Shown here piece after piece: positions 1-64,000 of a DNA stretch of 64,000 nucleotides. The notes below the pieces were generated by a model. It was given only the letters and a program-made list of their open reading frames with translations, was not told the origin of the DNA and made no database searches. Location: the NCBI RefSeq assembly GCF_034057115.1, contig NZ_CP139195.1:1798001-1862000 (forward strand). The letters are read 5' to 3'. Numbering within the stretch: the stretch's first letter is position 1; the number at the start of each line of letters is the position of its first letter. The DNA is from Pseudomonas sp. AN-1. GTDB lineage: Bacteria; Pseudomonadota; Gammaproteobacteria; Pseudomonadales; Pseudomonadaceae. The translations under genes were made by a program, and so were the position numbers.

Positions 1-654
1 CAGGCCAGCCAGCTGTCCCAGGGAGCGACCCGGGTCGCCTCGCAGGGCAGCGAAGTCGTCGCGCAGATGGTCCAGACCATGGGCGACATCGATGCCGCCT
101 CGCAGCAGATCGCCGAGATCGTCAGCGTCGTCGACGGCATCGCCCTGCAGACCAACCTGCTGGCGCTCAATGCCTCGGTCGAAGCCGCCCGCGCCGGCGA
201 GCAGGGCCGCGGCTTCGCCGTAGTCGCCAGCGAGGTGCGCCAGCTGGCCAGTCGCAGCGCCGCCGCCGCACAGCAGATCCGCCAGCTGATCGACGCCTCG
301 GCCGACAAGACGCGCAACGGCGCGGGGCTGGCGCAGAACGTCGGCGAAAGCATGGAGCGGGTCGTGGCCAGCGTAGACCAGGTCGCCGGGGTACTCGGCG
401 AGATCAGTGCAGCCACCCGCGAGCAGAGTCAGGGCATCGCCCAGGTCAACCTCGCCGTCGCCGAGCTGGACCGCATGACCCAGCAGAACGCCCTGCTGGC
501 CGGCGAGTCCACGGCCGCCGCCGCCCACCTGCGCGAACAGGCACGCCGCCTGAGCCTTTCCGTAGGGGCATTCAAGCTGTCCGGCGCCGCGCCCGAGCCC
601 GCCCCGCTGCGCTCGACTCCGCAGCAGCAGGAGGAGGAAGCCGTGTTCCTGTGA
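1..654 (+). CDS. Methyl-accepting chemotaxis protein, C-terminal part (5' end outside window)
   Basis: The reading frame is open from base 1, so only the last 217 residues are visible. They form the cytoplasmic signalling hairpin of a chemoreceptor. The highly conserved tip ([20 protein letters not shown], then [14 protein letters not shown]) contacts CheA and CheW, and long heptad-like helices flank it on both sides. The end is a low-complexity Pro/Gln/Glu tail ([11 protein letters not shown]). The sensor domain lies outside the window, so the ligand cannot be predicted. No CheR/CheB-binding pentapeptide is seen at the C-terminus. A strong hairpin follows directly after the stop. It is unrelated in function to the polysaccharide genes downstream, although receptors of this type sometimes feed surface-sensing systems. 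Confidence 0.95.
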
Positions 655-722
655 CCTGTGCGCCTGGCGGATAGCGCCAGGCGCACAGGCCCGCGACGTG
701 GCGCCTGAAACCGTCAGGCGCC
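655..722 (+). terminator. Two tandem hairpins after the chemoreceptor gene
   Basis: A perfect 15-bp stem (655-669 paired with 675-689, 5-nt loop) starts one base after the stop codon. A second perfect 9-bp stem (700-708 with 714-722) follows. Neither has a clear T-run, so this may be a transcription terminator or an mRNA 3'-end stabiliser. Confidence 0.5.
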
Positions 723-967
723 GCGCTTCGGCCTGGCGCACCCGGCAGCGCAGCCAGCAAGCGCAGGCGAAACGGTCGTGCCACAAACCGGCGGACAGGG
801 GCCGTCCGCAGACGCCATGAGCAAACGGTGGCGCATGGCAATGCAGGACGAGAGGGACAGACGGGAAAGGTGCGTCAACCGCCACCAGGGGCGATCACGT
901 CAAATCGGAGCGTAGGCTGGCCTGCGGAAAAGGCCGGGGAGAAAAGCTGCAGAGGGGCAGAAATGGA
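723..967. other. Non-coding spacer between the chemoreceptor and ffs
   Basis: The stretch from 655 to the 4.5S RNA gene holds the two hairpins at 655-722 and otherwise no gene I can support. The short open frames here have no recognisable product, and one runs through the RNA gene. Confidence 0.5.
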
Positions 968-1077
968 GGTGGCCCCACCAGCCACACCCCGGCACACGAT
1001 GTCACCGCTACGGCTGCTCCCTTCCGGGCCTGACCGGGTTTACGGCTGATCGTTGCGGGGGGACCGATGGAGCCACC
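968..1077 (-). ncRNA. ffs: 4.5S RNA of the signal recognition particle
   Basis: Read on the minus strand, the segment contains the universal SRP RNA domain IV: GGTCAGGCCCGGAAGGGAGC, with the GGAA tetraloop and the symmetric and asymmetric loops that bind Ffh. The two ends pair (GGTGGC at the 5' end with GCCACC at the 3' end), giving an RNA of about 110 nt, close to the 114 nt of E. coli. It works with Ffh and FtsY to deliver nascent membrane proteins. The exact mature ends are inferred from the pairing. Confidence 0.95.
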
Positions 1078-1108
1078 ATAACGTACCCGCCAGTCGGCGA
1101 GCCGCGCC

Positions 1109-1136
1109 ATTGTAGCGAGTCGCGCGCAAGTTACAA
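1109..1136 (-). promoter_or_regulatory. Candidate sigma-70 promoter of ffs
   Basis: On the minus strand a -35 box TTGTAA (1131-1136) and a -10 box TACAAT (1109-1114) are separated by 16 bp. They lie about 30 bp upstream of the RNA 5' end, consistent with a short processed leader. Confidence 0.6.
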
Positions 1137-1362
1137 CCCGGCAAGCGAAAAACTCTGCGCCACGATCTGGCGGCCGGGCGGATCGCCATTACCTGCAGCG
1201 GGTCTGACCTGCATCAATATGCAAAGTGGATCACAAAACAAGCGCATTGAATTATCATCGCACCGCAAGATTCGCCGTTCTCGCCCCCCAGGCGACCGAC
1301 AACGCCTCGGCAGCCGATCCCTTGCCTGAGCAGAGCCCCCAGCGCGACCGAGAGCCCAAGGA

Positions 1363-4299
<2,937 letters not shown>

Positions 4300-4316
4300 T
4301 CCGCGGCGCTGAGCGA

Positions 4317-4342
4317 GCGCCGCAGGTGCGTGCCTGCGGCGC
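4317..4342 (+). terminator. Hairpin after the histidine kinase gene
   Basis: A perfect 10-bp GC stem (GCGCCGCAGG at 4317-4326 pairs with 4333-4342, 6-nt loop) begins 18 bases after the kinase stop codon. There is no T-tract, so termination is probable but not certain. Confidence 0.45.
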
Positions 4343-4460
4343 CCGCCAGCCCTCGCTGCTCCGGGCAGCAGGGGCGGACGCCCCCTCCCTGCGGTGCGAT
4401 ACCCGCGCTGCGGACGCTCTCCCATATGTACCTGTCGCCGCGCCGACAGATAATCCGAAG

Positions 4461-4588
4461 TAATTTTCTACCAGAACATATAAATAGTCCGACGCATATA
4501 TACCAGATCAACCAACTTGCAAGTCGAAAACCATAAAACCGCAAACCGGAATATACGAATATCCCGGTATTAATTTTCTACCAGCACA
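4461..4588 (+). repeat. Pair of 14-bp direct repeats, 110 bp apart, in the EPS leader
   Basis: TAATTTTCTACCAG occurs at 4461-4474 and again at 4571-4584. After one mismatched base the trinucleotide ACA is also shared, so the match is 17 of 18 bp. The start-to-start distance is 110 bp, close to a whole number of helical turns. It could be a pair of operator sites for a looping regulator; no known box is recognised. Confidence 0.55.
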
Positions 4589-4914
4589 ATTAGCAATCCT
4601 GCACAACAACAAGAACGACAAACAGGCGCGAACGGCCCGCACGGCCAAAGTGCCATGCAGGCTACAAACAAGAATTGAATGCAGGACTCCCGTCGGCGAA
4701 CTTCGCCTGCACGCGGACGAGCGTCAAGGTGAAGCGTAAAGCCCCGCCGCAACCGCTCTGTAAAGCCACTTCCGGGAAACGCTAGGGACCTTGCCCACCC
4801 TCAAGCGATGCGTCCATACCCCACCCCTGTCACTCGAAAACCCTTCAACAAAACAACTTCCAGCACTTCATAAAGTAGACGCCGAGCGAACGCTCAACAA
4901 GTAACCAGACTGCC

Positions 4915-4942
4915 TTTACGAGTTGCAAAGCCGCACTACACT
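4915..4942 (+). promoter_or_regulatory. Possible sigma-70 promoter upstream of ops 1
   Basis: TTTACG (4915-4920) and TACACT (4937-4942) are 16 bp apart, each matching 4 of 6 consensus bases. A start near 4949 would put the ops element about 85 nt into the transcript, a typical arrangement. The match is weak. Confidence 0.3.
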
Positions 4943-5033
4943 CACGTCCATAAGCACGCTTCAAGTGATGCTTTCCACGAATTGCCATCGACATTGCAAA
5001 GACTCGTTTTCAAGAATTTGCGGTAAATCTTGG

Positions 5034-5045
5034 GGCGGTAGCGTG
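5034..5045 (+). promoter_or_regulatory. ops element (JUMPstart) 1: RfaH recruitment site
   Basis: The 12-bp ops sequence GGCGGTAGCGTG is present exactly. Upstream similarity to the JUMPstart consensus includes a TAAA tract and GGGG directly before it. In enterobacteria, paused RNA polymerase exposes ops in the non-template strand and recruits RfaH, which then suppresses Rho termination over long polysaccharide operons. It lies 84 bp before the first gene of EPS locus 1. A second copy is at 35943-35954, and an RfaH homologue is encoded at 35208-35735. Confidence 0.9.
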
Positions 5046-5129
5046 CCCGGAACAGCCTGTCAAACAGCAGCTATCCGGCAGCACCCGCCAGCCGACAGGC
5101 GACCCGCCCCGGCCGCGAGGAGATTCGAC

Positions 5130-5423
5130 ATGCGCAGCATCCTGATCCCCCTTTCCCTGACGCTGGCGCTGGCCGCCACTCAGGCCGTCGCACTCCCCGC
5201 GGCGCCGGACGCCCCACGGTTCGCGGCCAGCTCCCTGCTGCTGGCGGTCGACGAGTCGAGCGCCGAACAGCGGGACGCCAGGCCCGACCAGGCGGCCACC
5301 CCAGCCACGCCGGCGCAACCGGGAAGCGCGGACGAACCGGCCTCGCCGGCGAAGCCTGCCACCCCCGGCGAGGAGCGCACCCCCGGCAATGGCCGCGACC
5401 AGGCGCCTGCCAGCCGCAGCTGA
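5130..5423 (+). CDS. Small secreted Pro/Ala-rich protein, first gene of EPS locus 1
   Basis: The 97-residue product has a clear Sec signal peptide (MRSILIPLSLTLALAATQAVA) and a disordered, low-complexity mature part rich in Ala, Pro, Glu and Asp, with PATPAQP/PAKPATP-like repeats. The start ATG at 5130 was chosen because GAGGAG lies 8 bp upstream and the signal peptide begins there; the frame stays open further upstream without a ribosome site. It sits between ops 1 and the OPX gene. I recognise no family. Locus 2 also places a low-complexity secreted protein just ahead of its export genes (37575-38129), so a shared role at the export machinery is possible. Confidence 0.6.
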   Translation: MRSILIPLSLTLALAATQAVALPAAPDAPRFAASSLLLAVDESSAEQRDARPDQAATPATPAQPGSADEPASPAKPATPGEERTPGNGRDQAPASRS

Positions 5424-5560
5424 CGGCCGGCCCCAGCGCGGCGCGGGCAGCACGAAGCGCCGCGAACAGGAAGGCCTGTCGCTCGAGCATTCGGTTGCGG
5501 CAGATGCGGGCGCCATCAACGGCCCCCGCTGACCTCCACGACGTCACCAGAGAACGCGCC

Positions 5561-6103
5561 ATGATCCTCCGTCACCTTCTCCTGGCCCTGAGCCTCGGCC
5601 TGCTCCTGCCCCACGGCGGCGCCGTGCGGGCGGAAGGCTACTCCACCTACAAGCTGGCCTCGGGCGACATCATCGCCATCAGCGTGTTCGGCGAGCCGGA
5701 TCTCAGCTTCCCGGAGGTCCGCCTCAACGACGCGGGCATCTTCTCCTACCCCTTCCTCGGCGACATCCAGGCCAGGGGCAAGACCGCCGCCGAGATCGAG
5801 CGGATGCTCGCCGAGCGCCTCAAGGGCGGCTACCTGGTCGACCCGCGGGTGTCGGTCAGCATCCTCAGGTACCGCGAGTTCTTCATCAGCGGCGAAGTGA
5901 AGACCCCCGGCGGCTACACCTTCCAGCCCGGCCTGACCCTGCGCCGCGCCGTGGCGCTGGCCGGCGGCCTGACCGAGCGCGCCTCGACCAGCCGCATCAC
6001 CATCATCCGCGACCAGGATCCCCAGCGCCGTCCCGAGCGCGCCAGCCTCGACACCCCGGTGATGCCGGGCGACACCATCACCATCGACCAGGGTTTCTTC
6101 TGA
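5561..6103 (+). CDS. Polysaccharide export protein, short OPX (Wza-like) type, copy 1
   Basis: This 180-residue periplasmic protein has a Sec signal peptide ending near AVRA, without a lipobox cysteine. A Poly_export domain follows (YKLASGDIIAISVFGEPDLS, residues about 28-110), then one SLBB domain (FFISGEVKTPGGYTFQPGLT, about 106-170). E. coli Wza has about 380 residues, several SLBB-like domains and a C-terminal amphipathic helix that crosses the outer membrane. All of that is absent here, so this protein probably needs a separate beta-barrel to finish the export channel. The start is the ATG at 5561, where the signal peptide begins. It is 25 bp from the wzc-like gene and closely similar to the copy at 39475-40014. 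Confidence 0.9.
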   Translation: MILRHLLLALSLGLLLPHGGAVRAEGYSTYKLASGDIIAISVFGEPDLSFPEVRLNDAGIFSYPFLGDIQARGKTAAEIERMLAERLKGGYLVDPRVSVSILRYREFFISGEVKTPGGYTFQPGLTLRRAVALAGGLTERASTSRITIIRDQDPQRRPERASLDTPVMPGDTITIDQGFF

Positions 6104-6128
6104 CCCACTGAGCAGGGGGCCTTCTGCC

Positions 6129-8387
6129 ATGGACACCACCGCCCGACACCAGGCGCGCACCTGGATCGCCAGCCGCCTGACGAGCGACGCTCCCGACATG
6201 CTGCAGATGTGGCAAACCATCTGGCGGCGCAAGTGGGGAATTCTCGCCCTGATCCTGATCGTCATGATGGTGGCCGCCCTGGGCACCTTCGCCGTCACCC
6301 CGACTTACCGGGCCACCGCCACCCTGCTGATCGAGCAGAAGAAGGCCAACGTGGTCTCCATCGAGCAGGTCTACGGGGCCGAGGGTACCGGCAACGAGTA
6401 CCTGGAAACCCAGTTCCAGCTGCTCAAGTCGCGCGCCCTGGCCGAACGGGTGGTGCGCCGCCTGGAGCTGACCAGCCACCCCGAGTTCGATCCGCGCCAG
6501 CAGGACGGTCCGCTGATCGACGTGCGCGGCCTGCTGGCCGGCTTCAGCAGCGTGGCCGAGGCCAACCCCGCCACCGGGACGCAAAGCCTGCCGGAGAATG
6601 CCGGCGGCCCGAGCGAGGCGAAGATCTTCGACGAGGTGACCCGCGAACTCATGGCCCGGGTGACCATCGAGCCCATGGGCAAGAGCCAGCTGGTCAAGGT
6701 CATGGTCGACATGACCGATCCGGAGCTGGCGACCCGCGCCGCCAACGCCCTGGCCAACGGCTTCATCGAGGCCCAGCTGGAAGCCTCCATGGACATGTCC
6801 ATGATGGCCACCACCTGGATGAACAACCGCATGGTCGAGCTGCGCAGCAAGCTCAAGGACGCCGAGTCCCGCCTGCAGGCCTTCCGCGAGAAGGAGAACC
6901 TGGTGGACGTCGGCGGCGTCGCCAGCGTCAGCGCCGCCGAACTGACCGCCACCAGCGACCGCATGATCGATGCCCGCCGCCAGCGCGCCGAGGCGCAGAG
7001 CCAGTACCGCCAGGTGGAATCCATGCGCAAGGGCGGCTGGGAGAAGCTCGCCACCATCCCGGCCGTCCTCGGCCACCCGCTGATCCAGCAGTTCAAGTCC
7101 GACGAGGCCAAGGCCCGCGCCAAGGTCGATGAGCTGTCCAAGCGCTATGGCTCCCGCCACCCGGCACTCGAGGCCGCGCGCTCCGATCTCGCCGCCGCCT
7201 CGGCCAGCCTGCGCGGCCAGGTCGAGCAGATCGTCGCCGGCATCGAGCGCAACTACCAGCTGGCGGTGGCCAACGAAGAGTCGTTGCGCGCCTCGGTGGA
7301 ATCCAACAAGGCGCAGATCCAGAAGATCTCCCGCAAGGAGTTCGAGGTCCGCGAGCTGATGCGCGAGGTGGAGGCCAACCGCACCCTCTACGACACCTTC
7401 ATGACCCGCCTGAAGGAAACCACCGCCACCGCCGACCTGGAAGCGGCCAACGCCCGCGTGGTCGACCCGGCGGTGCTGCCCAGCGCGCCGATCCGGCCGA
7501 TGAAGGGCCTGATCGTCGGCCTCTCCGGCATCCTCGCGCTGGTGTGCAGCGTCGCCATGACCCTGCTGCTGCAGATCCTCAACAACACCTTCAAGAGCAT
7601 CGAGGAGGTCGAGAGCAAGCTCAACCTGCCGGTGCTGGGCATCCTGCCGCTGGTCAAGAACCGCCAGCGCAGCCAGATCGCCCACCTGTTCAGCAGCAAC
7701 GAGGACCGCAGCTTCAGCGAGTCGATCCGCACCATACGCACCGGCCTGGTGCTGTCCGGCATGGCCGAGCCGCACCGCATCCTGGTGGTCACCTCCTCGC
7801 TGCCCGGCGAGGGCAAGAGCACCGTGGCGGCCAACCTGGCCTACGCCTTCGGCCAGCTGGAGAAGGTGCTGCTGGTCGACGCCGACCTGCGCCGGCCGAC
7901 CCTGGCGAAGAACTTCAAGTTCCCGGTGGGCACCCCCGGCCTGGCCAACCTGATCGCCGGCACCGCCCGGGCCGAGGACTGCATCAAGACCATCGAGGGC
8001 ATCGACATGCTGTGCGCCGGCGCCGTGCCGCCGAACCCGCTGGAGCTGCTGTCCTCGGAACGCTTCGCTGCGGTCATCGAGGATCTCAAGAGCCGCTACG
8101 ACCGGGTGATCATCGACTCGCCGCCGATCCAGGCGGTGAGCGACGCCACCATCCTCGCCACCCACGCCGACGCGCAGATCTACGTGATCAAGTCCGAGAC
8201 CACGCCGGTGCCGCTGGCGCAGAAAGGCGTCGGCCAGCTGCTGCAGAGCAACTCGCCGGTCACCGGCGTGGTGCTCAACCAGGTGGACGTGCGCAAGGCG
8301 CAGAAACAGGGCTACCACTACGGCGGCTACTACGACTACTACGGCTACACCAGCAGCCAGCCGGCCACCGAGGCGCAGAAGGCCTGA
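6129..8387 (+). CDS. wzc: Polysaccharide co-polymerase with bacterial tyrosine kinase domain (Wzc-like), copy 1
   Basis: The product (752 residues) is an inner-membrane chain-length regulator. Its Wzz-type N-terminal membrane helix lies at about residues 34-56. A long periplasmic coiled-coil region follows, then a second helix at about 458-482 and a cytoplasmic BY-kinase domain. The kinase shows Walker A ([10 protein letters not shown], near 556-566), Walker A' ([11 protein letters not shown], near 580-590) and Walker B (RVIIDSPP, near 659-666). A tyrosine cluster, [12 protein letters not shown], sits just before the C-terminus and is the usual autophosphorylation tail. It works with the OPX protein upstream and is dephosphorylated by the phosphatase downstream. 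It is highly similar along its whole length to the copy at 40017-42260. Confidence 0.95.
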
Positions 8388-8434
8388 AGGCCTGCGCCGC
8401 GACCCGCTACCGGCGGACAACAGGGAGTTCGTCC

Positions 8435-9160
8435 ATGATCGACCTGCACAACCACCTGCTGCCGGGCATCGACGACGGTGCCCCCGACCTCGACACCGCC
8501 CTGGAGCTGGCGCGCCTGGCGGTCGCCGAAGGCATCACCCACCTGGTCTGCACCCCGCACATCCACCCCGGGCGCTACGACAACGACCTCGCCAGCATCG
8601 CCGCGGCGCGCCAGCGCCTGGTCGTCGGCCTCCAGGAAGCGGGCATCCCGCTGCAGGTCGCCGCCGCCGCCGAGGTCCGCTACAGCACCGAGCTGATGCA
8701 GGGCATCGAGCAGGACAGCCTGCCCTTCCTCGGCCGCTGGCACGGCAAGCGCGTGCTGCTGCTGGAGCTGCCGCACGGCGAGGTGCCGTTCGGCGCCGAA
8801 CGCCTCACCGAATGGCTGCTGCAGCACGACGTCATGCCGATGATCGCCCACCCCGAGCGCAACAAGGGCGTGATGCAGTGCCCGCGCAAGCTCAAGCCGT
8901 TCATCGAGCAGGGCTGCCTGCTGCAGGTCACCGCCGGGGCCGTCGCCGGCCACTTCGGCGAGCCCGCCCGGCTGATCGCCTGCGCCCTGCTCGAGCTGGG
9001 GCTGGTCACCATCCTCGCCAGCGACGCCCACAACGTCCGCCACCGCCCGCCGGTACTCAGCGAAGGCATGCAGCAGGCCGCACGCATCGTCGGCGCCTTC
9101 CAGGCCGAACGCCTGGTCATCGACACCCCCTGGCAGATCGCCCGGGGCCACTTCGCCTGA
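8435..9160 (+). CDS. PHP-type tyrosine-protein phosphatase (CpsB/CapC family), copy 1
   Basis: This 241-residue cytoplasmic enzyme has the metal-binding motifs of the PHP phosphatase fold: [15 protein letters not shown] at the N-terminus, [13 protein letters not shown], the RMIAHPERN-like [10 protein letters not shown], and SDAHN near the C-terminus. Enzymes of this family remove phosphate from the tyrosine tail of the cognate BY-kinase and so set polymer length and output. The ATG at 8435 is chosen because the conserved DLHNHLL motif begins immediately after it. It lies 47 bp downstream of the kinase gene. A near-identical order recurs in locus 2 (42443-43168). Confidence 0.92.
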
Positions 9161-9264
9161 ACCGCGACACGGCCCGGATCCTGCGCGGACGCCCGGAAGG
9201 CGCCCCGCCGCTCTCCGCCCATGGATGGCCACGACCCACCACTGGCCCCATCAGGACGACCACC

Positions 9265-13323
<4,059 letters not shown>

Positions 13324-14379
13324 ATGCTCGAACGAGTCGACTACCGGGAAACGCCTCTGCCGGCCGCGCAGGACTGGCAGCCCAGCGCCGCACCGCGCGC
13401 CGCCGCGCCCGCGGTGCGGGACAGGAAAGCCCTCTACCGGGAGTTCTCCGCCAGCGAGAAGACCCTGCCGATCTTCAGTCGCGCCTGGTGGCTGGACGCC
13501 AGCGCCGGCGCCGAGCGCTGGGACGTCGCCCTGGTCGAGAACAACGGCCGGGTGATCGCCGCGCTGCCCTACGCCATCGAGCGGCGCCTGGGCCTCACCC
13601 TGCTGACCCTGCCGCCGTTCACCAAGATGCTCGGTCCGTGGCTGCGCGAGAGCAGCGCCAAGTACGCCAAGCGCCTGGGCCAGCAGAAGGACCTGATGGA
13701 GGCGCTGATCGACCAGCTGCCGGCCTACGACCACTTCGACCAGAACTGGCACTACAGCCAGACCAACTGGCTGCCGTTCTACTGGCGCGGCTTCCGCGAG
13801 ACCACCCGCTACACCTACCTGCTCGAAGACCTCGGCGACATGGACAAGGTGGTGGCGGGCTTCGAGAACTCCAAGCGGGCCAACATCCGCAAGGCCGTCG
13901 AGCGCGGCATCGAGGTGGTCTACGACATTCCCGCGCGCACCTTCTACGAGCACCACTGCCTGACCCTGGCCAAGAAGGGCGCGAAGATCGCCTACGGCTG
14001 GGAGGAGTTCCGGCGCATCCACGACGCCTGCTACGCCCACGGCGCCGGCAGGACCATCGCCGCCTACGACCGCCACGGCAACCTGCACGCCGCGCTGTTC
14101 GTGATCTGGGACGAGATGAGCGCCTATGCGCTGATCTGCGCCATCGACCCGGACTACCTCACCCATGGTGCGGCCTCGCTGCTCAACCAGCAGATCATCG
14201 CCTACGTCGCCGACAAGACCCGCCGCTTCGACTTCGAGGGCTCGATGATCGAGTCGGTGGAGCGTTCGTTCCGCCAGTACGGCGCGGTCCAGACGCCCTA
14301 CTTCGCGGTCTCGCGCACGCCGTCGCGCCTGCTCAAGACCTTCCTGTTCCTCCGGGACCTGAAGGCAGGCACGCCATGA
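13324..14379 (+). CDS. FemAB/GNAT-fold protein, putative polysaccharide-tailoring transferase A
   Basis: The 351-residue, apparently soluble protein carries the GNAT-type fold of FemAB-like/BioF2-like acyl- or aminoacyl-transferases. An N-terminal subdomain includes IFSRAWWLDA. A central segment reads QNWHYSQTNWLPFYWRGF, and the second subdomain includes NSKRANIRKAVERG and RRFDFEGSMIESVERSFRQYG. FemAB enzymes use aminoacyl-tRNA to extend peptidoglycan bridges; relatives in EPS loci have mostly unproven substrates. It is translationally coupled to the deacetylase gene that follows (4-bp overlap). A clear paralogue ends the same locus at 31876-32829. Attachment of an amino acid or acyl group to the glycan is inference. 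Confidence 0.8.
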   Translation: MLERVDYRETPLPAAQDWQPSAAPRAAAPAVRDRKALYREFSASEKTLPIFSRAWWLDASAGAERWDVALVENNGRVIAALPYAIERRLGLTLLTLPPFTKMLGPWLRESSAKYAKRLGQQKDLMEALIDQLPAYDHFDQNWHYSQTNWLPFYWRGFRETTRYTYLLEDLGDMDKVVAGFENSKRANIRKAVERGIEVVYDIPARTFYEHHCLTLAKKGAKIAYGWEEFRRIHDACYAHGAGRTIAAYDRHGNLHAALFVIWDEMSAYALICAIDPDYLTHGAASLLNQQIIAYVADKTRRFDFEGSMIESVERSFRQYGAVQTPYFAVSRTPSRLLKTFLFLRDLKAGTP

Positions 14380-15797
14380 ACGCCCGCAAGACCTGGCCCT
14401 CCCGCGCCGTCCTCGACTGGCTGGAGCACCTGCTCGCCGAGCGCTACGGCCACACCTTCAGCCTGCAGGACAGCGGCGGCGCCAGCATGCGCCTGAGCCT
14501 GCCGGGCAGCCCGGCGGCCATCGAGATCGACACCGACGCCACCACCTTCGCCCGCGCCGACTCCAACCTGCCGCATGCCAGCTGGGCGGCCAGCCGCGAA
14601 GGCTGGCACTCGGTGCTCGGCAAGCCGCTGCCGGCGCCCGGCGGCAGCCGGCTGCGCTGGCCGCTGATCGAGACCACGCCCGGCGGCTACCGCATCCACT
14701 ACGACCTGCTCGGCCTCGCCTACTGGATGCTCACCCGCCAGGAGGAAGTGGGCCGCAGCGACCTCGACGTCCACCAGCGCTTCCCGGGCACCACCTCCCA
14801 CGCGTTCCGCCACGGCTACCTGGAGCGCCCGGTGGTCGACGAGTGGCTGCACGTGCTCGGCCAGGTGATCCAGCGCCTGTGGCCGCACCTGCCGCTGCGC
14901 CAGCACCGCTTCGCCATCAGGGTGTCCCACGACGTCGACCGGCCGAGCCGCTACGGCTTCTGCTCGACGCGCGCCATCCTGCGCGTCATGGCCGGCGACC
15001 TGCTCAAGCGCCGCTACCTGCGCAGCGCCTGGCTGGCGCCCTGGGTGCGCCTGAACAGCCGGCTGATGCTGCACCCCGCCGACCTCGACAACACCTTCGA
15101 CTGGCTGATGGACACCTCCGAGCGGCACGGCCTGACCAGCGCCTTCTACTTCATCTGCGGGCGCACCGACGCGCGGCGCGATGCCGACTACGAGCCCGAG
15201 CACCCGGCGATCCGCGAACTGCTGCGACGCATCCACGCCCGCGGCCACGAGATCGGCCTGCACCCCAGCTACGCCACCTACCAGCGCCCGCAGGCCATCG
15301 CCGCCGAGGCCGCGCGGCTGCGCCGGGTGTGCGCCGAGGAAGGCATCGTGCAGGACGCCTGGGGCGGGCGCATGCACTACCTGCGCTGGGAGAACCCGAC
15401 CACACTGCGCGCCTGGGAGCAGGCCGGCATGAGCTACGACAGCACCCTCGGCTACGCCGACCGGCCGGGCTTCCGCTGCGGCACCTGCTTCGAGTACCCG
15501 GCCTTCGACCCGGTCGCCGGCCGGCCGCTGAAGCTGCGCATCCGCCCGCTGATCGCCATGGAGGAAACCATCCTCGAACCGCTGTACATGGGCCTGGGCC
15601 GCGGCGAGGAGGCCCTGCGCAAGTTCGCCGAGCTGCGCGAGCGCTGCCAGGCGGTCAGCGGCTGCTTCACCCTGCTCTGGCACAACTCGATGTTCGATAC
15701 CCAGGCCGAGCGCACCCTCTACCAGCAGATCCTGCAGGGCGCCGCCCCCTGCGTGCCGCCCGCGCGAGCGGCGACCGTCCGCCTCAGCCGCGCCTGA
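14376..15797 (+). CDS. Polysaccharide deacetylase family protein (NodB-type) with N-terminal extension
   Basis: Of 473 residues, about the first 185 form an N-terminal domain that I cannot name confidently. The rest is a carbohydrate-esterase-4-like fold. The metal-binding Asp pair is in VSHDVDRPS and the His of motif 2 is in GHEIGLHPSY. Late motifs include LRWENPTTLRAWEQAGMSYD and a C-terminal LLWHNSMFD. Such enzymes remove N-acetyl groups from amino sugars. No signal peptide is evident, so it may act in the cytoplasm on a lipid-linked intermediate rather than on exported polymer. It overlaps the FemAB-like gene by 4 bp, which suggests deacetylation and re-acylation as coupled steps. Confidence 0.85.
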   Translation: MNARKTWPSRAVLDWLEHLLAERYGHTFSLQDSGGASMRLSLPGSPAAIEIDTDATTFARADSNLPHASWAASREGWHSVLGKPLPAPGGSRLRWPLIETTPGGYRIHYDLLGLAYWMLTRQEEVGRSDLDVHQRFPGTTSHAFRHGYLERPVVDEWLHVLGQVIQRLWPHLPLRQHRFAIRVSHDVDRPSRYGFCSTRAILRVMAGDLLKRRYLRSAWLAPWVRLNSRLMLHPADLDNTFDWLMDTSERHGLTSAFYFICGRTDARRDADYEPEHPAIRELLRRIHARGHEIGLHPSYATYQRPQAIAAEAARLRRVCAEEGIVQDAWGGRMHYLRWENPTTLRAWEQAGMSYDSTLGYADRPGFRCGTCFEYPAFDPVAGRPLKLRIRPLIAMEETILEPLYMGLGRGEEALRKFAELRERCQAVSGCFTLLWHNSMFDTQAERTLYQQILQGAAPCVPPARAATVRLSRA

Positions 15798-15816
15798 ACC
15801 GCCCCCGGAGCCCGAG

Positions 15817-17091
15817 ATGAGAATCGCCCTGCTGGCCTTCCACTTCCGCCCCGACGAGGCGGTCGGCGCCATCCGCCCGGAGAACTGGGCCAACTGGCTG
15901 GCCGAGGAGCACGAGGTGCACGTGGTCACCCGCGCCGCCGGCGCCGGCCCAAGCGACGCCAGCGCGGATGCCGCCGCCCCCTACCGGGTGGTGCGTACCC
16001 GCTCGCGGGCGATCGCCCTGATCGAGACGCTCAACGCCTGGCGCAAGCGCGCCCGCCTGCAGCGGGCGGTGGCGCAGGCCGGCCAGGCCAGGGCAGCCGG
16101 CGGCCCGGCCAAGGTCGGCTCAGGCGTGCTGACCTACCGCATGCCCTGCCTGCACGACCTCTGGCTGCCGTCCGCCTACCGGGCGCTGCAGAGCATCCGT
16201 CCCGAGCTGGTGATCGCCACCCACAGCCCCTACATCAGCCTGGTCACGGCCCTGCTGTACTGCCTGAACCATCCCGACACCAAGCTGTGGGTGGACTTCC
16301 GCGACCTGTGGGCCGACGACCACAAGTCCACCGGACTGCCGCCGTTCTCCCTGCTGGAGCGCTACCTGGAGAAACGCGCGCTGGCGCGCGCCGAGGTCGT
16401 CTCCACGGTCAGCCAGGGCCTGCAGGCGGCCCTCGACCGCTCGCTCGGCGCCGCGCGCACCCGGCTGATCTACAACTGCCCCGGCCAGTGCGCCGATGCC
16501 GCCGCCGGTGCGCCGCGGCCGGCCGGCGCGCCGCTGACCCTGAGCTACACCGGCAGCCTGTTCGACGCCTGGCGCGATCCCGCGCCGCTGCTGCAGCGGC
16601 TGGTGGCGCTGCGCGCGGATGGGCGGATAGCCCCGGACGCGGTGCGCTTCTGCGTGGCCTCGAACCACCCGGGCAGCCTGCTCGAGGTCGCCCACCGGCT
16701 CGGCGCCGAGGGCTTCGTCGACTTCCGCGGCGCCCTGCCGCGGGCCGAATCCATCGCCCTGCAGCGCCAGTCGGACATCCTCGTCCTGCTCGAGTCGCCG
16801 GCCCCCGAAGCGCGCGGGGTACTGACCGGCAAGCTGTTCGAGTACCTCGCCACCGACAAGCCGATCCTGGCCCTCGGCCCCGACCAGCACTCGGAAATCA
16901 GCAGGGTCCTCGAGCAGCACGGTCGCCGGCTGAGCCTCGACGACCTCGAGCGCATCCTCGACGGGCGGATGCTCCTGCCGAAGCAGCAGCCGGTCGACTA
17001 CGCACTCGTCTCCCGGCAGCAACTGCTCGCGGCCGTGCGCACCCTGGCCGCGCCCGACCGCGATGCCGCGGGCTGCTGCCAGCCCCAGTAG
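15817..17091 (+). CDS. Glycosyltransferase, GT-B fold (family 4-like)
   Basis: The 424-residue protein has two Rossmann-like halves. The N-terminal acceptor domain (MRIALLAFHFRPDEAVGAIR) contains KLWVDFRDLWADD. The C-terminal donor domain carries LSYTGSLFDAWRDP and an end motif GKLFEYLATDKPILALGPDQ, where the E-x7-E style nucleotide-sugar binding region lies. It presumably transfers one sugar of the repeat unit onto the undecaprenol-linked intermediate at the cytoplasmic membrane face. The donor cannot be told from sequence. It follows the deacetylase by 19 bp; a gap of 96 bp separates it from the polymerase gene. Confidence 0.85.
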   Translation: MRIALLAFHFRPDEAVGAIRPENWANWLAEEHEVHVVTRAAGAGPSDASADAAAPYRVVRTRSRAIALIETLNAWRKRARLQRAVAQAGQARAAGGPAKVGSGVLTYRMPCLHDLWLPSAYRALQSIRPELVIATHSPYISLVTALLYCLNHPDTKLWVDFRDLWADDHKSTGLPPFSLLERYLEKRALARAEVVSTVSQGLQAALDRSLGAARTRLIYNCPGQCADAAAGAPRPAGAPLTLSYTGSLFDAWRDPAPLLQRLVALRADGRIAPDAVRFCVASNHPGSLLEVAHRLGAEGFVDFRGALPRAESIALQRQSDILVLLESPAPEARGVLTGKLFEYLATDKPILALGPDQHSEISRVLEQHGRRLSLDDLERILDGRMLLPKQQPVDYALVSRQQLLAAVRTLAAPDRDAAGCCQPQ

Positions 17092-17187
17092 CCCAGCGCC
17101 GTCCACGCCGTCCCGAGTCAACTCGCAGCACCGGAAGGGAACACCGGCCCCCCGGCCGTCCACAGCCACCATCGAGCCTCGGCCACC

Positions 17188-18327
17188 ATGACGAACCTCA
17201 TCCCCAGCCTGCTGATCGCCACGGCGATCTCCCTGGTGCTGCAGACCAACTACCGGCTGTCCCCGGAACTGGGCGTCGGCGAGATCGGCCTGGCACTGAT
17301 CATCGTCTACGCCATCGCCAGATGCTTCGCCACGCCAGCGCGCACGCCGTCGCTGCGCGAGCACCCGCTGCCGCTGCTCAGCCTGCTCCACCTGCTGGCG
17401 ATCGTGCTGCCGGTCACCGCACTCAACGCCCTCTACGACACCTACGGCATCGCCTTCCGCGACCTGCTGGCCTACCTGCTGTGCGCGCTGACCATCTTCG
17501 CCCTGGCCACCCAGGCCGAGCGCACCCGCCAGATCGCCCTGCTCACCCTCGCCATCACCCTCGCCCTGGTGTCGCTGCAGTACCTGTTCGGCGACGTCAG
17601 CGTCTGGTACGCCACCACCCGCTTCACCGGCGGCGCGCGCAACCCCAACCAGCTGGCCCTCTACCTGGTCTGCCTGATCCTGATCACCGCCATCCACGTC
17701 ACCCGGCCGCTGCTCAGGACGCTCTGCTTCAGCCTGCTGGTGTTCTTCGGCCTGGCCAGCCAGTCCGACGCCTTCCTCGCCTACCTGGCGCTGACCGTCG
17801 GCGTGCTGCTGCTCAGCCTGATCGTCCCCAGCCGCTTCTTCATGCTGGTGGCGCCGGCGACCCTGATGCTCGCGCTGCTGCTCGGCCTGTGGTTCCTCAC
17901 CGACATCGCCAGCGCCCTGGGCAGGCAGTGGTCGCTGGCCGACCAGGGCGGCTCGCGCCTCACCCTGTACATCAACGGCCTGCAGGCCTGGCTCGACAAC
18001 CCGCTGACCTTCGTGCTGGGCAACGGCGCCGGCAACTTCTCGGGGCTGCACGGGCCCTTCCAGGGCTGGGAGGCGCACAACACGCCGATCGACATCCTCA
18101 CCGTCGGCGGCCTGCTCGGCCTGCTCGCCATCTACTTCTTCCCGGTCAAGTGCGCCATCGACGTCTATCGGCTCGACCAGCGCCTGGTGTTCGCCTGCAC
18201 CGCCGGCCTGATCGGCTTCACCTTCTTCCACTTCGTGGCCCGCCACCCGATCTTCTGGGTCACGCTGTTCGTGCTCTATCAGCACATCAAGGAACAACGG
18301 GAGGTTGCCCCAGCATGTGCGGTCTAG
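17188..18327 (+). CDS. wzy: Wzy-type polysaccharide polymerase / O-antigen ligase-like membrane protein
   Basis: This 379-residue protein is strongly hydrophobic, with about ten or eleven predicted membrane segments. It has a larger loop in its second half, around GSRLTLYINGLQAWLDNP and GNGAGNFSGLHGPFQGWEAHN. That loop arrangement, with conserved Arg/His in the periplasmic part, is typical of the Wzy/WaaL superfamily. As the only such protein in locus 1 it is the best candidate to polymerise repeat units in the periplasm after Wzx flips them. The next gene starts 13 bp before its stop codon. A ligase function cannot be excluded. Confidence 0.8.
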   Translation: MTNLIPSLLIATAISLVLQTNYRLSPELGVGEIGLALIIVYAIARCFATPARTPSLREHPLPLLSLLHLLAIVLPVTALNALYDTYGIAFRDLLAYLLCALTIFALATQAERTRQIALLTLAITLALVSLQYLFGDVSVWYATTRFTGGARNPNQLALYLVCLILITAIHVTRPLLRTLCFSLLVFFGLASQSDAFLAYLALTVGVLLLSLIVPSRFFMLVAPATLMLALLLGLWFLTDIASALGRQWSLADQGGSRLTLYINGLQAWLDNPLTFVLGNGAGNFSGLHGPFQGWEAHNTPIDILTVGGLLGLLAIYFFPVKCAIDVYRLDQRLVFACTAGLIGFTFFHFVARHPIFWVTLFVLYQHIKEQREVAPACAV

Positions 18328-20303
18328 CCGGTTTCTGGTCGGTGGGCGTCAGCGACACCAGCGCCTCGCCGGGCATCGCCTGGCGCATGGCCAATACCCT
18401 GCGCAGCCGCGGACCGGACGATGGCGGGGTATGGCTGGACCAGGCGCACAACCTGGCCCTCGGCCATCGCCGCCTGGCGATCCTCGACCTGTCGCCGGCC
18501 GGCCACCAGCCGATGCAGTCGGCCTGCGAGCGCTACGTGATCGCCTTCAACGGCGAGATCTACAACCACCTGGAGCTGCGCGGCCAGCTCGAGGCCGCAG
18601 ACCGCGCGCCGGCGTGGCGCAGTCACTCCGACACCGAGACGCTGCTCGCCGGCTTCGCCGCCTGGGGCGTCGAGCGCACCCTCAAGGCCTGCATCGGCAT
18701 GTTCGCCATCGCCCTGTGGGACCGCCAGGCGCGCCAGCTCACCCTGGCCCGCGACCGCCTGGGCGAGAAGCCGCTGTACTACGGCTGGCAGGGCAACACC
18801 CTGCTGTTCGGCTCTGAACTCAAGGCGCTCAGGGCGCACCCGGCGTTCCGCGCCGGAGTGGACCGCGGCGCGCTGACCCTGCTGCTGCGCCACAACTGCA
18901 TCCCGGCGCCCTACAGCATCTACCAGGGCATATCCAAGCTGCCGCCCGGGCACTTCGTGACCCTGCCGCTGCACGATGCCACCGCCGCCCGCACCGCCGA
19001 ACCCAGCGCCTACTGGCGCCTCAACGAGGCGGTGGAGCGCGGCCTGGCCGAGCCGTTCGCCGGCAGCGCCGAGGAAGCGGTCGAGCTGCTGCACGCGCAG
19101 CTGTCGCGCAGCATCGGCGCGCAGATGCTTGCCGACGTGCCGCTCGGCGCCTTCCTCAGCGGCGGCGTGGACAGCAGCACGGTCGCCGCGCTGATGCAGG
19201 CGCAGAGCAGCCAGCCGGTGCGCACCTTCACCATCGGCTTCGACGAGGGCGGCTACGACGAGGCCGTGCATGCCAGGGCGGTGGCCCGCCACCTGGGCAC
19301 CGAGCACACCGAGCTGTACGCCAGCCCCGCGGACGCCCTGGCGGTGATCCCGCGCCTGCCGAGCATGTACTGCGAGCCGTTCAGCGACAGCTCGCAGATC
19401 CCCACCTTCCTGGTCAGCCAGCTGGCGCGCCAGCACGTGACGGTGGCGCTCAGTGGCGACGGCGGCGACGAGCTGTTCGGCGGCTACAACCGCTACCTGA
19501 GCGCACGCAAGGTGTGGAGCCAGATGCAGCACCTGCCGGGCTTCGCCCGCCAGGCCGCCGCCGGCCTGCTGCGTGCACTGCCGCCGGCCACCTGGGACCG
19601 CCTGTTCGAGATGGCCAGGCCGCTGCTGCCGCGGCGCCTGCACCTGGCCATCCCCGGCGACAAGGCGCAGAAGCTGGCCGACGTGCTCGAGCTGTCCGAC
19701 AGCCAGGCGTTCTTCCGCCAGCTGACCAGCCACTGGAAGGATCCGGCCAGCCTGGTCATCGGCGCCCGCGAACCGCAGACCCGGCTGACCGACCCGAACG
19801 CCTGGCCGCACAGCGACAGCTTCGAGCACTGGATGATGGCCATGGACGCGCAGACCTACATGGCCGACGACATCCTGGTCAAGGTCGACCGCGCCGCCAT
19901 GGCCACCAGCCTGGAGACCCGCGTGCCGCTGCTCGACCACCGCGTGGTCGAGCTGGCCTGGCGCATGCCGCTGGACCTGAAGATCCGCCAGGGCCAGGGC
20001 AAGTGGCTGCTGCGCCAGGTGCTCTACCGCCACGTGCCACGCGAGCTGATCGAGCGCCCCAAGCAGGGCTTCAGCATCCCGCTGGACCGCTGGCTGCGCG
20101 GCCCGCTGCGCGACTGGGCCGAGGACCTGCTCGACGAGGGCCGCCTGCGTCAGGACGGCTATTTCCATCCCGAACCGATCCGCCGGCTGTGGAACGAGCA
20201 TCTGGGCGGACGCCACAACTGGCAGCACCAGCTCTGGGACGTGCTGATGTTCCAGGCCTGGCTCACGGAGACCCGGCGCCATGAACTTTCTGCTCATCGC
20301 TAG
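18315..20303 (+). CDS. asnB: Glutamine-hydrolysing asparagine synthase-like amidotransferase
   Basis: The 662-residue product has an N-terminal class II glutaminase domain with catalytic Cys2 (MCGLAGFW), plus RGPDDGG and FNGEIYN. It also has an AsnB-type synthetase domain with the ATP-pyrophosphatase loop at Ser282-Ser288 (SGGVDSS) and the LSGDGGDELFGGYNRY motif. Homologues within O-antigen loci, such as WbpS of P. aeruginosa O6, amidate the carboxyl group of hexuronic acids. With wbpO and wbpB/D/E here, uronic-acid amidation fits better than free asparagine synthesis. That assignment is inference. It overlaps its neighbours by 13 and 23 bp. All visible active-site motifs are intact. Confidence 0.9.
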   Translation: MCGLAGFWSVGVSDTSASPGIAWRMANTLRSRGPDDGGVWLDQAHNLALGHRRLAILDLSPAGHQPMQSACERYVIAFNGEIYNHLELRGQLEAADRAPAWRSHSDTETLLAGFAAWGVERTLKACIGMFAIALWDRQARQLTLARDRLGEKPLYYGWQGNTLLFGSELKALRAHPAFRAGVDRGALTLLLRHNCIPAPYSIYQGISKLPPGHFVTLPLHDATAARTAEPSAYWRLNEAVERGLAEPFAGSAEEAVELLHAQLSRSIGAQMLADVPLGAFLSGGVDSSTVAALMQAQSSQPVRTFTIGFDEGGYDEAVHARAVARHLGTEHTELYASPADALAVIPRLPSMYCEPFSDSSQIPTFLVSQLARQHVTVALSGDGGDELFGGYNRYLSARKVWSQMQHLPGFARQAAAGLLRALPPATWDRLFEMARPLLPRRLHLAIPGDKAQKLADVLELSDSQAFFRQLTSHWKDPASLVIGAREPQTRLTDPNAWPHSDSFEHWMMAMDAQTYMADDILVKVDRAAMATSLETRVPLLDHRVVELAWRMPLDLKIRQGQGKWLLRQVLYRHVPRELIERPKQGFSIPLDRWLRGPLRDWAEDLLDEGRLRQDGYFHPEPIRRLWNEHLGGRHNWQHQLWDVLMFQAWLTETRRHELSAHR

Positions 20304-21405
20304 CTTCGCCGATTCGATCCTCGGCTTCCGCGGCCCGCTGCTCGAGGCGCTGCTCGGGCGCGGCCTGACCGTGCACGTGGCCGCGCCGGACCTGCCGCCG
20401 GACAGCCCGGTGCGCCGAGCCCTGGAGGCGCGCGGCATCCGCGTGCACGACATCCCGCTCAAGCGCACCGGCACCAACCCGCTGGCCGACGCCGCCACCC
20501 TGCTCTACCTGTGGCAGCTGATGCTGCGCATCCAGCCGAGCTTCGTGCTGGGCTACACCATCAAGCCGGTGATCTACGGCTCGCTGGCGGCGCTGCTGGC
20601 CCATGTGCCGCGGCGCTACGCGCTGGTCACCGGCCTCGGCTACGTGTTCCAGCAGAACGCCGCCGAGGGCGAACGGCACCTGGCGCTGCGCTCGCTGGTG
20701 CAGCCGCTGTATGCCCTGGCGCTGCGCTGCACGCACAAGGTGTTCCTGCAGAACCCCGACGACCAGGCGCTGTTCCGCAACCTCGGCATCCTGCCGCCGG
20801 CCACCCCCTCCTGCGTGGTCAACGGCTCCGGGGTGGACGTCAGCGAGTACCGGGTCGCACCGCTGCCGGCGACCCCGCACTTCCTGCTGATCGCCCGCCT
20901 GCTCGGCGACAAGGGCGTGCGCGAATACGCCGCCGCGGCGCGCCGGGTGCGCGCGCGCCATCCGCAGGTGGTGTGCAGCCTGGTCGGCTGGATCGACGAC
21001 AACCCGGATGCCATCGAGCAGCGCGAGCTGGACGCCTGGGTGGCCGACGGCACCCTCGCCTACCTCGGTCGCCAGAGCGACGTGCGCCCGGCTATCGCCG
21101 CCTGCAGCGTCTACGTGCTGCCCTCCTACCACGAGGGCACGCCGCGCACGGTGCTGGAGGCCATGGCCATGGGCCGCGCCATCGTCACCAGCGACGCCCC
21201 CGGCTGCCGCGAGACGGTGGTCGACGGCGACAACGGCTTCCTGGTGCCGGTGCGCGACGTCGACGCCCTCGAGGCCGCCATGCTGCGCTTGATCGAGGAG
21301 CCGGGGCTGGCCCGGCGCATGGGCGCGCGCGCGCGCCAGGTGGCCGAGGACAAGTACGACGTGCACCGCGTCAACGCGGTGATGCTGCAGGAGATGGGGA
21401 TATGA
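20281..21405 (+). CDS. Glycosyltransferase family 4 (PglA/WbpH-like)
   Basis: The 374-residue GT-B enzyme has an N-terminal acceptor domain beginning NFLLIASFADSILGFRGPLL and containing GYTIKPVIYGSLAA. The donor domain includes LLIARLLGDKGVREYAAAAR and the nucleotide-sugar motif LPSYHEGTPRTVLEAMAMG, with both glutamates. It resembles transferases that add the second sugar next to a PglC-type phosphoglycosyl transferase. That transferase is encoded by the next gene, with a 4-bp overlap. The donor is probably a HexNAc or HexNAc uronic acid nucleotide; this is inferred from context only. Confidence 0.88.
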   Translation: MNFLLIASFADSILGFRGPLLEALLGRGLTVHVAAPDLPPDSPVRRALEARGIRVHDIPLKRTGTNPLADAATLLYLWQLMLRIQPSFVLGYTIKPVIYGSLAALLAHVPRRYALVTGLGYVFQQNAAEGERHLALRSLVQPLYALALRCTHKVFLQNPDDQALFRNLGILPPATPSCVVNGSGVDVSEYRVAPLPATPHFLLIARLLGDKGVREYAAAARRVRARHPQVVCSLVGWIDDNPDAIEQRELDAWVADGTLAYLGRQSDVRPAIAACSVYVLPSYHEGTPRTVLEAMAMGRAIVTSDAPGCRETVVDGDNGFLVPVRDVDALEAAMLRLIEEPGLARRMGARARQVAEDKYDVHRVNAVMLQEMGI

Positions 21406-21995
21406 GCAAGCGCCTGTTCGACCTCCTGGTTTCCGCCACCGCCCTGCTGCTGCTCGCTCCGCTGCTGGCGCTGATCGCCTGGCAGGTACGCCGCCGCCTC
21501 GGCGCGCCGGTGCTGTTCCGCCAGCTGCGCCCGGGGCGCAACGGCATGCCCTTCGAGATCGTCAAGTTCCGCACCATGCGCGACGCCGTCGACGCGCACG
21601 GCGAGCCGCTGCCCGACCACGAGCGACTGACCCCCTTCGGCCGCTGGCTGCGCGCCAGCAGCCTCGACGAGCTGCCCGAGCTGTGGAACGTGCTCAGGGG
21701 CGACATGAGCCTGGTCGGCCCGCGCCCGCTGCTGATGGAGTACCTGCCGCTGTACGACGCCGAGCAGTTCCGCCGCCACGCGGTGCGTCCCGGGGTCACC
21801 GGCTGGGCCCAGGTCAACGGCCGCAACGCCCTGAGCTGGGAGGAGAAGTTCCGCCTCGACCTGTGGTACGTCGACCACCAGTCGTTCGCCCTCGACCTGA
21901 AGATCCTCGCCCTGACCCTCGCCAAGGTGCTGGCCCGCGAGGGCATCAGCGCCGCCGGCGAGGCGACCATGCCCAAGTTCACCGGCAGCAAGTAG
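21402..21995 (+). CDS. Small initiating phosphoglycosyl transferase (PglC/WcaJ C-terminal-type sugar transferase)
   Basis: The 197-residue monotopic membrane protein consists of just the catalytic domain of the bacterial sugar transferase family. A re-entrant hydrophobic segment lies at residues 1-30. It then has KFRTMRDA, the SLDELPELWNVLRGDMSLVGPRP signature (split here as LDELPELWNVLRGDM and SLVGPRPLL), and PGVTGWAQVNGRN. The size equals PglC rather than the long WbaP/WcaJ forms. It starts the repeat unit by moving a sugar-1-phosphate from a UDP-sugar to undecaprenyl phosphate. PglC proper uses UDP-diNAc-bacillosamine; a PglF-like dehydratase (32870) and a DegT aminotransferase (23045) nearby would suit such a donor. 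Confidence 0.92.
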   Translation: MSKRLFDLLVSATALLLLAPLLALIAWQVRRRLGAPVLFRQLRPGRNGMPFEIVKFRTMRDAVDAHGEPLPDHERLTPFGRWLRASSLDELPELWNVLRGDMSLVGPRPLLMEYLPLYDAEQFRRHAVRPGVTGWAQVNGRNALSWEEKFRLDLWYVDHQSFALDLKILALTLAKVLAREGISAAGEATMPKFTGSK

Positions 21996-22016
21996 CTCCC
22001 CCCGGAGGGCATCGCC

Positions 22017-23024
22017 ATGGATATCGACGAGATCCGCACCCCGGCCGACTGGGCAACGGCCCTCACGCAGGCGCCGCGCCACGACTGCTACCACACCTGG
22101 GAGTACCACCGCATCGCCCAGGGCAGCGGCGAGGGCGAGCCGCTGCTGTTCGCCGTGCGCACGTCGCGCGGCGGCCTGCTGCTGCCGCTGCTGGAGCGGG
22201 CGGTCGCCGGCTCCACGCGCCGCGACCTGACCTCGGTATACGGCTACCCCTCGCCGCTGGCCTGGGGCGAGCTGACGGCCGACGCGCTCGCCCGACTCTG
22301 GGAGCAACTGCTCGCCCACCTGGCCCGGCGCGACTACGTCAGCCTGTTCTCGCGCTGCCACCCGCTGCTCACCCCGGCCCTGCCGGGCGAGACGCTGCAG
22401 CGCTCGGGGCCGGTGGTGCTCATCGACCTCGACCGGCCGGAGCAGGAGCAACTCGGCGACTACCGCGACAACCACCGTCGCGACCTGCGCAAGCTCGCCC
22501 GCCTGGGCGTCGCCTGCCACGCCGAGGCGCCGGGCGAGGCGCTGGCCGAGTTCGTCGCCAACTACGAGGCGACCATGCGCAACCTGCAGGCCGAGCCCTA
22601 CTACTTCTTCGCGCCACGCTACTACCGCGAACTGCTGGCGGCGCCGAGCTTCGACGCCCGCCTGTATACCTGCCGGCTCGACGGCCAGGCGATCTGCAGC
22701 GGCCTGTTCATCTTCTGCGGCGACTTCGTGCAGTACCACCTGGGCGGTACCGCGCCGGCCTTCGCCGCGCTGGCGCCCACCAAGCTGATGTTCGATAGCG
22801 TGCGCCGCGACGCCGCGCGGGAGGGCCGCCGCCACTTCTGCCTGGGCGGCGGACTGGGCTGCCGGGAAGACTCGCTGTTCAACTTCAAGGCCGGCTTCTC
22901 GCGCCAGACCCGCGACTTCTGCCTGATCCGCAAGATCCTCGATCCCGAGGAATACCAGCGACTGTCGGCCAGGATGCCGAACCAGACCCACTACTTTCCA
23001 TGCTACCGGGCTCTGCCAGCCTGA
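22017..23024 (+). CDS. FemAB/BioF2-like GNAT-fold protein, putative tailoring transferase B
   Basis: The 335-residue soluble protein has the double GNAT arrangement typical of the FemAB-like Acetyltransf_6 group. YHTWEYHRIAQG lies near the N-terminus. The central DYRDNHRRDLRKLARLG segment has the usual basic N-x-R-R-x-[IL]-R-K pattern. A C-terminal motor part carries CLGGGLGCREDSLFNFKAGF. It differs clearly from the paralogous pair at 13324 and 31876, so the locus holds two subfamilies. It is 21 bp after the phosphoglycosyl transferase and 20 bp before an aminotransferase, which would fit N-acylation of an amino sugar. No substrate can be assigned. Confidence 0.75.
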   Translation: MDIDEIRTPADWATALTQAPRHDCYHTWEYHRIAQGSGEGEPLLFAVRTSRGGLLLPLLERAVAGSTRRDLTSVYGYPSPLAWGELTADALARLWEQLLAHLARRDYVSLFSRCHPLLTPALPGETLQRSGPVVLIDLDRPEQEQLGDYRDNHRRDLRKLARLGVACHAEAPGEALAEFVANYEATMRNLQAEPYYFFAPRYYRELLAAPSFDARLYTCRLDGQAICSGLFIFCGDFVQYHLGGTAPAFAALAPTKLMFDSVRRDAAREGRRHFCLGGGLGCREDSLFNFKAGFSRQTRDFCLIRKILDPEEYQRLSARMPNQTHYFPCYRALPA

Positions 23025-23044
23025 CCGTCACGGAGGGGTTCACC

Positions 23045-24220
23045 ATGCTGAACACCAGCTTCTCGCCATGGCCGTGCTTCACGGAGGAAGAGGCCAACGC
23101 GGTGCGCGACGTCATCCTGTCCAACAGGGTCAACTACTGGACCGGCGAGGAATGCCACCTGTTCGAGAAGGAATTCGCCGAGTGGTCCGGCGCCGAGTAC
23201 GCCATCGCCCTGGAGAACGGCACCGTGGCGCTGGACGTCGCCCTCAAGGGCCTCGGCATCGGCCCGGGCGACGAGGTGGTGGTGACGCCGCGCACCTTTC
23301 TCGCCTCGGTATCCAGCATCGTCAACGCCGGCGCGGTGCCGGTGTTCGCCGAGGTGGATCGCGACTCGCAGAACATCACCGCCGAGACCATCCGCGCCGT
23401 GCTGACGCCGCGCACCCGGGCGGTGATCTGCGTGCACTTGGCCGGCTGGCCGTGCGACATGGATCCGATCATGGCGCTGGCCGCCGAGCACGACCTCAAG
23501 GTGATCGAGGACTGCGCCCAGGCCCACGGCGCCCGCTACAAGGGGCGTTCGGTCGGCACCATCGGCCACGTCGGTGCCTGGTCGTTCTGCCAGGACAAGA
23601 TCATCACCACCGGCGGCGAGGGCGGCATGGTCACCACCAACAGCCGCGAGCTGTGGTCGACCATGTGGTCGCTCAAGGACCACGGCAAGAGCTGGGAGGC
23701 GGTGCACCGCCCGCACACCGGGCCGGGCTTCCGCTGGCTGCACGAACGCTTCGGCACCAACTGGCGAATGATGGAGGTGCAGGCGGTGATCGGCCGCATC
23801 CAGCTGCGCCGCCTCGATGCCTGGCACGCCCGCCGCCTGGCCAACGCCGAGCGCATCTGGGACTGCGCCCGCCAGCTGCGCGGCCTGCGCGTGCCGCGCC
23901 TGCCCGCCGAGCTCGTGCACGCCGCCTACAAGTGCTACCTGTTCGTCGAGCCCGGCCAGCTCGCCGCCGGCTGGGACCGCGACCGCATCCTCGCCGCGAT
24001 CGACGCCCGCGGCGTGCCCTGCTTCTACGGCTCCTGCTCGGAGGTCTACCTGGAAAAGGCCTTCGACGACACCCGCTGGCGCCCGGCCGAGCGCCTGCCG
24101 GTGGCCCGCGAACTGGGCGAGACCAGCCTGATGTTCCTCGTCCACCCGACCCTCACCGACGCCGAGATCGACAAGACCTGCGCCGTGCTGGGCGAGGTGA
24201 TGGACGAGGCCGCCTACTGA
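23045..24220 (+). CDS. DegT/DnrJ/EryC1-family PLP aminotransferase (sugar 4-aminotransferase candidate)
   Basis: The 391-residue enzyme has the fold-type I PLP features: ALENGTVALDVALKGLG near residue 60, the phosphate-contact region IEDCAQAHGARYKG, and the internal aldimine lysine in SFCQDKIITTGGEGG. The ATG at 23045 has AGGGG 8 bp upstream and gives the family N-terminus (MLNTSFSPWPCF...). It likely transfers an amino group to a keto-sugar nucleotide. The WbpM/PglF-like 4,6-dehydratase at 32870-34942 could make its substrate, giving a PglE-like step. This differs from the WbpE-type enzyme encoded just after it. Confidence 0.87.
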   Translation: MLNTSFSPWPCFTEEEANAVRDVILSNRVNYWTGEECHLFEKEFAEWSGAEYAIALENGTVALDVALKGLGIGPGDEVVVTPRTFLASVSSIVNAGAVPVFAEVDRDSQNITAETIRAVLTPRTRAVICVHLAGWPCDMDPIMALAAEHDLKVIEDCAQAHGARYKGRSVGTIGHVGAWSFCQDKIITTGGEGGMVTTNSRELWSTMWSLKDHGKSWEAVHRPHTGPGFRWLHERFGTNWRMMEVQAVIGRIQLRRLDAWHARRLANAERIWDCARQLRGLRVPRLPAELVHAAYKCYLFVEPGQLAAGWDRDRILAAIDARGVPCFYGSCSEVYLEKAFDDTRWRPAERLPVARELGETSLMFLVHPTLTDAEIDKTCAVLGEVMDEAAY

Positions 24221-24266
24221 CACGCTCCACCCGGAGCGGCCCCATCCCCCGCCAGAGGGCACGGAA

Positions 24267-25373
24267 ATGATCGAGTTCATCGACCTGCAAGCCCAGCAGC
24301 AGCGCATCCGCGAGCGCATCGAGGCCGGCATCCGTCGCGTCCTCGACCACGGCCAGTACATCCTCGGCCCGGAAGTGGCCGAACTGGAGGAGCGCCTGAG
24401 CGCCTTCTCCGGCGCCCGCCACTGCATCACCTGCGCCAACGGCACCGACGCCCTGCAGATCGCCCTGATGGCGCTGGGCGTCGGCCCGGGCGACGAGGTG
24501 ATCACCCCCGCCCTGACCTTCGTCGCCACCGCTGAAACCGTGGCCCTGCTCGGCGCGCGGCCGGTGTACGTCGACATCGAGCCACACACCGGCACCCTCG
24601 ACCCGGCGCTGCTGGAGGCAGCCATCACCGAGCGCACCCGCGCCCTGGTGCCGGTGTCGCTGTACGGCCAGTGCGCCGACCTCGACGCCATCAACGCCAT
24701 CGCCGCCCGTCACGGCCTGCCGGTGATCGAGGACGCGGCGCAGAGCTTCGGCGCCAGCTACAAGGGCCGCCGCTCGTGCAGCCTGACCACCATCGCCTGC
24801 ACCAGCTTCTTCCCCAGCAAGCCGCTGGGCTGCTACGGCGACGGCGGGGCGATCTTCACCGGCGACGACGAGCTGGCCCGGGTGCTGCGCCAGATCGCCC
24901 GCCACGGCCAGGATCGCCGCTACCACCACGTGCGGGTCGGCGTGAACAGCCGCCTGGACACCCTGCAGGCGGCCATCCTGCTGCCCAAGCTGGACATCCT
25001 CGAGGAGGAGATCGAGCTGCGCCAGCAGGTGGCCGCGCGCTACGACCGCCTGCTCGCCGCGGCCGGCTGCGGCCGCGAAGGCTCGGCGCTGCTGGCCATG
25101 CCGCACGTCGCGCCGCACAACCGCAGCGCCTGGGCCCAGTACACCGTCCGCGTGGCCGAGCGCAGCGCCCTGCAGCAGCGCCTGGAAGCGGCCGGCGTGC
25201 CCACCGCGGTGCACTATCCGATCCCGCTCAACCGCCAGCCGGCGGTGGCCGATCCGGACGCCGTGCTGCCGGTGGGCGACCTGCTGGCCGAGCAGGTGCT
25301 CAGCCTGCCGATGCATCCCTACCTGGGCGAGGGCGACCAGCTGCAGATCGTCGCCGCCCTGCGGAGCGCATGA
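24267..25373 (+). CDS. wbpE: UDP-2-acetamido-2-deoxy-3-oxo-uronate aminotransferase (WbpE)
   Basis: This 368-residue DegT-family PLP enzyme starts IEFIDLQAQQQRIRERIE, like WbpE. It shows CANGTDALQIALMALG, IEDAAQSFGASYKG and the Schiff-base lysine in TSFFPSKPLGCYGDGGA. The last part has the HYPIPLN segment typical of this clade. WbpE transaminates the 3-keto uronic acid made by WbpB, using glutamate; WbpD then acetylates the product. The distance from wbpB/wbpD (11.5 kb upstream in the same operon) is unusual, since these genes are commonly close together. It overlaps the wzx start by 4 bp. Confidence 0.9.
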   Translation: MIEFIDLQAQQQRIRERIEAGIRRVLDHGQYILGPEVAELEERLSAFSGARHCITCANGTDALQIALMALGVGPGDEVITPALTFVATAETVALLGARPVYVDIEPHTGTLDPALLEAAITERTRALVPVSLYGQCADLDAINAIAARHGLPVIEDAAQSFGASYKGRRSCSLTTIACTSFFPSKPLGCYGDGGAIFTGDDELARVLRQIARHGQDRRYHHVRVGVNSRLDTLQAAILLPKLDILEEEIELRQQVAARYDRLLAAAGCGREGSALLAMPHVAPHNRSAWAQYTVRVAERSALQQRLEAAGVPTAVHYPIPLNRQPAVADPDAVLPVGDLLAEQVLSLPMHPYLGEGDQLQIVAALRSA

Positions 25374-26821
25374 AGATGATCCGCCAGCTGAGCGTCAGCG
25401 CCGGGCGGCTGCTGCCCCGCCAGCCGTTCGCCCGCAGCGTCAGCGTGCTGGTCGGCGGCACCGCCAGCGGGCAGATGCTGATGGTGCTGGCCGCACCGCT
25501 GCTGACCCGTCTGTTCAGCCCCGAGGACTTCGGCCTGCTGGCGGTGTACGGCGGCCTGCTGGCGGTGTTCCTGGTGGTGGCCAATCTGCGCTACGAGATC
25601 GCCATCCCGCTGCCGGAGGACGAGCAGACGGCCACCGACGTCACCGTGCTGAGCCTGCTGACCGGATGCCTGACCAGCCTGCTCACCGCCGTGCTGGTGC
25701 TCTGCGCCGGGGATGCCATCGCCGCGCGGCTAGGCGTGCCGGCCCTGGCCGGCCATCTCTGGCTGCTGCCGGTCGGGGTGTTCTGCGGCAGCCTCTACCT
25801 GGCCGTGCACTACTGGGCCGTCCGCCACAAGCGCTTCGCCGACATCGCCGGCACGCGCATCAAGCAGGTCGTCACCACTCTGGCGGTGCAGCTGCTGGGC
25901 TTCAAGCTGGGCCCCCTCGCCCTGCTGCTCGGCCACGCCAGCGGGCACGGCATGGGCTTTCTCGCCCTGGGCCGCCACCTCCTGCACAGCCCGCAGCTGC
26001 GCCAGGTGTCCGCCGCCGGCATCCTCGCCGCCGCCCGGCGCTACCGGCGCTTTCCGCTGTTCTCGACCTGGACCGGGCTGTTCAACACCGCCGGCAGCCA
26101 GCTGCCGCCGCTGATGCTCGCCGCGCTGTTCGACCCGGTCGCCGCCGGCCTGTATACCCTGGCGCAGCGCGTGCTGGGGGCGCCGATGGCGGTCATCGGC
26201 ACCGCCATCGGCGGCGTGTTCCTCGCCAACGCCGCCGAGGCCCGCCGCGAAGGCCGGCTGGCGCCGCTGGTGGCGAGCGTCCACGAGCGCCTGGCGCAGA
26301 TCGCCATGCCGCCGGCGCTGATCATCCTGTTCGCCGCGCCGCAGATGTTCACCCTGGTGTTCGGCGAACGCTGGCACGACGCCGGCCACTTCGCCCAGTG
26401 GATGGCGCCCTGGCTGTACGTGACCTTCGTGGCCTCGCCGCTCAGCTCGCTGTTCGACGTGCTGGAGCAGCAGAAACGCGAGCTGCTGTTCCATGCCGTG
26501 CTGCTGGCTACCCGCATCGGCGCCATCGCGACCGGCGCGATGCTGGGCGACCTGGAGCTGACCATCGCGCTGTTCGCGCTCGGCAGCGCCCTGTGCTGGT
26601 GCGGGGCGCTGGTGTGGGTCTGCGGCAGCGCCGGCATCTCGCCGGGCAGCCTGCTCAGGCCGACCGTCCGCGCGCTGCTGTGGGCCCTGGCCTGCACCCT
26701 GCCCCTGCCGATCGGCCTGACGCTGTTCCCCGAAGGCCTCGCCTGGCTGGCGTTCCTCGCCCTCGCCGCAGTGCTCTGCGGCATCCGCTACTTCCAGCTG
26801 TTCCGCCAGAGCTACCAATGA
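25370..26821 (+). CDS. wzx: Wzx-type lipid-linked oligosaccharide flippase (MOP superfamily)
   Basis: The 483-residue polytopic protein has about 12 predicted membrane helices. Its N-terminal region is typical of Wzx/oligosaccharide flippases (VLVGGTASGQMLMVLAAPLL, then LTRLFSPEDFGLLAVYGG). It carries undecaprenyl-PP-linked repeat units across the inner membrane for polymerisation by Wzy. The ATG at 25370 overlaps the wbpE stop; a second in-frame ATG at 25376 is an alternative start. The following ATP-grasp gene overlaps by 4 bp, so this stretch of the operon looks translationally coupled. Confidence 0.9.
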   Translation: MKMIRQLSVSAGRLLPRQPFARSVSVLVGGTASGQMLMVLAAPLLTRLFSPEDFGLLAVYGGLLAVFLVVANLRYEIAIPLPEDEQTATDVTVLSLLTGCLTSLLTAVLVLCAGDAIAARLGVPALAGHLWLLPVGVFCGSLYLAVHYWAVRHKRFADIAGTRIKQVVTTLAVQLLGFKLGPLALLLGHASGHGMGFLALGRHLLHSPQLRQVSAAGILAAARRYRRFPLFSTWTGLFNTAGSQLPPLMLAALFDPVAAGLYTLAQRVLGAPMAVIGTAIGGVFLANAAEARREGRLAPLVASVHERLAQIAMPPALIILFAAPQMFTLVFGERWHDAGHFAQWMAPWLYVTFVASPLSSLFDVLEQQKRELLFHAVLLATRIGAIATGAMLGDLELTIALFALGSALCWCGALVWVCGSAGISPGSLLRPTVRALLWALACTLPLPIGLTLFPEGLAWLAFLALAAVLCGIRYFQLFRQSYQ

Positions 26822-27873
26822 CCATCTACCTCTGCTCGCCGGGCTCCGACCAGTCGCAGACGCTGGCCAGGCTGCTCAGGCAATACACGCAACACCGGAT
26901 CGTCGGCGTGCTCTTCGAGGACGAGACACGCTTCATCAGCCGCAACATCGACGGGTTCGTCTCCTACCACGACCTGGACAGTCTGCCCGGCGACGGCCTG
27001 ATCCTGCCGACCGGCGCCAGGTCCACCCAGTTCATGCTGGAGCGCGGGGACGTGACCTGCGGCAGCGTGGTGCTCACCCGCGATGCGCTGCGCGTCTTCG
27101 ACAAGCCCTGGATCATCGCCCTGGCGGCCGCCTGCCGGGTGCCGACGCCGACAACCTGGCTGAGGGTCGAGGACATCGGCGACTACCCGGCCTTCTTCAA
27201 GGAGCTGCGCGAGCGCGGCGGCGGCAGGCGCGGCATCGCCCGGCAGCCCGCGGAGATCCCCGCCAGCGGCCGGGACGAGCTGATCTACCAGGAATACATC
27301 GACTCCCCCGGCACCTACGGGGTCGGCTTCATCGCCCGCCGGGGCGAGATCCTGACCAGCCATGCGCACTTCGAGGCCATCAGCATCCCGCCGAGCGGCG
27401 GCTCCGCGGTCGCCCTGCGCAGCATCGCGGACCCCAGGCTGGACGAGTACGCGCGGAGAATCATCGCCCAGCTCGGCTACTCCGGCTGGGGGCTGGTCGA
27501 GTTCAAGTACTGCCCGAAGCGCGACGACTACGTGTTCATGGAGGTCAACGCGAAGTTCTGGGCCTCGCTCGAACTCGCCCTGGCCAACCAGCCGCTGTTC
27601 GCCGAGCTGCTGTTCGGCATCGAGACGCCGGAACAGGCCATCGTCGGCATGGTGTTCCTCAACCGCTATCTGCAGCGCGGCTTGCTGTTCGCCGTCCGCA
27701 ACCTGCCCCTCCTGCTGCGCCCGGACACGCGGCTGTCGGTCTATCCCGGCCTGCTGAAGAGCTTCATCCTCGGCCTGGTCCCGGAGCGGACTTCGCAGCT
27801 GCTCCATCGCCTGGTCCGGCGCTTCTGGAAGAAACCGCAGCCCCGCGGCGCATCCTCGAACCATACTCCTTGA
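26818..27873 (+). CDS. ATP-grasp fold protein (putative carboxylate-amine ligase) in EPS locus 1
   Basis: The 351-residue protein begins MTIYLCSPGSDQSQTLARLL, a small pre-ATP-grasp domain. It continues with an ATP-grasp-like core: DELIYQEYIDSPGTYGVGF, then SGWGLVEFKYCPKRDDYVFM and EVNAKFWASLELA, where the E-x-N metal-binding pair sits. ATP-grasp enzymes join a carboxylate to an amine through an acyl-phosphate. In this setting it could join an amino acid to a uronic-acid carboxyl or to an amino sugar. I know of no characterised close relative. A REP-type inverted repeat follows its stop, and the operon resumes 154 bp later. Confidence 0.75.
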   Translation: MTIYLCSPGSDQSQTLARLLRQYTQHRIVGVLFEDETRFISRNIDGFVSYHDLDSLPGDGLILPTGARSTQFMLERGDVTCGSVVLTRDALRVFDKPWIIALAAACRVPTPTTWLRVEDIGDYPAFFKELRERGGGRRGIARQPAEIPASGRDELIYQEYIDSPGTYGVGFIARRGEILTSHAHFEAISIPPSGGSAVALRSIADPRLDEYARRIIAQLGYSGWGLVEFKYCPKRDDYVFMEVNAKFWASLELALANQPLFAELLFGIETPEQAIVGMVFLNRYLQRGLLFAVRNLPLLLRPDTRLSVYPGLLKSFILGLVPERTSQLLHRLVRRFWKKPQPRGASSNHTP

Positions 27874-27928
27874 ACACGTGCACCGCTGCCGTCGCCCCTG
27901 CCGGGGCAGCGCATGAATGATCCGCTGC

Positions 27929-27980
27929 AGGGGCGAATTCATTCGCCTTGCGGGGCATTTCGGCGAATGAATTCGCCCCT
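27929..27980. repeat. REP-type perfect inverted repeat (19-bp arms)
   Basis: AGGGGCGAATTCATTCGCC at 27929-27947 is the exact reverse complement of 27962-27980, with a 14-nt spacer. The same 19-mer occurs a third time at 42278-42296. Elements of this type are scattered through Pseudomonas genomes between genes. Within an operon they can form mRNA-stabilising or attenuating hairpins. Confidence 0.85.
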
Positions 27981-28027
27981 ACCGGCCGGAAACGATTGCC
28001 CTGCCAACCCTTGCTGCGAGCCGCACC

Positions 28028-29077
28028 ATGCATCCCAGCCACGGCGTATTCACCATCTCGCTCGACTTCGAGCTGTACTGGGGCGTGCGCGACAACCGCA
28101 GCATCGCGCAGTACCGGGAGAACCTCGACGGCGTCCGGCAGGCGATCCCGGCCATGCTGCGGGCGTTCCGCGAGCGCGGTATCCACGCCACCTGGGCGAC
28201 GGTCGGCTTCCTGTTCTGCCGCGACCGGGACGAGCTGGAGCGCAACCGGCCCGCCCTGCTGCCCCGCTACCGCGACGAGACGCTCTCGCCTTACGCCTAC
28301 CTCGCACGCACGCCGGAGCTGGAGCCGGCCTATCACTTCGCCCCCGAGCTGATCGAGCTGATCGGCCGGCACGAGCACCAGGAAATCGCCTCGCACACCT
28401 TCTCCCACTACTACTGCCTGGAAGCCGGCCAGTCGCCCGCCGAGTTCGAGGCGGACCTGCGCGCCGCCGTGGCCCTGGCCAGGCAGCGGGGGATCGAGCT
28501 GAGAAGCCTGGTGCTGCCGAGGAACCAGTGGAACCCCGAGTACCGCGACATCCTCCTCCGCCACGGCATCCTCTGCTATCGGGGCAACGAGGACGGCCGC
28601 ATCTACCGGGCCTGCGAGGAGGCCGCCAACAACCGCACGGACCGCGCGCTGCGCCTGCTGGACGCCTACCTCAACCTCTGCGGCCACAACACCCACGCCC
28701 TGGACGGCCCGCGCGAGCCCCCCTTCGACTTTCCGGCCAGCCGCTTCCTGCGCCCCTGGTCGCCGCGCCTGGCGCCGTTCGACGGGCTGCGCCTGGCGCG
28801 CATCAAGGACGCGATGACCGACGCGGCGCTGCGCCACCGGCTGTTCCACCTCTGGTGGCACCCGCACAACTTCGGCGCGCACACCGGGAAGAACATCGCG
28901 TTCCTGGAGCGGATCCTCGCCCACTACCGGCAGCTGCACGAGCGACACGAGCTGCAGTCGCTGAACATGGGCGAGCTGTGCCAACTGGTCGCTGCCGGGG
29001 ACGGGCAGGCGCAGGCCCGCGCCGCCGGCCGCACCCGGCTCCTCAAGGCCGGGACCGCCCGGGACCGGGCCGACTGA
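28028..29077 (+). CDS. Polysaccharide deacetylase (NodB/CE4-like), second of locus 1
   Basis: The 349-residue protein has the CE4 signature with the Asp in FTISLDFELYWGVRD and the metal-binding HxxxH in SHTFSHYYCL. Late elements include FHLWWHPHNFG. There is no signal peptide, so it is probably cytoplasmic, as with deacetylases acting on nucleotide- or lipid-linked sugars. It is not closely related to the other deacetylase at 14376-15797, which has an extra N-terminal domain. It is followed at 31 bp by a PIG-L deacetylase, so two unrelated deacetylase folds sit side by side. The ATG at 28028 was chosen for the typical SLDFE spacing. Confidence 0.85.
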   Translation: MHPSHGVFTISLDFELYWGVRDNRSIAQYRENLDGVRQAIPAMLRAFRERGIHATWATVGFLFCRDRDELERNRPALLPRYRDETLSPYAYLARTPELEPAYHFAPELIELIGRHEHQEIASHTFSHYYCLEAGQSPAEFEADLRAAVALARQRGIELRSLVLPRNQWNPEYRDILLRHGILCYRGNEDGRIYRACEEAANNRTDRALRLLDAYLNLCGHNTHALDGPREPPFDFPASRFLRPWSPRLAPFDGLRLARIKDAMTDAALRHRLFHLWWHPHNFGAHTGKNIAFLERILAHYRQLHERHELQSLNMGELCQLVAAGDGQAQARAAGRTRLLKAGTARDRAD

Positions 29078-29108
29078 CGGCCCTCTCGCAGACCACAGGA
29101 GAACCACC

Positions 29109-29744
29109 ATGCTGCCGTTCAAGAATGCACTCGTCCTGGCACCGCACACCGACGACGGCGAACTGGGCGCCGGCGCCACCATCGCCCGGCTGGTCGACCA
29201 GGGGGCGCGGGTGACCTACGTGGCCTTCTCCATCGCCGAGCAGTCGGTGCCCGAAGGCCTGCCCAGGGACATCCTGAAGACCGAGGTACGCCAGGCCACC
29301 GCCAGCCTGGGCATCGCGCCGGAAAACCTGATCGTCCTCGGTCACGAGGTCCGCAAGCTGAACTTCGCGCGCCAGGACATCCTCGAGGGGCTGATCGCCC
29401 TGCGCCGCGCCAACGCCTTCGACCTGGTGCTGATGCCCTCGCTCAAGGACATCCACCAGGACCACCAGACGGTGGCCCGGGAAGGCCTGCGCGCCTTCAA
29501 GGGCACCACCATCCTCGGCTACGAGCTGGTGTGGAACAACCTGTCCTTCGACACCACCGTCTTCGTCAAGGTCTCGGCCGAACAGCTCGGCCGCAAGGTG
29601 GAGGCCCTCCGCCACTACCAGTCGCAGCGGGGCAAGGACTACACCTCCGAGGAGTTCATCTTCGCCCTGGCCCGGACGCGCGGCGTGCAGATCGGCGCCG
29701 AGTATGCCGAGAGCTTCGAGGTCGTCCGCTGGGTCATGCCGTGA
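29109..29744 (+). CDS. PIG-L/LmbE-family N-acetylglucosaminyl deacetylase-like protein
   Basis: This 211-residue zinc-dependent deacetylase fold has the metal site at the N-terminus in the variant form LVLAPHTDDGELGAGAT, where the family usually reads AHPDDE. The second motif is DIHQDHQTV (HxxH), with further conserved YELVWNN and FVKVSAEQLGRK segments. PIG-L enzymes release acetate from N-acetylated sugars or sugar conjugates. AGGAG lies 7 bp upstream of the start. It sits between a NodB-type deacetylase and an acyltransferase, which suggests that removed N-acetyl groups are replaced by another acyl group. Confidence 0.87.
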   Translation: MLPFKNALVLAPHTDDGELGAGATIARLVDQGARVTYVAFSIAEQSVPEGLPRDILKTEVRQATASLGIAPENLIVLGHEVRKLNFARQDILEGLIALRRANAFDLVLMPSLKDIHQDHQTVAREGLRAFKGTTILGYELVWNNLSFDTTVFVKVSAEQLGRKVEALRHYQSQRGKDYTSEEFIFALARTRGVQIGAEYAESFEVVRWVMP

Positions 29745-29781
29745 TCGCCGAGCCCCGCCTCGCCAAGCCAGGAGACTGCCC

Positions 29782-31824
29782 ATGAGCGCCGCCCACTGGA
29801 TCGACGCACGAGACACCTACAGGGACGACATCCAGGGCGTACGCGCCCTGGGGGCGATCCTGATCGCCATCTACCACATCTGGATCAACAAAGTGTCCGG
29901 CGGAGTCGACGTGTTCTTCGTCATCTCCGGATTCCTGATGACCGGGGTGCTGATCCGCCAGCTCGAGAGCAGCGCGCGGATCAGCCCGCTGCGGTTCTGG
30001 GGCAACCTGGTGAAGCGCATCGCCCCCTCCGCCTGCACCGTGCTGCTGGCCACCCTGCTCCTCGGCTACTTCTTCGTGCCGGAGCCGCTGTGGACCCAGT
30101 TCATCCGCGAGGTCATCTACAGCGCCCTGCAGATCGAGAACCTCGGCCTGATGCAGTCCTCGGTGGACTACCTGGCGCGGGACCTGCCCCCCAGCCCGGT
30201 CCAGCAGTTCTGGGCGCTGTCCATCCAGGCGCAGTTCTACGTCCTCCTGCCGCTGATCCTGGCCCCGCTGCTCGGGCGCTCGACCGCGTCCGGCTCGCCC
30301 CTGCCCGGCATCGCGGCCATGGCCGCCATAGTCGCGGCCTCCTTTATCTATTCGCTGCTCGAAACCGCCAGGAGTCCGGCCAGCGCCTATTTCGATCCGG
30401 CCACCCGGGCCTGGGAGTTCTTCGCCGGGGCACTGCTGGCCTTCCTGCTGCCGCACCTCAAGCCCGGCGCCGCGCTGCGCGGCGGCATGGGCGCCGCCGG
30501 CCTCCTGGCCCTGCTGCTGTGCGGCGTGCTGGTGCCGGCCACCCAGCGGTTCCCGGGCTACATCGCCGCCATCCCGGTCGGCGCCGCCGTCCTACTGATC
30601 GTCGCCGGCGCCGGGGGCGCGAGGCCTGCGGCCAACCGCCTGCTGGCCCATCCCTGGCTGACCGCCATCGGCAAGGTGTCCTTCGGCATCTACCTGTGGC
30701 ACTGGCCGCTGCTGGTGTTCGCCCTCGAGTACACCGGCAGCCGGCGCCCGAGCCTGCTCCTGGGGCTGGCGATCATCCTGCTCGCCGTCGTGCTGGCGCT
30801 GGCGACGCACCGCTACATCGAGGAACCCCTCCGAAAAAAGAAGTTCGAGCCCGGCAGGACCTGGGCTCCCTATCTGATCGGCGTCGCCTTCCTCGCTCCG
30901 GTGCTCGCCACCGCCGCTTCCTGGCACTACTACATCCACCACACCATCACCGCCCGGATGCACGACAGTCTGCAGCAGGCCCACAGCGACGACTTCACCA
31001 GCCTCGCGGAGCAGCAGGACGCCAGCCAGATCCCGCATGACGAACTGATCGCCGTGAAGGATCTGCTGCCCGACGCCTACGCCGACGGCTGCCACCAGGA
31101 CATCACCTCCCCGGAAGTGAATATCTGCGCCTACGGCGACACCAGCGCCCAGGCCTCGGTCGCCCTGGTCGGCGGCTCGCACGCAGCCCAGTGGCTGCCG
31201 GCGCTGGACGCCATCGGCAAGGAAAGCCGCGTGAAGATCCTCAACATCACCAAGAGCTCCTGCCCGCTCGGCCCGCTGGCCGACTCCGACCCCTCGTGCA
31301 TCGAATGGAACCGCCTGCTGATCGAGCAACTGACCCTGCTCAGGCCCGTGGCGGTCGTCACCAACTCGACGCGAGCGACCCGCCCCGAGTCGCCCGAACA
31401 CGTCCCGCCGTCCTACGTGGAGCAATGGAAGAAGCTGGACAGCCTCGGCATTCCGGTGATCGCCATCCGCGACAACCCCGCGTTCGACTTCGACGCCGCC
31501 ACCTGCATAGCCCGGCACCCGGCCAATGCGCTGGCCTGCTCCAAGCCGCGCGAGCAGGCCCTGGCCGGAACCGATCCCTCCCTGGCCCTGCTGCGCAGCC
31601 TCGGCAACCTGCGCCTGATCGACATGTCGGAGTACTTCTGCACGCCGCGGACCTGCATCACCGTGACCAACGACCACCTGATGTACCGCGACGCCGAGCA
31701 CCTCAACGTCCCCTACGTGCTGTCGCTGACCGAGAAGCTGGACGAGAAGCTGGAACGGGCCTTGCCGAACATATTCGCCTGCCCCTCGCCGGATGCCCGG
31801 AGGCAGACCCAGACCAGCAACTGA
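29782..31824 (+). CDS. Acyltransferase-3 (OafA/YrhL-type) with C-terminal SGNH domain
   Basis: The 680-residue integral membrane O-acyltransferase starts with DIQGVRALGAILIAIYHIW, the AT3 domain with its active-site His-containing region. About ten membrane helices (to residue about 385) follow, including GIYLWHWPLLVF. The periplasmic C-terminal half has an SGNH/GDSL-like fold with the nucleophile motif ALVGGSHAAQWLPAL near residue 465. This two-domain plan is that of OafA and OatA-like proteins that O-acetylate surface polysaccharides. The ATG at 29782 has AGGAG upstream and was preferred to the longer frame. Confidence 0.92.
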   Translation: MSAAHWIDARDTYRDDIQGVRALGAILIAIYHIWINKVSGGVDVFFVISGFLMTGVLIRQLESSARISPLRFWGNLVKRIAPSACTVLLATLLLGYFFVPEPLWTQFIREVIYSALQIENLGLMQSSVDYLARDLPPSPVQQFWALSIQAQFYVLLPLILAPLLGRSTASGSPLPGIAAMAAIVAASFIYSLLETARSPASAYFDPATRAWEFFAGALLAFLLPHLKPGAALRGGMGAAGLLALLLCGVLVPATQRFPGYIAAIPVGAAVLLIVAGAGGARPAANRLLAHPWLTAIGKVSFGIYLWHWPLLVFALEYTGSRRPSLLLGLAIILLAVVLALATHRYIEEPLRKKKFEPGRTWAPYLIGVAFLAPVLATAASWHYYIHHTITARMHDSLQQAHSDDFTSLAEQQDASQIPHDELIAVKDLLPDAYADGCHQDITSPEVNICAYGDTSAQASVALVGGSHAAQWLPALDAIGKESRVKILNITKSSCPLGPLADSDPSCIEWNRLLIEQLTLLRPVAVVTNSTRATRPESPEHVPPSYVEQWKKLDSLGIPVIAIRDNPAFDFDAATCIARHPANALACSKPREQALAGTDPSLALLRSLGNLRLIDMSEYFCTPRTCITVTNDHLMYRDAEHLNVPYVLSLTEKLDEKLERALPNIFACPSPDARRQTQTSN

Positions 31825-31875
31825 GGAGGCTGCCGCAGCCCCTCGAAACCGAATCAGCCTCGTGCGAAGCCAATC

Positions 31876-32829
31876 GTGAACGACAAAGATGCCTATCGAC
31901 GCCTGTGCGCAACCGAACGCTCGATTCCCCTGTTCAGCCAGCCCTGGTGGCTCGACGCCACCGCGGGGGAGGACAACTGGGATGTCGCCCTCGTGGAAAG
32001 GCACGGCAGGATAGTGGCGACCCTGCCCTACTACACGGAAAGGCGCCTGGGTCTGACCCTGCTCACCCAGCCCGCCCTCACCCAGACGCTGGGCCCCTGG
32101 CTGCGGCCAGACGACGGCGGGCCGGCCGCGACCTGCACCCGGCGCGACGGCCTGGTGCAGGCCCTGATCGAGCGCCTGCCGGACTGCCATCACTACGCCC
32201 AGAACTGGCACTACAGCCAGAGCGGCGGACTGCCGGCGGGCAAGGGCTTCCGGCAGACCACCCGCTACACCTACATCCTGCCCGACCTGAGCGACCCGCA
32301 GGCGCTGTGGAACGACCTGCAGGACAACATCCGCCGCGAGATCCGCAAGGCCCAGCAGCGCTTCGGGATCCACATCCGCGACGATCTCGGCCTCGCCGAA
32401 TTCCTGGCCCTCAACCGCCTGACCTTCGATCGCCAGGGCCTGCCACCGCCCCACAGCGAATCGCTGATGGAGCGACTCGACCGCACCTGCAGCGCCCGCC
32501 AGGCACGCCGGATCTTCATCGCCGAAGACGAGCAGGGACGCCACCATGCGGGGGTCTATCTGATCTGGGACGAGAACAGCGCCTACTACCTGATGGGCGG
32601 CGGCGATCCCCAGCTGCGCAACAGCGGCGCCACCAGCCTGTGCATGTGGGAAGCGATCCGCTTCGCGGCGACCGTCACCCGGCGCTTCGATTTCGAGGGC
32701 TCGATGCTCGAACCCGTGGAGCGCTTCTTCCGCGCCTTCGGTGCCATCCAGCAACCCTTCCTGCGCGTCTGCCGGACCCCCTCCCGACTGCTCAGAACGG
32801 CGCTGTTCCTGCGCCACCTCAACGACTGA
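31876..32829 (+). CDS. FemAB/GNAT-fold protein, putative tailoring transferase A' (paralogue of 13324-14379)
   Basis: The 317-residue protein starts with GTG. It aligns along most of its length with the 351-residue protein at 13324. Shared blocks include LFSQPWWLDA, WDVALVERHGRIVATLPY, QNWHYSQ, FRQTTRYTY and RRFDFEGSMLEPVERFFRAFG. It lacks the N-terminal 35-residue extension of that copy. As the last gene of locus 1 it follows the acyltransferase by 51 bp. The pair probably arose by duplication and may act on different positions of the same glycan; that is inference. The function is unproven. Confidence 0.78.
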   Translation: MNDKDAYRRLCATERSIPLFSQPWWLDATAGEDNWDVALVERHGRIVATLPYYTERRLGLTLLTQPALTQTLGPWLRPDDGGPAATCTRRDGLVQALIERLPDCHHYAQNWHYSQSGGLPAGKGFRQTTRYTYILPDLSDPQALWNDLQDNIRREIRKAQQRFGIHIRDDLGLAEFLALNRLTFDRQGLPPPHSESLMERLDRTCSARQARRIFIAEDEQGRHHAGVYLIWDENSAYYLMGGGDPQLRNSGATSLCMWEAIRFAATVTRRFDFEGSMLEPVERFFRAFGAIQQPFLRVCRTPSRLLRTALFLRHLND

Positions 32830-32833
32830 GCCC

Positions 32834-32877
32834 GCCGCCGCCGCTCCGGCCCGGCGGCAGCCCGCGGCGCTAGCGCC
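32834..32877. terminator. Convergent-gene hairpins, possible bidirectional terminator
   Basis: A 7-bp stem (GCCGCCG 32834-32840 with 32852-32858) and a perfect palindrome GGCGCTAGCGCC (32866-32877) lie between the ends of the FemAB-like gene and the minus-strand dehydratase gene. The palindrome contains the dehydratase stop codon. There is no T-run. Confidence 0.3.
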
Positions 32878-34942
32878 CGCGCCCTCCCGACCCCACCGCC
32901 TCGCTCACCTCGTCGCCCAGCTCCCGGGCCGCGGACGGGGCCGCTTCCTCCTGGCCGTGCAGCCAGTCGACATCGGCATCCGGCGTGTAGCCGCTGACGA
33001 TCCGGCACAGCAGCTCCCGCACCCGCGGGTAGTCGTCGACGCGGATCGCCTGGACCATATCGACCATCAGCGCCTTGAGCTCCTCCCACGGCATGTGCAC
33101 CTCGTTGGCGCGCATGATCATCGGGTGCTCGGTCGGCAGCACGTTGTCGCCGATCAGCAGCTCCTCGTAGAGCTTCTCCCCCGGACGCAGGCCGGTGAAC
33201 TCGATGTCGATGTCGCCATCGGGATTCGCCTCCGAGCGCACCGTCAGCCCGGAGAGATGCACCATCTTCTCCGCCATCTGGGCGATCTTCACCGGCTCGC
33301 CCATGTCCAGCACGAACACGTCGCCACTGTCGCCCATGGAGCCGGCCTGGATCACCAGCTGCGCGGCCTCGGGGATGGTCATGAAGTAGCGGGTCATTTC
33401 CGGATGGGTCACGGTGATCGGCCCGCCGCGGCGGATCTGCTCGCGGAACAGCGGGATCACCGAGCCGGAAGAGCCCAGCACGTTGCCGAAGCGCACCATC
33501 ACGAAGCGGGTGCGGTTGGGCTGCGCCGGCAGGTCGGGCTCGCCGTACAGCACCACCTGCGGCTCGCAGGCCAGCGCCTGCAGCACCAGCTCGGCCATGC
33601 GCTTGGTGCTGCCCATCACGTTGGTCGGGCGCACCGCCTTGTCGGTGGAGATCAGCACGAAGTTGCGCACGCCGGCGCGCAGGGCCGACTGGGCGGCGTA
33701 GAGGGTGCCCAGGGTGTTGTTGAGCACGCCCTCGGCCACGTTGTGCTCGACCATCGGCACATGCTTGTAGGCCGCCGCGTGGTACACGGTGTCGACCTTC
33801 CAGATCTGCATCACCTCGAGCATGCGCACCGGATAGCGCACCGAGCCGAGGGTCGACAACAGGCGCACCGGCAGGCTCTCCCGGGCGATGCGCTGCTCCA
33901 GCTCGTTCTGGATGGTGTAGAGATTGAACTCCGAGTGATCGAAGAGGATCAGCACGGTGGGCCCGCCGTCGAGGATCTGCCGGCACAGCTCGGCGCCGAT
34001 GGAGCCGCCCGCCCCGGTCACCATCACCACCTGGCCGCGGATGCAGCGCTCCAGCAGTTCGGGCCGTGGCGCCACCGGATCGCGCCCCAGCAGGTCGGCG
34101 ATGTCCACCGCCTTGAGATCCTCGACCTTGACCCGCCCGCCGGCCAGGTCGGCGATGCTCGGCATGGTGCGCACCGGCAGCGAGCAGGACTCGAGCATGT
34201 CGAGGATCTGCCGTCGCCGCGCCCGGCTGGCCGAGGGAATCGCCAGCAGAATCTCCTCGGCGCCGGTTTCCTTGAGCATGCGCTCGAGCAGGTTGGGCGG
34301 ATACACCGGCAGCCCGGCGATCACCCGGTGGGCCAGCTGCAGGTCGTCGTCGATGAACGCCACCGGACGCCGGCTGCGCCCCGCGATCAAGGCATGGACC
34401 AACTGGTTGCCGGCCATGCCGGCCCCGTAGATCGCCACCCGGGGCAGCCCGGACTGACGCAGCAGGGACGGCGCGCGCAGGTTGAACCAGTCGCCGGTGA
34501 AGTACTGGCGCATGGCGATGCGCAGCCCGCCCAGCAGCAGCAGGCTCAGCAGCCAGTAGTGGAAGACCAGCGAGCGCGGCACCGCGGCGGCAGCCTCGCC
34601 GGCCAGGAGGACGACCAGCGCCAGCAGCAGGGCCGACAGGCTCACTGCCTTGGCGATGGCGAACAGCGCGGCATTGCCGAGGCGACGCATCACCGCCCGA
34701 TACATCCCCAGGCGAATGAACACCGGCACGGCCAGCGCGGGGGTGACGAGGAACAGCCAGGCATGGTGGCCGAAGGGCTCGACGAGACCGGCATCGCCCA
34801 GCCCCCCGTGGAGCGCCAGCCACAACGCCAGCCAGATCAGCGGCACATCGGTCGCGAGCTGCAGCAGGCGCTTGTGGCCTGAAGGGAGGCGCAACAGCCG
34901 ATAACGGAGAGAAGCCCGGTTCGCGCTCATGAACACCACCAT
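32870..34942 (-). CDS. WbpM/PglF-like membrane-bound UDP-HexNAc 4,6-dehydratase
   Basis: The 690-residue protein has four or five N-terminal membrane helices, a CoA-binding-like Rossmann region (VAIYGAGMAGNQLVHALI) and a C-terminal dehydratase domain. That domain shows [31 protein letters not shown] and the catalytic [20 protein letters not shown] region, in which Met replaces Tyr as in WbpM. The reaction is UDP-GlcNAc to UDP-4-keto-6-deoxy-GlcNAc, the first step to QuiNAc, FucNAc or bacillosamine. It is a close paralogue of 60759-62822 in opposite orientation. A second in-frame ATG at 34930 may be the true start. It may feed the aminotransferase at 23045. Confidence 0.93.
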   Translation of the reverse strand: MVVFMSANRASLRYRLLRLPSGHKRLLQLATDVPLIWLALWLALHGGLGDAGLVEPFGHHAWLFLVTPALAVPVFIRLGMYRAVMRRLGNAALFAIAKAVSLSALLLALVVLLAGEAAAAVPRSLVFHYWLLSLLLLGGLRIAMRQYFTGDWFNLRAPSLLRQSGLPRVAIYGAGMAGNQLVHALIAGRSRRPVAFIDDDLQLAHRVIAGLPVYPPNLLERMLKETGAEEILLAIPSASRARRRQILDMLESCSLPVRTMPSIADLAGGRVKVEDLKAVDIADLLGRDPVAPRPELLERCIRGQVVMVTGAGGSIGAELCRQILDGGPTVLILFDHSEFNLYTIQNELEQRIARESLPVRLLSTLGSVRYPVRMLEVMQIWKVDTVYHAAAYKHVPMVEHNVAEGVLNNTLGTLYAAQSALRAGVRNFVLISTDKAVRPTNVMGSTKRMAELVLQALACEPQVVLYGEPDLPAQPNRTRFVMVRFGNVLGSSGSVIPLFREQIRRGGPITVTHPEMTRYFMTIPEAAQLVIQAGSMGDSGDVFVLDMGEPVKIAQMAEKMVHLSGLTVRSEANPDGDIDIEFTGLRPGEKLYEELLIGDNVLPTEHPMIMRANEVHMPWEELKALMVDMVQAIRVDDYPRVRELLCRIVSGYTPDADVDWLHGQEEAAPSAARELGDEVSEAVGSGGRGR

Positions 34943-35207
34943 TGCCCATATAAAAGGTTAAGCCTTTCTGCAAAGGTAGTTCACCGGGCGGCACTTCGCC
35001 GTCGGGTGGTCACTTCAGCATTACCGGGACTGCGGAGCCCCGATCAGGCTCGCCAACAAGCCGTCATCCGACATGCTGCATGCCAAGTGGATGCCATGTG
35101 GATGTCAAAAGCGCCGACACATGGCAGAATCCGGGTATACGTAAAAAACTTGCAGGGTGGGCGTCGCCGAAGGCGCCGACCGATCGCAAGACAAGGACGA
35201 AAACCGC
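34943..35207. promoter_or_regulatory. Divergent intergenic region between the dehydratase gene and rfaH
   Basis: A 265-bp spacer should contain the promoters of both divergent genes. No box is clear enough to call. AAGGA at 35193-35197 is a good ribosome site for rfaH. Confidence 0.4.
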
Positions 35208-35735
35208 ATGAGCAGCAGCCTCACGCCCGAGCAGCAAGCATCCAGCCCGCAGCCCGCCTGGTACCTCATCCAGTGCAAGCCGCGCCAGGACGAGCGCGCC
35301 GAAGAAAATCTGCAGCGCCAGGGCTACACCTGCTACCGCCCCCGCCACACCCGCGAACGCCTGCTGCGCGGACAGCGCCAGATGCTCGAAGAGTCGCTGT
35401 TTCCCGGCTACCTGTTCATCCAGCTCAGCCAGCTCGACAACTGGGCACCGCTGCGCTCCACCCGCGGCGTCAGCCGCGTGGTCGGCTTCGGCAACCAGCC
35501 CCTGCCCGTCAGCCAGGAACTGATCGACTGCCTGCAGCAGCGCTGCTGCGCCGTCCCCACCGAACAGCTGCTCGAAGCCGGCGACAGGGTGCGCCTCAAC
35601 GACGGCGCCTTCGCCGAGCTGGAAGCCATCTTCCTGTCCATGGACGGTAACGAACGCGTGGTACTGCTGATGAACATACTGCACCGGGAACAGAAAGTCC
35701 GCGTGCCGCTATCAAGCATTCGCAAGGCCGAATAA
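35208..35735 (+). CDS. rfaH: Transcription antitermination protein RfaH
   Basis: The 175-residue NusG paralogue has an N-terminal NGN domain (WYLIQCKPRQDERAEENLQR, then LFPGYLFIQL and TRGVSRVVGFG) and a C-terminal KOW domain (AGDRVRLNDGAFAELEAIFL, then VLLMNILHREQKV). It aligns well with E. coli RfaH (162 residues). RfaH binds RNA polymerase paused at ops sites, blocks Rho/NusG termination and recruits ribosomes, so long polysaccharide operons are fully expressed. The start at 35208 is preferred over an upstream in-frame codon because AAGGA is 10 bp before it. Its presence between two ops elements (5034 and 35943) makes it a local regulator of both loci. Confidence 0.93.
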   Translation: MSSSLTPEQQASSPQPAWYLIQCKPRQDERAEENLQRQGYTCYRPRHTRERLLRGQRQMLEESLFPGYLFIQLSQLDNWAPLRSTRGVSRVVGFGNQPLPVSQELIDCLQQRCCAVPTEQLLEAGDRVRLNDGAFAELEAIFLSMDGNERVVLLMNILHREQKVRVPLSSIRKAE

Positions 35736-35996
35736 CCGGAATAGGGAAAAAAGCTTACAGACAGGAGCCTGTGACAGACCACACAATAAATGGCTGATAA
35801 ACGGACCCAGGGAACAGGGCTACCCCAGTAGCACCCCCCATAATCTCGACTCGACTGCCGAACCGGACACGCAAGCTGCGTGTAGCCGGCTGGCATGCAT
35901 ATGCACAAAGCCACGTTCTCAGGATATGACGGAAAATCCTGGGGCGGTAGCGTGCCCGAAGTGCGGCAACCACGGCCCCGTTAACGGACTGACATC
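35736..35996 (+). promoter_or_regulatory. Leader of EPS/O-antigen locus 2
   Basis: A 261-bp non-coding spacer after rfaH. Its last part holds the second ops element. No strong terminator for rfaH is visible, so transcripts from rfaH could read into the leader. No confident promoter was found. Confidence 0.5.
35943..35954 (+). promoter_or_regulatory. ops element (JUMPstart) 2: RfaH recruitment site
   Basis: GGCGGTAGCGTG is exact, preceded by AAAATCCTGG and followed by CCCG, so the match with ops 1 extends over GGGGCGGTAGCGTGCCCG (18 bp identical). It lies 42 bp upstream of the beta-CASP hydrolase gene and 207 bp downstream of the rfaH stop codon. The long operon that follows is the expected target. 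Confidence 0.9.
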
Positions 35997-37439
35997 ATGG
36001 CCTACCCGCAAATCCTGCATCACGGCGCCGCCCACGGCGTCACCGGCTCCTGCCACCAATTGCTGCTGGATAACCAGCATAGCCTGCTGATCGACTGCGG
36101 ACTGTTCCAGGGAGCGGAAACCTCCGCCGACGGCCTGGGCAACGCCGAGCAGCTGCAGATCGGCTTCGACACCCGGAACATCCGGGCGCTCGTCGCCACC
36201 CACGTGCACGTCGACCACATCGGCCGCCTGCCGCAACTGCTCGCCGCGGGCTTCAAGGGACCGATCCTGTGCAGCGAGCCCTCGGCCCGCCTGCTGCCGC
36301 TGGTGCTGGAAGACGCCTTCCGCCTCGGCGTCAGCCGCGACGCGAAACTGCTCGAGCGCTATCTCAGCCTGATCGGGATGCGCACCATTGCGCTGCCGTA
36401 CAAGACCTGGTTCAGCATAGTCGACGATCCGCAACTGCACGCGCGCATCCGCCTGCAACGTGCCGGCCACATCCTCGGCTCGGCCTATGTGGAGTGCGAC
36501 CTGCACTATCGCGGCAGCGGCGAAAAACGGCGCATCGTCTTCTCCGGCGACCTGGGTGCCACCCATACGCCCCTGCTGCCGGCGCCGAAGTCGCCGTGGA
36601 AGGCCGACACCCTGGTGCTGGAAAGCACCTACGGCGACCGCCGCCACGCCTCGCGCGCCAACCGCCGCCGGCAACTGCAGGCGGTCATCGAGAAGGCCCT
36701 GGCCGACAACGGCAGCGTGCTGATCCCGGCGTTCAGCATCGGCCGCACCCAGGAACTGCTGTACGAACTGGAAGACATCATCCAGCGGATGAAGCTCCCC
36801 GCCGCGGAGAAGAGCGGCGCCCCGCAGGACAACCCCTGGCCCGGCCTGCCGATCGTGCTCGACTCGCCGCTGGCCAGCCGCTTCACCGAGGTCTACCAGC
36901 AGCTGCAACCCTACTGGGACAAGGAAGCGCTGCGCCGCGTCGGCAAGGGCCGCAACCCGCTGGGATTCGCCAACCTGATCACCGTCGACAGCCACAGCGA
37001 CCACCTGAGCATGGTGCGCCACCTGGCACAGAGCGGCCGCCCGGCCATCGTCATCGCCGCCAGCGGCATGTGCGCCGGCGGCCGGATCGTCGACTACCTC
37101 AAGGCAATGCTCGGCGACAGACGGCACAATGTGGTGTTCGTCGGCTATCAGGCCAAGGGCACGCCCGGCCAGGCCATCCAGCAATACGGCCCGCGCGGCG
37201 GCTACGTCGACCTCGACGGCGAGCGCATCGACATCCGCGCCGGCGTCGAAACCCTGGGCGGCTACTCCGCCCATGCCGACCAGCAGGGACTGGTCAGCTT
37301 CGTCACCCGCATGCGCCACTGGCCGAGCGAAATCCGCCTGGTGCATGGCGAAGACATCGCAAAACGGCAATTGGCCCGTGCCTTGCAAGAGCAATACAGG
37401 CAAAATGCGCGCACAGTGACGATCGAGACCGGTCTGTAG
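35997..37439 (+). CDS. Metallo-beta-lactamase-fold hydrolase with beta-CASP and RMMBL domains
   Basis: The 480-residue protein has the zinc motif THVHVDHIG (His69, His71, Asp73, His74). A second site is near HILGSAYVE, with FSGDLG and LESTYGDR following. An inserted beta-CASP domain spans roughly residues 215-350, and the C-terminal RMMBL domain has YSAHADQQGL. This plan is that of CPSF-73-like and bacterial RNA-processing nucleases, with all metal ligands present. Its substrate is unknown. It stands directly behind ops 2 as the first gene of locus 2, so a role in RNA processing of the long EPS transcript is possible but unproven. Confidence 0.88.
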   Translation: MAYPQILHHGAAHGVTGSCHQLLLDNQHSLLIDCGLFQGAETSADGLGNAEQLQIGFDTRNIRALVATHVHVDHIGRLPQLLAAGFKGPILCSEPSARLLPLVLEDAFRLGVSRDAKLLERYLSLIGMRTIALPYKTWFSIVDDPQLHARIRLQRAGHILGSAYVECDLHYRGSGEKRRIVFSGDLGATHTPLLPAPKSPWKADTLVLESTYGDRRHASRANRRRQLQAVIEKALADNGSVLIPAFSIGRTQELLYELEDIIQRMKLPAAEKSGAPQDNPWPGLPIVLDSPLASRFTEVYQQLQPYWDKEALRRVGKGRNPLGFANLITVDSHSDHLSMVRHLAQSGRPAIVIAASGMCAGGRIVDYLKAMLGDRRHNVVFVGYQAKGTPGQAIQQYGPRGGYVDLDGERIDIRAGVETLGGYSAHADQQGLVSFVTRMRHWPSEIRLVHGEDIAKRQLARALQEQYRQNARTVTIETGL

Positions 37440-37574
37440 AAAGCCGCTGAACTGCCGATAGATACAATCTGCAGCTCATGCGCACATTCTGCAGGCCTGC
37501 GCTGCACCTCTGATATCTCCTTGCCACACCGATATCGGCAAGTTCACCAGCTGTAAACAACGAGGACGTTGAAC

Positions 37575-38129
37575 ATGCGTAAAACCCTTACCGCCTTCTC
37601 CATCGCCCTGGCACTGGCCTCTGGCCAGGCCATGGCGGATCAAGCAACCGCTGACAAGATGGTCGCCGCAGGCGTCGTGACCGCAGAGCAGGCCCAGGCC
37701 ATCGCAGCTGCCACCACCGACGAGGCTCTTGCCGAAGCCGTCGCTGCCCTGGTTGCCGCCGCAACTCCGGAAGCCGCAGAGGCAATCATCGCGGCAGCAG
37801 TCCAAGCAGCACCGCAGGCGGCAGCAGCCATCGCCCGCGCCGCCGTAGCCGCTGCACCGAGCGCCGAGGTAGCCAAGGCAGTCGCCAAGGCAGCTGTTGA
37901 CAACGCTCCGGCGGCCAGCCAGGGCGACGTCGCCTCCGCCGCCAACCAAGCGGGCACCAAGTTCGGCCTGAGCGTGAGCATCGGCGAGAACGGCAAGGCG
38001 GTCGCGACTACAGGCGTTGATGGCGGTAGCAACGACAACGGCGGCGCCGGCGGCGGCATCACTTCGACCACCACTGGCAGCATCCCGAGCGGCTCCGGCG
38101 GCAGCGGCGGCACTGCCAGCGGTAGCTGA
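37575..38129 (+). CDS. Ala-rich secreted protein of unknown function
   Basis: The 184-residue product has a Sec signal peptide (MRKTLTAFSIALALASGQAMA). An Ala-rich, probably helical middle (residues about 25-125) follows, with imperfect repeats of the AAVAAAP / AEAIIAAAVQ kind. The tail is Gly/Ser/Thr-rich (GGSNDNGGAGGG to the end). The ATG at 37575 is used because GAGGA lies 8 bp upstream; a TTG two codons earlier is less likely. No family is recognised. It stands immediately before the beta-barrel and OPX genes, analogous to the Pro/Ala-rich secreted protein of locus 1. Confidence 0.75.
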   Translation: MRKTLTAFSIALALASGQAMADQATADKMVAAGVVTAEQAQAIAAATTDEALAEAVAALVAAATPEAAEAIIAAAVQAAPQAAAAIARAAVAAAPSAEVAKAVAKAAVDNAPAASQGDVASAANQAGTKFGLSVSIGENGKAVATTGVDGGSNDNGGAGGGITSTTTGSIPSGSGGSGGTASGS

Positions 38130-38155
38130 TCCGCACACAGACTGAATCCCCCCCC

Positions 38156-38181
38156 GATGGCGACATGCTCCCGTCGCCATC
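38156..38181 (+). other. Intercistronic hairpin between the Ala-rich protein and the beta-barrel gene
   Basis: GATGGCGAC (38156-38164) pairs perfectly with GTCGCCATC (38173-38181) around an 8-nt loop. There is no T-run, so it is more likely an attenuator or an mRNA 3'-end stabiliser that lets the upstream gene be expressed at a higher level. Confidence 0.5.
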
Positions 38182-38225
38182 TTGGTAATCATCCCCTGCC
38201 CCTTGCAGGAAAGGAACTTTTTTCA

Positions 38226-39401
38226 ATGAGCAAGAAACTGCACATCAGCCTGCTGGCGCTGGCCGTCTCCGCCGCCAGCAGCAGCGTGCTGGCCCTGGAG
38301 GCCGCGAGCATCAAGCTGGCCGACGGCCTCGAGTTCACCCCGACCCTGCAGGTCAGCGAGCGCTACGACGACAACTTCCGCGAAGTGGAACGCAACGAGG
38401 AGTCGTCCTGGATCACCACCATCGCCCCGACCTTCAGCCTCGGCGCCGAAGGCCGCAAGAGCGCCTACAAGCTGAGCTACACCGCAGTCAGCGACACCTT
38501 TCACTCGAGCCACAAGGACAACAACACCGACCATCACCTGACCGCCGGAGCCGGTTTCGAGTTCGATGCGCGCAACCGCCTGAAGCTGAACGCCGGCTAC
38601 CACGACATCGAGGAGACCGCTTCGGTCGACCAGAATGTCGAGAACGACATGTACAACACCAAGAGCGTCGGTGGCGTGTACACCTTCGGCGCCCAGAGCG
38701 CCCGCGCGCAGATCGACTTCGGTACCAACTACGAGGAACTGCGCTACACCAACAGCAACGGCCTCAATGCCGACAAGGAGCGCGACACCACCGCGCTGCG
38801 CAGCACCTTCTACTACCGCATCGCGCCGAAAACCAAGGCCCTGCTGGAGGGTCGCTACACCGACTACGACTACACCGATACTCGCGGCCGCGGCAAGAAC
38901 AGTGACAACACCGGCCTGCTTGCCGGTCTGACCTGGGAAGCCACCGCCAAGACCACCGGTACCGCCAAGTTCGGTCGCGAGAAGAAGGACTTCGACGATT
39001 CGCGCGTCGGCGAGAAGTCCACCGGCATGTGGGAAGTCGGCGCCACCTGGGAGCCGCGTACCTACTCGCGCTTCAACCTGAACACCCGCCGCGGCTTCGA
39101 CGAGGGCGAGGACAACGCATCCACCATCAAGACCCAGACCACTACCCTGAGCTGGGAACATGACTGGGCCGAGCGTCTGACCTCCAACGTCAGCTACACC
39201 CGCAGCGACCGCAAGTACCAGGACATCACCCGCGAAGACAAGCTCGACAGCTTCGGCATCGGCCTGACCTACGAAATGCGTCGCTGGCTGGACGTCGGCA
39301 TCGGCTACAAGTACTCGGAGAACGACTCCGATGCTACGCCGAGAAATAACGAAAGCTACAAGCGCAACATCTACGCCCTGACGCTCAACGCCAGCCTGTA
39401 A
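38226..39401 (+). CDS. Outer-membrane beta-barrel protein (BBP2/EpsL-like), likely export porin
   Basis: The 391-residue precursor has a Sec signal peptide (about residues 1-24, ending VLALEA). It then shows many short alternating-hydrophobicity strands with aromatic ends and charged turns, ending in NIYALTLNASL with a C-terminal hydrophobic residue. This suggests a barrel of about 16-18 strands. The family resembles EpsL/BBP2-type barrels found next to short OPX proteins. Because the OPX gene 73 bp downstream lacks an outer-membrane segment, this barrel is a good candidate for the outer-membrane exit pore. A strong ribosome site (AGGAAAGGAA) precedes the ATG at 38226. Confidence 0.8.
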   Translation: MSKKLHISLLALAVSAASSSVLALEAASIKLADGLEFTPTLQVSERYDDNFREVERNEESSWITTIAPTFSLGAEGRKSAYKLSYTAVSDTFHSSHKDNNTDHHLTAGAGFEFDARNRLKLNAGYHDIEETASVDQNVENDMYNTKSVGGVYTFGAQSARAQIDFGTNYEELRYTNSNGLNADKERDTTALRSTFYYRIAPKTKALLEGRYTDYDYTDTRGRGKNSDNTGLLAGLTWEATAKTTGTAKFGREKKDFDDSRVGEKSTGMWEVGATWEPRTYSRFNLNTRRGFDEGEDNASTIKTQTTTLSWEHDWAERLTSNVSYTRSDRKYQDITREDKLDSFGIGLTYEMRRWLDVGIGYKYSENDSDATPRNNESYKRNIYALTLNASL

Positions 39402-39418
39402 TCCCTTGCAGCCGGCCA

Positions 39419-39440
39419 GGAGGGGGCGAACGCCCCCTCC
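39419..39440 (+). other. Perfect GC hairpin between beta-barrel and OPX genes
   Basis: GGAGGGGGCG (39419-39428) pairs with CGCCCCCTCC (39431-39440) around an AA loop. Without a following T-tract it is probably an attenuator or processing signal inside the operon, or a weak terminator overridden by RfaH. Confidence 0.45.
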
Positions 39441-39474
39441 CATCTGCACCGCACCAACAGAGAACCCGAGCCAC

Positions 39475-40014
39475 ATGGTCATCCGTTACTTCCTCCGCCT
39501 GATCCTCGGCCTGATCCTGCTGAACAGCAGCATGGCCATGGCTGAAGGCAACTCTACCTACAAGCTGGCCTCCGGCGACGTCATCCGCATCAGTGTCTTC
39601 GGCGAACCCGACCTCAGCTTCGAGGAAGTACGCCTCAACGATGCCGGCATCTTCTCCTACCCCTTCATCGGCGAAGTGCGCGCCAAGGGCAAGACCGCCA
39701 CGGAAATCGAAAAGGTGCTCACGGAAAGCCTCAAGGGCGACTACCTGGTCGACCCGCGCGTCTCGGTCAGCGTGCTGGAGTATCGCGAGTTCTTCATCAG
39801 CGGCGAAGTCAAGACCCCCGGCGGCTACAAGTTCCAGCCCGGCCTCACCCTGCGCCGCGCCGTGGCCCTGGCAGGCGGCCTGACCGAACGCGCCTCGACC
39901 GGTCGCATCACCATCATTCGCGACCAGGATTCCAGCCGTACTCCGCAACCGGCCACCCTCGACACCATCGTCATGCCCGGCGACACCATCACCATTGACC
40001 AGGGTTTCTTCTAA
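39475..40014 (+). CDS. Polysaccharide export protein, short OPX (Wza-like) type, copy 2
   Basis: The 179-residue precursor has a signal peptide (ending AMA, no lipobox Cys), a Poly_export domain (YKLASGDVIRISVFGEPDLS) and a single SLBB domain (FFISGEVKTPGGYKFQPGLT). It ends in the same TITIDQGFF as the copy at 5561. Long stretches are identical between the two copies. Like copy 1 it lacks the C-terminal outer-membrane helix of Wza. The wzc-like gene begins only 2 bp after its stop, and a beta-barrel gene lies just upstream, so the three probably form one export complex. Confidence 0.9.
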   Translation: MVIRYFLRLILGLILLNSSMAMAEGNSTYKLASGDVIRISVFGEPDLSFEEVRLNDAGIFSYPFIGEVRAKGKTATEIEKVLTESLKGDYLVDPRVSVSVLEYREFFISGEVKTPGGYKFQPGLTLRRAVALAGGLTERASTGRITIIRDQDSSRTPQPATLDTIVMPGDTITIDQGFF

Positions 40015-40016
40015 GA

Positions 40017-42260
40017 ATGGAAAGCAACACCCAGATTAACGAGCGCAACCTGATCGCCCAGCGCGTCGACGAGGATGATGACGAGATCGACCTGCTGCAG
40101 CTGTGGCAGACAATCTGGCGGCGCAAGTGGAGCATCATCACCCTGGTGCTGGTGGTCACAATGGTGGCCGTGCTCGCCGTGCTGAACATCACGCCCATCT
40201 ACCGCGCCGGCGCCACCCTGCTGATCGAGCAGAAGCAGGCAAACGTGGTGTCCATCGAACAGGTCTACGGCCTGGACGGTACCAGCAGCGAATACCTGCA
40301 GACCCAGTTCGAGCTGCTCAAGTCGCGCGCCCTCGCCGAGCGCGTGGTCAAGCAGCTGAACCTGACCACCCACCCAGAATTCGACCCGCGCCAGCAGCCC
40401 GAGCCGCTGATAGACATCGGCGGCCTGCTGGCCAACTTCAAGCTCAGCCAGGTCGTGCCCGCCACCCTGCCGGAAGACCTGGAGGAAGGCGTCGACCCGA
40501 CTGAGGCGATGATCTTCGACAGCGTCACCAAGGCCTTCATGGAACGCATCAGCGTCGCCCCGCAAGGCAAGAGCCAGTTGGTGCGCGTAGAGGTCGAGAT
40601 GGCCGATGCGCGCATGGCCGCCAAGGCCGCCAATGCCCTGGCCAACGGCTTCATCGAAGGCCAGCTGGAAGCGACCATGGAAATGTCCATGACCGCCACC
40701 CACTGGATGAACAGCCGCCTTTCCGAGCTGCGCATCAAGCTCAAGGATGCCGAGGACAAGCTGCAGGCCTTCCGCGAGAAGGAAAACCTGGTGGACATCG
40801 ACGGCGTAGCGACCATCAGCGCTGCCGAGCTGTCGGCCACCAGCGATCGCATGGTCGACGCCCGCCGCCAGCGCGCCGAGGCGGAGAGCATGTACCGGCA
40901 GATCCAGTCCAGCCGCGGCGGCGGCTGGGAAAAGCTCGCCAGCATCCCGGCAGTACTGGGCGACCCGCTGATCCAGCAGTTCAAGGCCAACCAGGCCAAG
41001 GCCCAGGCCAAGGTGGACGAACTGTCCAAGCGCTATGGCGCCCGCCACCCGACCATGGAGGCCGCGCGCACCGAGCTGGCCGCCGCATCCGCCAGCCTGC
41101 GTGGCCAGGTCGAACAGGTGGTCGCAGGCATCGAGCGCAACTACCAGTTGGCCGTGGCCAACGAAGGCTCGCTGCGCGCTTCGGTGGACGCCAACAAGGC
41201 ACAGATCCAGAACATCTCGCGCAAGGAATTCAAGCTGCGCGAACTGCAGCGCGAGGTTGAAGCCAACCGCGCCCTGTACGACACCTTCCTCAGCCGCCTG
41301 AAGGAAACCAGCGCCACCTCCGACCTGGAAAGCGCCAACGCCCGCGTGGTCGACCAGGCCGTAGTTCCGACCATCCCGGTCAAGCCGAAGAAGCCGCTGA
41401 TCGTCGCCATCGCCGGCCTGCTCGCCCTGTTCGTTGGTATCGGCCTGACCCTGCTGCTGGAGGCGCTGAACAATACCTTCAAAAGCACCGAGCAGGTGGA
41501 GAACAAGCTGAACCTGCCGGTGCTGGGCATCCTGCCGCTGGTCAAGAACAAGCAGCGCGCGGAAGTCGCCCACCTGTTCAGCGACAACAAGGATCGCAGC
41601 TTCAGCGAATCGATCCGTACCATCCGCACCGGCGTGGTGCTCTCCGGCATGGACGATCCGCACAAGGTACTGGTGATCACCTCCTCCGTTCCCGGCGAAG
41701 GCAAGAGCACCGTGGCCGCCAACCTGGCCATGGCCCTCGGCCAGATGGAAAAGGTGCTGCTGATCGACGCCGACATGCGCCGCCCGACCCTGGCGAAAAA
41801 CTTCGACTTCGCGGTCGGCACCCCCGGCCTGGCCAACCTGATCGCCGGTACTGCCAAGCTGGAGGAGTGCATCAAGCACGTCGACGGCATCGACATGCTC
41901 AGCGCCGGCGCCGTGCCGCCGAACCCGCTGGAGCTGCTGTCGTCGTCGCGCTTCGAGAAGGTCCTCGAATTCCTGCGCAGCAAGTACGACCGCGTGGTGA
42001 TCGACTCGCCGCCGACCCAGGCAGTCAGCGACGCCACCGTGCTCGCCACCCATGCCAACGCCCTGCTCTACGTGATCAAGTCCGAAGCCACGCCCGTTCC
42101 ACTGGCACAAAAAGGCGTCGGCCAGTTGCTGCAGAACAACGCCCCGGTCACTGGCGTCATCCTCAACCAGGTCGACATCCAGAAGGCCAAGAAACAGGGC
42201 TACAGCTACGGCGGCTACTACGACTACTACGGCTACAGCAACGACGCCCAGAAGGCATAA
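40017..42260 (+). CDS. wzc: Polysaccharide co-polymerase with bacterial tyrosine kinase domain (Wzc-like), copy 2
   Basis: This 747-residue inner-membrane protein has a Wzz-type domain with two membrane helices (about residues 37-60 and 458-483) and a periplasmic coiled coil. The BY-kinase domain has Walker A SSVPGEGKST near residue 556, Walker A' VLLIDADMRRP and Walker B RVVIDSPP. The tyrosine tail is [12 protein letters not shown]. It is much like copy 1 throughout; the main divergence is in the loop around residues 135-170. It controls chain length of the locus 2 polymer together with the phosphatase encoded after the repeat region. Confidence 0.95.
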   Translation: MESNTQINERNLIAQRVDEDDDEIDLLQLWQTIWRRKWSIITLVLVVTMVAVLAVLNITPIYRAGATLLIEQKQANVVSIEQVYGLDGTSSEYLQTQFELLKSRALAERVVKQLNLTTHPEFDPRQQPEPLIDIGGLLANFKLSQVVPATLPEDLEEGVDPTEAMIFDSVTKAFMERISVAPQGKSQLVRVEVEMADARMAAKAANALANGFIEGQLEATMEMSMTATHWMNSRLSELRIKLKDAEDKLQAFREKENLVDIDGVATISAAELSATSDRMVDARRQRAEAESMYRQIQSSRGGGWEKLASIPAVLGDPLIQQFKANQAKAQAKVDELSKRYGARHPTMEAARTELAAASASLRGQVEQVVAGIERNYQLAVANEGSLRASVDANKAQIQNISRKEFKLRELQREVEANRALYDTFLSRLKETSATSDLESANARVVDQAVVPTIPVKPKKPLIVAIAGLLALFVGIGLTLLLEALNNTFKSTEQVENKLNLPVLGILPLVKNKQRAEVAHLFSDNKDRSFSESIRTIRTGVVLSGMDDPHKVLVITSSVPGEGKSTVAANLAMALGQMEKVLLIDADMRRPTLAKNFDFAVGTPGLANLIAGTAKLEECIKHVDGIDMLSAGAVPPNPLELLSSSRFEKVLEFLRSKYDRVVIDSPPTQAVSDATVLATHANALLYVIKSEATPVPLAQKGVGQLLQNNAPVTGVILNQVDIQKAKKQGYSYGGYYDYYGYSNDAQKA

Positions 42261-42277
42261 ATCGCCGAGCCCGCCGT

Positions 42278-42296
42278 AGGGGCGAATTCATTCGCC
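42278..42296. repeat. Single REP-type 19-mer
   Basis: AGGGGCGAATTCATTCGCC is identical to the arms of the inverted repeat at 27929-27980. It lies 17 bp after the wzc copy 2 stop codon and is followed by two further palindromic repeats. Confidence 0.8.
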
Positions 42297-42307
42297 ACGA
42301 ACCGATC

Positions 42308-42418
42308 GCTCCCACGCTCCGGCGTGGGAGCGCATCACCAGCCGCTCCGCGGCCCTGCTGCAATCCCGATCATTCCCACGCTCCCGCGTGGGAACGCATC
42401 ACCAGCCGCTCTGCGGCC
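42308..42418. repeat. Two tandem palindromic REP units
   Basis: Unit 1 (42308-42354) contains the palindrome GCTCCCACGC-N4-GCGTGGGAGC. Unit 2 (42372-42418) contains TTCCCACGC...GCGTGGGAA. Both are followed by CGCATCACCAGCCGCTC, then CGCGGCC in unit 1 and TGCGGCC in unit 2. The units are about 64 bp apart and nearly identical. They separate wzc from its phosphatase gene, a place where REP hairpins could lower downstream expression or protect the upstream mRNA. Confidence 0.85.
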
Positions 42419-42442
42419 ATACCGTGATACCAGAACACACCG

Positions 42443-43168
42443 ATGATCGACCTGCACAACCACCTGCTCCCCGGCATCGACGACGGCGCACCCGACCTGG
42501 AAACCGCCCTGCGACTGGCGCGCATCGCGGTACAGGACGGCATCACCCACATCGTCTGCACTCCGCACATCCACCCCGGCCGCTACGACAACGACCGCCA
42601 GAGCATCCACCAGGCCCACCACACCCTCACCACCGGCCTGGCCGAGGCAGGCATCGCGCTGCAGATCAGCTGGGCCGCCGAGGTACGCTTCGGCATGGAA
42701 CTGATGGCCAGCCTCGCCGAAGGCGCCCTCCCCTTCCTCGGCCGCTGGCAGGACAGGAAGGTGCTGCTGCTGGAGTTCCCGCACAGCGAAGTCCCCTTCG
42801 GCGCGGAGCGACTCACCGCCTGGCTGCTGCAGCGCAATGTCGTGCCGATGATCGCCCACCCCGAACGCAACAAGGGCATCATGCGCGCGCCGAACAAGCT
42901 CAAGCCCTTCATCGAGCAGGGCTGCCTGCTGCAGGTCACTGCCGGAGCCGTAGCCGGCCACTTCGGCGGTACCGCCCAGGACATCGCCCATACCCTGCTG
43001 CAGCAGGGCCTGGTGACCATCCTCGCCAGCGACGCCCACAACGAGCAGCACCGCCCGCCCCGACTCTCCGAAGGAATGGAGCACGCCGCACGTATCGTCG
43101 GCGACAGCCAGGCCGAGCGCCTGGTCAAGGACACGCCCTGGCTGATCGCCCAAAGCCACTTCGCCTGA
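42443..43168 (+). CDS. PHP-type tyrosine-protein phosphatase (CpsB/CapC family), copy 2
   Basis: The 241-residue enzyme has the same metal motifs as copy 1: [37 protein letters not shown] and LASDAHNEQHRPP. It should dephosphorylate the tyrosine tail of the Wzc-like kinase encoded just upstream. The REP cluster makes the spacing from wzc 182 bp, against 47 bp in locus 1. It is followed after 8 bp by the VpsP-like gene. Length and sequence match the copy at 8435-9160 closely. Confidence 0.92.
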   Translation: MIDLHNHLLPGIDDGAPDLETALRLARIAVQDGITHIVCTPHIHPGRYDNDRQSIHQAHHTLTTGLAEAGIALQISWAAEVRFGMELMASLAEGALPFLGRWQDRKVLLLEFPHSEVPFGAERLTAWLLQRNVVPMIAHPERNKGIMRAPNKLKPFIEQGCLLQVTAGAVAGHFGGTAQDIAHTLLQQGLVTILASDAHNEQHRPPRLSEGMEHAARIVGDSQAERLVKDTPWLIAQSHFA

Positions 43169-43176
43169 CCCCCCTC

Positions 43177-43929
43177 ATGACCTCGACCACTACCCACGCC
43201 AGCAGCCGGCGCCGCAACCGCTCGCGTGGCGCCTCACAAGCAGCGAGCAGGACCACGCAACGCCTCGGCCTGTTGCTGGCAGTCGCGATCTGCCTGCCGC
43301 TGCTCTACACCGGCGCCAGCCTCCTGTTCGCTGGCATCGCCAGCCACCAGGCCAGCGCCTTCCTGAGCGACTGGGAAAGGAAAGGGGAAGAGCCCGGCGA
43401 ACGCGCCTGGCAGATCGCCCACGACGCCGCCCAGCGCGCCATCGACTTCTACCCCGTTGCCAACGGCGCCTACCAGCACCGACTAGGCCTGATTGATCAG
43501 TGGCAGCAATTCCGCCAGCCGTTCGGCGAGCCGAAGGCGGAGGCTTCGCGCCACGCAGCACTGGCAGCCTTCCGCAGCGCCACCGAAGCACGGCCCACCT
43601 GGCCGGAGCACTGGAGTTCCCTAGCCTACGCCAAGCTCTACCTGCTGGAATTCGACGCCGAGTTTCACACTGCACTACGCCGCGCGCATGAGCTAGGCCC
43701 TTCGCACGCGGACATCAATCGCCGTCTGGCGGAGATCGGCTTCATTACTTGGCCGCAACTGGATGCTGCAGAGCGCGAACGCGTCCTCGAGTCCTCACGC
43801 CGGATCGTCGCCTACAGCACGCAAGAGGCGCGAAATCTGCTGACGATTGCCGAACAAACCAGCATGACCGAGGAGCTGTGCGCAAGCCTGAGCAATGAAA
43901 CTAAAACTGCAAGAAAAATTTGTCTGTAA
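43177..43929 (+). CDS. VpsP-like polysaccharide biosynthesis protein
   Basis: The 250-residue protein has a basic N-terminal tail (SSRRRNRSRGA) and one membrane helix at about residues 30-54. A helical, TPR-like part on the periplasmic side follows (DAAQRAIDFYPVANGAYQHRLG, read in pieces, then WPEHWSSLAYAKLYLLEFD). It resembles the VpsP family found next to Wzc/CpsB genes in Vibrio and other EPS loci, whose role is unclear. Locus 1 has no counterpart after its phosphatase. The gene is GC-rich at its start and drifts to a more A/T-rich composition toward the 3' end, the first sign of the compositional change downstream. Confidence 0.6.
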   Translation: MTSTTTHASSRRRNRSRGASQAASRTTQRLGLLLAVAICLPLLYTGASLLFAGIASHQASAFLSDWERKGEEPGERAWQIAHDAAQRAIDFYPVANGAYQHRLGLIDQWQQFRQPFGEPKAEASRHAALAAFRSATEARPTWPEHWSSLAYAKLYLLEFDAEFHTALRRAHELGPSHADINRRLAEIGFITWPQLDAAERERVLESSRRIVAYSTQEARNLLTIAEQTSMTEELCASLSNETKTARKICL

Positions 43930-43977
43930 GACCCAGAAAGAGTTCATCAGGCTAAAGCCAAGGAACCTGATCAAGAA

Positions 43978-45144
43978 ATGAACATCACCATTGCCGGCAC
44001 CGGCTACGTCGGTCTTTCCAACGCCGTTCTACTCGCGCAACACAATCGAGTAATCGCCATAGATATCGTCCAAGCGAAGGTGGACCTGATTAACGACCGT
44101 ATGTCCCCCATCGAGGACAGCGAAATCGAACACTACCTTGCCGAGATGCCTCTCGACCTCAAGGCCACTCTTGACAAGGAAGAAGCTTATCGCGACTCTG
44201 ATTTCGTGATTATTGCCACCCCCACCGACTACGATCCCCAGACCAACTTTTTCAACACCCGTAGCGTCGAAGCGGTGATTGAGGACGTACTGGCGATCAA
44301 TCCCAATGCGGTGATGGTAATCAAATCCACGGTGCCGGTCGGCTACACGAAAAACGTGCGAGAGAAGTACGACACCGAAAACATCCTCTTCTCCCCTGAG
44401 TTCCTCCGCGAAGGCAAGGCCTTACATGATAACCTCTACCCCTCGCGGATCATCGTCGGCGAACTCTCCGAGCGGGCTGAAATCTTTGCCGGCCTATTGC
44501 AACAGGGTGCCCTAAAGCAAGGCATCCCCACCCTTTTCACCGACAGCACCGAAGCCGAAGCCATCAAGTTGTTCGCTAACACCTATCTGGCAATGCGCGT
44601 TGCCTACTTCAATGAACTGGACACCTACGCCGAAACCCACGGGTTGGACAGCAGCCAGATCATCCTAGGAGTCTGCCTCGACCCGCGCATCGGCATGCAC
44701 TATAACAACCCAAGCTTCGGGTACGGCGGCTATTGCCTGCCCAAGGACACCAAGCAACTTCTGGCCAACTATGCCGACGTTCCCAGCACTCTGATTCGAG
44801 CCATTGTCGACGCCAATACTACACGCAAGGATTTTATCTCCGAGTCCATTCTCAAGCGTAACCCAAAAGTGGTGGGCATCTACCGTCTAGTCATGAAATC
44901 CGGCTCTGATAACTTCCGTGCCTCGGCTATCCAAGGTGTAATGAAACGTATCAAGGCCAAAGGCGTCGAGGTGGTGATTTATGAGCCAGCATTGAAAGAA
45001 GATACTTTCTTCAACTCACGAGTCATTCGCAACCTGGAAGAATTCAAGCAAGGCTGTGATGTAATAATTGCCAACCGAAACGCGGAAACACTGAAAGACG
45101 TCGAAGAAAAAGTGTATACCCGTGACCTTTTCGGTAGTGATTGA
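43978..45144 (+). CDS. ugd: UDP-glucose 6-dehydrogenase
   Basis: The 388 residues equal the length of E. coli Ugd. Features are the NAD site [33 protein letters not shown], the catalytic cysteine in [14 protein letters not shown], and [19 protein letters not shown] near the end. It makes UDP-glucuronic acid, a likely component of the locus 2 repeat unit. AAGGAA lies upstream of ATG 43978. It is the first of the sugar-nucleotide genes in this operon and is 13 bp from rmlB. It is unrelated in clade to the WbpO-type dehydrogenase of locus 1. Confidence 0.93.
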
Positions 45145-45157
45145 TAAGGAATAACCG

Positions 45158-46216
45158 ATGAAAATCCTCATTACCGGCGGCGCCGGATTTATCGGCTCGG
45201 CAGTCGTTCGTCACATCATCCGCCATACTGCTGCTAGCGTGATCAACTTAGACAAACTGACCTATGCTGGCAACCTCGAATCCCTCGCGGAAACCAGCGG
45301 CAGCACGCGCTATGCCTTCGAGCAGGTGGATATCTGCGACCGCACCGAAGTCGAGCGGGTATTCCGTGAGCACCTGCCCGATGCAGTAATGCACCTTGCC
45401 GCCGAGTCACACGTTGATCGCTCCATCGACGGCCCAGCTGCATTCATCGAAACTAATATTATCGGCACCTATACCCTACTGGAGGTCGTTCGCCACTACT
45501 GGCAAGGGCTGAGCGAAGCACGCCAGAGGACCTTCCGCTTTCACCACATCTCCACCGACGAGGTGTATGGAGACCTGGAAGATCCGGAAGACTTGTTCAC
45601 CGAAACAACCCCCTACGCGCCTAGCAGCCCCTACAGTGCCAGCAAGGCCAGCTCCGACCATCTGGTGCGCGCATGGCGGCGCACCTACGACCTACCGACC
45701 CTCATCACCAATTGCTCGAACAACTACGGCCCCTACCATTTCCCGGAGAAGCTCATCCCGCTGATGATCCTCAACGCCTTGGAAGGCAAGCCGCTGCCCG
45801 TCTACGGCAAGGGCAACCAGGTGCGTGACTGGCTGTACGTCGAGGACCACGCCCGAGCTCTCTACAAGGTCTTCACTGAAGGCGAGATCGGCGAGACCTA
45901 TAACATCGGCGGCCACAACGAGAAGCAAAACATCGAAGTGGTACACACCCTTTGCGACCTGCTTGACGAACTGCGCCCGCGAGCCGATGGCCACTCCTAC
46001 CGCAGCCAGATCACTCACGTCCAGGATCGCCCCGGCCACGACCTGCGCTACGCCATCGACGCCAGCAAGATCCAGCGCGAACTGGGCTGGACGCCGGAGG
46101 AAACCTTCGAGTCCGGCATCCGCAAGACCGTCGAGTGGTACCTGAACAACCAAGACTGGTGCCGTCGCGTGCAGGACGGCAGCTACCAGCGCGAGCGCCT
46201 CGGCGCCATTGCATAA
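45158..46216 (+). CDS. rmlB: dTDP-glucose 4,6-dehydratase
   Basis: This 352-residue extended SDR has [18 protein letters not shown], the [14 protein letters not shown] segment diagnostic of RmlB, and [12 protein letters not shown]. The catalytic region is [12 protein letters not shown] and [14 protein letters not shown]. It converts dTDP-glucose to dTDP-4-keto-6-deoxyglucose. With rmlA and wecE but without rmlC or rmlD in the window, the route leads to dTDP-4-amino-4,6-dideoxygalactose rather than to rhamnose. AAGGA precedes the start by 8 bp. Confidence 0.95.
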
Positions 46217-46230
46217 GGAATTGACACACA

Positions 46231-47112
46231 ATGAAAGGCATCATCCTCGCCGGAGGTTCCGGCACACGCCTGTATCCGATCACCAAGGGCGTATCCAAGC
46301 AGTTGCTACCCATCTACGACAAACCGATGGTCTATTATCCGCTATCGGTACTGATGCTCGCCGGTATCCGCGACATCCTGCTGATCAGCACTCCGGAAGA
46401 CATCGGCGCCTTCAAGCGCCTGCTCGGCGATGGTAGCGAATTCGGTATCAGCCTCACTTACGCCGTGCAGCCCAGCCCGGACGGCCTGGCCCAGGCCTTC
46501 ATCATCGGCGAAGAGTTCATCGGCAACGATTCGGTGTGCTTGGTACTAGGCGACAATATTTTCTACGGTCAGGGCTTCAGCCCCATGCTGCACCAGGCAG
46601 CCCAGCGCGAGAAAGGCGCCACCGTGTTCGGCTACCAGGTGAAAGATCCCGAGCGCTTCGGCGTAGTCGAGTTCGATGCCGACAAGCGCGCCATTTCCAT
46701 CGAGGAAAAACCCTTCAAGCCCAAGTCCAACTACGCAGTCACCGGTCTGTACTTCTACGACAACGACGTGGTGGCGATGGCAAAGAGGGTCAGGCCCTCG
46801 GCACGCGGTGAGCTGGAAATCACCAGCATCAACCAGACCTACCTGGAGCGAGGCGACCTCAACGTCGAACTGCTCGGTCGCGGCTTCGCCTGGCTGGATA
46901 CCGGCACCCATGAAAGCCTGCTGGAAGCCGCGCACTTCGTCGAAACCATCGAGAAGCGCCAGGGCTACAAGGTCGCCTGCCTGGAAGAGATCGCCTTTTA
47001 CAACGGCTGGCTGACCGCCGATGACCTGCAACGCATCGGCCAGTCGCTGAGCAAGAACGGTTATGGCCAGTACCTTCTGTCGTTGATCCAGTCCGTGCAG
47101 GGTGCACCGTGA
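46231..47112 (+). CDS. rmlA: Glucose-1-phosphate thymidylyltransferase
   Basis: The 293-residue nucleotidyltransferase begins [18 protein letters not shown], with [33 protein letters not shown] and [16 protein letters not shown]. All are standard for RmlA/RffH. It joins dTTP and glucose-1-phosphate to dTDP-glucose. It follows rmlB by 14 bp and overlaps the next gene by 4 bp, although that gene is far more A/T-rich. The sharp compositional break therefore falls exactly at the rmlA stop codon. Confidence 0.95.
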
Positions 47113-48146
47113 TACTTCATGTAGCAAGCCTCGACAAGTTCATTCCTCCGTTCATTGATTTTCTAGCCAAGAACTTTGACTCTTCTCAGCATCGTTTCTG
47201 GCTTAACGGTGATAGAAATCGATACCCCTACCAAGACAATACGAGCACATACCAAGTAAAGCCTGGATTCCTTGGAGAGGCCACGGCTTATCTTCGGCTT
47301 GCGATGGAATTAAATAGAGCAGAAAAGGTAATTCTTCACGGACTTTTTGATCCAAAAATAATTATTATATTAAGCAGCATGCCCTGGCTGCTCAGGAATT
47401 GTTACTGGATTATCTGGGGTGGTGACCTTTACGTCCGCAACCTAGAAAAAAAAAACTGGAAGTGGCATCTCGGAGAGCTTTTTCGCTCCTTTGTAATAAA
47501 GCGAATTGGCCACTTGGTAACTTACATTGAAGGAGACGTGGATTTAGCCAGGAAATGGTACGGCGCAACAGGTAAGCATCATGAATGCCTGATGTACACA
47601 AGCAACCTGTACAGCGATCCAAACGCAATAAGTAGCCATAAAAAAACAATCAATATACAGGTTGGAAACTCGGCAGACCCAAGCAACAACCACATCGAAG
47701 CTCTGAAGAAACTTTTGCCATACAAAGATAGCGACATCAAGATTCATGTGCCGCTTTCATATGGCGACCAAGCATATGCAAGCACCGTCATTCGCCAAGG
47801 CTCAGAATGGTTTGGTGAAAAACTCAAGCCACTCACCGACTTCATGCCACTTGAAGAGTACCTCGAACTGCTTGGCGATATTGATATTGCCATGTTCAAC
47901 CACCGACGCCAGCAAGCCATGGGAAACACAATAACCCTTCTAGGGCTCGGCAAGAAAGTTTTTCTTCGCAGCGACGTAACGCCTTGGAAAATGTTCAAGA
48001 AAAATAAGATCACCGTATACGACATAGAAGACTTCGATATATCGCCAATGGATACAGAAATCAGCAAGAAAAACCAGGAATTCATCAGGGAACACTTTTC
48101 AAGAGAAAAACTTGCACTCCAGCTAAAAGAAGTTTTCGAGAGCTAA
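47109..48146 (+). CDS. TDP-N-acetylfucosamine:lipid N-acetylfucosaminyltransferase-like (WecF/GT56 family)
   Basis: The 345-residue protein resembles WecF of the enterobacterial common antigen pathway: [31 protein letters not shown], then [17 protein letters not shown] and [22 protein letters not shown]56 enzymes transfer Fuc4NAc from dTDP-Fuc4NAc to a lipid-linked acceptor. That donor is exactly what rmlA, rmlB, wecE and the acetyltransferase next door would make. The gene is markedly A/T-rich with runs of AAA codons, unlike rmlA directly before it, suggesting separate acquisition. Confidence 0.85.
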
Positions 48147-48147
48147 C

Positions 48148-48711
48148 ATGACCTACTACACAGAAGATCAACTTTTGAGCATGGGCTTCAAGAGTCTTGG
48201 GAAAAATGTCAAGATTAGCGACAAAGCCAGCATCTACAACACCGAGGCAATAGAGATAGGGGATAACTCCAGAATAGACGACTTTTGCGTAATTTCTGGA
48301 AAAATAAAAATAGGCTCATATTGCCACATAACCCCTATGTGCCTTATTGCGGGCGGCGAGCCCGGAGTATTCCTATCGGACTTCTGCACCCTCGCATATG
48401 GCGTGAAAGTTTTCTCCCAATCAGATGATTACAGCGGAGAAACATTAACAAACTCTCTGATACCAAAAAAATACAAATCTGAAAAATTTAGTTCAATCAA
48501 GCTCGAAAAACATGTAATCATTGGCGCAGGATCGATAATCTTCCCAGGGGTCACTTTAGCTGAAGGCTGCTCAGTCGGTGCTATGTCTCTTGTAAACAAA
48601 AGCACACAACCTTGGGGGATTTATGTAGGGAACCCGGCTCGCCGACTGAAAGATAGAAAAAAAGACCTCCTGGAACTGGAAAGACAATTCATGGAAGAGC
48701 AGAGCCAATGA
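48148..48711 (+). CDS. Hexapeptide-repeat acyltransferase (probable dTDP-Fuc4N N-acetyltransferase)
   Basis: The 187-residue left-handed beta-helix protein has repeated I-G-x4 turns (AIEIGDNSRIDDFCVISGKI, IKIGSYCHITPM) and the late GAGSIIFPGVTLAEG and GIYVGNPARRLKDRKKD. E. coli uses WecD, a GNAT-fold enzyme, for acetylation of dTDP-Fuc4N. No WecD-like gene is present here, so this LbH enzyme between the WecF-like gene and wecE is the best candidate for that step. That role is inference. It is A/T-rich, starts 1 bp after the preceding gene's stop and overlaps wecE by 4 bp. Confidence 0.82.
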   Translation: MTYYTEDQLLSMGFKSLGKNVKISDKASIYNTEAIEIGDNSRIDDFCVISGKIKIGSYCHITPMCLIAGGEPGVFLSDFCTLAYGVKVFSQSDDYSGETLTNSLIPKKYKSEKFSSIKLEKHVIIGAGSIIFPGVTLAEGCSVGAMSLVNKSTQPWGIYVGNPARRLKDRKKDLLELERQFMEEQSQ

Positions 48712-49838
48712 TCCCATTCAACAAGCCCCCTTACACTGGTAACGAAGATCAGCACGTACTCGCCGCCATGCGCAGCAGCAAGATCAGCGGCGATGGTGAG
48801 TTCAGCAAGCGCTGCCAGGGATGGTTTGAAGCCGGAACCGGTTGCCAGAAGGCATTGCTGACCCCCTCATGCACGCACGCCTTGGAAATGGCAGCCATCC
48901 TGATCGATGTACAGCCCGGCGATGAGATAATCATGCCCAGCTATACATTTGTTAGTACGGCAAATGCGTTCGTCTTGCGTGGTGCTAAAATAGTTTTTGT
49001 CGATATCCGCCCGGACACCATGAATATCGATGAAAACTTGATCGAAGCTGCAATCACAGAAAAGACCAAAGCCATCGTTCCCGTGCACTATGCCGGCGTA
49101 GCCTGTGAAATGGATACGATTATGGCAATCGCTGAGCGTCATCAGCTTTTCGTCATCGAAGATGCCGCACAAGGTATGATGTCCAGCTACAAAGGCCGCC
49201 AACTGGGCAGCATTGGCCATCTGGGTGCTTACAGCTTCCATGAAACCAAGAATTATACCAGCGGTGGCGAAGGTGGATTGCTGCTTATCAATGATGAGCG
49301 ATTCATCAATCGTGCAGAAATCATCCGTGAGAAAGGCACAAACCGTAGCCAATTTTTCCGCGGCATGGTCGACAAGTACAGCTGGGTAGATGTTGGCAGC
49401 AGCTACCTTCCGAGCGAAATACAGGCCGCCTATCTATGGGGGCAACTCGAGAAGGCGGAAGAAATCAACTCGAACCGCCTGAGAACCTGGAACTATTACC
49501 AGAAGGCACTGGTGTCTCTCGCCAGAGATTGCAAAATAGTCTTGCCCAATCATCCAGTCGAATGTATTCACAATGCCCACATGTTCTATCTCAAGGTCAA
49601 AAACCTTGACGAGCGCACTTCCCTGCTGGATCACCTGAAGAACAATGGCGTGCTTGCTGTTTTCCACTACATACCACTGCACTCTGCGACCGTCGGCCCC
49701 AAATTCAGCCGCTTCCATGGAGAGGATAATTTTACAACAACAGAAAGTGAGCGACTAATCCGCCTACCCATCTGGCATGGCATGTCCACTGGAGACGTGC
49801 AGAAAGTCGTGCAGTCTGTCTTTGAGTTCTTCGCTTGA
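48708..49838 (+). CDS. wecE: dTDP-4-amino-4,6-dideoxygalactose transaminase
   Basis: The 376-residue DegT-family PLP enzyme has the PLP lysine at Lys181 in FHETKNYTSGGEGG, the same position as in E. coli WecE. Other family features are IPFNKPPYTGNEDQHVLAA and IEDAAQGMMSSYKG. It transfers an amino group from glutamate to dTDP-4-keto-6-deoxyglucose, yielding dTDP-4-amino-4,6-dideoxygalactose. Its composition is intermediate between rmlA and the A/T-rich genes around it. The wzx start codon overlaps its stop. Confidence 0.95.
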   Translation: MIPFNKPPYTGNEDQHVLAAMRSSKISGDGEFSKRCQGWFEAGTGCQKALLTPSCTHALEMAAILIDVQPGDEIIMPSYTFVSTANAFVLRGAKIVFVDIRPDTMNIDENLIEAAITEKTKAIVPVHYAGVACEMDTIMAIAERHQLFVIEDAAQGMMSSYKGRQLGSIGHLGAYSFHETKNYTSGGEGGLLLINDERFINRAEIIREKGTNRSQFFRGMVDKYSWVDVGSSYLPSEIQAAYLWGQLEKAEEINSNRLRTWNYYQKALVSLARDCKIVLPNHPVECIHNAHMFYLKVKNLDERTSLLDHLKNNGVLAVFHYIPLHSATVGPKFSRFHGEDNFTTTESERLIRLPIWHGMSTGDVQKVVQSVFEFFA

Positions 49839-51277
49839 ATATCAGAAAGATTGCTCAATTCGCAATTGGCCCTATCGGCAGTGCCGCCCTTGGTTTCGTT
49901 ACCCTGCCGATCATCACTTGGTTCTATTCGGCCGAAGATATCGGCCGAATAGCCATGCTTCAAGTGATATCCAGCCTCTGCATCTTGCTACTTAGCCTCG
50001 GATTAGATCAGGCCTATGTACGGGAGTACTACGAAGCTGAACAGAAGCCCGCGCTGCTCAAAGCAACACTCACGCCAGGCCTTTTGCTATTGACGATTAC
50101 TCTGGGTATTACCCTGCTGATCCCTGGCGTAGTTTCTAAGGTACTGTTCTCCATCGACAGTTCTGAAATTAGTTGGCTGGTCGGTGTATGTCTGCTGGCT
50201 GGCTTTGCCTCCAGGTTCCTTTCCCTGGTTTTGCGGATGCAGGAGAAAGGGCTGGCGTTTTCCATCAGTCAGGTCTTGCCCAAAGCCCTCTTTCTCATGG
50301 TCATCGGCAGCTACTATTTGCTGACACTCGGCTTTGACTTCTTCCATCTGGTTATTGCCCACACGATATCAATTCTGGCAGCAACCCTGGTGCTTGCTTG
50401 GAACACCCGCACGGAATGGCTGGTCATGCTCAACCAGCGCATAGACTTCATTCAACTTAAAAAAATGCTGCGCTTCGGTATGCCCCTTATCATAGGCGGT
50501 ATCGCCTACTGGGGGCTGACTACGATGGACAAATTGTTCCTACGCAATTTCTCCACTTTCGAGGAATTGGGCATCTACTCAGTTGCCTCGAATTTTGCCG
50601 CCGCTGCGATCATCTTTCAGAGTGTATTCTCAACCGTCTGGGCTCCAACAGCTTACAAATGGGCCGCTGAGGGTATAAAAAATGAAAAGATCGATCAGGT
50701 AACCGAGTACGTATTGGCTGTCGTTGTGTTTGCTTTCGCTTTTGCTGGTCTTTTTTCATGGGTCGTCACGTATCTTCTCCCAGAAAAATATGATCGCGTG
50801 CAGCACATCCTCGTAGCATGCATAGCCTACCCGCTTTTTTACACACTATCAGAGACGACATCAATTGGTATTGGAATAACGAGAAAAAGCACCTATGCCA
50901 TGCTGGCGTCACTGACTTCAGCTTTTACCAATCTTATTGGCAACTACCTACTGGTACCAATCTATGGCGCAGAAGGTGCTGCCATTTCCACAGCAATTGC
51001 ATTCTGGATATTTCTTGTTTGTCGCACGGAACTCTCATGCTTCGCATGGCGAAAATTCCGAAGACTCAAGCTATATGCACTCACCCTAACATGCCTGATC
51101 TCCGCCATCGCTCAAACAAGCCTCCACAAAGCTCACAATGAATTCATATTCATCATATGGATCACAATAGGATTAATAGCCACACTCTCCATGAAAAAAA
51201 CACTAAAAGCTGCAAAAATAAAAATATCGAACCACATTAAGAAACAGCAAATTCCCCGACCAGGCAATCAAAATTGA
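49835..51277 (+). CDS. wzx: Wzx-type O-unit flippase (MOP superfamily), locus 2
   Basis: The 480-residue protein has about 12 predicted membrane helices. It opens NIRKIAQFAIGPIGSAALGF, with YSAEDIGRIAMLQV, both usual for Wzx. The start is the TTG at 49835, overlapping the wecE stop (TTGA). The first in-frame ATG would remove the first membrane helix, so TTG is preferred. It should flip the undecaprenyl-PP-linked unit made by the WbpL, WbjE-like and WecF-like transferases. The 3' end becomes very A/T-rich, with Lys codons AAA. Confidence 0.9.
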   Translation: MNIRKIAQFAIGPIGSAALGFVTLPIITWFYSAEDIGRIAMLQVISSLCILLLSLGLDQAYVREYYEAEQKPALLKATLTPGLLLLTITLGITLLIPGVVSKVLFSIDSSEISWLVGVCLLAGFASRFLSLVLRMQEKGLAFSISQVLPKALFLMVIGSYYLLTLGFDFFHLVIAHTISILAATLVLAWNTRTEWLVMLNQRIDFIQLKKMLRFGMPLIIGGIAYWGLTTMDKLFLRNFSTFEELGIYSVASNFAAAAIIFQSVFSTVWAPTAYKWAAEGIKNEKIDQVTEYVLAVVVFAFAFAGLFSWVVTYLLPEKYDRVQHILVACIAYPLFYTLSETTSIGIGITRKSTYAMLASLTSAFTNLIGNYLLVPIYGAEGAAISTAIAFWIFLVCRTELSCFAWRKFRRLKLYALTLTCLISAIAQTSLHKAHNEFIFIIWITIGLIATLSMKKTLKAAKIKISNHIKKQQIPRPGNQN

Positions 51278-51290
51278 AAGAAATCTAAAA

Positions 51291-52247
51291 ATGCAGTCAA
51301 CTACTAAAAAAGCAACTGCCGCGCTATTAGCAACAGCCTGGTTCGCTTTAAGCCTCTACATATTACCTTATTACACAAATGGCGACCAAATAGCCTATCG
51401 ATTAGTCTATGAAATTGCAAAAAATCTTAGCTTTTCAGACGGATTCAACACCTACACTGCAGTATTAGGCTCAAAAGAGCCAGGATACTTCATCCTGGCA
51501 TACACATTTTCCCCAATAATTCAAAAAGACTGGCTTATTGCAACAGCAAACGGAATCCTTGGATACCTACTTATAGCATCCTTACTTAAAAGAAACGCAT
51601 CGATCATTGTAGCACTAACCCTACTCCCAAACTTCTACATTATGGTTCTGCTATTTTCTGCGGAAAGACTTAAGTTTGGAGCAATTCTGTTTTTTCTGGC
51701 AGTAATCAGCGAAAACAAAAAAAGAATCATATCAGCGATCCTTGCAGTGCTCACACATACACAATTCATGTTGCTAGCAGCAAGCCTTTTACTATCGAAA
51801 ACAGCCCAACAAGGCATTGAAGAAAAAAACAAAAACACACTCAAAAAATACACCAACCACATACTAGCCATAGCAACAGCAACCATAACAGTATTTTTAC
51901 TAAAGGACCACATACAGGGAAAGCTCAATTTTTACTCATCAGCCAACAGTGGCGCATCACTAGAAAACCTTATAAAGCCCATCGTATTCTTACTCCTTAC
52001 TCTTTTCTATGCAAAAAAAGAAAAGACCCAAGCAGCATTAATGCATGCACCGATCATTGCGGCGTCGCTCGTAGTTGGTGAAGATCGAATAGTAATATTC
52101 TCATACTTCATCTTCATGCTCTACTCCCTAAAAACAAACAAGGGCATAAACATAGGTGTACTTGCCACATCCTTTTATTTCGGAGTGAAAGGATTTTTAT
52201 TTCTAGGAAACATAATTAATTATGGAAACGGCTTCCATGGTCAATAA
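51291..52247 (+). CDS. wzy: Probable Wzy polymerase (EpsG-like multi-pass membrane protein)
   Basis: The 318-residue protein is very hydrophobic, with about nine or ten predicted membrane helices, and strongly A/T-rich. N-terminal features (YILPYYTNGDQIAYRLVYE, SKEPGYFILAY) resemble EpsG/Wzy-type polymerases, where D-x-x-x-Y and G-Y-motifs are common. No other polymerase candidate exists in locus 2, and it sits between wzx and a glycosyltransferase gene, the classical position. Sequence divergence is high in this family, so assignment rests mainly on topology and context. Confidence 0.7.
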   Translation: MQSTTKKATAALLATAWFALSLYILPYYTNGDQIAYRLVYEIAKNLSFSDGFNTYTAVLGSKEPGYFILAYTFSPIIQKDWLIATANGILGYLLIASLLKRNASIIVALTLLPNFYIMVLLFSAERLKFGAILFFLAVISENKKRIISAILAVLTHTQFMLLAASLLLSKTAQQGIEEKNKNTLKKYTNHILAIATATITVFLLKDHIQGKLNFYSSANSGASLENLIKPIVFLLLTLFYAKKEKTQAALMHAPIIAASLVVGEDRIVIFSYFIFMLYSLKTNKGINIGVLATSFYFGVKGFLFLGNIINYGNGFHGQ

Positions 52248-53439
52248 AAAAGGGAAAATAAAAATACTGACTTTCAGTGAATATTATCTACCAGGATACA
52301 AAGGGGGGGGACCACTGCGCACCATATCGAATATGGTAAAATCTTTGAGCGATGCGTTTGAGTTCTGGATTATCACCTCAGATCGCGACCTTGGCGATAC
52401 AAAAAGATATCCGTCAATCGAAATAAATACTTGGCAAAACCTGTATGGATCGAACGTATACTACACGCCAAAGAAGGACATGACCCCACAAAAAATATCA
52501 AATATAATATCATCTACAGACCACGACATAATATATATAAATAGCTTTTTTTCGTTAAGATACTCCATAATCCCATTAATTGGAGCAAAACTCTACAAAC
52601 CCACAAGAAAACCGATACTGGTTGCGCCGCGCGGCGAGTTTTCACCAGGAGCATTACAGTTTAAAAAAACCAAGAAAGCGATATACATAACAACAAGCAA
52701 AATAACAGGACTTTATAGAAATGTTTTCTTTCAAGCCTCAAGCGAGCACGAAGCGCACGACATCAGAAAAGCATTAAGCTTACCGCCGAAAAAAGTCAAA
52801 GTCGCCAAAAACATCCCAGACATATCACTCCCAGAGTGCGCACAAACACCCTTCACCGAAAAAACCCTAAGGGTAGTTTTCTTATCCCGCATCACCCCTA
52901 AAAAAAACCTAGCCTTCGCTATCAATATACTCTCGCACGTAAAATCTAAAATCATATTTGACATATACGGCCCCAAAGAAGATATTGAATACTGGGAGAA
53001 GTGCCAAAAACTAATAAGTCAGCTCCCTGAAAACATAAAAGCCGAATACAAAGGCAGCATCCACCCAAACCTAGTGAAAAGCACATTCTCCAAATATGAC
53101 TTATTTCTTTTCCCAACGCACGGCGAGAACTATGGCCACGTCATTGCCGAGTCGCTAATATGCGGAACACCAGTACTAATAAGCGATCAAACACCATGGA
53201 AAAATTTGGGCGAAAAAAATCTTGGGTGGGAACTCCCACTAACCGAAAAAATAGTTTTTTCAGAAAAGATTGAGCAACTTTCTGCGCTAAACCAAAAAGA
53301 AAGAAGCGAACAAAGAAAAAAAGTCCAGCAATCAGCAATCGCCATAATATCAGACCCTGAAATCATCCAAGACAATATCTCCCTATTCAATTCAATACTT
53401 CAAGAATCAATAAACAAAAATCACCCGAGAGCATTTTAA
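52222..53439 (+). CDS. Glycosyltransferase family 4, A/T-rich
   Basis: The 405-residue GT-B protein has an N-terminal acceptor part with KILTFSEYYLPGYKGGGPLR and a donor part with VVFLSRITPKKNLAFAINIL. The nucleotide-sugar motif FPTHGENYGHVIAESLICG carries the conserved glutamates. The annotated ATG overlaps the polymerase gene by 26 bp. The in-frame ATG at 52237 has a better placed GGA and may be the real start. It presumably adds a locus-specific sugar, possibly glucuronic acid. Its composition is among the most A/T-rich in the window. Confidence 0.87.
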   Translation: METASMVNKKGKIKILTFSEYYLPGYKGGGPLRTISNMVKSLSDAFEFWIITSDRDLGDTKRYPSIEINTWQNLYGSNVYYTPKKDMTPQKISNIISSTDHDIIYINSFFSLRYSIIPLIGAKLYKPTRKPILVAPRGEFSPGALQFKKTKKAIYITTSKITGLYRNVFFQASSEHEAHDIRKALSLPPKKVKVAKNIPDISLPECAQTPFTEKTLRVVFLSRITPKKNLAFAINILSHVKSKIIFDIYGPKEDIEYWEKCQKLISQLPENIKAEYKGSIHPNLVKSTFSKYDLFLFPTHGENYGHVIAESLICGTPVLISDQTPWKNLGEKNLGWELPLTEKIVFSEKIEQLSALNQKERSEQRKKVQQSAIAIISDPEIIQDNISLFNSILQESINKNHPRAF

Positions 53440-53445
53440 AAACCC

Positions 53446-54483
53446 ATGTCTTTCAACAAAAGAAACCTCCTCATAACTGGTGGAACCGGCTCCTTTGGCA
53501 ACGCCGTCCTCAAGCGCTTCCTCGACACTGACATCGCAGAAATCCGCATTTTCAGCCGCGACGAGAAGAAGCAGGATGACATGCGCAAGCGCTATGCTAA
53601 TCCCAAGCTGAAGTTCTATATCGGCGATGTGCGCGATTACCAGAGCGTACTGAATGCAACTCGTGGGGTTGACTATATCTTCCATGCCGCAGCGCTCAAG
53701 CAGGTGCCGTCCTGCGAGTTCCATCCCATGGAGGCGGTCAAGACCAACGTGATCGGCACCGAGAACGTCCTGGAGGCAGCCATCCAGAACGAGGTCAAGC
53801 GCGTGGTGTGCCTGAGCACCGACAAGGCCGTCTATCCGATCAACGCCATGGGCATTTCCAAGGCGATGATGGAAAAGGTCATGGTCGCCAAGTCGCGTAA
53901 CGTCGACGAGCGCAAGACTGTGATCTGCGGCACCCGCTACGGCAACGTGATGGCCTCGCGCGGCTCGGTGATCCCGCTATTCATCGAGCAGATCCGTGCC
54001 GGTAAGCCGCTGACCCTGACCGACCCGAACATGACCCGCTTCATGATGACCCTCGCGGATGCCGTGGATCTGGTGCTGTATGCCTTCGAGCACGGCAACA
54101 ACGGCGATCTGTTCGTGCAGAAAGCCCCCGCTGCTACCGTCGAGACCCTGGCCCGCGCGCTCACCCGCCTGATGGACCAGATGAATCACCCCATCCAGGT
54201 GATCGGCACCCGCCATGGCGAGAAGCTCTACGAAGCGCTGCTCAGCCGCGAGGAGATGGCCTGCGCCGAGGACATGGGCGACTACTTCCGTGTGCCGCCG
54301 GACCTGCGCGACCTCAACTACTCCAAGTTCGTCGAGCAGGGCGAGGAGAAGATTTCCCACACCGAGGATTACAACTCACACAACACCGAGCGTCTGGATG
54401 TCGAGGGCATGCAGCAACTGCTGCTGAAGCTGGACTTCATGCGCGCCATCCAGCGCGGCGAACACGCGACCCCCGAGGAATAA
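53446..54483 (+). CDS. wbjB: UDP-GlcNAc 4,6-dehydratase/5-epimerase of UDP-L-FucNAc synthesis (WbjB/FnlA/CapE)
   Basis: The 345-residue SDR has LLITGGTGSFGNAVLKRF, HAAALKQVPSCEFHPMEAV and the catalytic STDKAVYPINAMGISKAMME segment, with Met in place of Tyr. C-terminally it has PLTLTDPNMTRFMMTLADAV. The enzyme takes UDP-GlcNAc to the 4-keto-6-deoxy L-sugars used by WbjC. It is a soluble, inverting enzyme, unlike WbpM. The sequence is A/T-rich for the first 50 or so bases and then GC-rich, so the downstream boundary of the A/T-rich island lies at this gene's start. Confidence 0.95.
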   Translation: MSFNKRNLLITGGTGSFGNAVLKRFLDTDIAEIRIFSRDEKKQDDMRKRYANPKLKFYIGDVRDYQSVLNATRGVDYIFHAAALKQVPSCEFHPMEAVKTNVIGTENVLEAAIQNEVKRVVCLSTDKAVYPINAMGISKAMMEKVMVAKSRNVDERKTVICGTRYGNVMASRGSVIPLFIEQIRAGKPLTLTDPNMTRFMMTLADAVDLVLYAFEHGNNGDLFVQKAPAATVETLARALTRLMDQMNHPIQVIGTRHGEKLYEALLSREEMACAEDMGDYFRVPPDLRDLNYSKFVEQGEEKISHTEDYNSHNTERLDVEGMQQLLLKLDFMRAIQRGEHATPEE

Positions 54484-54486
54484 GGG

Positions 54487-55605
54487 ATGAAGGTACTGAT
54501 CACCGGCGCCAACGGATTCGTCGGCAAGAACCTGGTTGCCCATCTGGGCGAGCGGAGCGATGTAGAAGTTCTGCGCTTCACCCGGACTGAGCCGCTGGAA
54601 AGTCTGTCAGCCCTGGTGGCTCAGGCTGACTTCGTGTTCCACCTGGCCGGCGTCAATCGCCCTCAGGATCCCCAGGAGTTCGTGAGCGGCAACACCGATC
54701 TGACCCGGGCACTGTGCGAGTCGATAGTCGCCAGTGGCCGGCAGATTCCGCTGCTGTACACCTCCTCGATCCAGGCCGAGCTGGACAATCCCTACGGCGC
54801 CAGCAAGCGCGGCGCCGAAGAAGCGCTGCTGGATCTGGCTGCCAGCCATGGCTCAGCCGTGCATCTGTTCCGCCTGCCCAATGTGTTCGGCAAGTGGGCA
54901 CGCCCCAACTACAACTCGGCAGTGGCGACCTTCTGTCACAACATCGCACGCGACCTGCCGATCCAGATCAACGATCCGCAGGCGCGCATCAACCTCGTCT
55001 ACATCGATGACGTGATCGCTCATTTCATTGCGGTGATGGACGGCAAGCTGGCCGGTGAGCCTTTCGTCACCGTCGAGCCGCAGTACAGCATCACCGTTGG
55101 CGAGTTGGCCGCGCAACTGGAGACTTTCCGTGACAGCCGCAAGACTCTGGTCACCGAGCCGGTGGGCCGCGGACTGGTACGCGCGCTGTACTCGACCTAT
55201 CTCAGCTATGTGCCGCCCGAGCGCTTCACCTACGAAGTGCCCAAGTATGGCGACCAGCGTGGCGTGTTCGTGGAAATGCTCAAGACCCGCGACTCCGGGC
55301 AGTTCTCCTTCTTCACCGCCCATCCCGGCATCACCCGCGGTGGCCACTACCACCACTCGAAAACCGAGAAGTTCCTGGTCATCAAGGGACAGGCCTGCTT
55401 CCGCTTCCGTCACATCGACTCCGGCGAGTTCCACGAACTGTTCACCAGCGGCGACAAGCCGGAAATCGTCGAGACCGTGCCCGGCTGGACCCACGACATC
55501 ACCAACGTCGGCGACGAGGAAATGATCGTGATGCTGTGGGCCAACGAGATCTTCGACCGCGAACACCCGGACACCTATGCCCGGCCGGTCGGCACCGAAG
55601 CCTGA
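54487..55605 (+). CDS. wbjC: UDP-L-FucNAc pathway reductase/epimerase with C-terminal cupin (WbjC/FnlB/CapF)
   Basis: The 372-residue protein joins an N-terminal SDR (VLITGANGFVGKNLVAHL; YGASKRGAEEALL) to a C-terminal cupin domain from about residue 250. The cupin metal site is visible in TRGGHYHHSKTEKFLVIKG. This two-domain layout is that of CapF/WbjC, which epimerises and then reduces the keto-sugar to UDP-6-deoxy-L-talose-type HexNAc. It lies 3 bp after wbjB and 36 bp before wbjD, giving the standard BCD order. Confidence 0.94.
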   Translation: MKVLITGANGFVGKNLVAHLGERSDVEVLRFTRTEPLESLSALVAQADFVFHLAGVNRPQDPQEFVSGNTDLTRALCESIVASGRQIPLLYTSSIQAELDNPYGASKRGAEEALLDLAASHGSAVHLFRLPNVFGKWARPNYNSAVATFCHNIARDLPIQINDPQARINLVYIDDVIAHFIAVMDGKLAGEPFVTVEPQYSITVGELAAQLETFRDSRKTLVTEPVGRGLVRALYSTYLSYVPPERFTYEVPKYGDQRGVFVEMLKTRDSGQFSFFTAHPGITRGGHYHHSKTEKFLVIKGQACFRFRHIDSGEFHELFTSGDKPEIVETVPGWTHDITNVGDEEMIVMLWANEIFDREHPDTYARPVGTEA

Positions 55606-55641
55606 GCGGCTTTGGCTACTGTTCAAGAATCAGGACTTGCA

Positions 55642-56772
55642 ATGAAAAAGCTGAAAGTTGTCACCGTGGTCGGCACTCGACCGGAAATCATCCGCCTGTC
55701 GCGGGTCATGGCCAAGCTGGATGAGCACTGCGAGCACGTGCTGGTACATACCGGACAGAATTACGACTACGAGCTGAACGAGATCTTCTTCCAGGATCTG
55801 GGCATCCGCAAACCGGACCACTTCCTCAATGCCGCCGGTGCCAGCGGTGCGGAAACCATTGGTAACGTGATCATCGCCGTGGATCGCGTGCTCGCCGAAG
55901 TGCGGCCGGAAGCCCTGCTGGTGCTGGGCGATACCAACAGCTGCATGGCGGTGATTCCGGCCAAGCGTCGCAAGATTCCGACCTTTCACATGGAGGCCGG
56001 CAACCGCTGTTTCGACATGCGGGTACCGGAAGAAATCAACCGCCGCATCGTCGACCACACCGCCGACATCAATCTGACCTACAGCACCATCGCCCGCGAC
56101 TACCTGCTGCGCGAAGGCCTGCCGGCGGACATGGTAATCAAGACCGGCAGTCCGATGTTCGAGGTGCTCAATCACTACCGCGATGGCATCGAAGCTGCGG
56201 ACATACTGGAACGCCTGGGCCTGGAAGCCGGCAAGTTCTTCGTGGTCAGCGCCCACCGCGAGGAGAATGTCGACTCCGACAAGAACTTCCTCAAGCTGGT
56301 CGAGGTGCTCAACAGCGTTGCCGCCCACTACGGCTACCCGGTAATCGTCTCCACCCACCCGCGCACCCAGAAGCGCGTGGATGCCATGGGGGTGCAGTTC
56401 CACTCGAACGTGCGTCTGCTCAAGCCGCTGGGCTTCAAGGACTACAACAAGCTTCAGCTCACCGCCAAGGCGGTGCTGTCCGACAGCGGAACCATCAACG
56501 AGGAGTCCTCGATCCTCAACTTCCCGGCCCTCAACCTGCGCGAGGCCCATGAGCGCCCCGAAGGCATGGAGGAAGCCGCAGCGATGATGGTCGGGCTGGA
56601 GGTCGAACGCGTGATGCAGGCGTTGCAGATCTTGGAAAGCCAGGCCCGCGGTGAAGAGCGTAGCCTGCGCCTGGTCGGCGACTACAGCATGCCCAACGTG
56701 GCCGACAAGGTAGTACGGATCATCCATAGCTATCGCGACTATGTGATGCGTACTGTCTGGAAAAAATACTGA
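55642..56772 (+). CDS. wbjD: UDP-L-FucNAc synthase, non-hydrolysing C2-epimerase (WbjD/FnlC/CapG)
   Basis: The 376-residue protein belongs to the UDP-GlcNAc 2-epimerase fold. It has VTVVGTRPEIIRLSRVMAKL, HTGQNYDYELNEIFFQDLGI, FHMEAGNRCFDMRVPEE, SAHREENVDSDKN and LSDSGTINEESSILN. As the third gene after wbjB and wbjC it completes UDP-N-acetyl-L-fucosamine. The ATG at 55642 is chosen; an in-frame TTG at 55612 would add ten residues without a ribosome site. A WbpI-like activity is less likely given the gene order. Confidence 0.94.
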   Translation: MKKLKVVTVVGTRPEIIRLSRVMAKLDEHCEHVLVHTGQNYDYELNEIFFQDLGIRKPDHFLNAAGASGAETIGNVIIAVDRVLAEVRPEALLVLGDTNSCMAVIPAKRRKIPTFHMEAGNRCFDMRVPEEINRRIVDHTADINLTYSTIARDYLLREGLPADMVIKTGSPMFEVLNHYRDGIEAADILERLGLEAGKFFVVSAHREENVDSDKNFLKLVEVLNSVAAHYGYPVIVSTHPRTQKRVDAMGVQFHSNVRLLKPLGFKDYNKLQLTAKAVLSDSGTINEESSILNFPALNLREAHERPEGMEEAAAMMVGLEVERVMQALQILESQARGEERSLRLVGDYSMPNVADKVVRIIHSYRDYVMRTVWKKY

Positions 56773-56797
56773 CTATCGGGATGCTGGCGACGCTAAC

Positions 56798-58000
56798 ATG
56801 ACAAAAGTTTTCGTAGTTTCTGAATATGTCTATTCAGCTCAAAATTCCACTGGTTATTTCTGGTCCAAAGTCATCGACAAGGCCGGCCAGCACTTTCGAG
56901 GAATTAGCGTCGTCACGCCAACTTCAAGCGAGCAAGACTGCACAAAGAGCAAAGTTCCAGGCGTAAGCTACCTAGAGTTCGACGCCATAAAATTCAACAA
57001 GAACAAGCTAGCCTCACGCCTAATTGGCCAATCCCGCCAATGCGTGGGTTTTTTACGCCACATGCTTCGCCACGTTCGACGTGGCGACATCGTTCTATCA
57101 GGAACCAACCCCGCCCTCCTGCTTTTCCTGATCCCCATCATGAAAAAGTTCACAGGTTTTCGCTGGTGCCTATTGGTTCATGACGTCTTTCCAGAAAATC
57201 TTGTTCCTGCAGGAATACTTAGAAAAAGCAGCCCCTCCTATCGCTTATTCAGCAGACTCTTCAACCTGATTTACTCCCGCGCCGACCATTTGATTGTGAT
57301 CGGACGAGACATGAAAGAACTCATGAGCAAAAAAACGGGAAGCGATACCAACATCACTGTCATCCAGAACTGGGTCAGTGATCATGACGTTTACCCCGAG
57401 AGCCGAGCCGACTCAGAAATACTCAACCGATTGGATTGGCGGGATCGGATAATCTTCCAGTTCTTCGGAAACATTGGCCGCGTCCAGGGAATCGATAATA
57501 TCCTGGCAGCCATCAAGTTGGTGAAAAGCCCGAAAGCCGCCTTTCTCTTCATTGGAGATGGCAGCTCAGCAAAGACAGTCAAGGAGTTCATCGAAAACCA
57601 TCCCGGTGACAATATTGCATATATTGGACCTCTCGATCAGAGTCAGAAAAAACTTGGCCTTGCCGCCTGCGATGTAGCGCTGATCACCCTCGAGAAGGGG
57701 ATGCTGGGACTCGGCGTTCCCAGTAAGGCATATTTTTCCATGGCTGCAGACAAGCCATTGCTTGCAGTAATGGAGGACACGGCTGAAATCGCACGCATGA
57801 TCCATGAGGAAGCCATCGGCTGGAGTTGCGCCCCTGACGATCCGGCAGCATTAGCTGCCCTGATCGACAACATCTGCCAAGCGCATATCTCCAGCATGCA
57901 TGGACATCCCCGCAAGGTTCTTCAAGAAAAGTATTCGGAATCTGCCGCACTAGATAAGTTCATCGCATGCATGAACTCCGTCATTGAGGCCAAGAAATGA
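56798..58000 (+). CDS. Glycosyltransferase family 4 (WbjE/WbuB-like, probable L-FucNAc transferase)
   Basis: The 400-residue GT-B enzyme contains GDIVLSGTNPALLLFLIPIM in the acceptor half. The donor half has FFGNIGRVQGIDNILAAIKL and LEKGMLGLGVPSKAYFSMAA. The family includes WbuB, the L-fucosamine transferase, and the location directly after wbjBCD supports L-FucNAc as donor. Composition is moderately A/T-rich, between that of wbjD and the island upstream. It overlaps the next gene by 4 bp. Confidence 0.85.
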   Translation: MTKVFVVSEYVYSAQNSTGYFWSKVIDKAGQHFRGISVVTPTSSEQDCTKSKVPGVSYLEFDAIKFNKNKLASRLIGQSRQCVGFLRHMLRHVRRGDIVLSGTNPALLLFLIPIMKKFTGFRWCLLVHDVFPENLVPAGILRKSSPSYRLFSRLFNLIYSRADHLIVIGRDMKELMSKKTGSDTNITVIQNWVSDHDVYPESRADSEILNRLDWRDRIIFQFFGNIGRVQGIDNILAAIKLVKSPKAAFLFIGDGSSAKTVKEFIENHPGDNIAYIGPLDQSQKKLGLAACDVALITLEKGMLGLGVPSKAYFSMAADKPLLAVMEDTAEIARMIHEEAIGWSCAPDDPAALAALIDNICQAHISSMHGHPRKVLQEKYSESAALDKFIACMNSVIEAKK

Positions 58001-58953
58001 AAGTATTGTTGACTGGCGCCAATGGATTTCTTGGCAGGCAGGTTTTGGAGTCCTGTCAACTCCGGAATCTAGAGGTGTTGGCATGTGCTCGCAATGTTGA
58101 CACCGCGAAACCAGGCTGGGCCAAATCTCCAGACTTGGGACCAACAGCTGACTGGGGAAATCTTCTCAGCGGCATCGATGTGGTCATCCATACGGCTGGT
58201 ATTGCACATCGGCTTGGAAAAGACGGCCCCGATTTACGCCAGCATTTCCAGAACGTGAATGTAGAAGGCACGCTCAACCTTGCGCAACAGGCCCTGCGCG
58301 CGGGCGCAAAGCGCTTCATCTTCATTAGCTCGATTGGTGTAAATGGCGCCCAAACCACAGAAAGCTCCTGCTTCAGCGAACACTCCATTCCAACACCTCA
58401 CGCTGATTATGCCATTTCAAAACACCAAGCAGAGTTGCGCTTGAAGGCACTACTGAGTGACAGCGCCATGGAACTAGTCATCATACGACCTCCATTGGTA
58501 TATGGTGCCCACGCACCAGGCAACTTCCAGCGTCTGCTTAAACTGGTTTCTGCTCGCCTCCCCCTGCCTCTGGGAAGGATAAAAAACCGCCGCAGCATGG
58601 TGGCGCTGGAGAATCTTGCTGACTTCATTGCGCACTGCGTTGCTCATCCTGCTGCAGCCAATGAACTTTTCCTGATTTCGGATGGCATAGATGTCTCCAC
58701 TCCAGACATCGTTAGGCATCTGGCCGCCGGCATGGGGCATGAAAGTCGCCTTCTACCGGTGCCAGTGGCATTGATGCGCTATGGCGCGAACTTGCTAGGC
58801 AAGAGGCCGATTTACACACAACTCTGTGGCTCGCTGGCCATCGACTCCAGCAAGGCTCGCAATCAGCTTGGCTGGACTCCACGTTTAACACCTGAACAGG
58901 CTCTATTCAGAGCTGGGCAAGATTACCAAAAGCTTCTTGCATCCCGCATCTGA
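57997..58953 (+). CDS. wbpV: NAD-dependent epimerase/4-keto-reductase (WbpV-like)
   Basis: The 318-residue SDR has VLLTGANGFLGRQVLES, HTAGIAHRLGKDG, FISSIGVNG and the catalytic YAISKHQAEL, then RPPLVYGAHAPGNF. WbpV-type enzymes reduce the product of WbpM to UDP-D-QuiNAc (or UDP-D-FucNAc for WbpK types). The order wbpV-wbpL-wbpM is that of P. aeruginosa O-antigen loci. QuiNAc versus FucNAc specificity cannot be settled by inspection. Confidence 0.82.
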   Translation: MKVLLTGANGFLGRQVLESCQLRNLEVLACARNVDTAKPGWAKSPDLGPTADWGNLLSGIDVVIHTAGIAHRLGKDGPDLRQHFQNVNVEGTLNLAQQALRAGAKRFIFISSIGVNGAQTTESSCFSEHSIPTPHADYAISKHQAELRLKALLSDSAMELVIIRPPLVYGAHAPGNFQRLLKLVSARLPLPLGRIKNRRSMVALENLADFIAHCVAHPAAANELFLISDGIDVSTPDIVRHLAAGMGHESRLLPVPVALMRYGANLLGKRPIYTQLCGSLAIDSSKARNQLGWTPRLTPEQALFRAGQDYQKLLASRI

Positions 58954-58975
58954 CTTTCCTCCAGAGATTCTTACG

Positions 58976-60631
58976 ATGTCGTTTTGGCTCCTTTTACCGG
59001 TCTTGGCCGGCCTGTCTCTTGCGCTGACTGGTGGCTTGCGTCGCTATGCATTGGCACGCAGCATCATGGATATTCCCAATGCACGCAGCTCGCATAGTGT
59101 TCCAACCCCCCGTGGTGGTGGAGTGGCGATTGTGCTGAGCTTTCTACTTGCCTTGCCGTTGCTGGGACTAGCCAAGCTGGCGAGTTGGGATCAAGTGTGG
59201 GCTCTGCTGGGGGCGGGTGCAGGCATCGCGATACTCGGCTTTCTCGATGACCATGGACATATCGCCGCGCGCTGGCGTCTGCTGGGGCATTTCGCCGGAG
59301 CCATCTGGGCGCTGTTCTGGCTGGGCGGACTTCCTCCGCTGATGATCTTCGGCTACTCCCTCGACCTGGGTTGGGCGGGTCATCTGCTCGCCGCGGTCTA
59401 TCTGGTCTGGATTCTCAACCTCTACAACTTCATGGATGGCATTGACGGTATTGCCAGCGTCGAGGCCATCAGTGTCTGCCTCGGCGGCGTCCTGCTGTAT
59501 GCCTTGCTTGGTGCATCCTCGGCAGCCGTGGCGCCGCTACTGCTCGCGGTGGCGGTAGCGGGCTTCCTGTACTGGAACTTCCCCCCGGCACGGATCTTCA
59601 TGGGCGATGCCGGCAGCGGCTTTCTCGGTATTACCCTGGGCATCCTGTCGCTGCAGGCTGCGTGGGTAGCACCGCAGTTGTTGTGGAGCTGGGTGATCCT
59701 GCTAGGCGTTTTTATCGTCGATGCCACCTTCACCCTGCTCCGTCGACTGCTGCGCGGCGACAAGGTCTATGAGGCCCACCGCAGCCATGCCTATCAGTAT
59801 GCATCTCGCCAGTTTGGTCGGCATTTGCCAGTAACACTGGCTGTAGGCGCGATCAACCTGTTCTGGCTGCTGCCGATAGCCCTGTGGGTCGGTCTCGGTG
59901 GCGTTGAGCCAGTATTGGGTGTGCTGATCGCCTATCTGCCGCTGGTACTGCTGGCAATCAAGTTCCGCGCAGGAGAACTGGAGAAGCCGGAGACGCGGAA
60001 GCGTACCTTGCTGGTATTGGGTGCCGGCGGACATGGCAAGGCAGTGGCCGAAGCCGCATTGCTGTCAGGCGAATGGCAGCAGGTACGTTTTGTTGACGAC
60101 CGCTGGCCACTGCTCAGTGAGTCCTTCGGGTTGCCGGTGGTTGCCAATATCGCGACGCTAGCCGGGGTGGCCGGAGAGGCAGATGCCGCCATTCCGGCAG
60201 TGGGTAACAATGCCTTACGCGAACAATGGCTCTCCGAGATCCGCTCGACCGGGCTAAGCGTGGCAACAGTGACTCACCCACTCGCCTGTATCAGCCCCTC
60301 GGCAAGAATCGGAGAAGGCACGGCGGTAATGGCTTTGGCCATGGTCGGCGTCGACGTGCACATTGGCGTAGGCGCGATCATCAACGCCAATGCCACGGTG
60401 GACCATGATGCCAGCTTGGGCGACTTTGCCCATCTGGGGGTTGGTGTACAGATTGCTGGTGGGGTGCAGATTGGCTCTCGGACCTGGTTGCAAGCTGGCT
60501 GCTGTGCCGGATACAACGTCGTTGTACCCGATGGGGCCATTATGCCGCCCGGTCAAATATTGGAAGTCAATGCAACGCCTGAATCCCGCGCCGGTGCAAG
60601 AGAACACCACCCGTCTGTTTCCCTTGCGTGA
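58976..60631 (+). CDS. wbpL: WbpL-type undecaprenyl-phosphate HexNAc-1-phosphate transferase fused to a PglD/NeuD-like acyltransferase
   Basis: The 551-residue protein has two parts. Residues 1 to about 345 are a polytopic polyprenyl-phosphate phosphoglycosyl transferase of the WecA/WbpL family (SVPTPRGGGVAIV, GFLDDHGHIAARWR, NFMDGIDGIAS, IFMGDAGSGFLG and AHRSHAYQYASR). It moves QuiNAc- or FucNAc-1-phosphate to undecaprenyl phosphate to start O-unit assembly. From about residue 358 a PglD/NeuD-like part follows: LLVLGAGGHGKAVAEAALL, then hexapeptide turns (ARIGEGTAVMALAMVGVDVH, ANATVDHDASLGDFAHLGVG). The frame is continuous, with no stop or shift at the join. WbpL alone is about 340 residues, so this is a true fusion. 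The ATG at 58976 starts the first membrane helix. Confidence 0.9.
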   Translation: MSFWLLLPVLAGLSLALTGGLRRYALARSIMDIPNARSSHSVPTPRGGGVAIVLSFLLALPLLGLAKLASWDQVWALLGAGAGIAILGFLDDHGHIAARWRLLGHFAGAIWALFWLGGLPPLMIFGYSLDLGWAGHLLAAVYLVWILNLYNFMDGIDGIASVEAISVCLGGVLLYALLGASSAAVAPLLLAVAVAGFLYWNFPPARIFMGDAGSGFLGITLGILSLQAAWVAPQLLWSWVILLGVFIVDATFTLLRRLLRGDKVYEAHRSHAYQYASRQFGRHLPVTLAVGAINLFWLLPIALWVGLGGVEPVLGVLIAYLPLVLLAIKFRAGELEKPETRKRTLLVLGAGGHGKAVAEAALLSGEWQQVRFVDDRWPLLSESFGLPVVANIATLAGVAGEADAAIPAVGNNALREQWLSEIRSTGLSVATVTHPLACISPSARIGEGTAVMALAMVGVDVHIGVGAIINANATVDHDASLGDFAHLGVGVQIAGGVQIGSRTWLQAGCCAGYNVVVPDGAIMPPGQILEVNATPESRAGAREHHPSVSLA

Positions 60632-60758
60632 CATCTGTCGCGTTCATTCCATATCGTAAGGCACTGATGGCAAAATGTTGCCCGAGTTTTCAATGGCGAC
60701 GACCCAGGCTTCATCTGGGCTTTGCTCGCATCCGGCTTGACTCTTCAGGGATCGTCCA
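60632..60758 (+). other. Spacer before wbpM
   Basis: A 127-bp gap containing a small stem (GGCAA/TTGCC followed by CGAGTTTT) and a second one (CCCAG/CTGGG). It may hold a weak terminator and an independent promoter for wbpM; nothing is clear enough to place. Confidence 0.3.
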
Positions 60759-62822
60759 ATGAAAGGAAATCTACCTGCCCTGCGTCAGCAGTTGCTTGAT
60801 CTTCCGCGTGCCAAGAAACGCCTCCTCCAGGTAGCGGTCGATGTACTGCTGCTCTGGCTGGCCCTCTGGCTGGCCTTCGCCATCCGACTGGACGACATGA
60901 GCCAGGTGGAGCCGTTCGGACACCATGCCTGGCTGTTCCTCGCCGCACCGGCGGTGGGCCTGCCGCTGTTCGTGCGCCTGGGCATGTACCGCGCGGTGAT
61001 GCGCTACCTGGGCAACGAGGCGCTGGTCTCCATCGGCAAGGCGGTGACCCTTTCCGCCCTGCTGCTGGCTCTGGTGATCGTCCTCTGGGGCGACACTCCG
61101 GCACTGGTACCGCGCTCCATCGTCTTCAACTACTGGTGGCTCAGCCTGCTGCTGATCGGCGGCCTGCGCGTGGCCATGCGCCAGTACTTCACCGGCGACT
61201 GGTTCAACCTGGCCAGCCTCTCCTTCCGCTCACAGGATGGCGACCAGCCCAAGGTAGCGATCTACGGTGCCGGCATTGCCGGCAACCAGCTGGTCAAGGC
61301 GCTGCGCATGGATCGCACCATGCGCCCGGTAGCCTTCATCGACGACGACCGCAGCCTGGCCAAGCGGGTGATCGCCGGCCTGCCGGTGTACCGCCCGCGG
61401 CAGATTCAGCGCATGCTCGAGGAAACCGGCACCGAGGAGATTCTCCTCGCCATTCCTTCGGCTTCGCGCGTGCGGCGTCGCGAGATTCTCGAGATGCTCG
61501 AGCCGCTGCCGGTACACGTGCGCTCGATTCCCAGCTTCATGGACCTGGCCAGCGGCAAGGTCAATGTTTCCGATCTGCAGGAAGTGGACATCGCCGACCT
61601 GCTCGGTCGTGACCCGGTGGCGCCGCAGGCCGTGCTGTTCGAACGCTGCATCCGTGGCCAGGCCGTGATGGTGACCGGCGCCGGCGGTTCCATCGGCTCG
61701 GAGCTGTGCCGGCAGATCGTCGGCAGCGAACCGACCACGCTGATTCTCTACGAGCACTCGGAATTCAACCTGTACAGCATCCATACCGAACTGGAGCAGC
61801 GCATCCGTCGCGAGGGGCTCAAGCTGCGGCTGGTGCCGATCCTCGGCTCGGTACGCAATGCCGGGCGCATGTTCGACGTCATGCGCAGCTGGCGCGTGGA
61901 TACCGTCTACCATGCTGCGGCCTACAAGCATGTGCCGATGGTCGAGCACAACATCGCCGAGGGCGTGCTGAACAATACCCTGGGGACCCTGCACACGGCG
62001 CAGGCGGCACTGCGCGCCGGCGTGCCCAACTTCGTGCTGGTCTCCACCGACAAGGCGGTGCGCCCGACCAACGTGATGGGCAGCACCAAGCGCATGGCCG
62101 AGCTGGTGCTGCAGGCGCTGGCACGGGAAAAGCAGGTGGCGCTCTACGAGGTGCCGGGCGAGGCTCCGGTGACCAACCGTACCCGCTTCACCATGGTGCG
62201 TTTCGGCAACGTGCTGGGTTCGTCCGGCTCGGTGATCCCGCTGTTCCGCGAGCAGATCAAGCGCGGCGGCCCCATCACCGTGACCCATCCGGAAATCACC
62301 CGCTATTTCATGACCATCCCCGAGGCCGCGCAGCTGGTGATCCAGGCCGGCGCCATGGGCGAAGGCGGCGACGTGTTCGTGCTGGACATGGGCGAGCCGG
62401 TGAAGATCGCCAAGCTGGCGGAGAAGATGATCCATCTCTCCGGCCTCAGCGTGCGCTCGAAGGACAACCCGGCGGGCGATATCGCCATCGAGTTCACCGG
62501 CCTGCGCCCCGGCGAGAAGCTCTACGAGGAACTGCTCATCGGCGACAACGTGCTGCCCACCGATCATCCGATGATCATGCGCGCCAACGAGGACTACATC
62601 TCCTGGAACGAGCTGAAGGTACTGCTGCGTGCGCTGGTCGATGCCATCAAGGCCGATGACTTCCTGGGCGTGCGCGAGCTGCTGCTGCAGATGGTCAGCG
62701 GTTATACCCCGGAAGCCGAGATCGTCGACCTGATCTACCGCCAGCGCGGCGGGGCTGCGGCCATCCCGCAGATTCCGTTGGTGACTCCCCGTCCGCAGGT
62801 GGTAGCGCACAAGGCATCGTAG
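60759..62822 (+). CDS. wbpM: UDP-GlcNAc/GalNAc 4,6-dehydratase, membrane-bound (WbpM)
   Basis: The 687-residue protein has N-terminal membrane helices (residues about 20-130), a middle Rossmann region ([18 protein letters not shown]) and the dehydratase domain. The latter carries [31 protein letters not shown] and [20 protein letters not shown]. It generates UDP-4-keto-6-deoxy-HexNAc for the WbpV-like reductase and the WbpL initiation step. Its position at the end of the locus is the same as in P. aeruginosa. The paralogue at 32870-34942 is in inverse orientation and similar throughout. Confidence 0.95.
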
Positions 62823-62892
62823 GAGCTTCCTCCCATCGAAGCTCGATCCACCCGCGCAGTTTTCCCTCAACTCAGCTCATGGACGATTGCCC

Positions 62893-63174
62893 GTGTTCAA
62901 CAAAATCCTGGTGACCGGCGGGGCCGGCTATATCGGCTCGCATACCACTCTCGCCCTGCTCGAAGCCGGCTTCGACGTGGTGGTACCTCTGCAACAGCTC
63001 GGTCGAATCGCTGCACCGCATCGAAGGCATCTGCGGCAGGGCGCCGCTCTTCATACAGGGCGACATTCGTGATCGCACCTTGCTCGACGAGATATTCGCC
63101 AACTACAACATTGACGCCGTACTCCACTTCGCCGGCCTCAAGGCCGTCGGCGAGAGCGTGCGAGAACCGCTAGC
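62893..63174 (+). pseudogene. galE: galE remnant: frameshifted and truncated UDP-glucose 4-epimerase
   Basis: From a GTG at 62893 the frame reads as the GalE N-terminus ([20 protein letters not shown]) up to about 62985. The homology then continues in a different frame ([20 protein letters not shown], then AVLHFAGLKAVGESVREPLA) up to 63174. Comparison with the usual VVVLDNLCNS region suggests a small deletion that is not a multiple of three. The homology stops at REPLA, where the IS481-type element begins. About 90 residues of some 335 remain, so the gene is dead unless the frameshift is a sequencing error and the insertion is polymorphic. Confidence 0.85.
63169..63174. other. IS481-type target site in galE
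   Basis: GCTAGC immediately precedes the element's first bases (TGTGATCTC). IS481 of Bordetella inserts at NCTAGN, so this hexamer fits the expected target duplication. The right-hand copy lies outside the window. Confidence 0.6.
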
Positions 63175-64000
63175 TGTGATCTCTCAGTAGGTTGTTCATC
63201 CGGGGCATTCCCGGAATTCTGGAAGCGCGACCAACACAGCCTTCCAGGAGCCCCGGGTGAACCTGCATAAACATGCCCGTCTTACCCCACGAGGTCGAGC
63301 CCTTCTGGTTCAGCGCATGCTCAACGGCTTGCGTGTCGAGGATGCTGCGCAAGCCGCAGGGGTGAGTGTCCGCACGGCTTACAAGTGGCTCAGACGCTTT
63401 CGCGAGGAGGGTGAAATCGGCTTGATGGATCGTTCGTCACGGCCGCACTCATGTCCGCATGCCACGGCAGCAACCATGATCGAGCAACTGATTAAGCTGC
63501 GCCGGTCGCGCAAGACCTACCGGCAGATCGCCCAGATGCTCGGTCTGGCCGTCAGCACTGTCGCCCGCCATCTCAAGCAGGCCGGCTTTCACCGGTTGGC
63601 CGAGCTGGAACCAGCCCCGGTGGTGGTGCGCTACGAGTACGCCAACCCTGGCGATCTCCTGCACCTGGACATCAAGAAACTCGGTCGTTTCTGGAAGCCC
63701 GGGCATCGGGTCACCAGCGACCGTCAGCAGTGCTCCGACGGCGCCGGCTGGGAGTTCGTCCATGTGGCCATCGACGATGCTTCCCGGCCTTCACCAGCCT
63801 GCACCCGGATGAGCGTGGCAGCAGTGCTTGTGCAGGCCCTGCGTTACTATCGTGGGCTGGGCATCCGCTTCCGACGGGTCATGACGGACAATGGCTCCTG
63901 CTACCGTTCCCGGGCGTTCCAGCGCTTATGCGCTCGCCTTGGGCTACGGCACATCCGCACCAAGCCCTATACGCCACGCACCAACGCAAGGCCGAGCGTT
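63175..64000 (+). mobile_element. IS481-family insertion sequence (right end outside window)
   Basis: The element begins TGTGATCTCTCAGTAGG at 63175, where homology to galE ends, and carries an IS481-like transposase from 63257 to the window edge. The left end begins with TGT, as is usual for this family. Only the left part is visible. Confidence 0.8.
63257..64000 (+). CDS. IS481-family transposase, 3' end beyond the window, probably frameshifted
   Basis: The frame opens at GTG 63257 and stays open for 248 codons to the window edge. An N-terminal HTH (NLHKHARLTPRGRALLVQRM, GVSVRTAYKWLRRF) is followed by a DDE/RNase-H-like domain. The first Asp is in LLHLDIKKLGRF and the second in VMTDNGSCYRS. 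Just before the window end the usual TNGKAERF, bearing the catalytic Glu, is read here as TNARPSV because a base seems missing. Around 63780-63840 another pair of offsets makes AFTSLHPDERGSSA readable only in the neighbouring frame. The copy is either decaying or contains sequence errors. Confidence 0.75.
   Translation, partial: MNLHKHARLTPRGRALLVQRMLNGLRVEDAAQAAGVSVRTAYKWLRRFREEGEIGLMDRSSRPHSCPHATAATMIEQLIKLRRSRKTYRQIAQMLGLAVSTVARHLKQAGFHRLAELEPAPVVVRYEYANPGDLLHLDIKKLGRFWKPGHRVTSDRQQCSDGAGWEFVHVAIDDASRPSPACTRMSVAAVLVQALRYYRGLGIRFRRVMTDNGSCYRSRAFQRLCARLGLRHIRTKPYTPRTNARPSV

Follow-up and report, generated by a model that had tools for sequence, protein, structure and literature searches.

A WbpL-like polytopic phosphoglycosyl transferase and a PglD/NeuD-like acyltransferase joined in one reading frame of a Pseudomonas O-antigen cluster

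The DNA analysed here, a stretch of 64,000 nucleotides from Pseudomonas sp. AN-1 (NZ_CP139195.1, positions 1,798,001 to 1,862,000; hereafter the window), contains at 58976-60631 on the forward strand a single uninterrupted frame of 551 codons, beginning with ATG, in which a WbpL-like transferase runs into a PglD/NeuD-like acyltransferase (Table 1). The explanation that we favour, by a modest measure, is that a wbpL gene and a PglD-like acyltransferase gene merged, and that the product is a WbpL bearing a cytoplasmic O-acyltransferase that acts on UDP-QuiNAc or UDP-FucNAc before loading.

Table 1. Features of the fused frame and of the genes around it, in window coordinates.
Feature	Position	Strand	Remarks
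WbpL-like polytopic phosphoglycosyl transferase half	58976..59986	+	Fusion residues 1-337; PF00953, motifs
Junction	59987..60007	+	Site of the ATGA/GTGA stop-start overlap in relatives; here both the stop and the ATG are gone and the frame is continuous
PglD/NeuD-like acyltransferase half	59996..60628	+	Fusion residues 341-551; PF17836, TIGR03570 match (below cut-off); nucleotide-sugar domain, then left-handed beta-helix
In-frame TTG, possible internal start	60008..60010	+	Marks where the first strand starts in free homologues; weak ribosome-binding match (GGAAG, 59997-60001)
Catalytic His codon	60404..60406	+	Fusion residue 477, H137 of the acyltransferase half; aligned with C. jejuni PglD His125
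C-terminal extension, predicted disordered	60578..60628	+	About 17 residues past the end of most homologues; pLDDT <50
RmlB, RmlA, WecF-like, hexapeptide acetyltransferase, WecE-like aminotransferase	45158..49838	+	dTDP-Fuc4NAc branch
WbjB, WbjC, WbjD, WbuB-like	53446..58000	+	UDP-L-FucNAc synthesis and transfer; NF047837 743.7 bits, TIGR00236 218.7 bits, PF02719
WbpV-like SDR (UDP-4-keto-6-deoxy-HexNAc 4-reductase), partner gene	57997..58953	+	Epimerase family
WbpM-like UDP-GlcNAc 4,6-dehydratase	60759..62822	+	PF02719, E 7.6e-124

A domain scan of the window proteins placed Glycos_transf_4 (PF00953, E 2.4e-35) at residues 75-227 of the fusion, PglD_N (PF17836, E 4.2e-15) at residues 345-421 and Hexapep at residues 443-476, in agreement with an earlier note on this DNA, which had read the frame as a fusion of these two enzymes. 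The N-terminal half belongs to the polytopic WecA/WbpL class: it carries PF00953 and not the PF02397 domain of monotopic PglB-type transferases, it has the hydrophobic segments of a multi-helix membrane protein, and the Asp-rich and NFMDG.DG motifs are present (DDHGH and NLYNFMDGIDG, together with FMGDAGS and HRSHAYQ). The C-terminal half scored 150.5 bits in the protein scan and 153.9 bits in the genome scan against TIGR03570 (NeuD/PglB/VioB), near but below the curated cut-off of 160.8 bits that sets membership. PF17836, the AlphaFold2 model and the structural matches agree on a PglD-like fold, PglD_N followed by a left-handed beta-helix, which is predicted with high confidence (mean pLDDT 92.7); residues 197-211 of this half had a pLDDT below 50, and its homologues stop at 190-198 residues, compared with 211 in the window.

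In another genome of the genus, G002, the counterparts of the two halves are separate genes, 75-83% identical to them and with the homologous ends intact; the WbpL half is 83% identical to the separate wbpL. The dN/dS ratios against G002 were about 0.07 for the WbpL half and about 0.12 for the acyltransferase half, and both halves therefore look functional; the low values point to purifying selection on each half and fit retained function with mild acceleration of the acyltransferase, whose branch in the tree is rather longer than that of G002 (0.36 versus 0.14). Judging from the continuous frame, the two halves would be expressed as one protein.

The junction DNA was compared with that of 10 two-gene relatives and of G002. 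In 27 of 37 related loci the wbpL stop and the acyltransferase start overlap by 4 nt, the genes being adjacent but separate, and the nearest relative, locus L129 of G002, has separate genes with ATGA at this point, its free acyltransferase gene lying at 9921-10496. The change from the two-gene form to the fused form would be small, most simply one short deletion. The internal TTG could still yield a free acyltransferase alongside the fusion.

Protein homology reaches the join from both sides, arguing that no out-of-frame stretch is present, and no homopolymer of at least three nucleotides was found in 59961-60018; the frameshift that the earlier note had named as a possible flaw was thus looked for without success. 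These findings bear on whether the fused frame is a sequencing or assembly artefact, in a genome that truly has the usual two overlapping genes. Such an artefact would account for the facts that all relatives have two frames, that only a small net frame change separates the two forms and that the fused form occurs in no second strain; the same-species genome, G006, does not carry the acyltransferase gene and so cannot confirm the join. The join requires loss of both a stop and a start, however, for which a single homopolymer miscall is insufficient, and the genome is a single contig with 0.27% contamination. The genes of the surrounding 18.8-kb cluster (43978-62822) are intact frames, which indicates good local sequence quality. 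Given the clean join, the lack of a homopolymer and the intact cluster, we regard an artefact as very improbable.

The earlier note proposed a search for the same fusion elsewhere, which gave none: no second WbpL fusion was found in overlapping samples of 8 genomes of the genus, 398 of the family, 390 of the order, 369 of the class and 398 of the phylum. When the acyltransferase half was the query, no frame longer than about 460 residues was detected in the other genomes of the genus (8) or the family (398), and the two that were read among four frames of 453-457 residues (L157 and L158) were both spurious upstream extensions. A tblastn search found no plasmid records covering both halves, and no WbpL-acetyltransferase fusion was found in the open-licence papers searched. 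Because it is absent from all other genomes searched, the fusion appears to be recent or strain-specific; the genome sets being overlapping samples, it may exist elsewhere.

Long frames around PglD-like or WbpL-like matches were read out individually, and all were rejected as second WbpL fusions. Those opened from the phylum sample were of three kinds, a Neisseria-type monotopic fusion, fusions with a lipoyl domain and spurious extensions. L234 is the monotopic fusion, L236 and L237 are plain WbpL-like frames, and L157, L158, L229, L230 and L232 appear to be spurious, either extended upstream or overlapping other genes. In L231 (298-1980, minus strand) and L233 (829-2169, plus strand) a NeuD/PglD-like hexapeptide acyltransferase is fused to a domain for biotin/lipoyl attachment (PF00364 and PF00132, with PF17836 in L231). 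These two lipoyl-domain fusions adjoin frames that read like the E1 beta subunit of a 2-oxoacid dehydrogenase, an arrangement that suggests acyl delivery from the lipoyl arm straight to a sugar acyltransferase.

The cluster has a G+C content of 0.54, compared with 0.64 for the whole window, and its genes at 47109-53439 have a very low third-position G+C, a pattern consistent with horizontal acquisition. Its aminotransferase (48708-49838) scored 673.8 bits against WecE; its neighbours are a WecF-like transferase (462.6 bits) and a hexapeptide acetyltransferase of its own, with rmlB and rmlA upstream; this set would explain a dTDP-Fuc4NAc residue without the fused domain. A separate G+C-rich cluster at 23000-25373 of the window contains two adjoining DegT-type aminotransferase genes and a FemAB-like gene, and the second DegT gene resembles PseC-type enzymes, below the cut-off.

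The relatives of the acyltransferase half split with 99% support into two groups, A and B, and the window falls in group A. Members of group A have the motif W-L-Q-A-G and end at about 190-198 residues; neither the fused protein nor any of the 34 motif-defined members has the VGVPA-type C-terminal tail, which 22 of 23 members of group B, the sister clade, possess. Of the 34 loci, 32 have a WbpV-like gene within 3 kb and 33 have WbpL as a neighbour. When L134, L156 and L217, which lack the exact motif and were placed by overall sequence and neighbourhood, are counted as well, no DegT aminotransferase is found within 3 kb of the acyltransferase in any of the 37 group A loci, in contrast to an adjacent one in 23 of 23 group B loci. 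The split is complete (Fisher p ~1e-13 for the motif-defined table, a value that overstates independence since the loci are related). Group B is the classical PglD situation with a 4-amino sugar, whereas the reductase that goes with group A yields a sugar with a hydroxyl at C4. In the 69 loci that carry wbpL without an acyltransferase, WbpV was present in 61 and an aminotransferase within 6 kb in 5, arguing that the WbpV-WbpL module is an ordinary QuiNAc/FucNAc starter.

There is some variation on this arrangement. In five loci of one genus of the family (L131, L132, L133, L136 and L139) the acyltransferase gene precedes wbpL, the pair being rearranged but still in the module. In L156, L214 and L217 the tail-less acyltransferase gene appears frameshifted or stop-bearing, and the modification seems dispensable and may vary between strains.

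The earlier note had supposed that the unit may start with a 4-amino sugar, in which case the WbpV-like gene would belong to another branch. Neither view agrees with the relatives, which place this acyltransferase with WbpV and WbpL; because they accompany a sugar reductase and not an aminotransferase, an O-acylated first sugar is more probable than a 4-amino one. The contrary reading, in which the fused domain, as a 4-N-acyltransferase, supplies WbpL with UDP-QuiNAc4NAc or a similar sugar and the aminotransferase is encoded elsewhere in the genome, draws on the closest solved relatives being N-acetyltransferases (PglB, PerB and PglD) and on the other DegT aminotransferases of the genome. We hold it to be quite unlikely in view of the group A and group B counts, of the missing CoA-linked tail and of the constant neighbour, since the WbpV reductase removes the 4-keto group that an aminotransferase needs. 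The nearest aminotransferase in the window is about 10 kb from the fusion, and not adjacent as DegT genes are to 4-amino-sugar N-acetyltransferases, and it is the WecE equivalent of the cluster. A PglD-like match alone is no evidence for a 4-amino sugar, as the genomic split shows, and the distinction between reductase-linked and aminotransferase-linked acyltransferases offers a simple, testable predictor of whether the first O-antigen sugar is O- or N-acylated.

The residues of the fused domain were considered against those of characterized enzymes. In PglD-type enzymes, which are trimers with active sites between subunits, two Asp residues hold the uracil and ribose, the catalytic His holds the sugar, a Gly amide holds the oxyanion, and a C-terminal coil with a cis-Pro folds back on CoA binding (PMC8040287). 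An alignment of 42 sequences shows no variation at the catalytic His, a second His, the oxyanion-hole Gly or the Asp pair, but the window clade has no such coil, which argues that UDP-sugar binding and base catalysis are retained and that donor binding must differ. The earlier note had named the lack of a catalytic His and CoA site as a refutation; the His is in place, and the CoA site matches expectation only in part, the tail being missing across the clade. Its view that the fusion co-localises acylation with transfer is a sensible one, and of the two substrates that it offered, the conserved uridine-binding Asp pair points to the UDP-sugar and not to the lipid-linked sugar. O-acetylation is documented within the family for NeuD (PMC8319020).

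O-acylation of UDP-QuiNAc or UDP-FucNAc is, with moderate confidence, the likeliest activity of the fused domain. Since the clade lacks the C-terminal tail of its CoA-dependent relatives, either the acyl donor may be something other than acetyl-CoA or the domain may serve a different purpose. The latter would apply if the domain is non-catalytic or uses another donor and mainly holds UDP-sugar or trimerises WbpL. The missing tail is compatible with such a role, as are the variability in the window clade of the residue whose PglD counterpart touches the 2-acetamido group and the few relatives in which the gene looks broken; the invariance of both His, the Gly and the Asp pair, together with the dN/dS of the acyltransferase half, makes it unlikely.

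Under the favoured explanation, acylation before loading, a small net frame change would have removed the shared 4-base stop/start and turned two neighbouring genes into one. WbpM and the WbpV-like reductase would supply UDP-D-QuiNAc or UDP-D-FucNAc; the acyltransferase domain would bind this UDP-sugar and, by means of its catalytic His, acylate one of the hydroxyls, most likely O-4. Transfer of the acylated sugar-1-phosphate to undecaprenyl phosphate by the WbpL domain would follow, and WbuB would then add L-FucNAc. WecA-type enzymes have a cytoplasmic C terminus, which puts the acyltransferase domain where UDP-sugars are, and might allow channelling between the two domains. A trimerised acyltransferase domain would also cluster WbpL.

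The same two proteins occur in Pseudomonas, Halopseudomonas, Thauera and others (L003, L006, L129 and others), mostly arranged as in the window, with wbpV and wbpM on either side; they differ from the window in being encoded by two genes, mostly with the 4-nt overlap and, in the one genus described above, with the acyltransferase first. NeuD, the sialic acid O-acetyltransferase, is a TIGR03570 protein, the family that the window half approaches, but it serves another sugar and pathway and is unfused to a transferase. Campylobacter PglD, Caulobacter PerB and Psychrobacter Pcryo_0637 share the fold, the catalytic His and the second His with the window half, and the uridine-binding Asp pair is common to the window clade, PglD and Pcryo_0637. 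Unlike the fusion, these three are free proteins with 4-amino-sugar substrates, and in PglD and Pcryo_0637 the chain continues past the point where the window clade ends, into a Pro-containing C-terminal tail whose conformation changes with CoA (PMC8040287).

The best structural match of the acyltransferase half was the acetyltransferase domain of Neisseria PglB (VIA Z 30.0, rmsd 1.5 over 189 residues), ahead of PerB (29.5) and PglD (26.6). Neisseria PglB is bifunctional, with a phosphoglycosyl transferase and a PglD-type acetyltransferase domain in one chain (PMC11130364). It resembles the fusion in the C-terminal position of the PglD-type domain; it differs in that its transferase is a small monotopic Bac_transf protein (PF02397, checked on the similar frame in L234), unrelated to the polytopic WbpL, and in that it acts on a 4-amino sugar. 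We put forward, with some doubt, the broader proposal that the tail-less PglD-like clade O-acylates the initiating UDP-QuiNAc or UDP-FucNAc, possibly from a donor other than acetyl-CoA, and is here welded to a polytopic transferase as a single polypeptide that acylates and loads the sugar, a parallel to Neisseria PglB with a transferase of unrelated origin. Fusion of a transferase to a PglD-type domain is established in PglB, and the polytopic counterpart found here in one genome is a new variant; if it is real, a C-terminal PglD-type domain has been gained by each of the two unrelated phosphoglycosyl transferase classes, suggesting that coupling acylation to lipid loading is useful.
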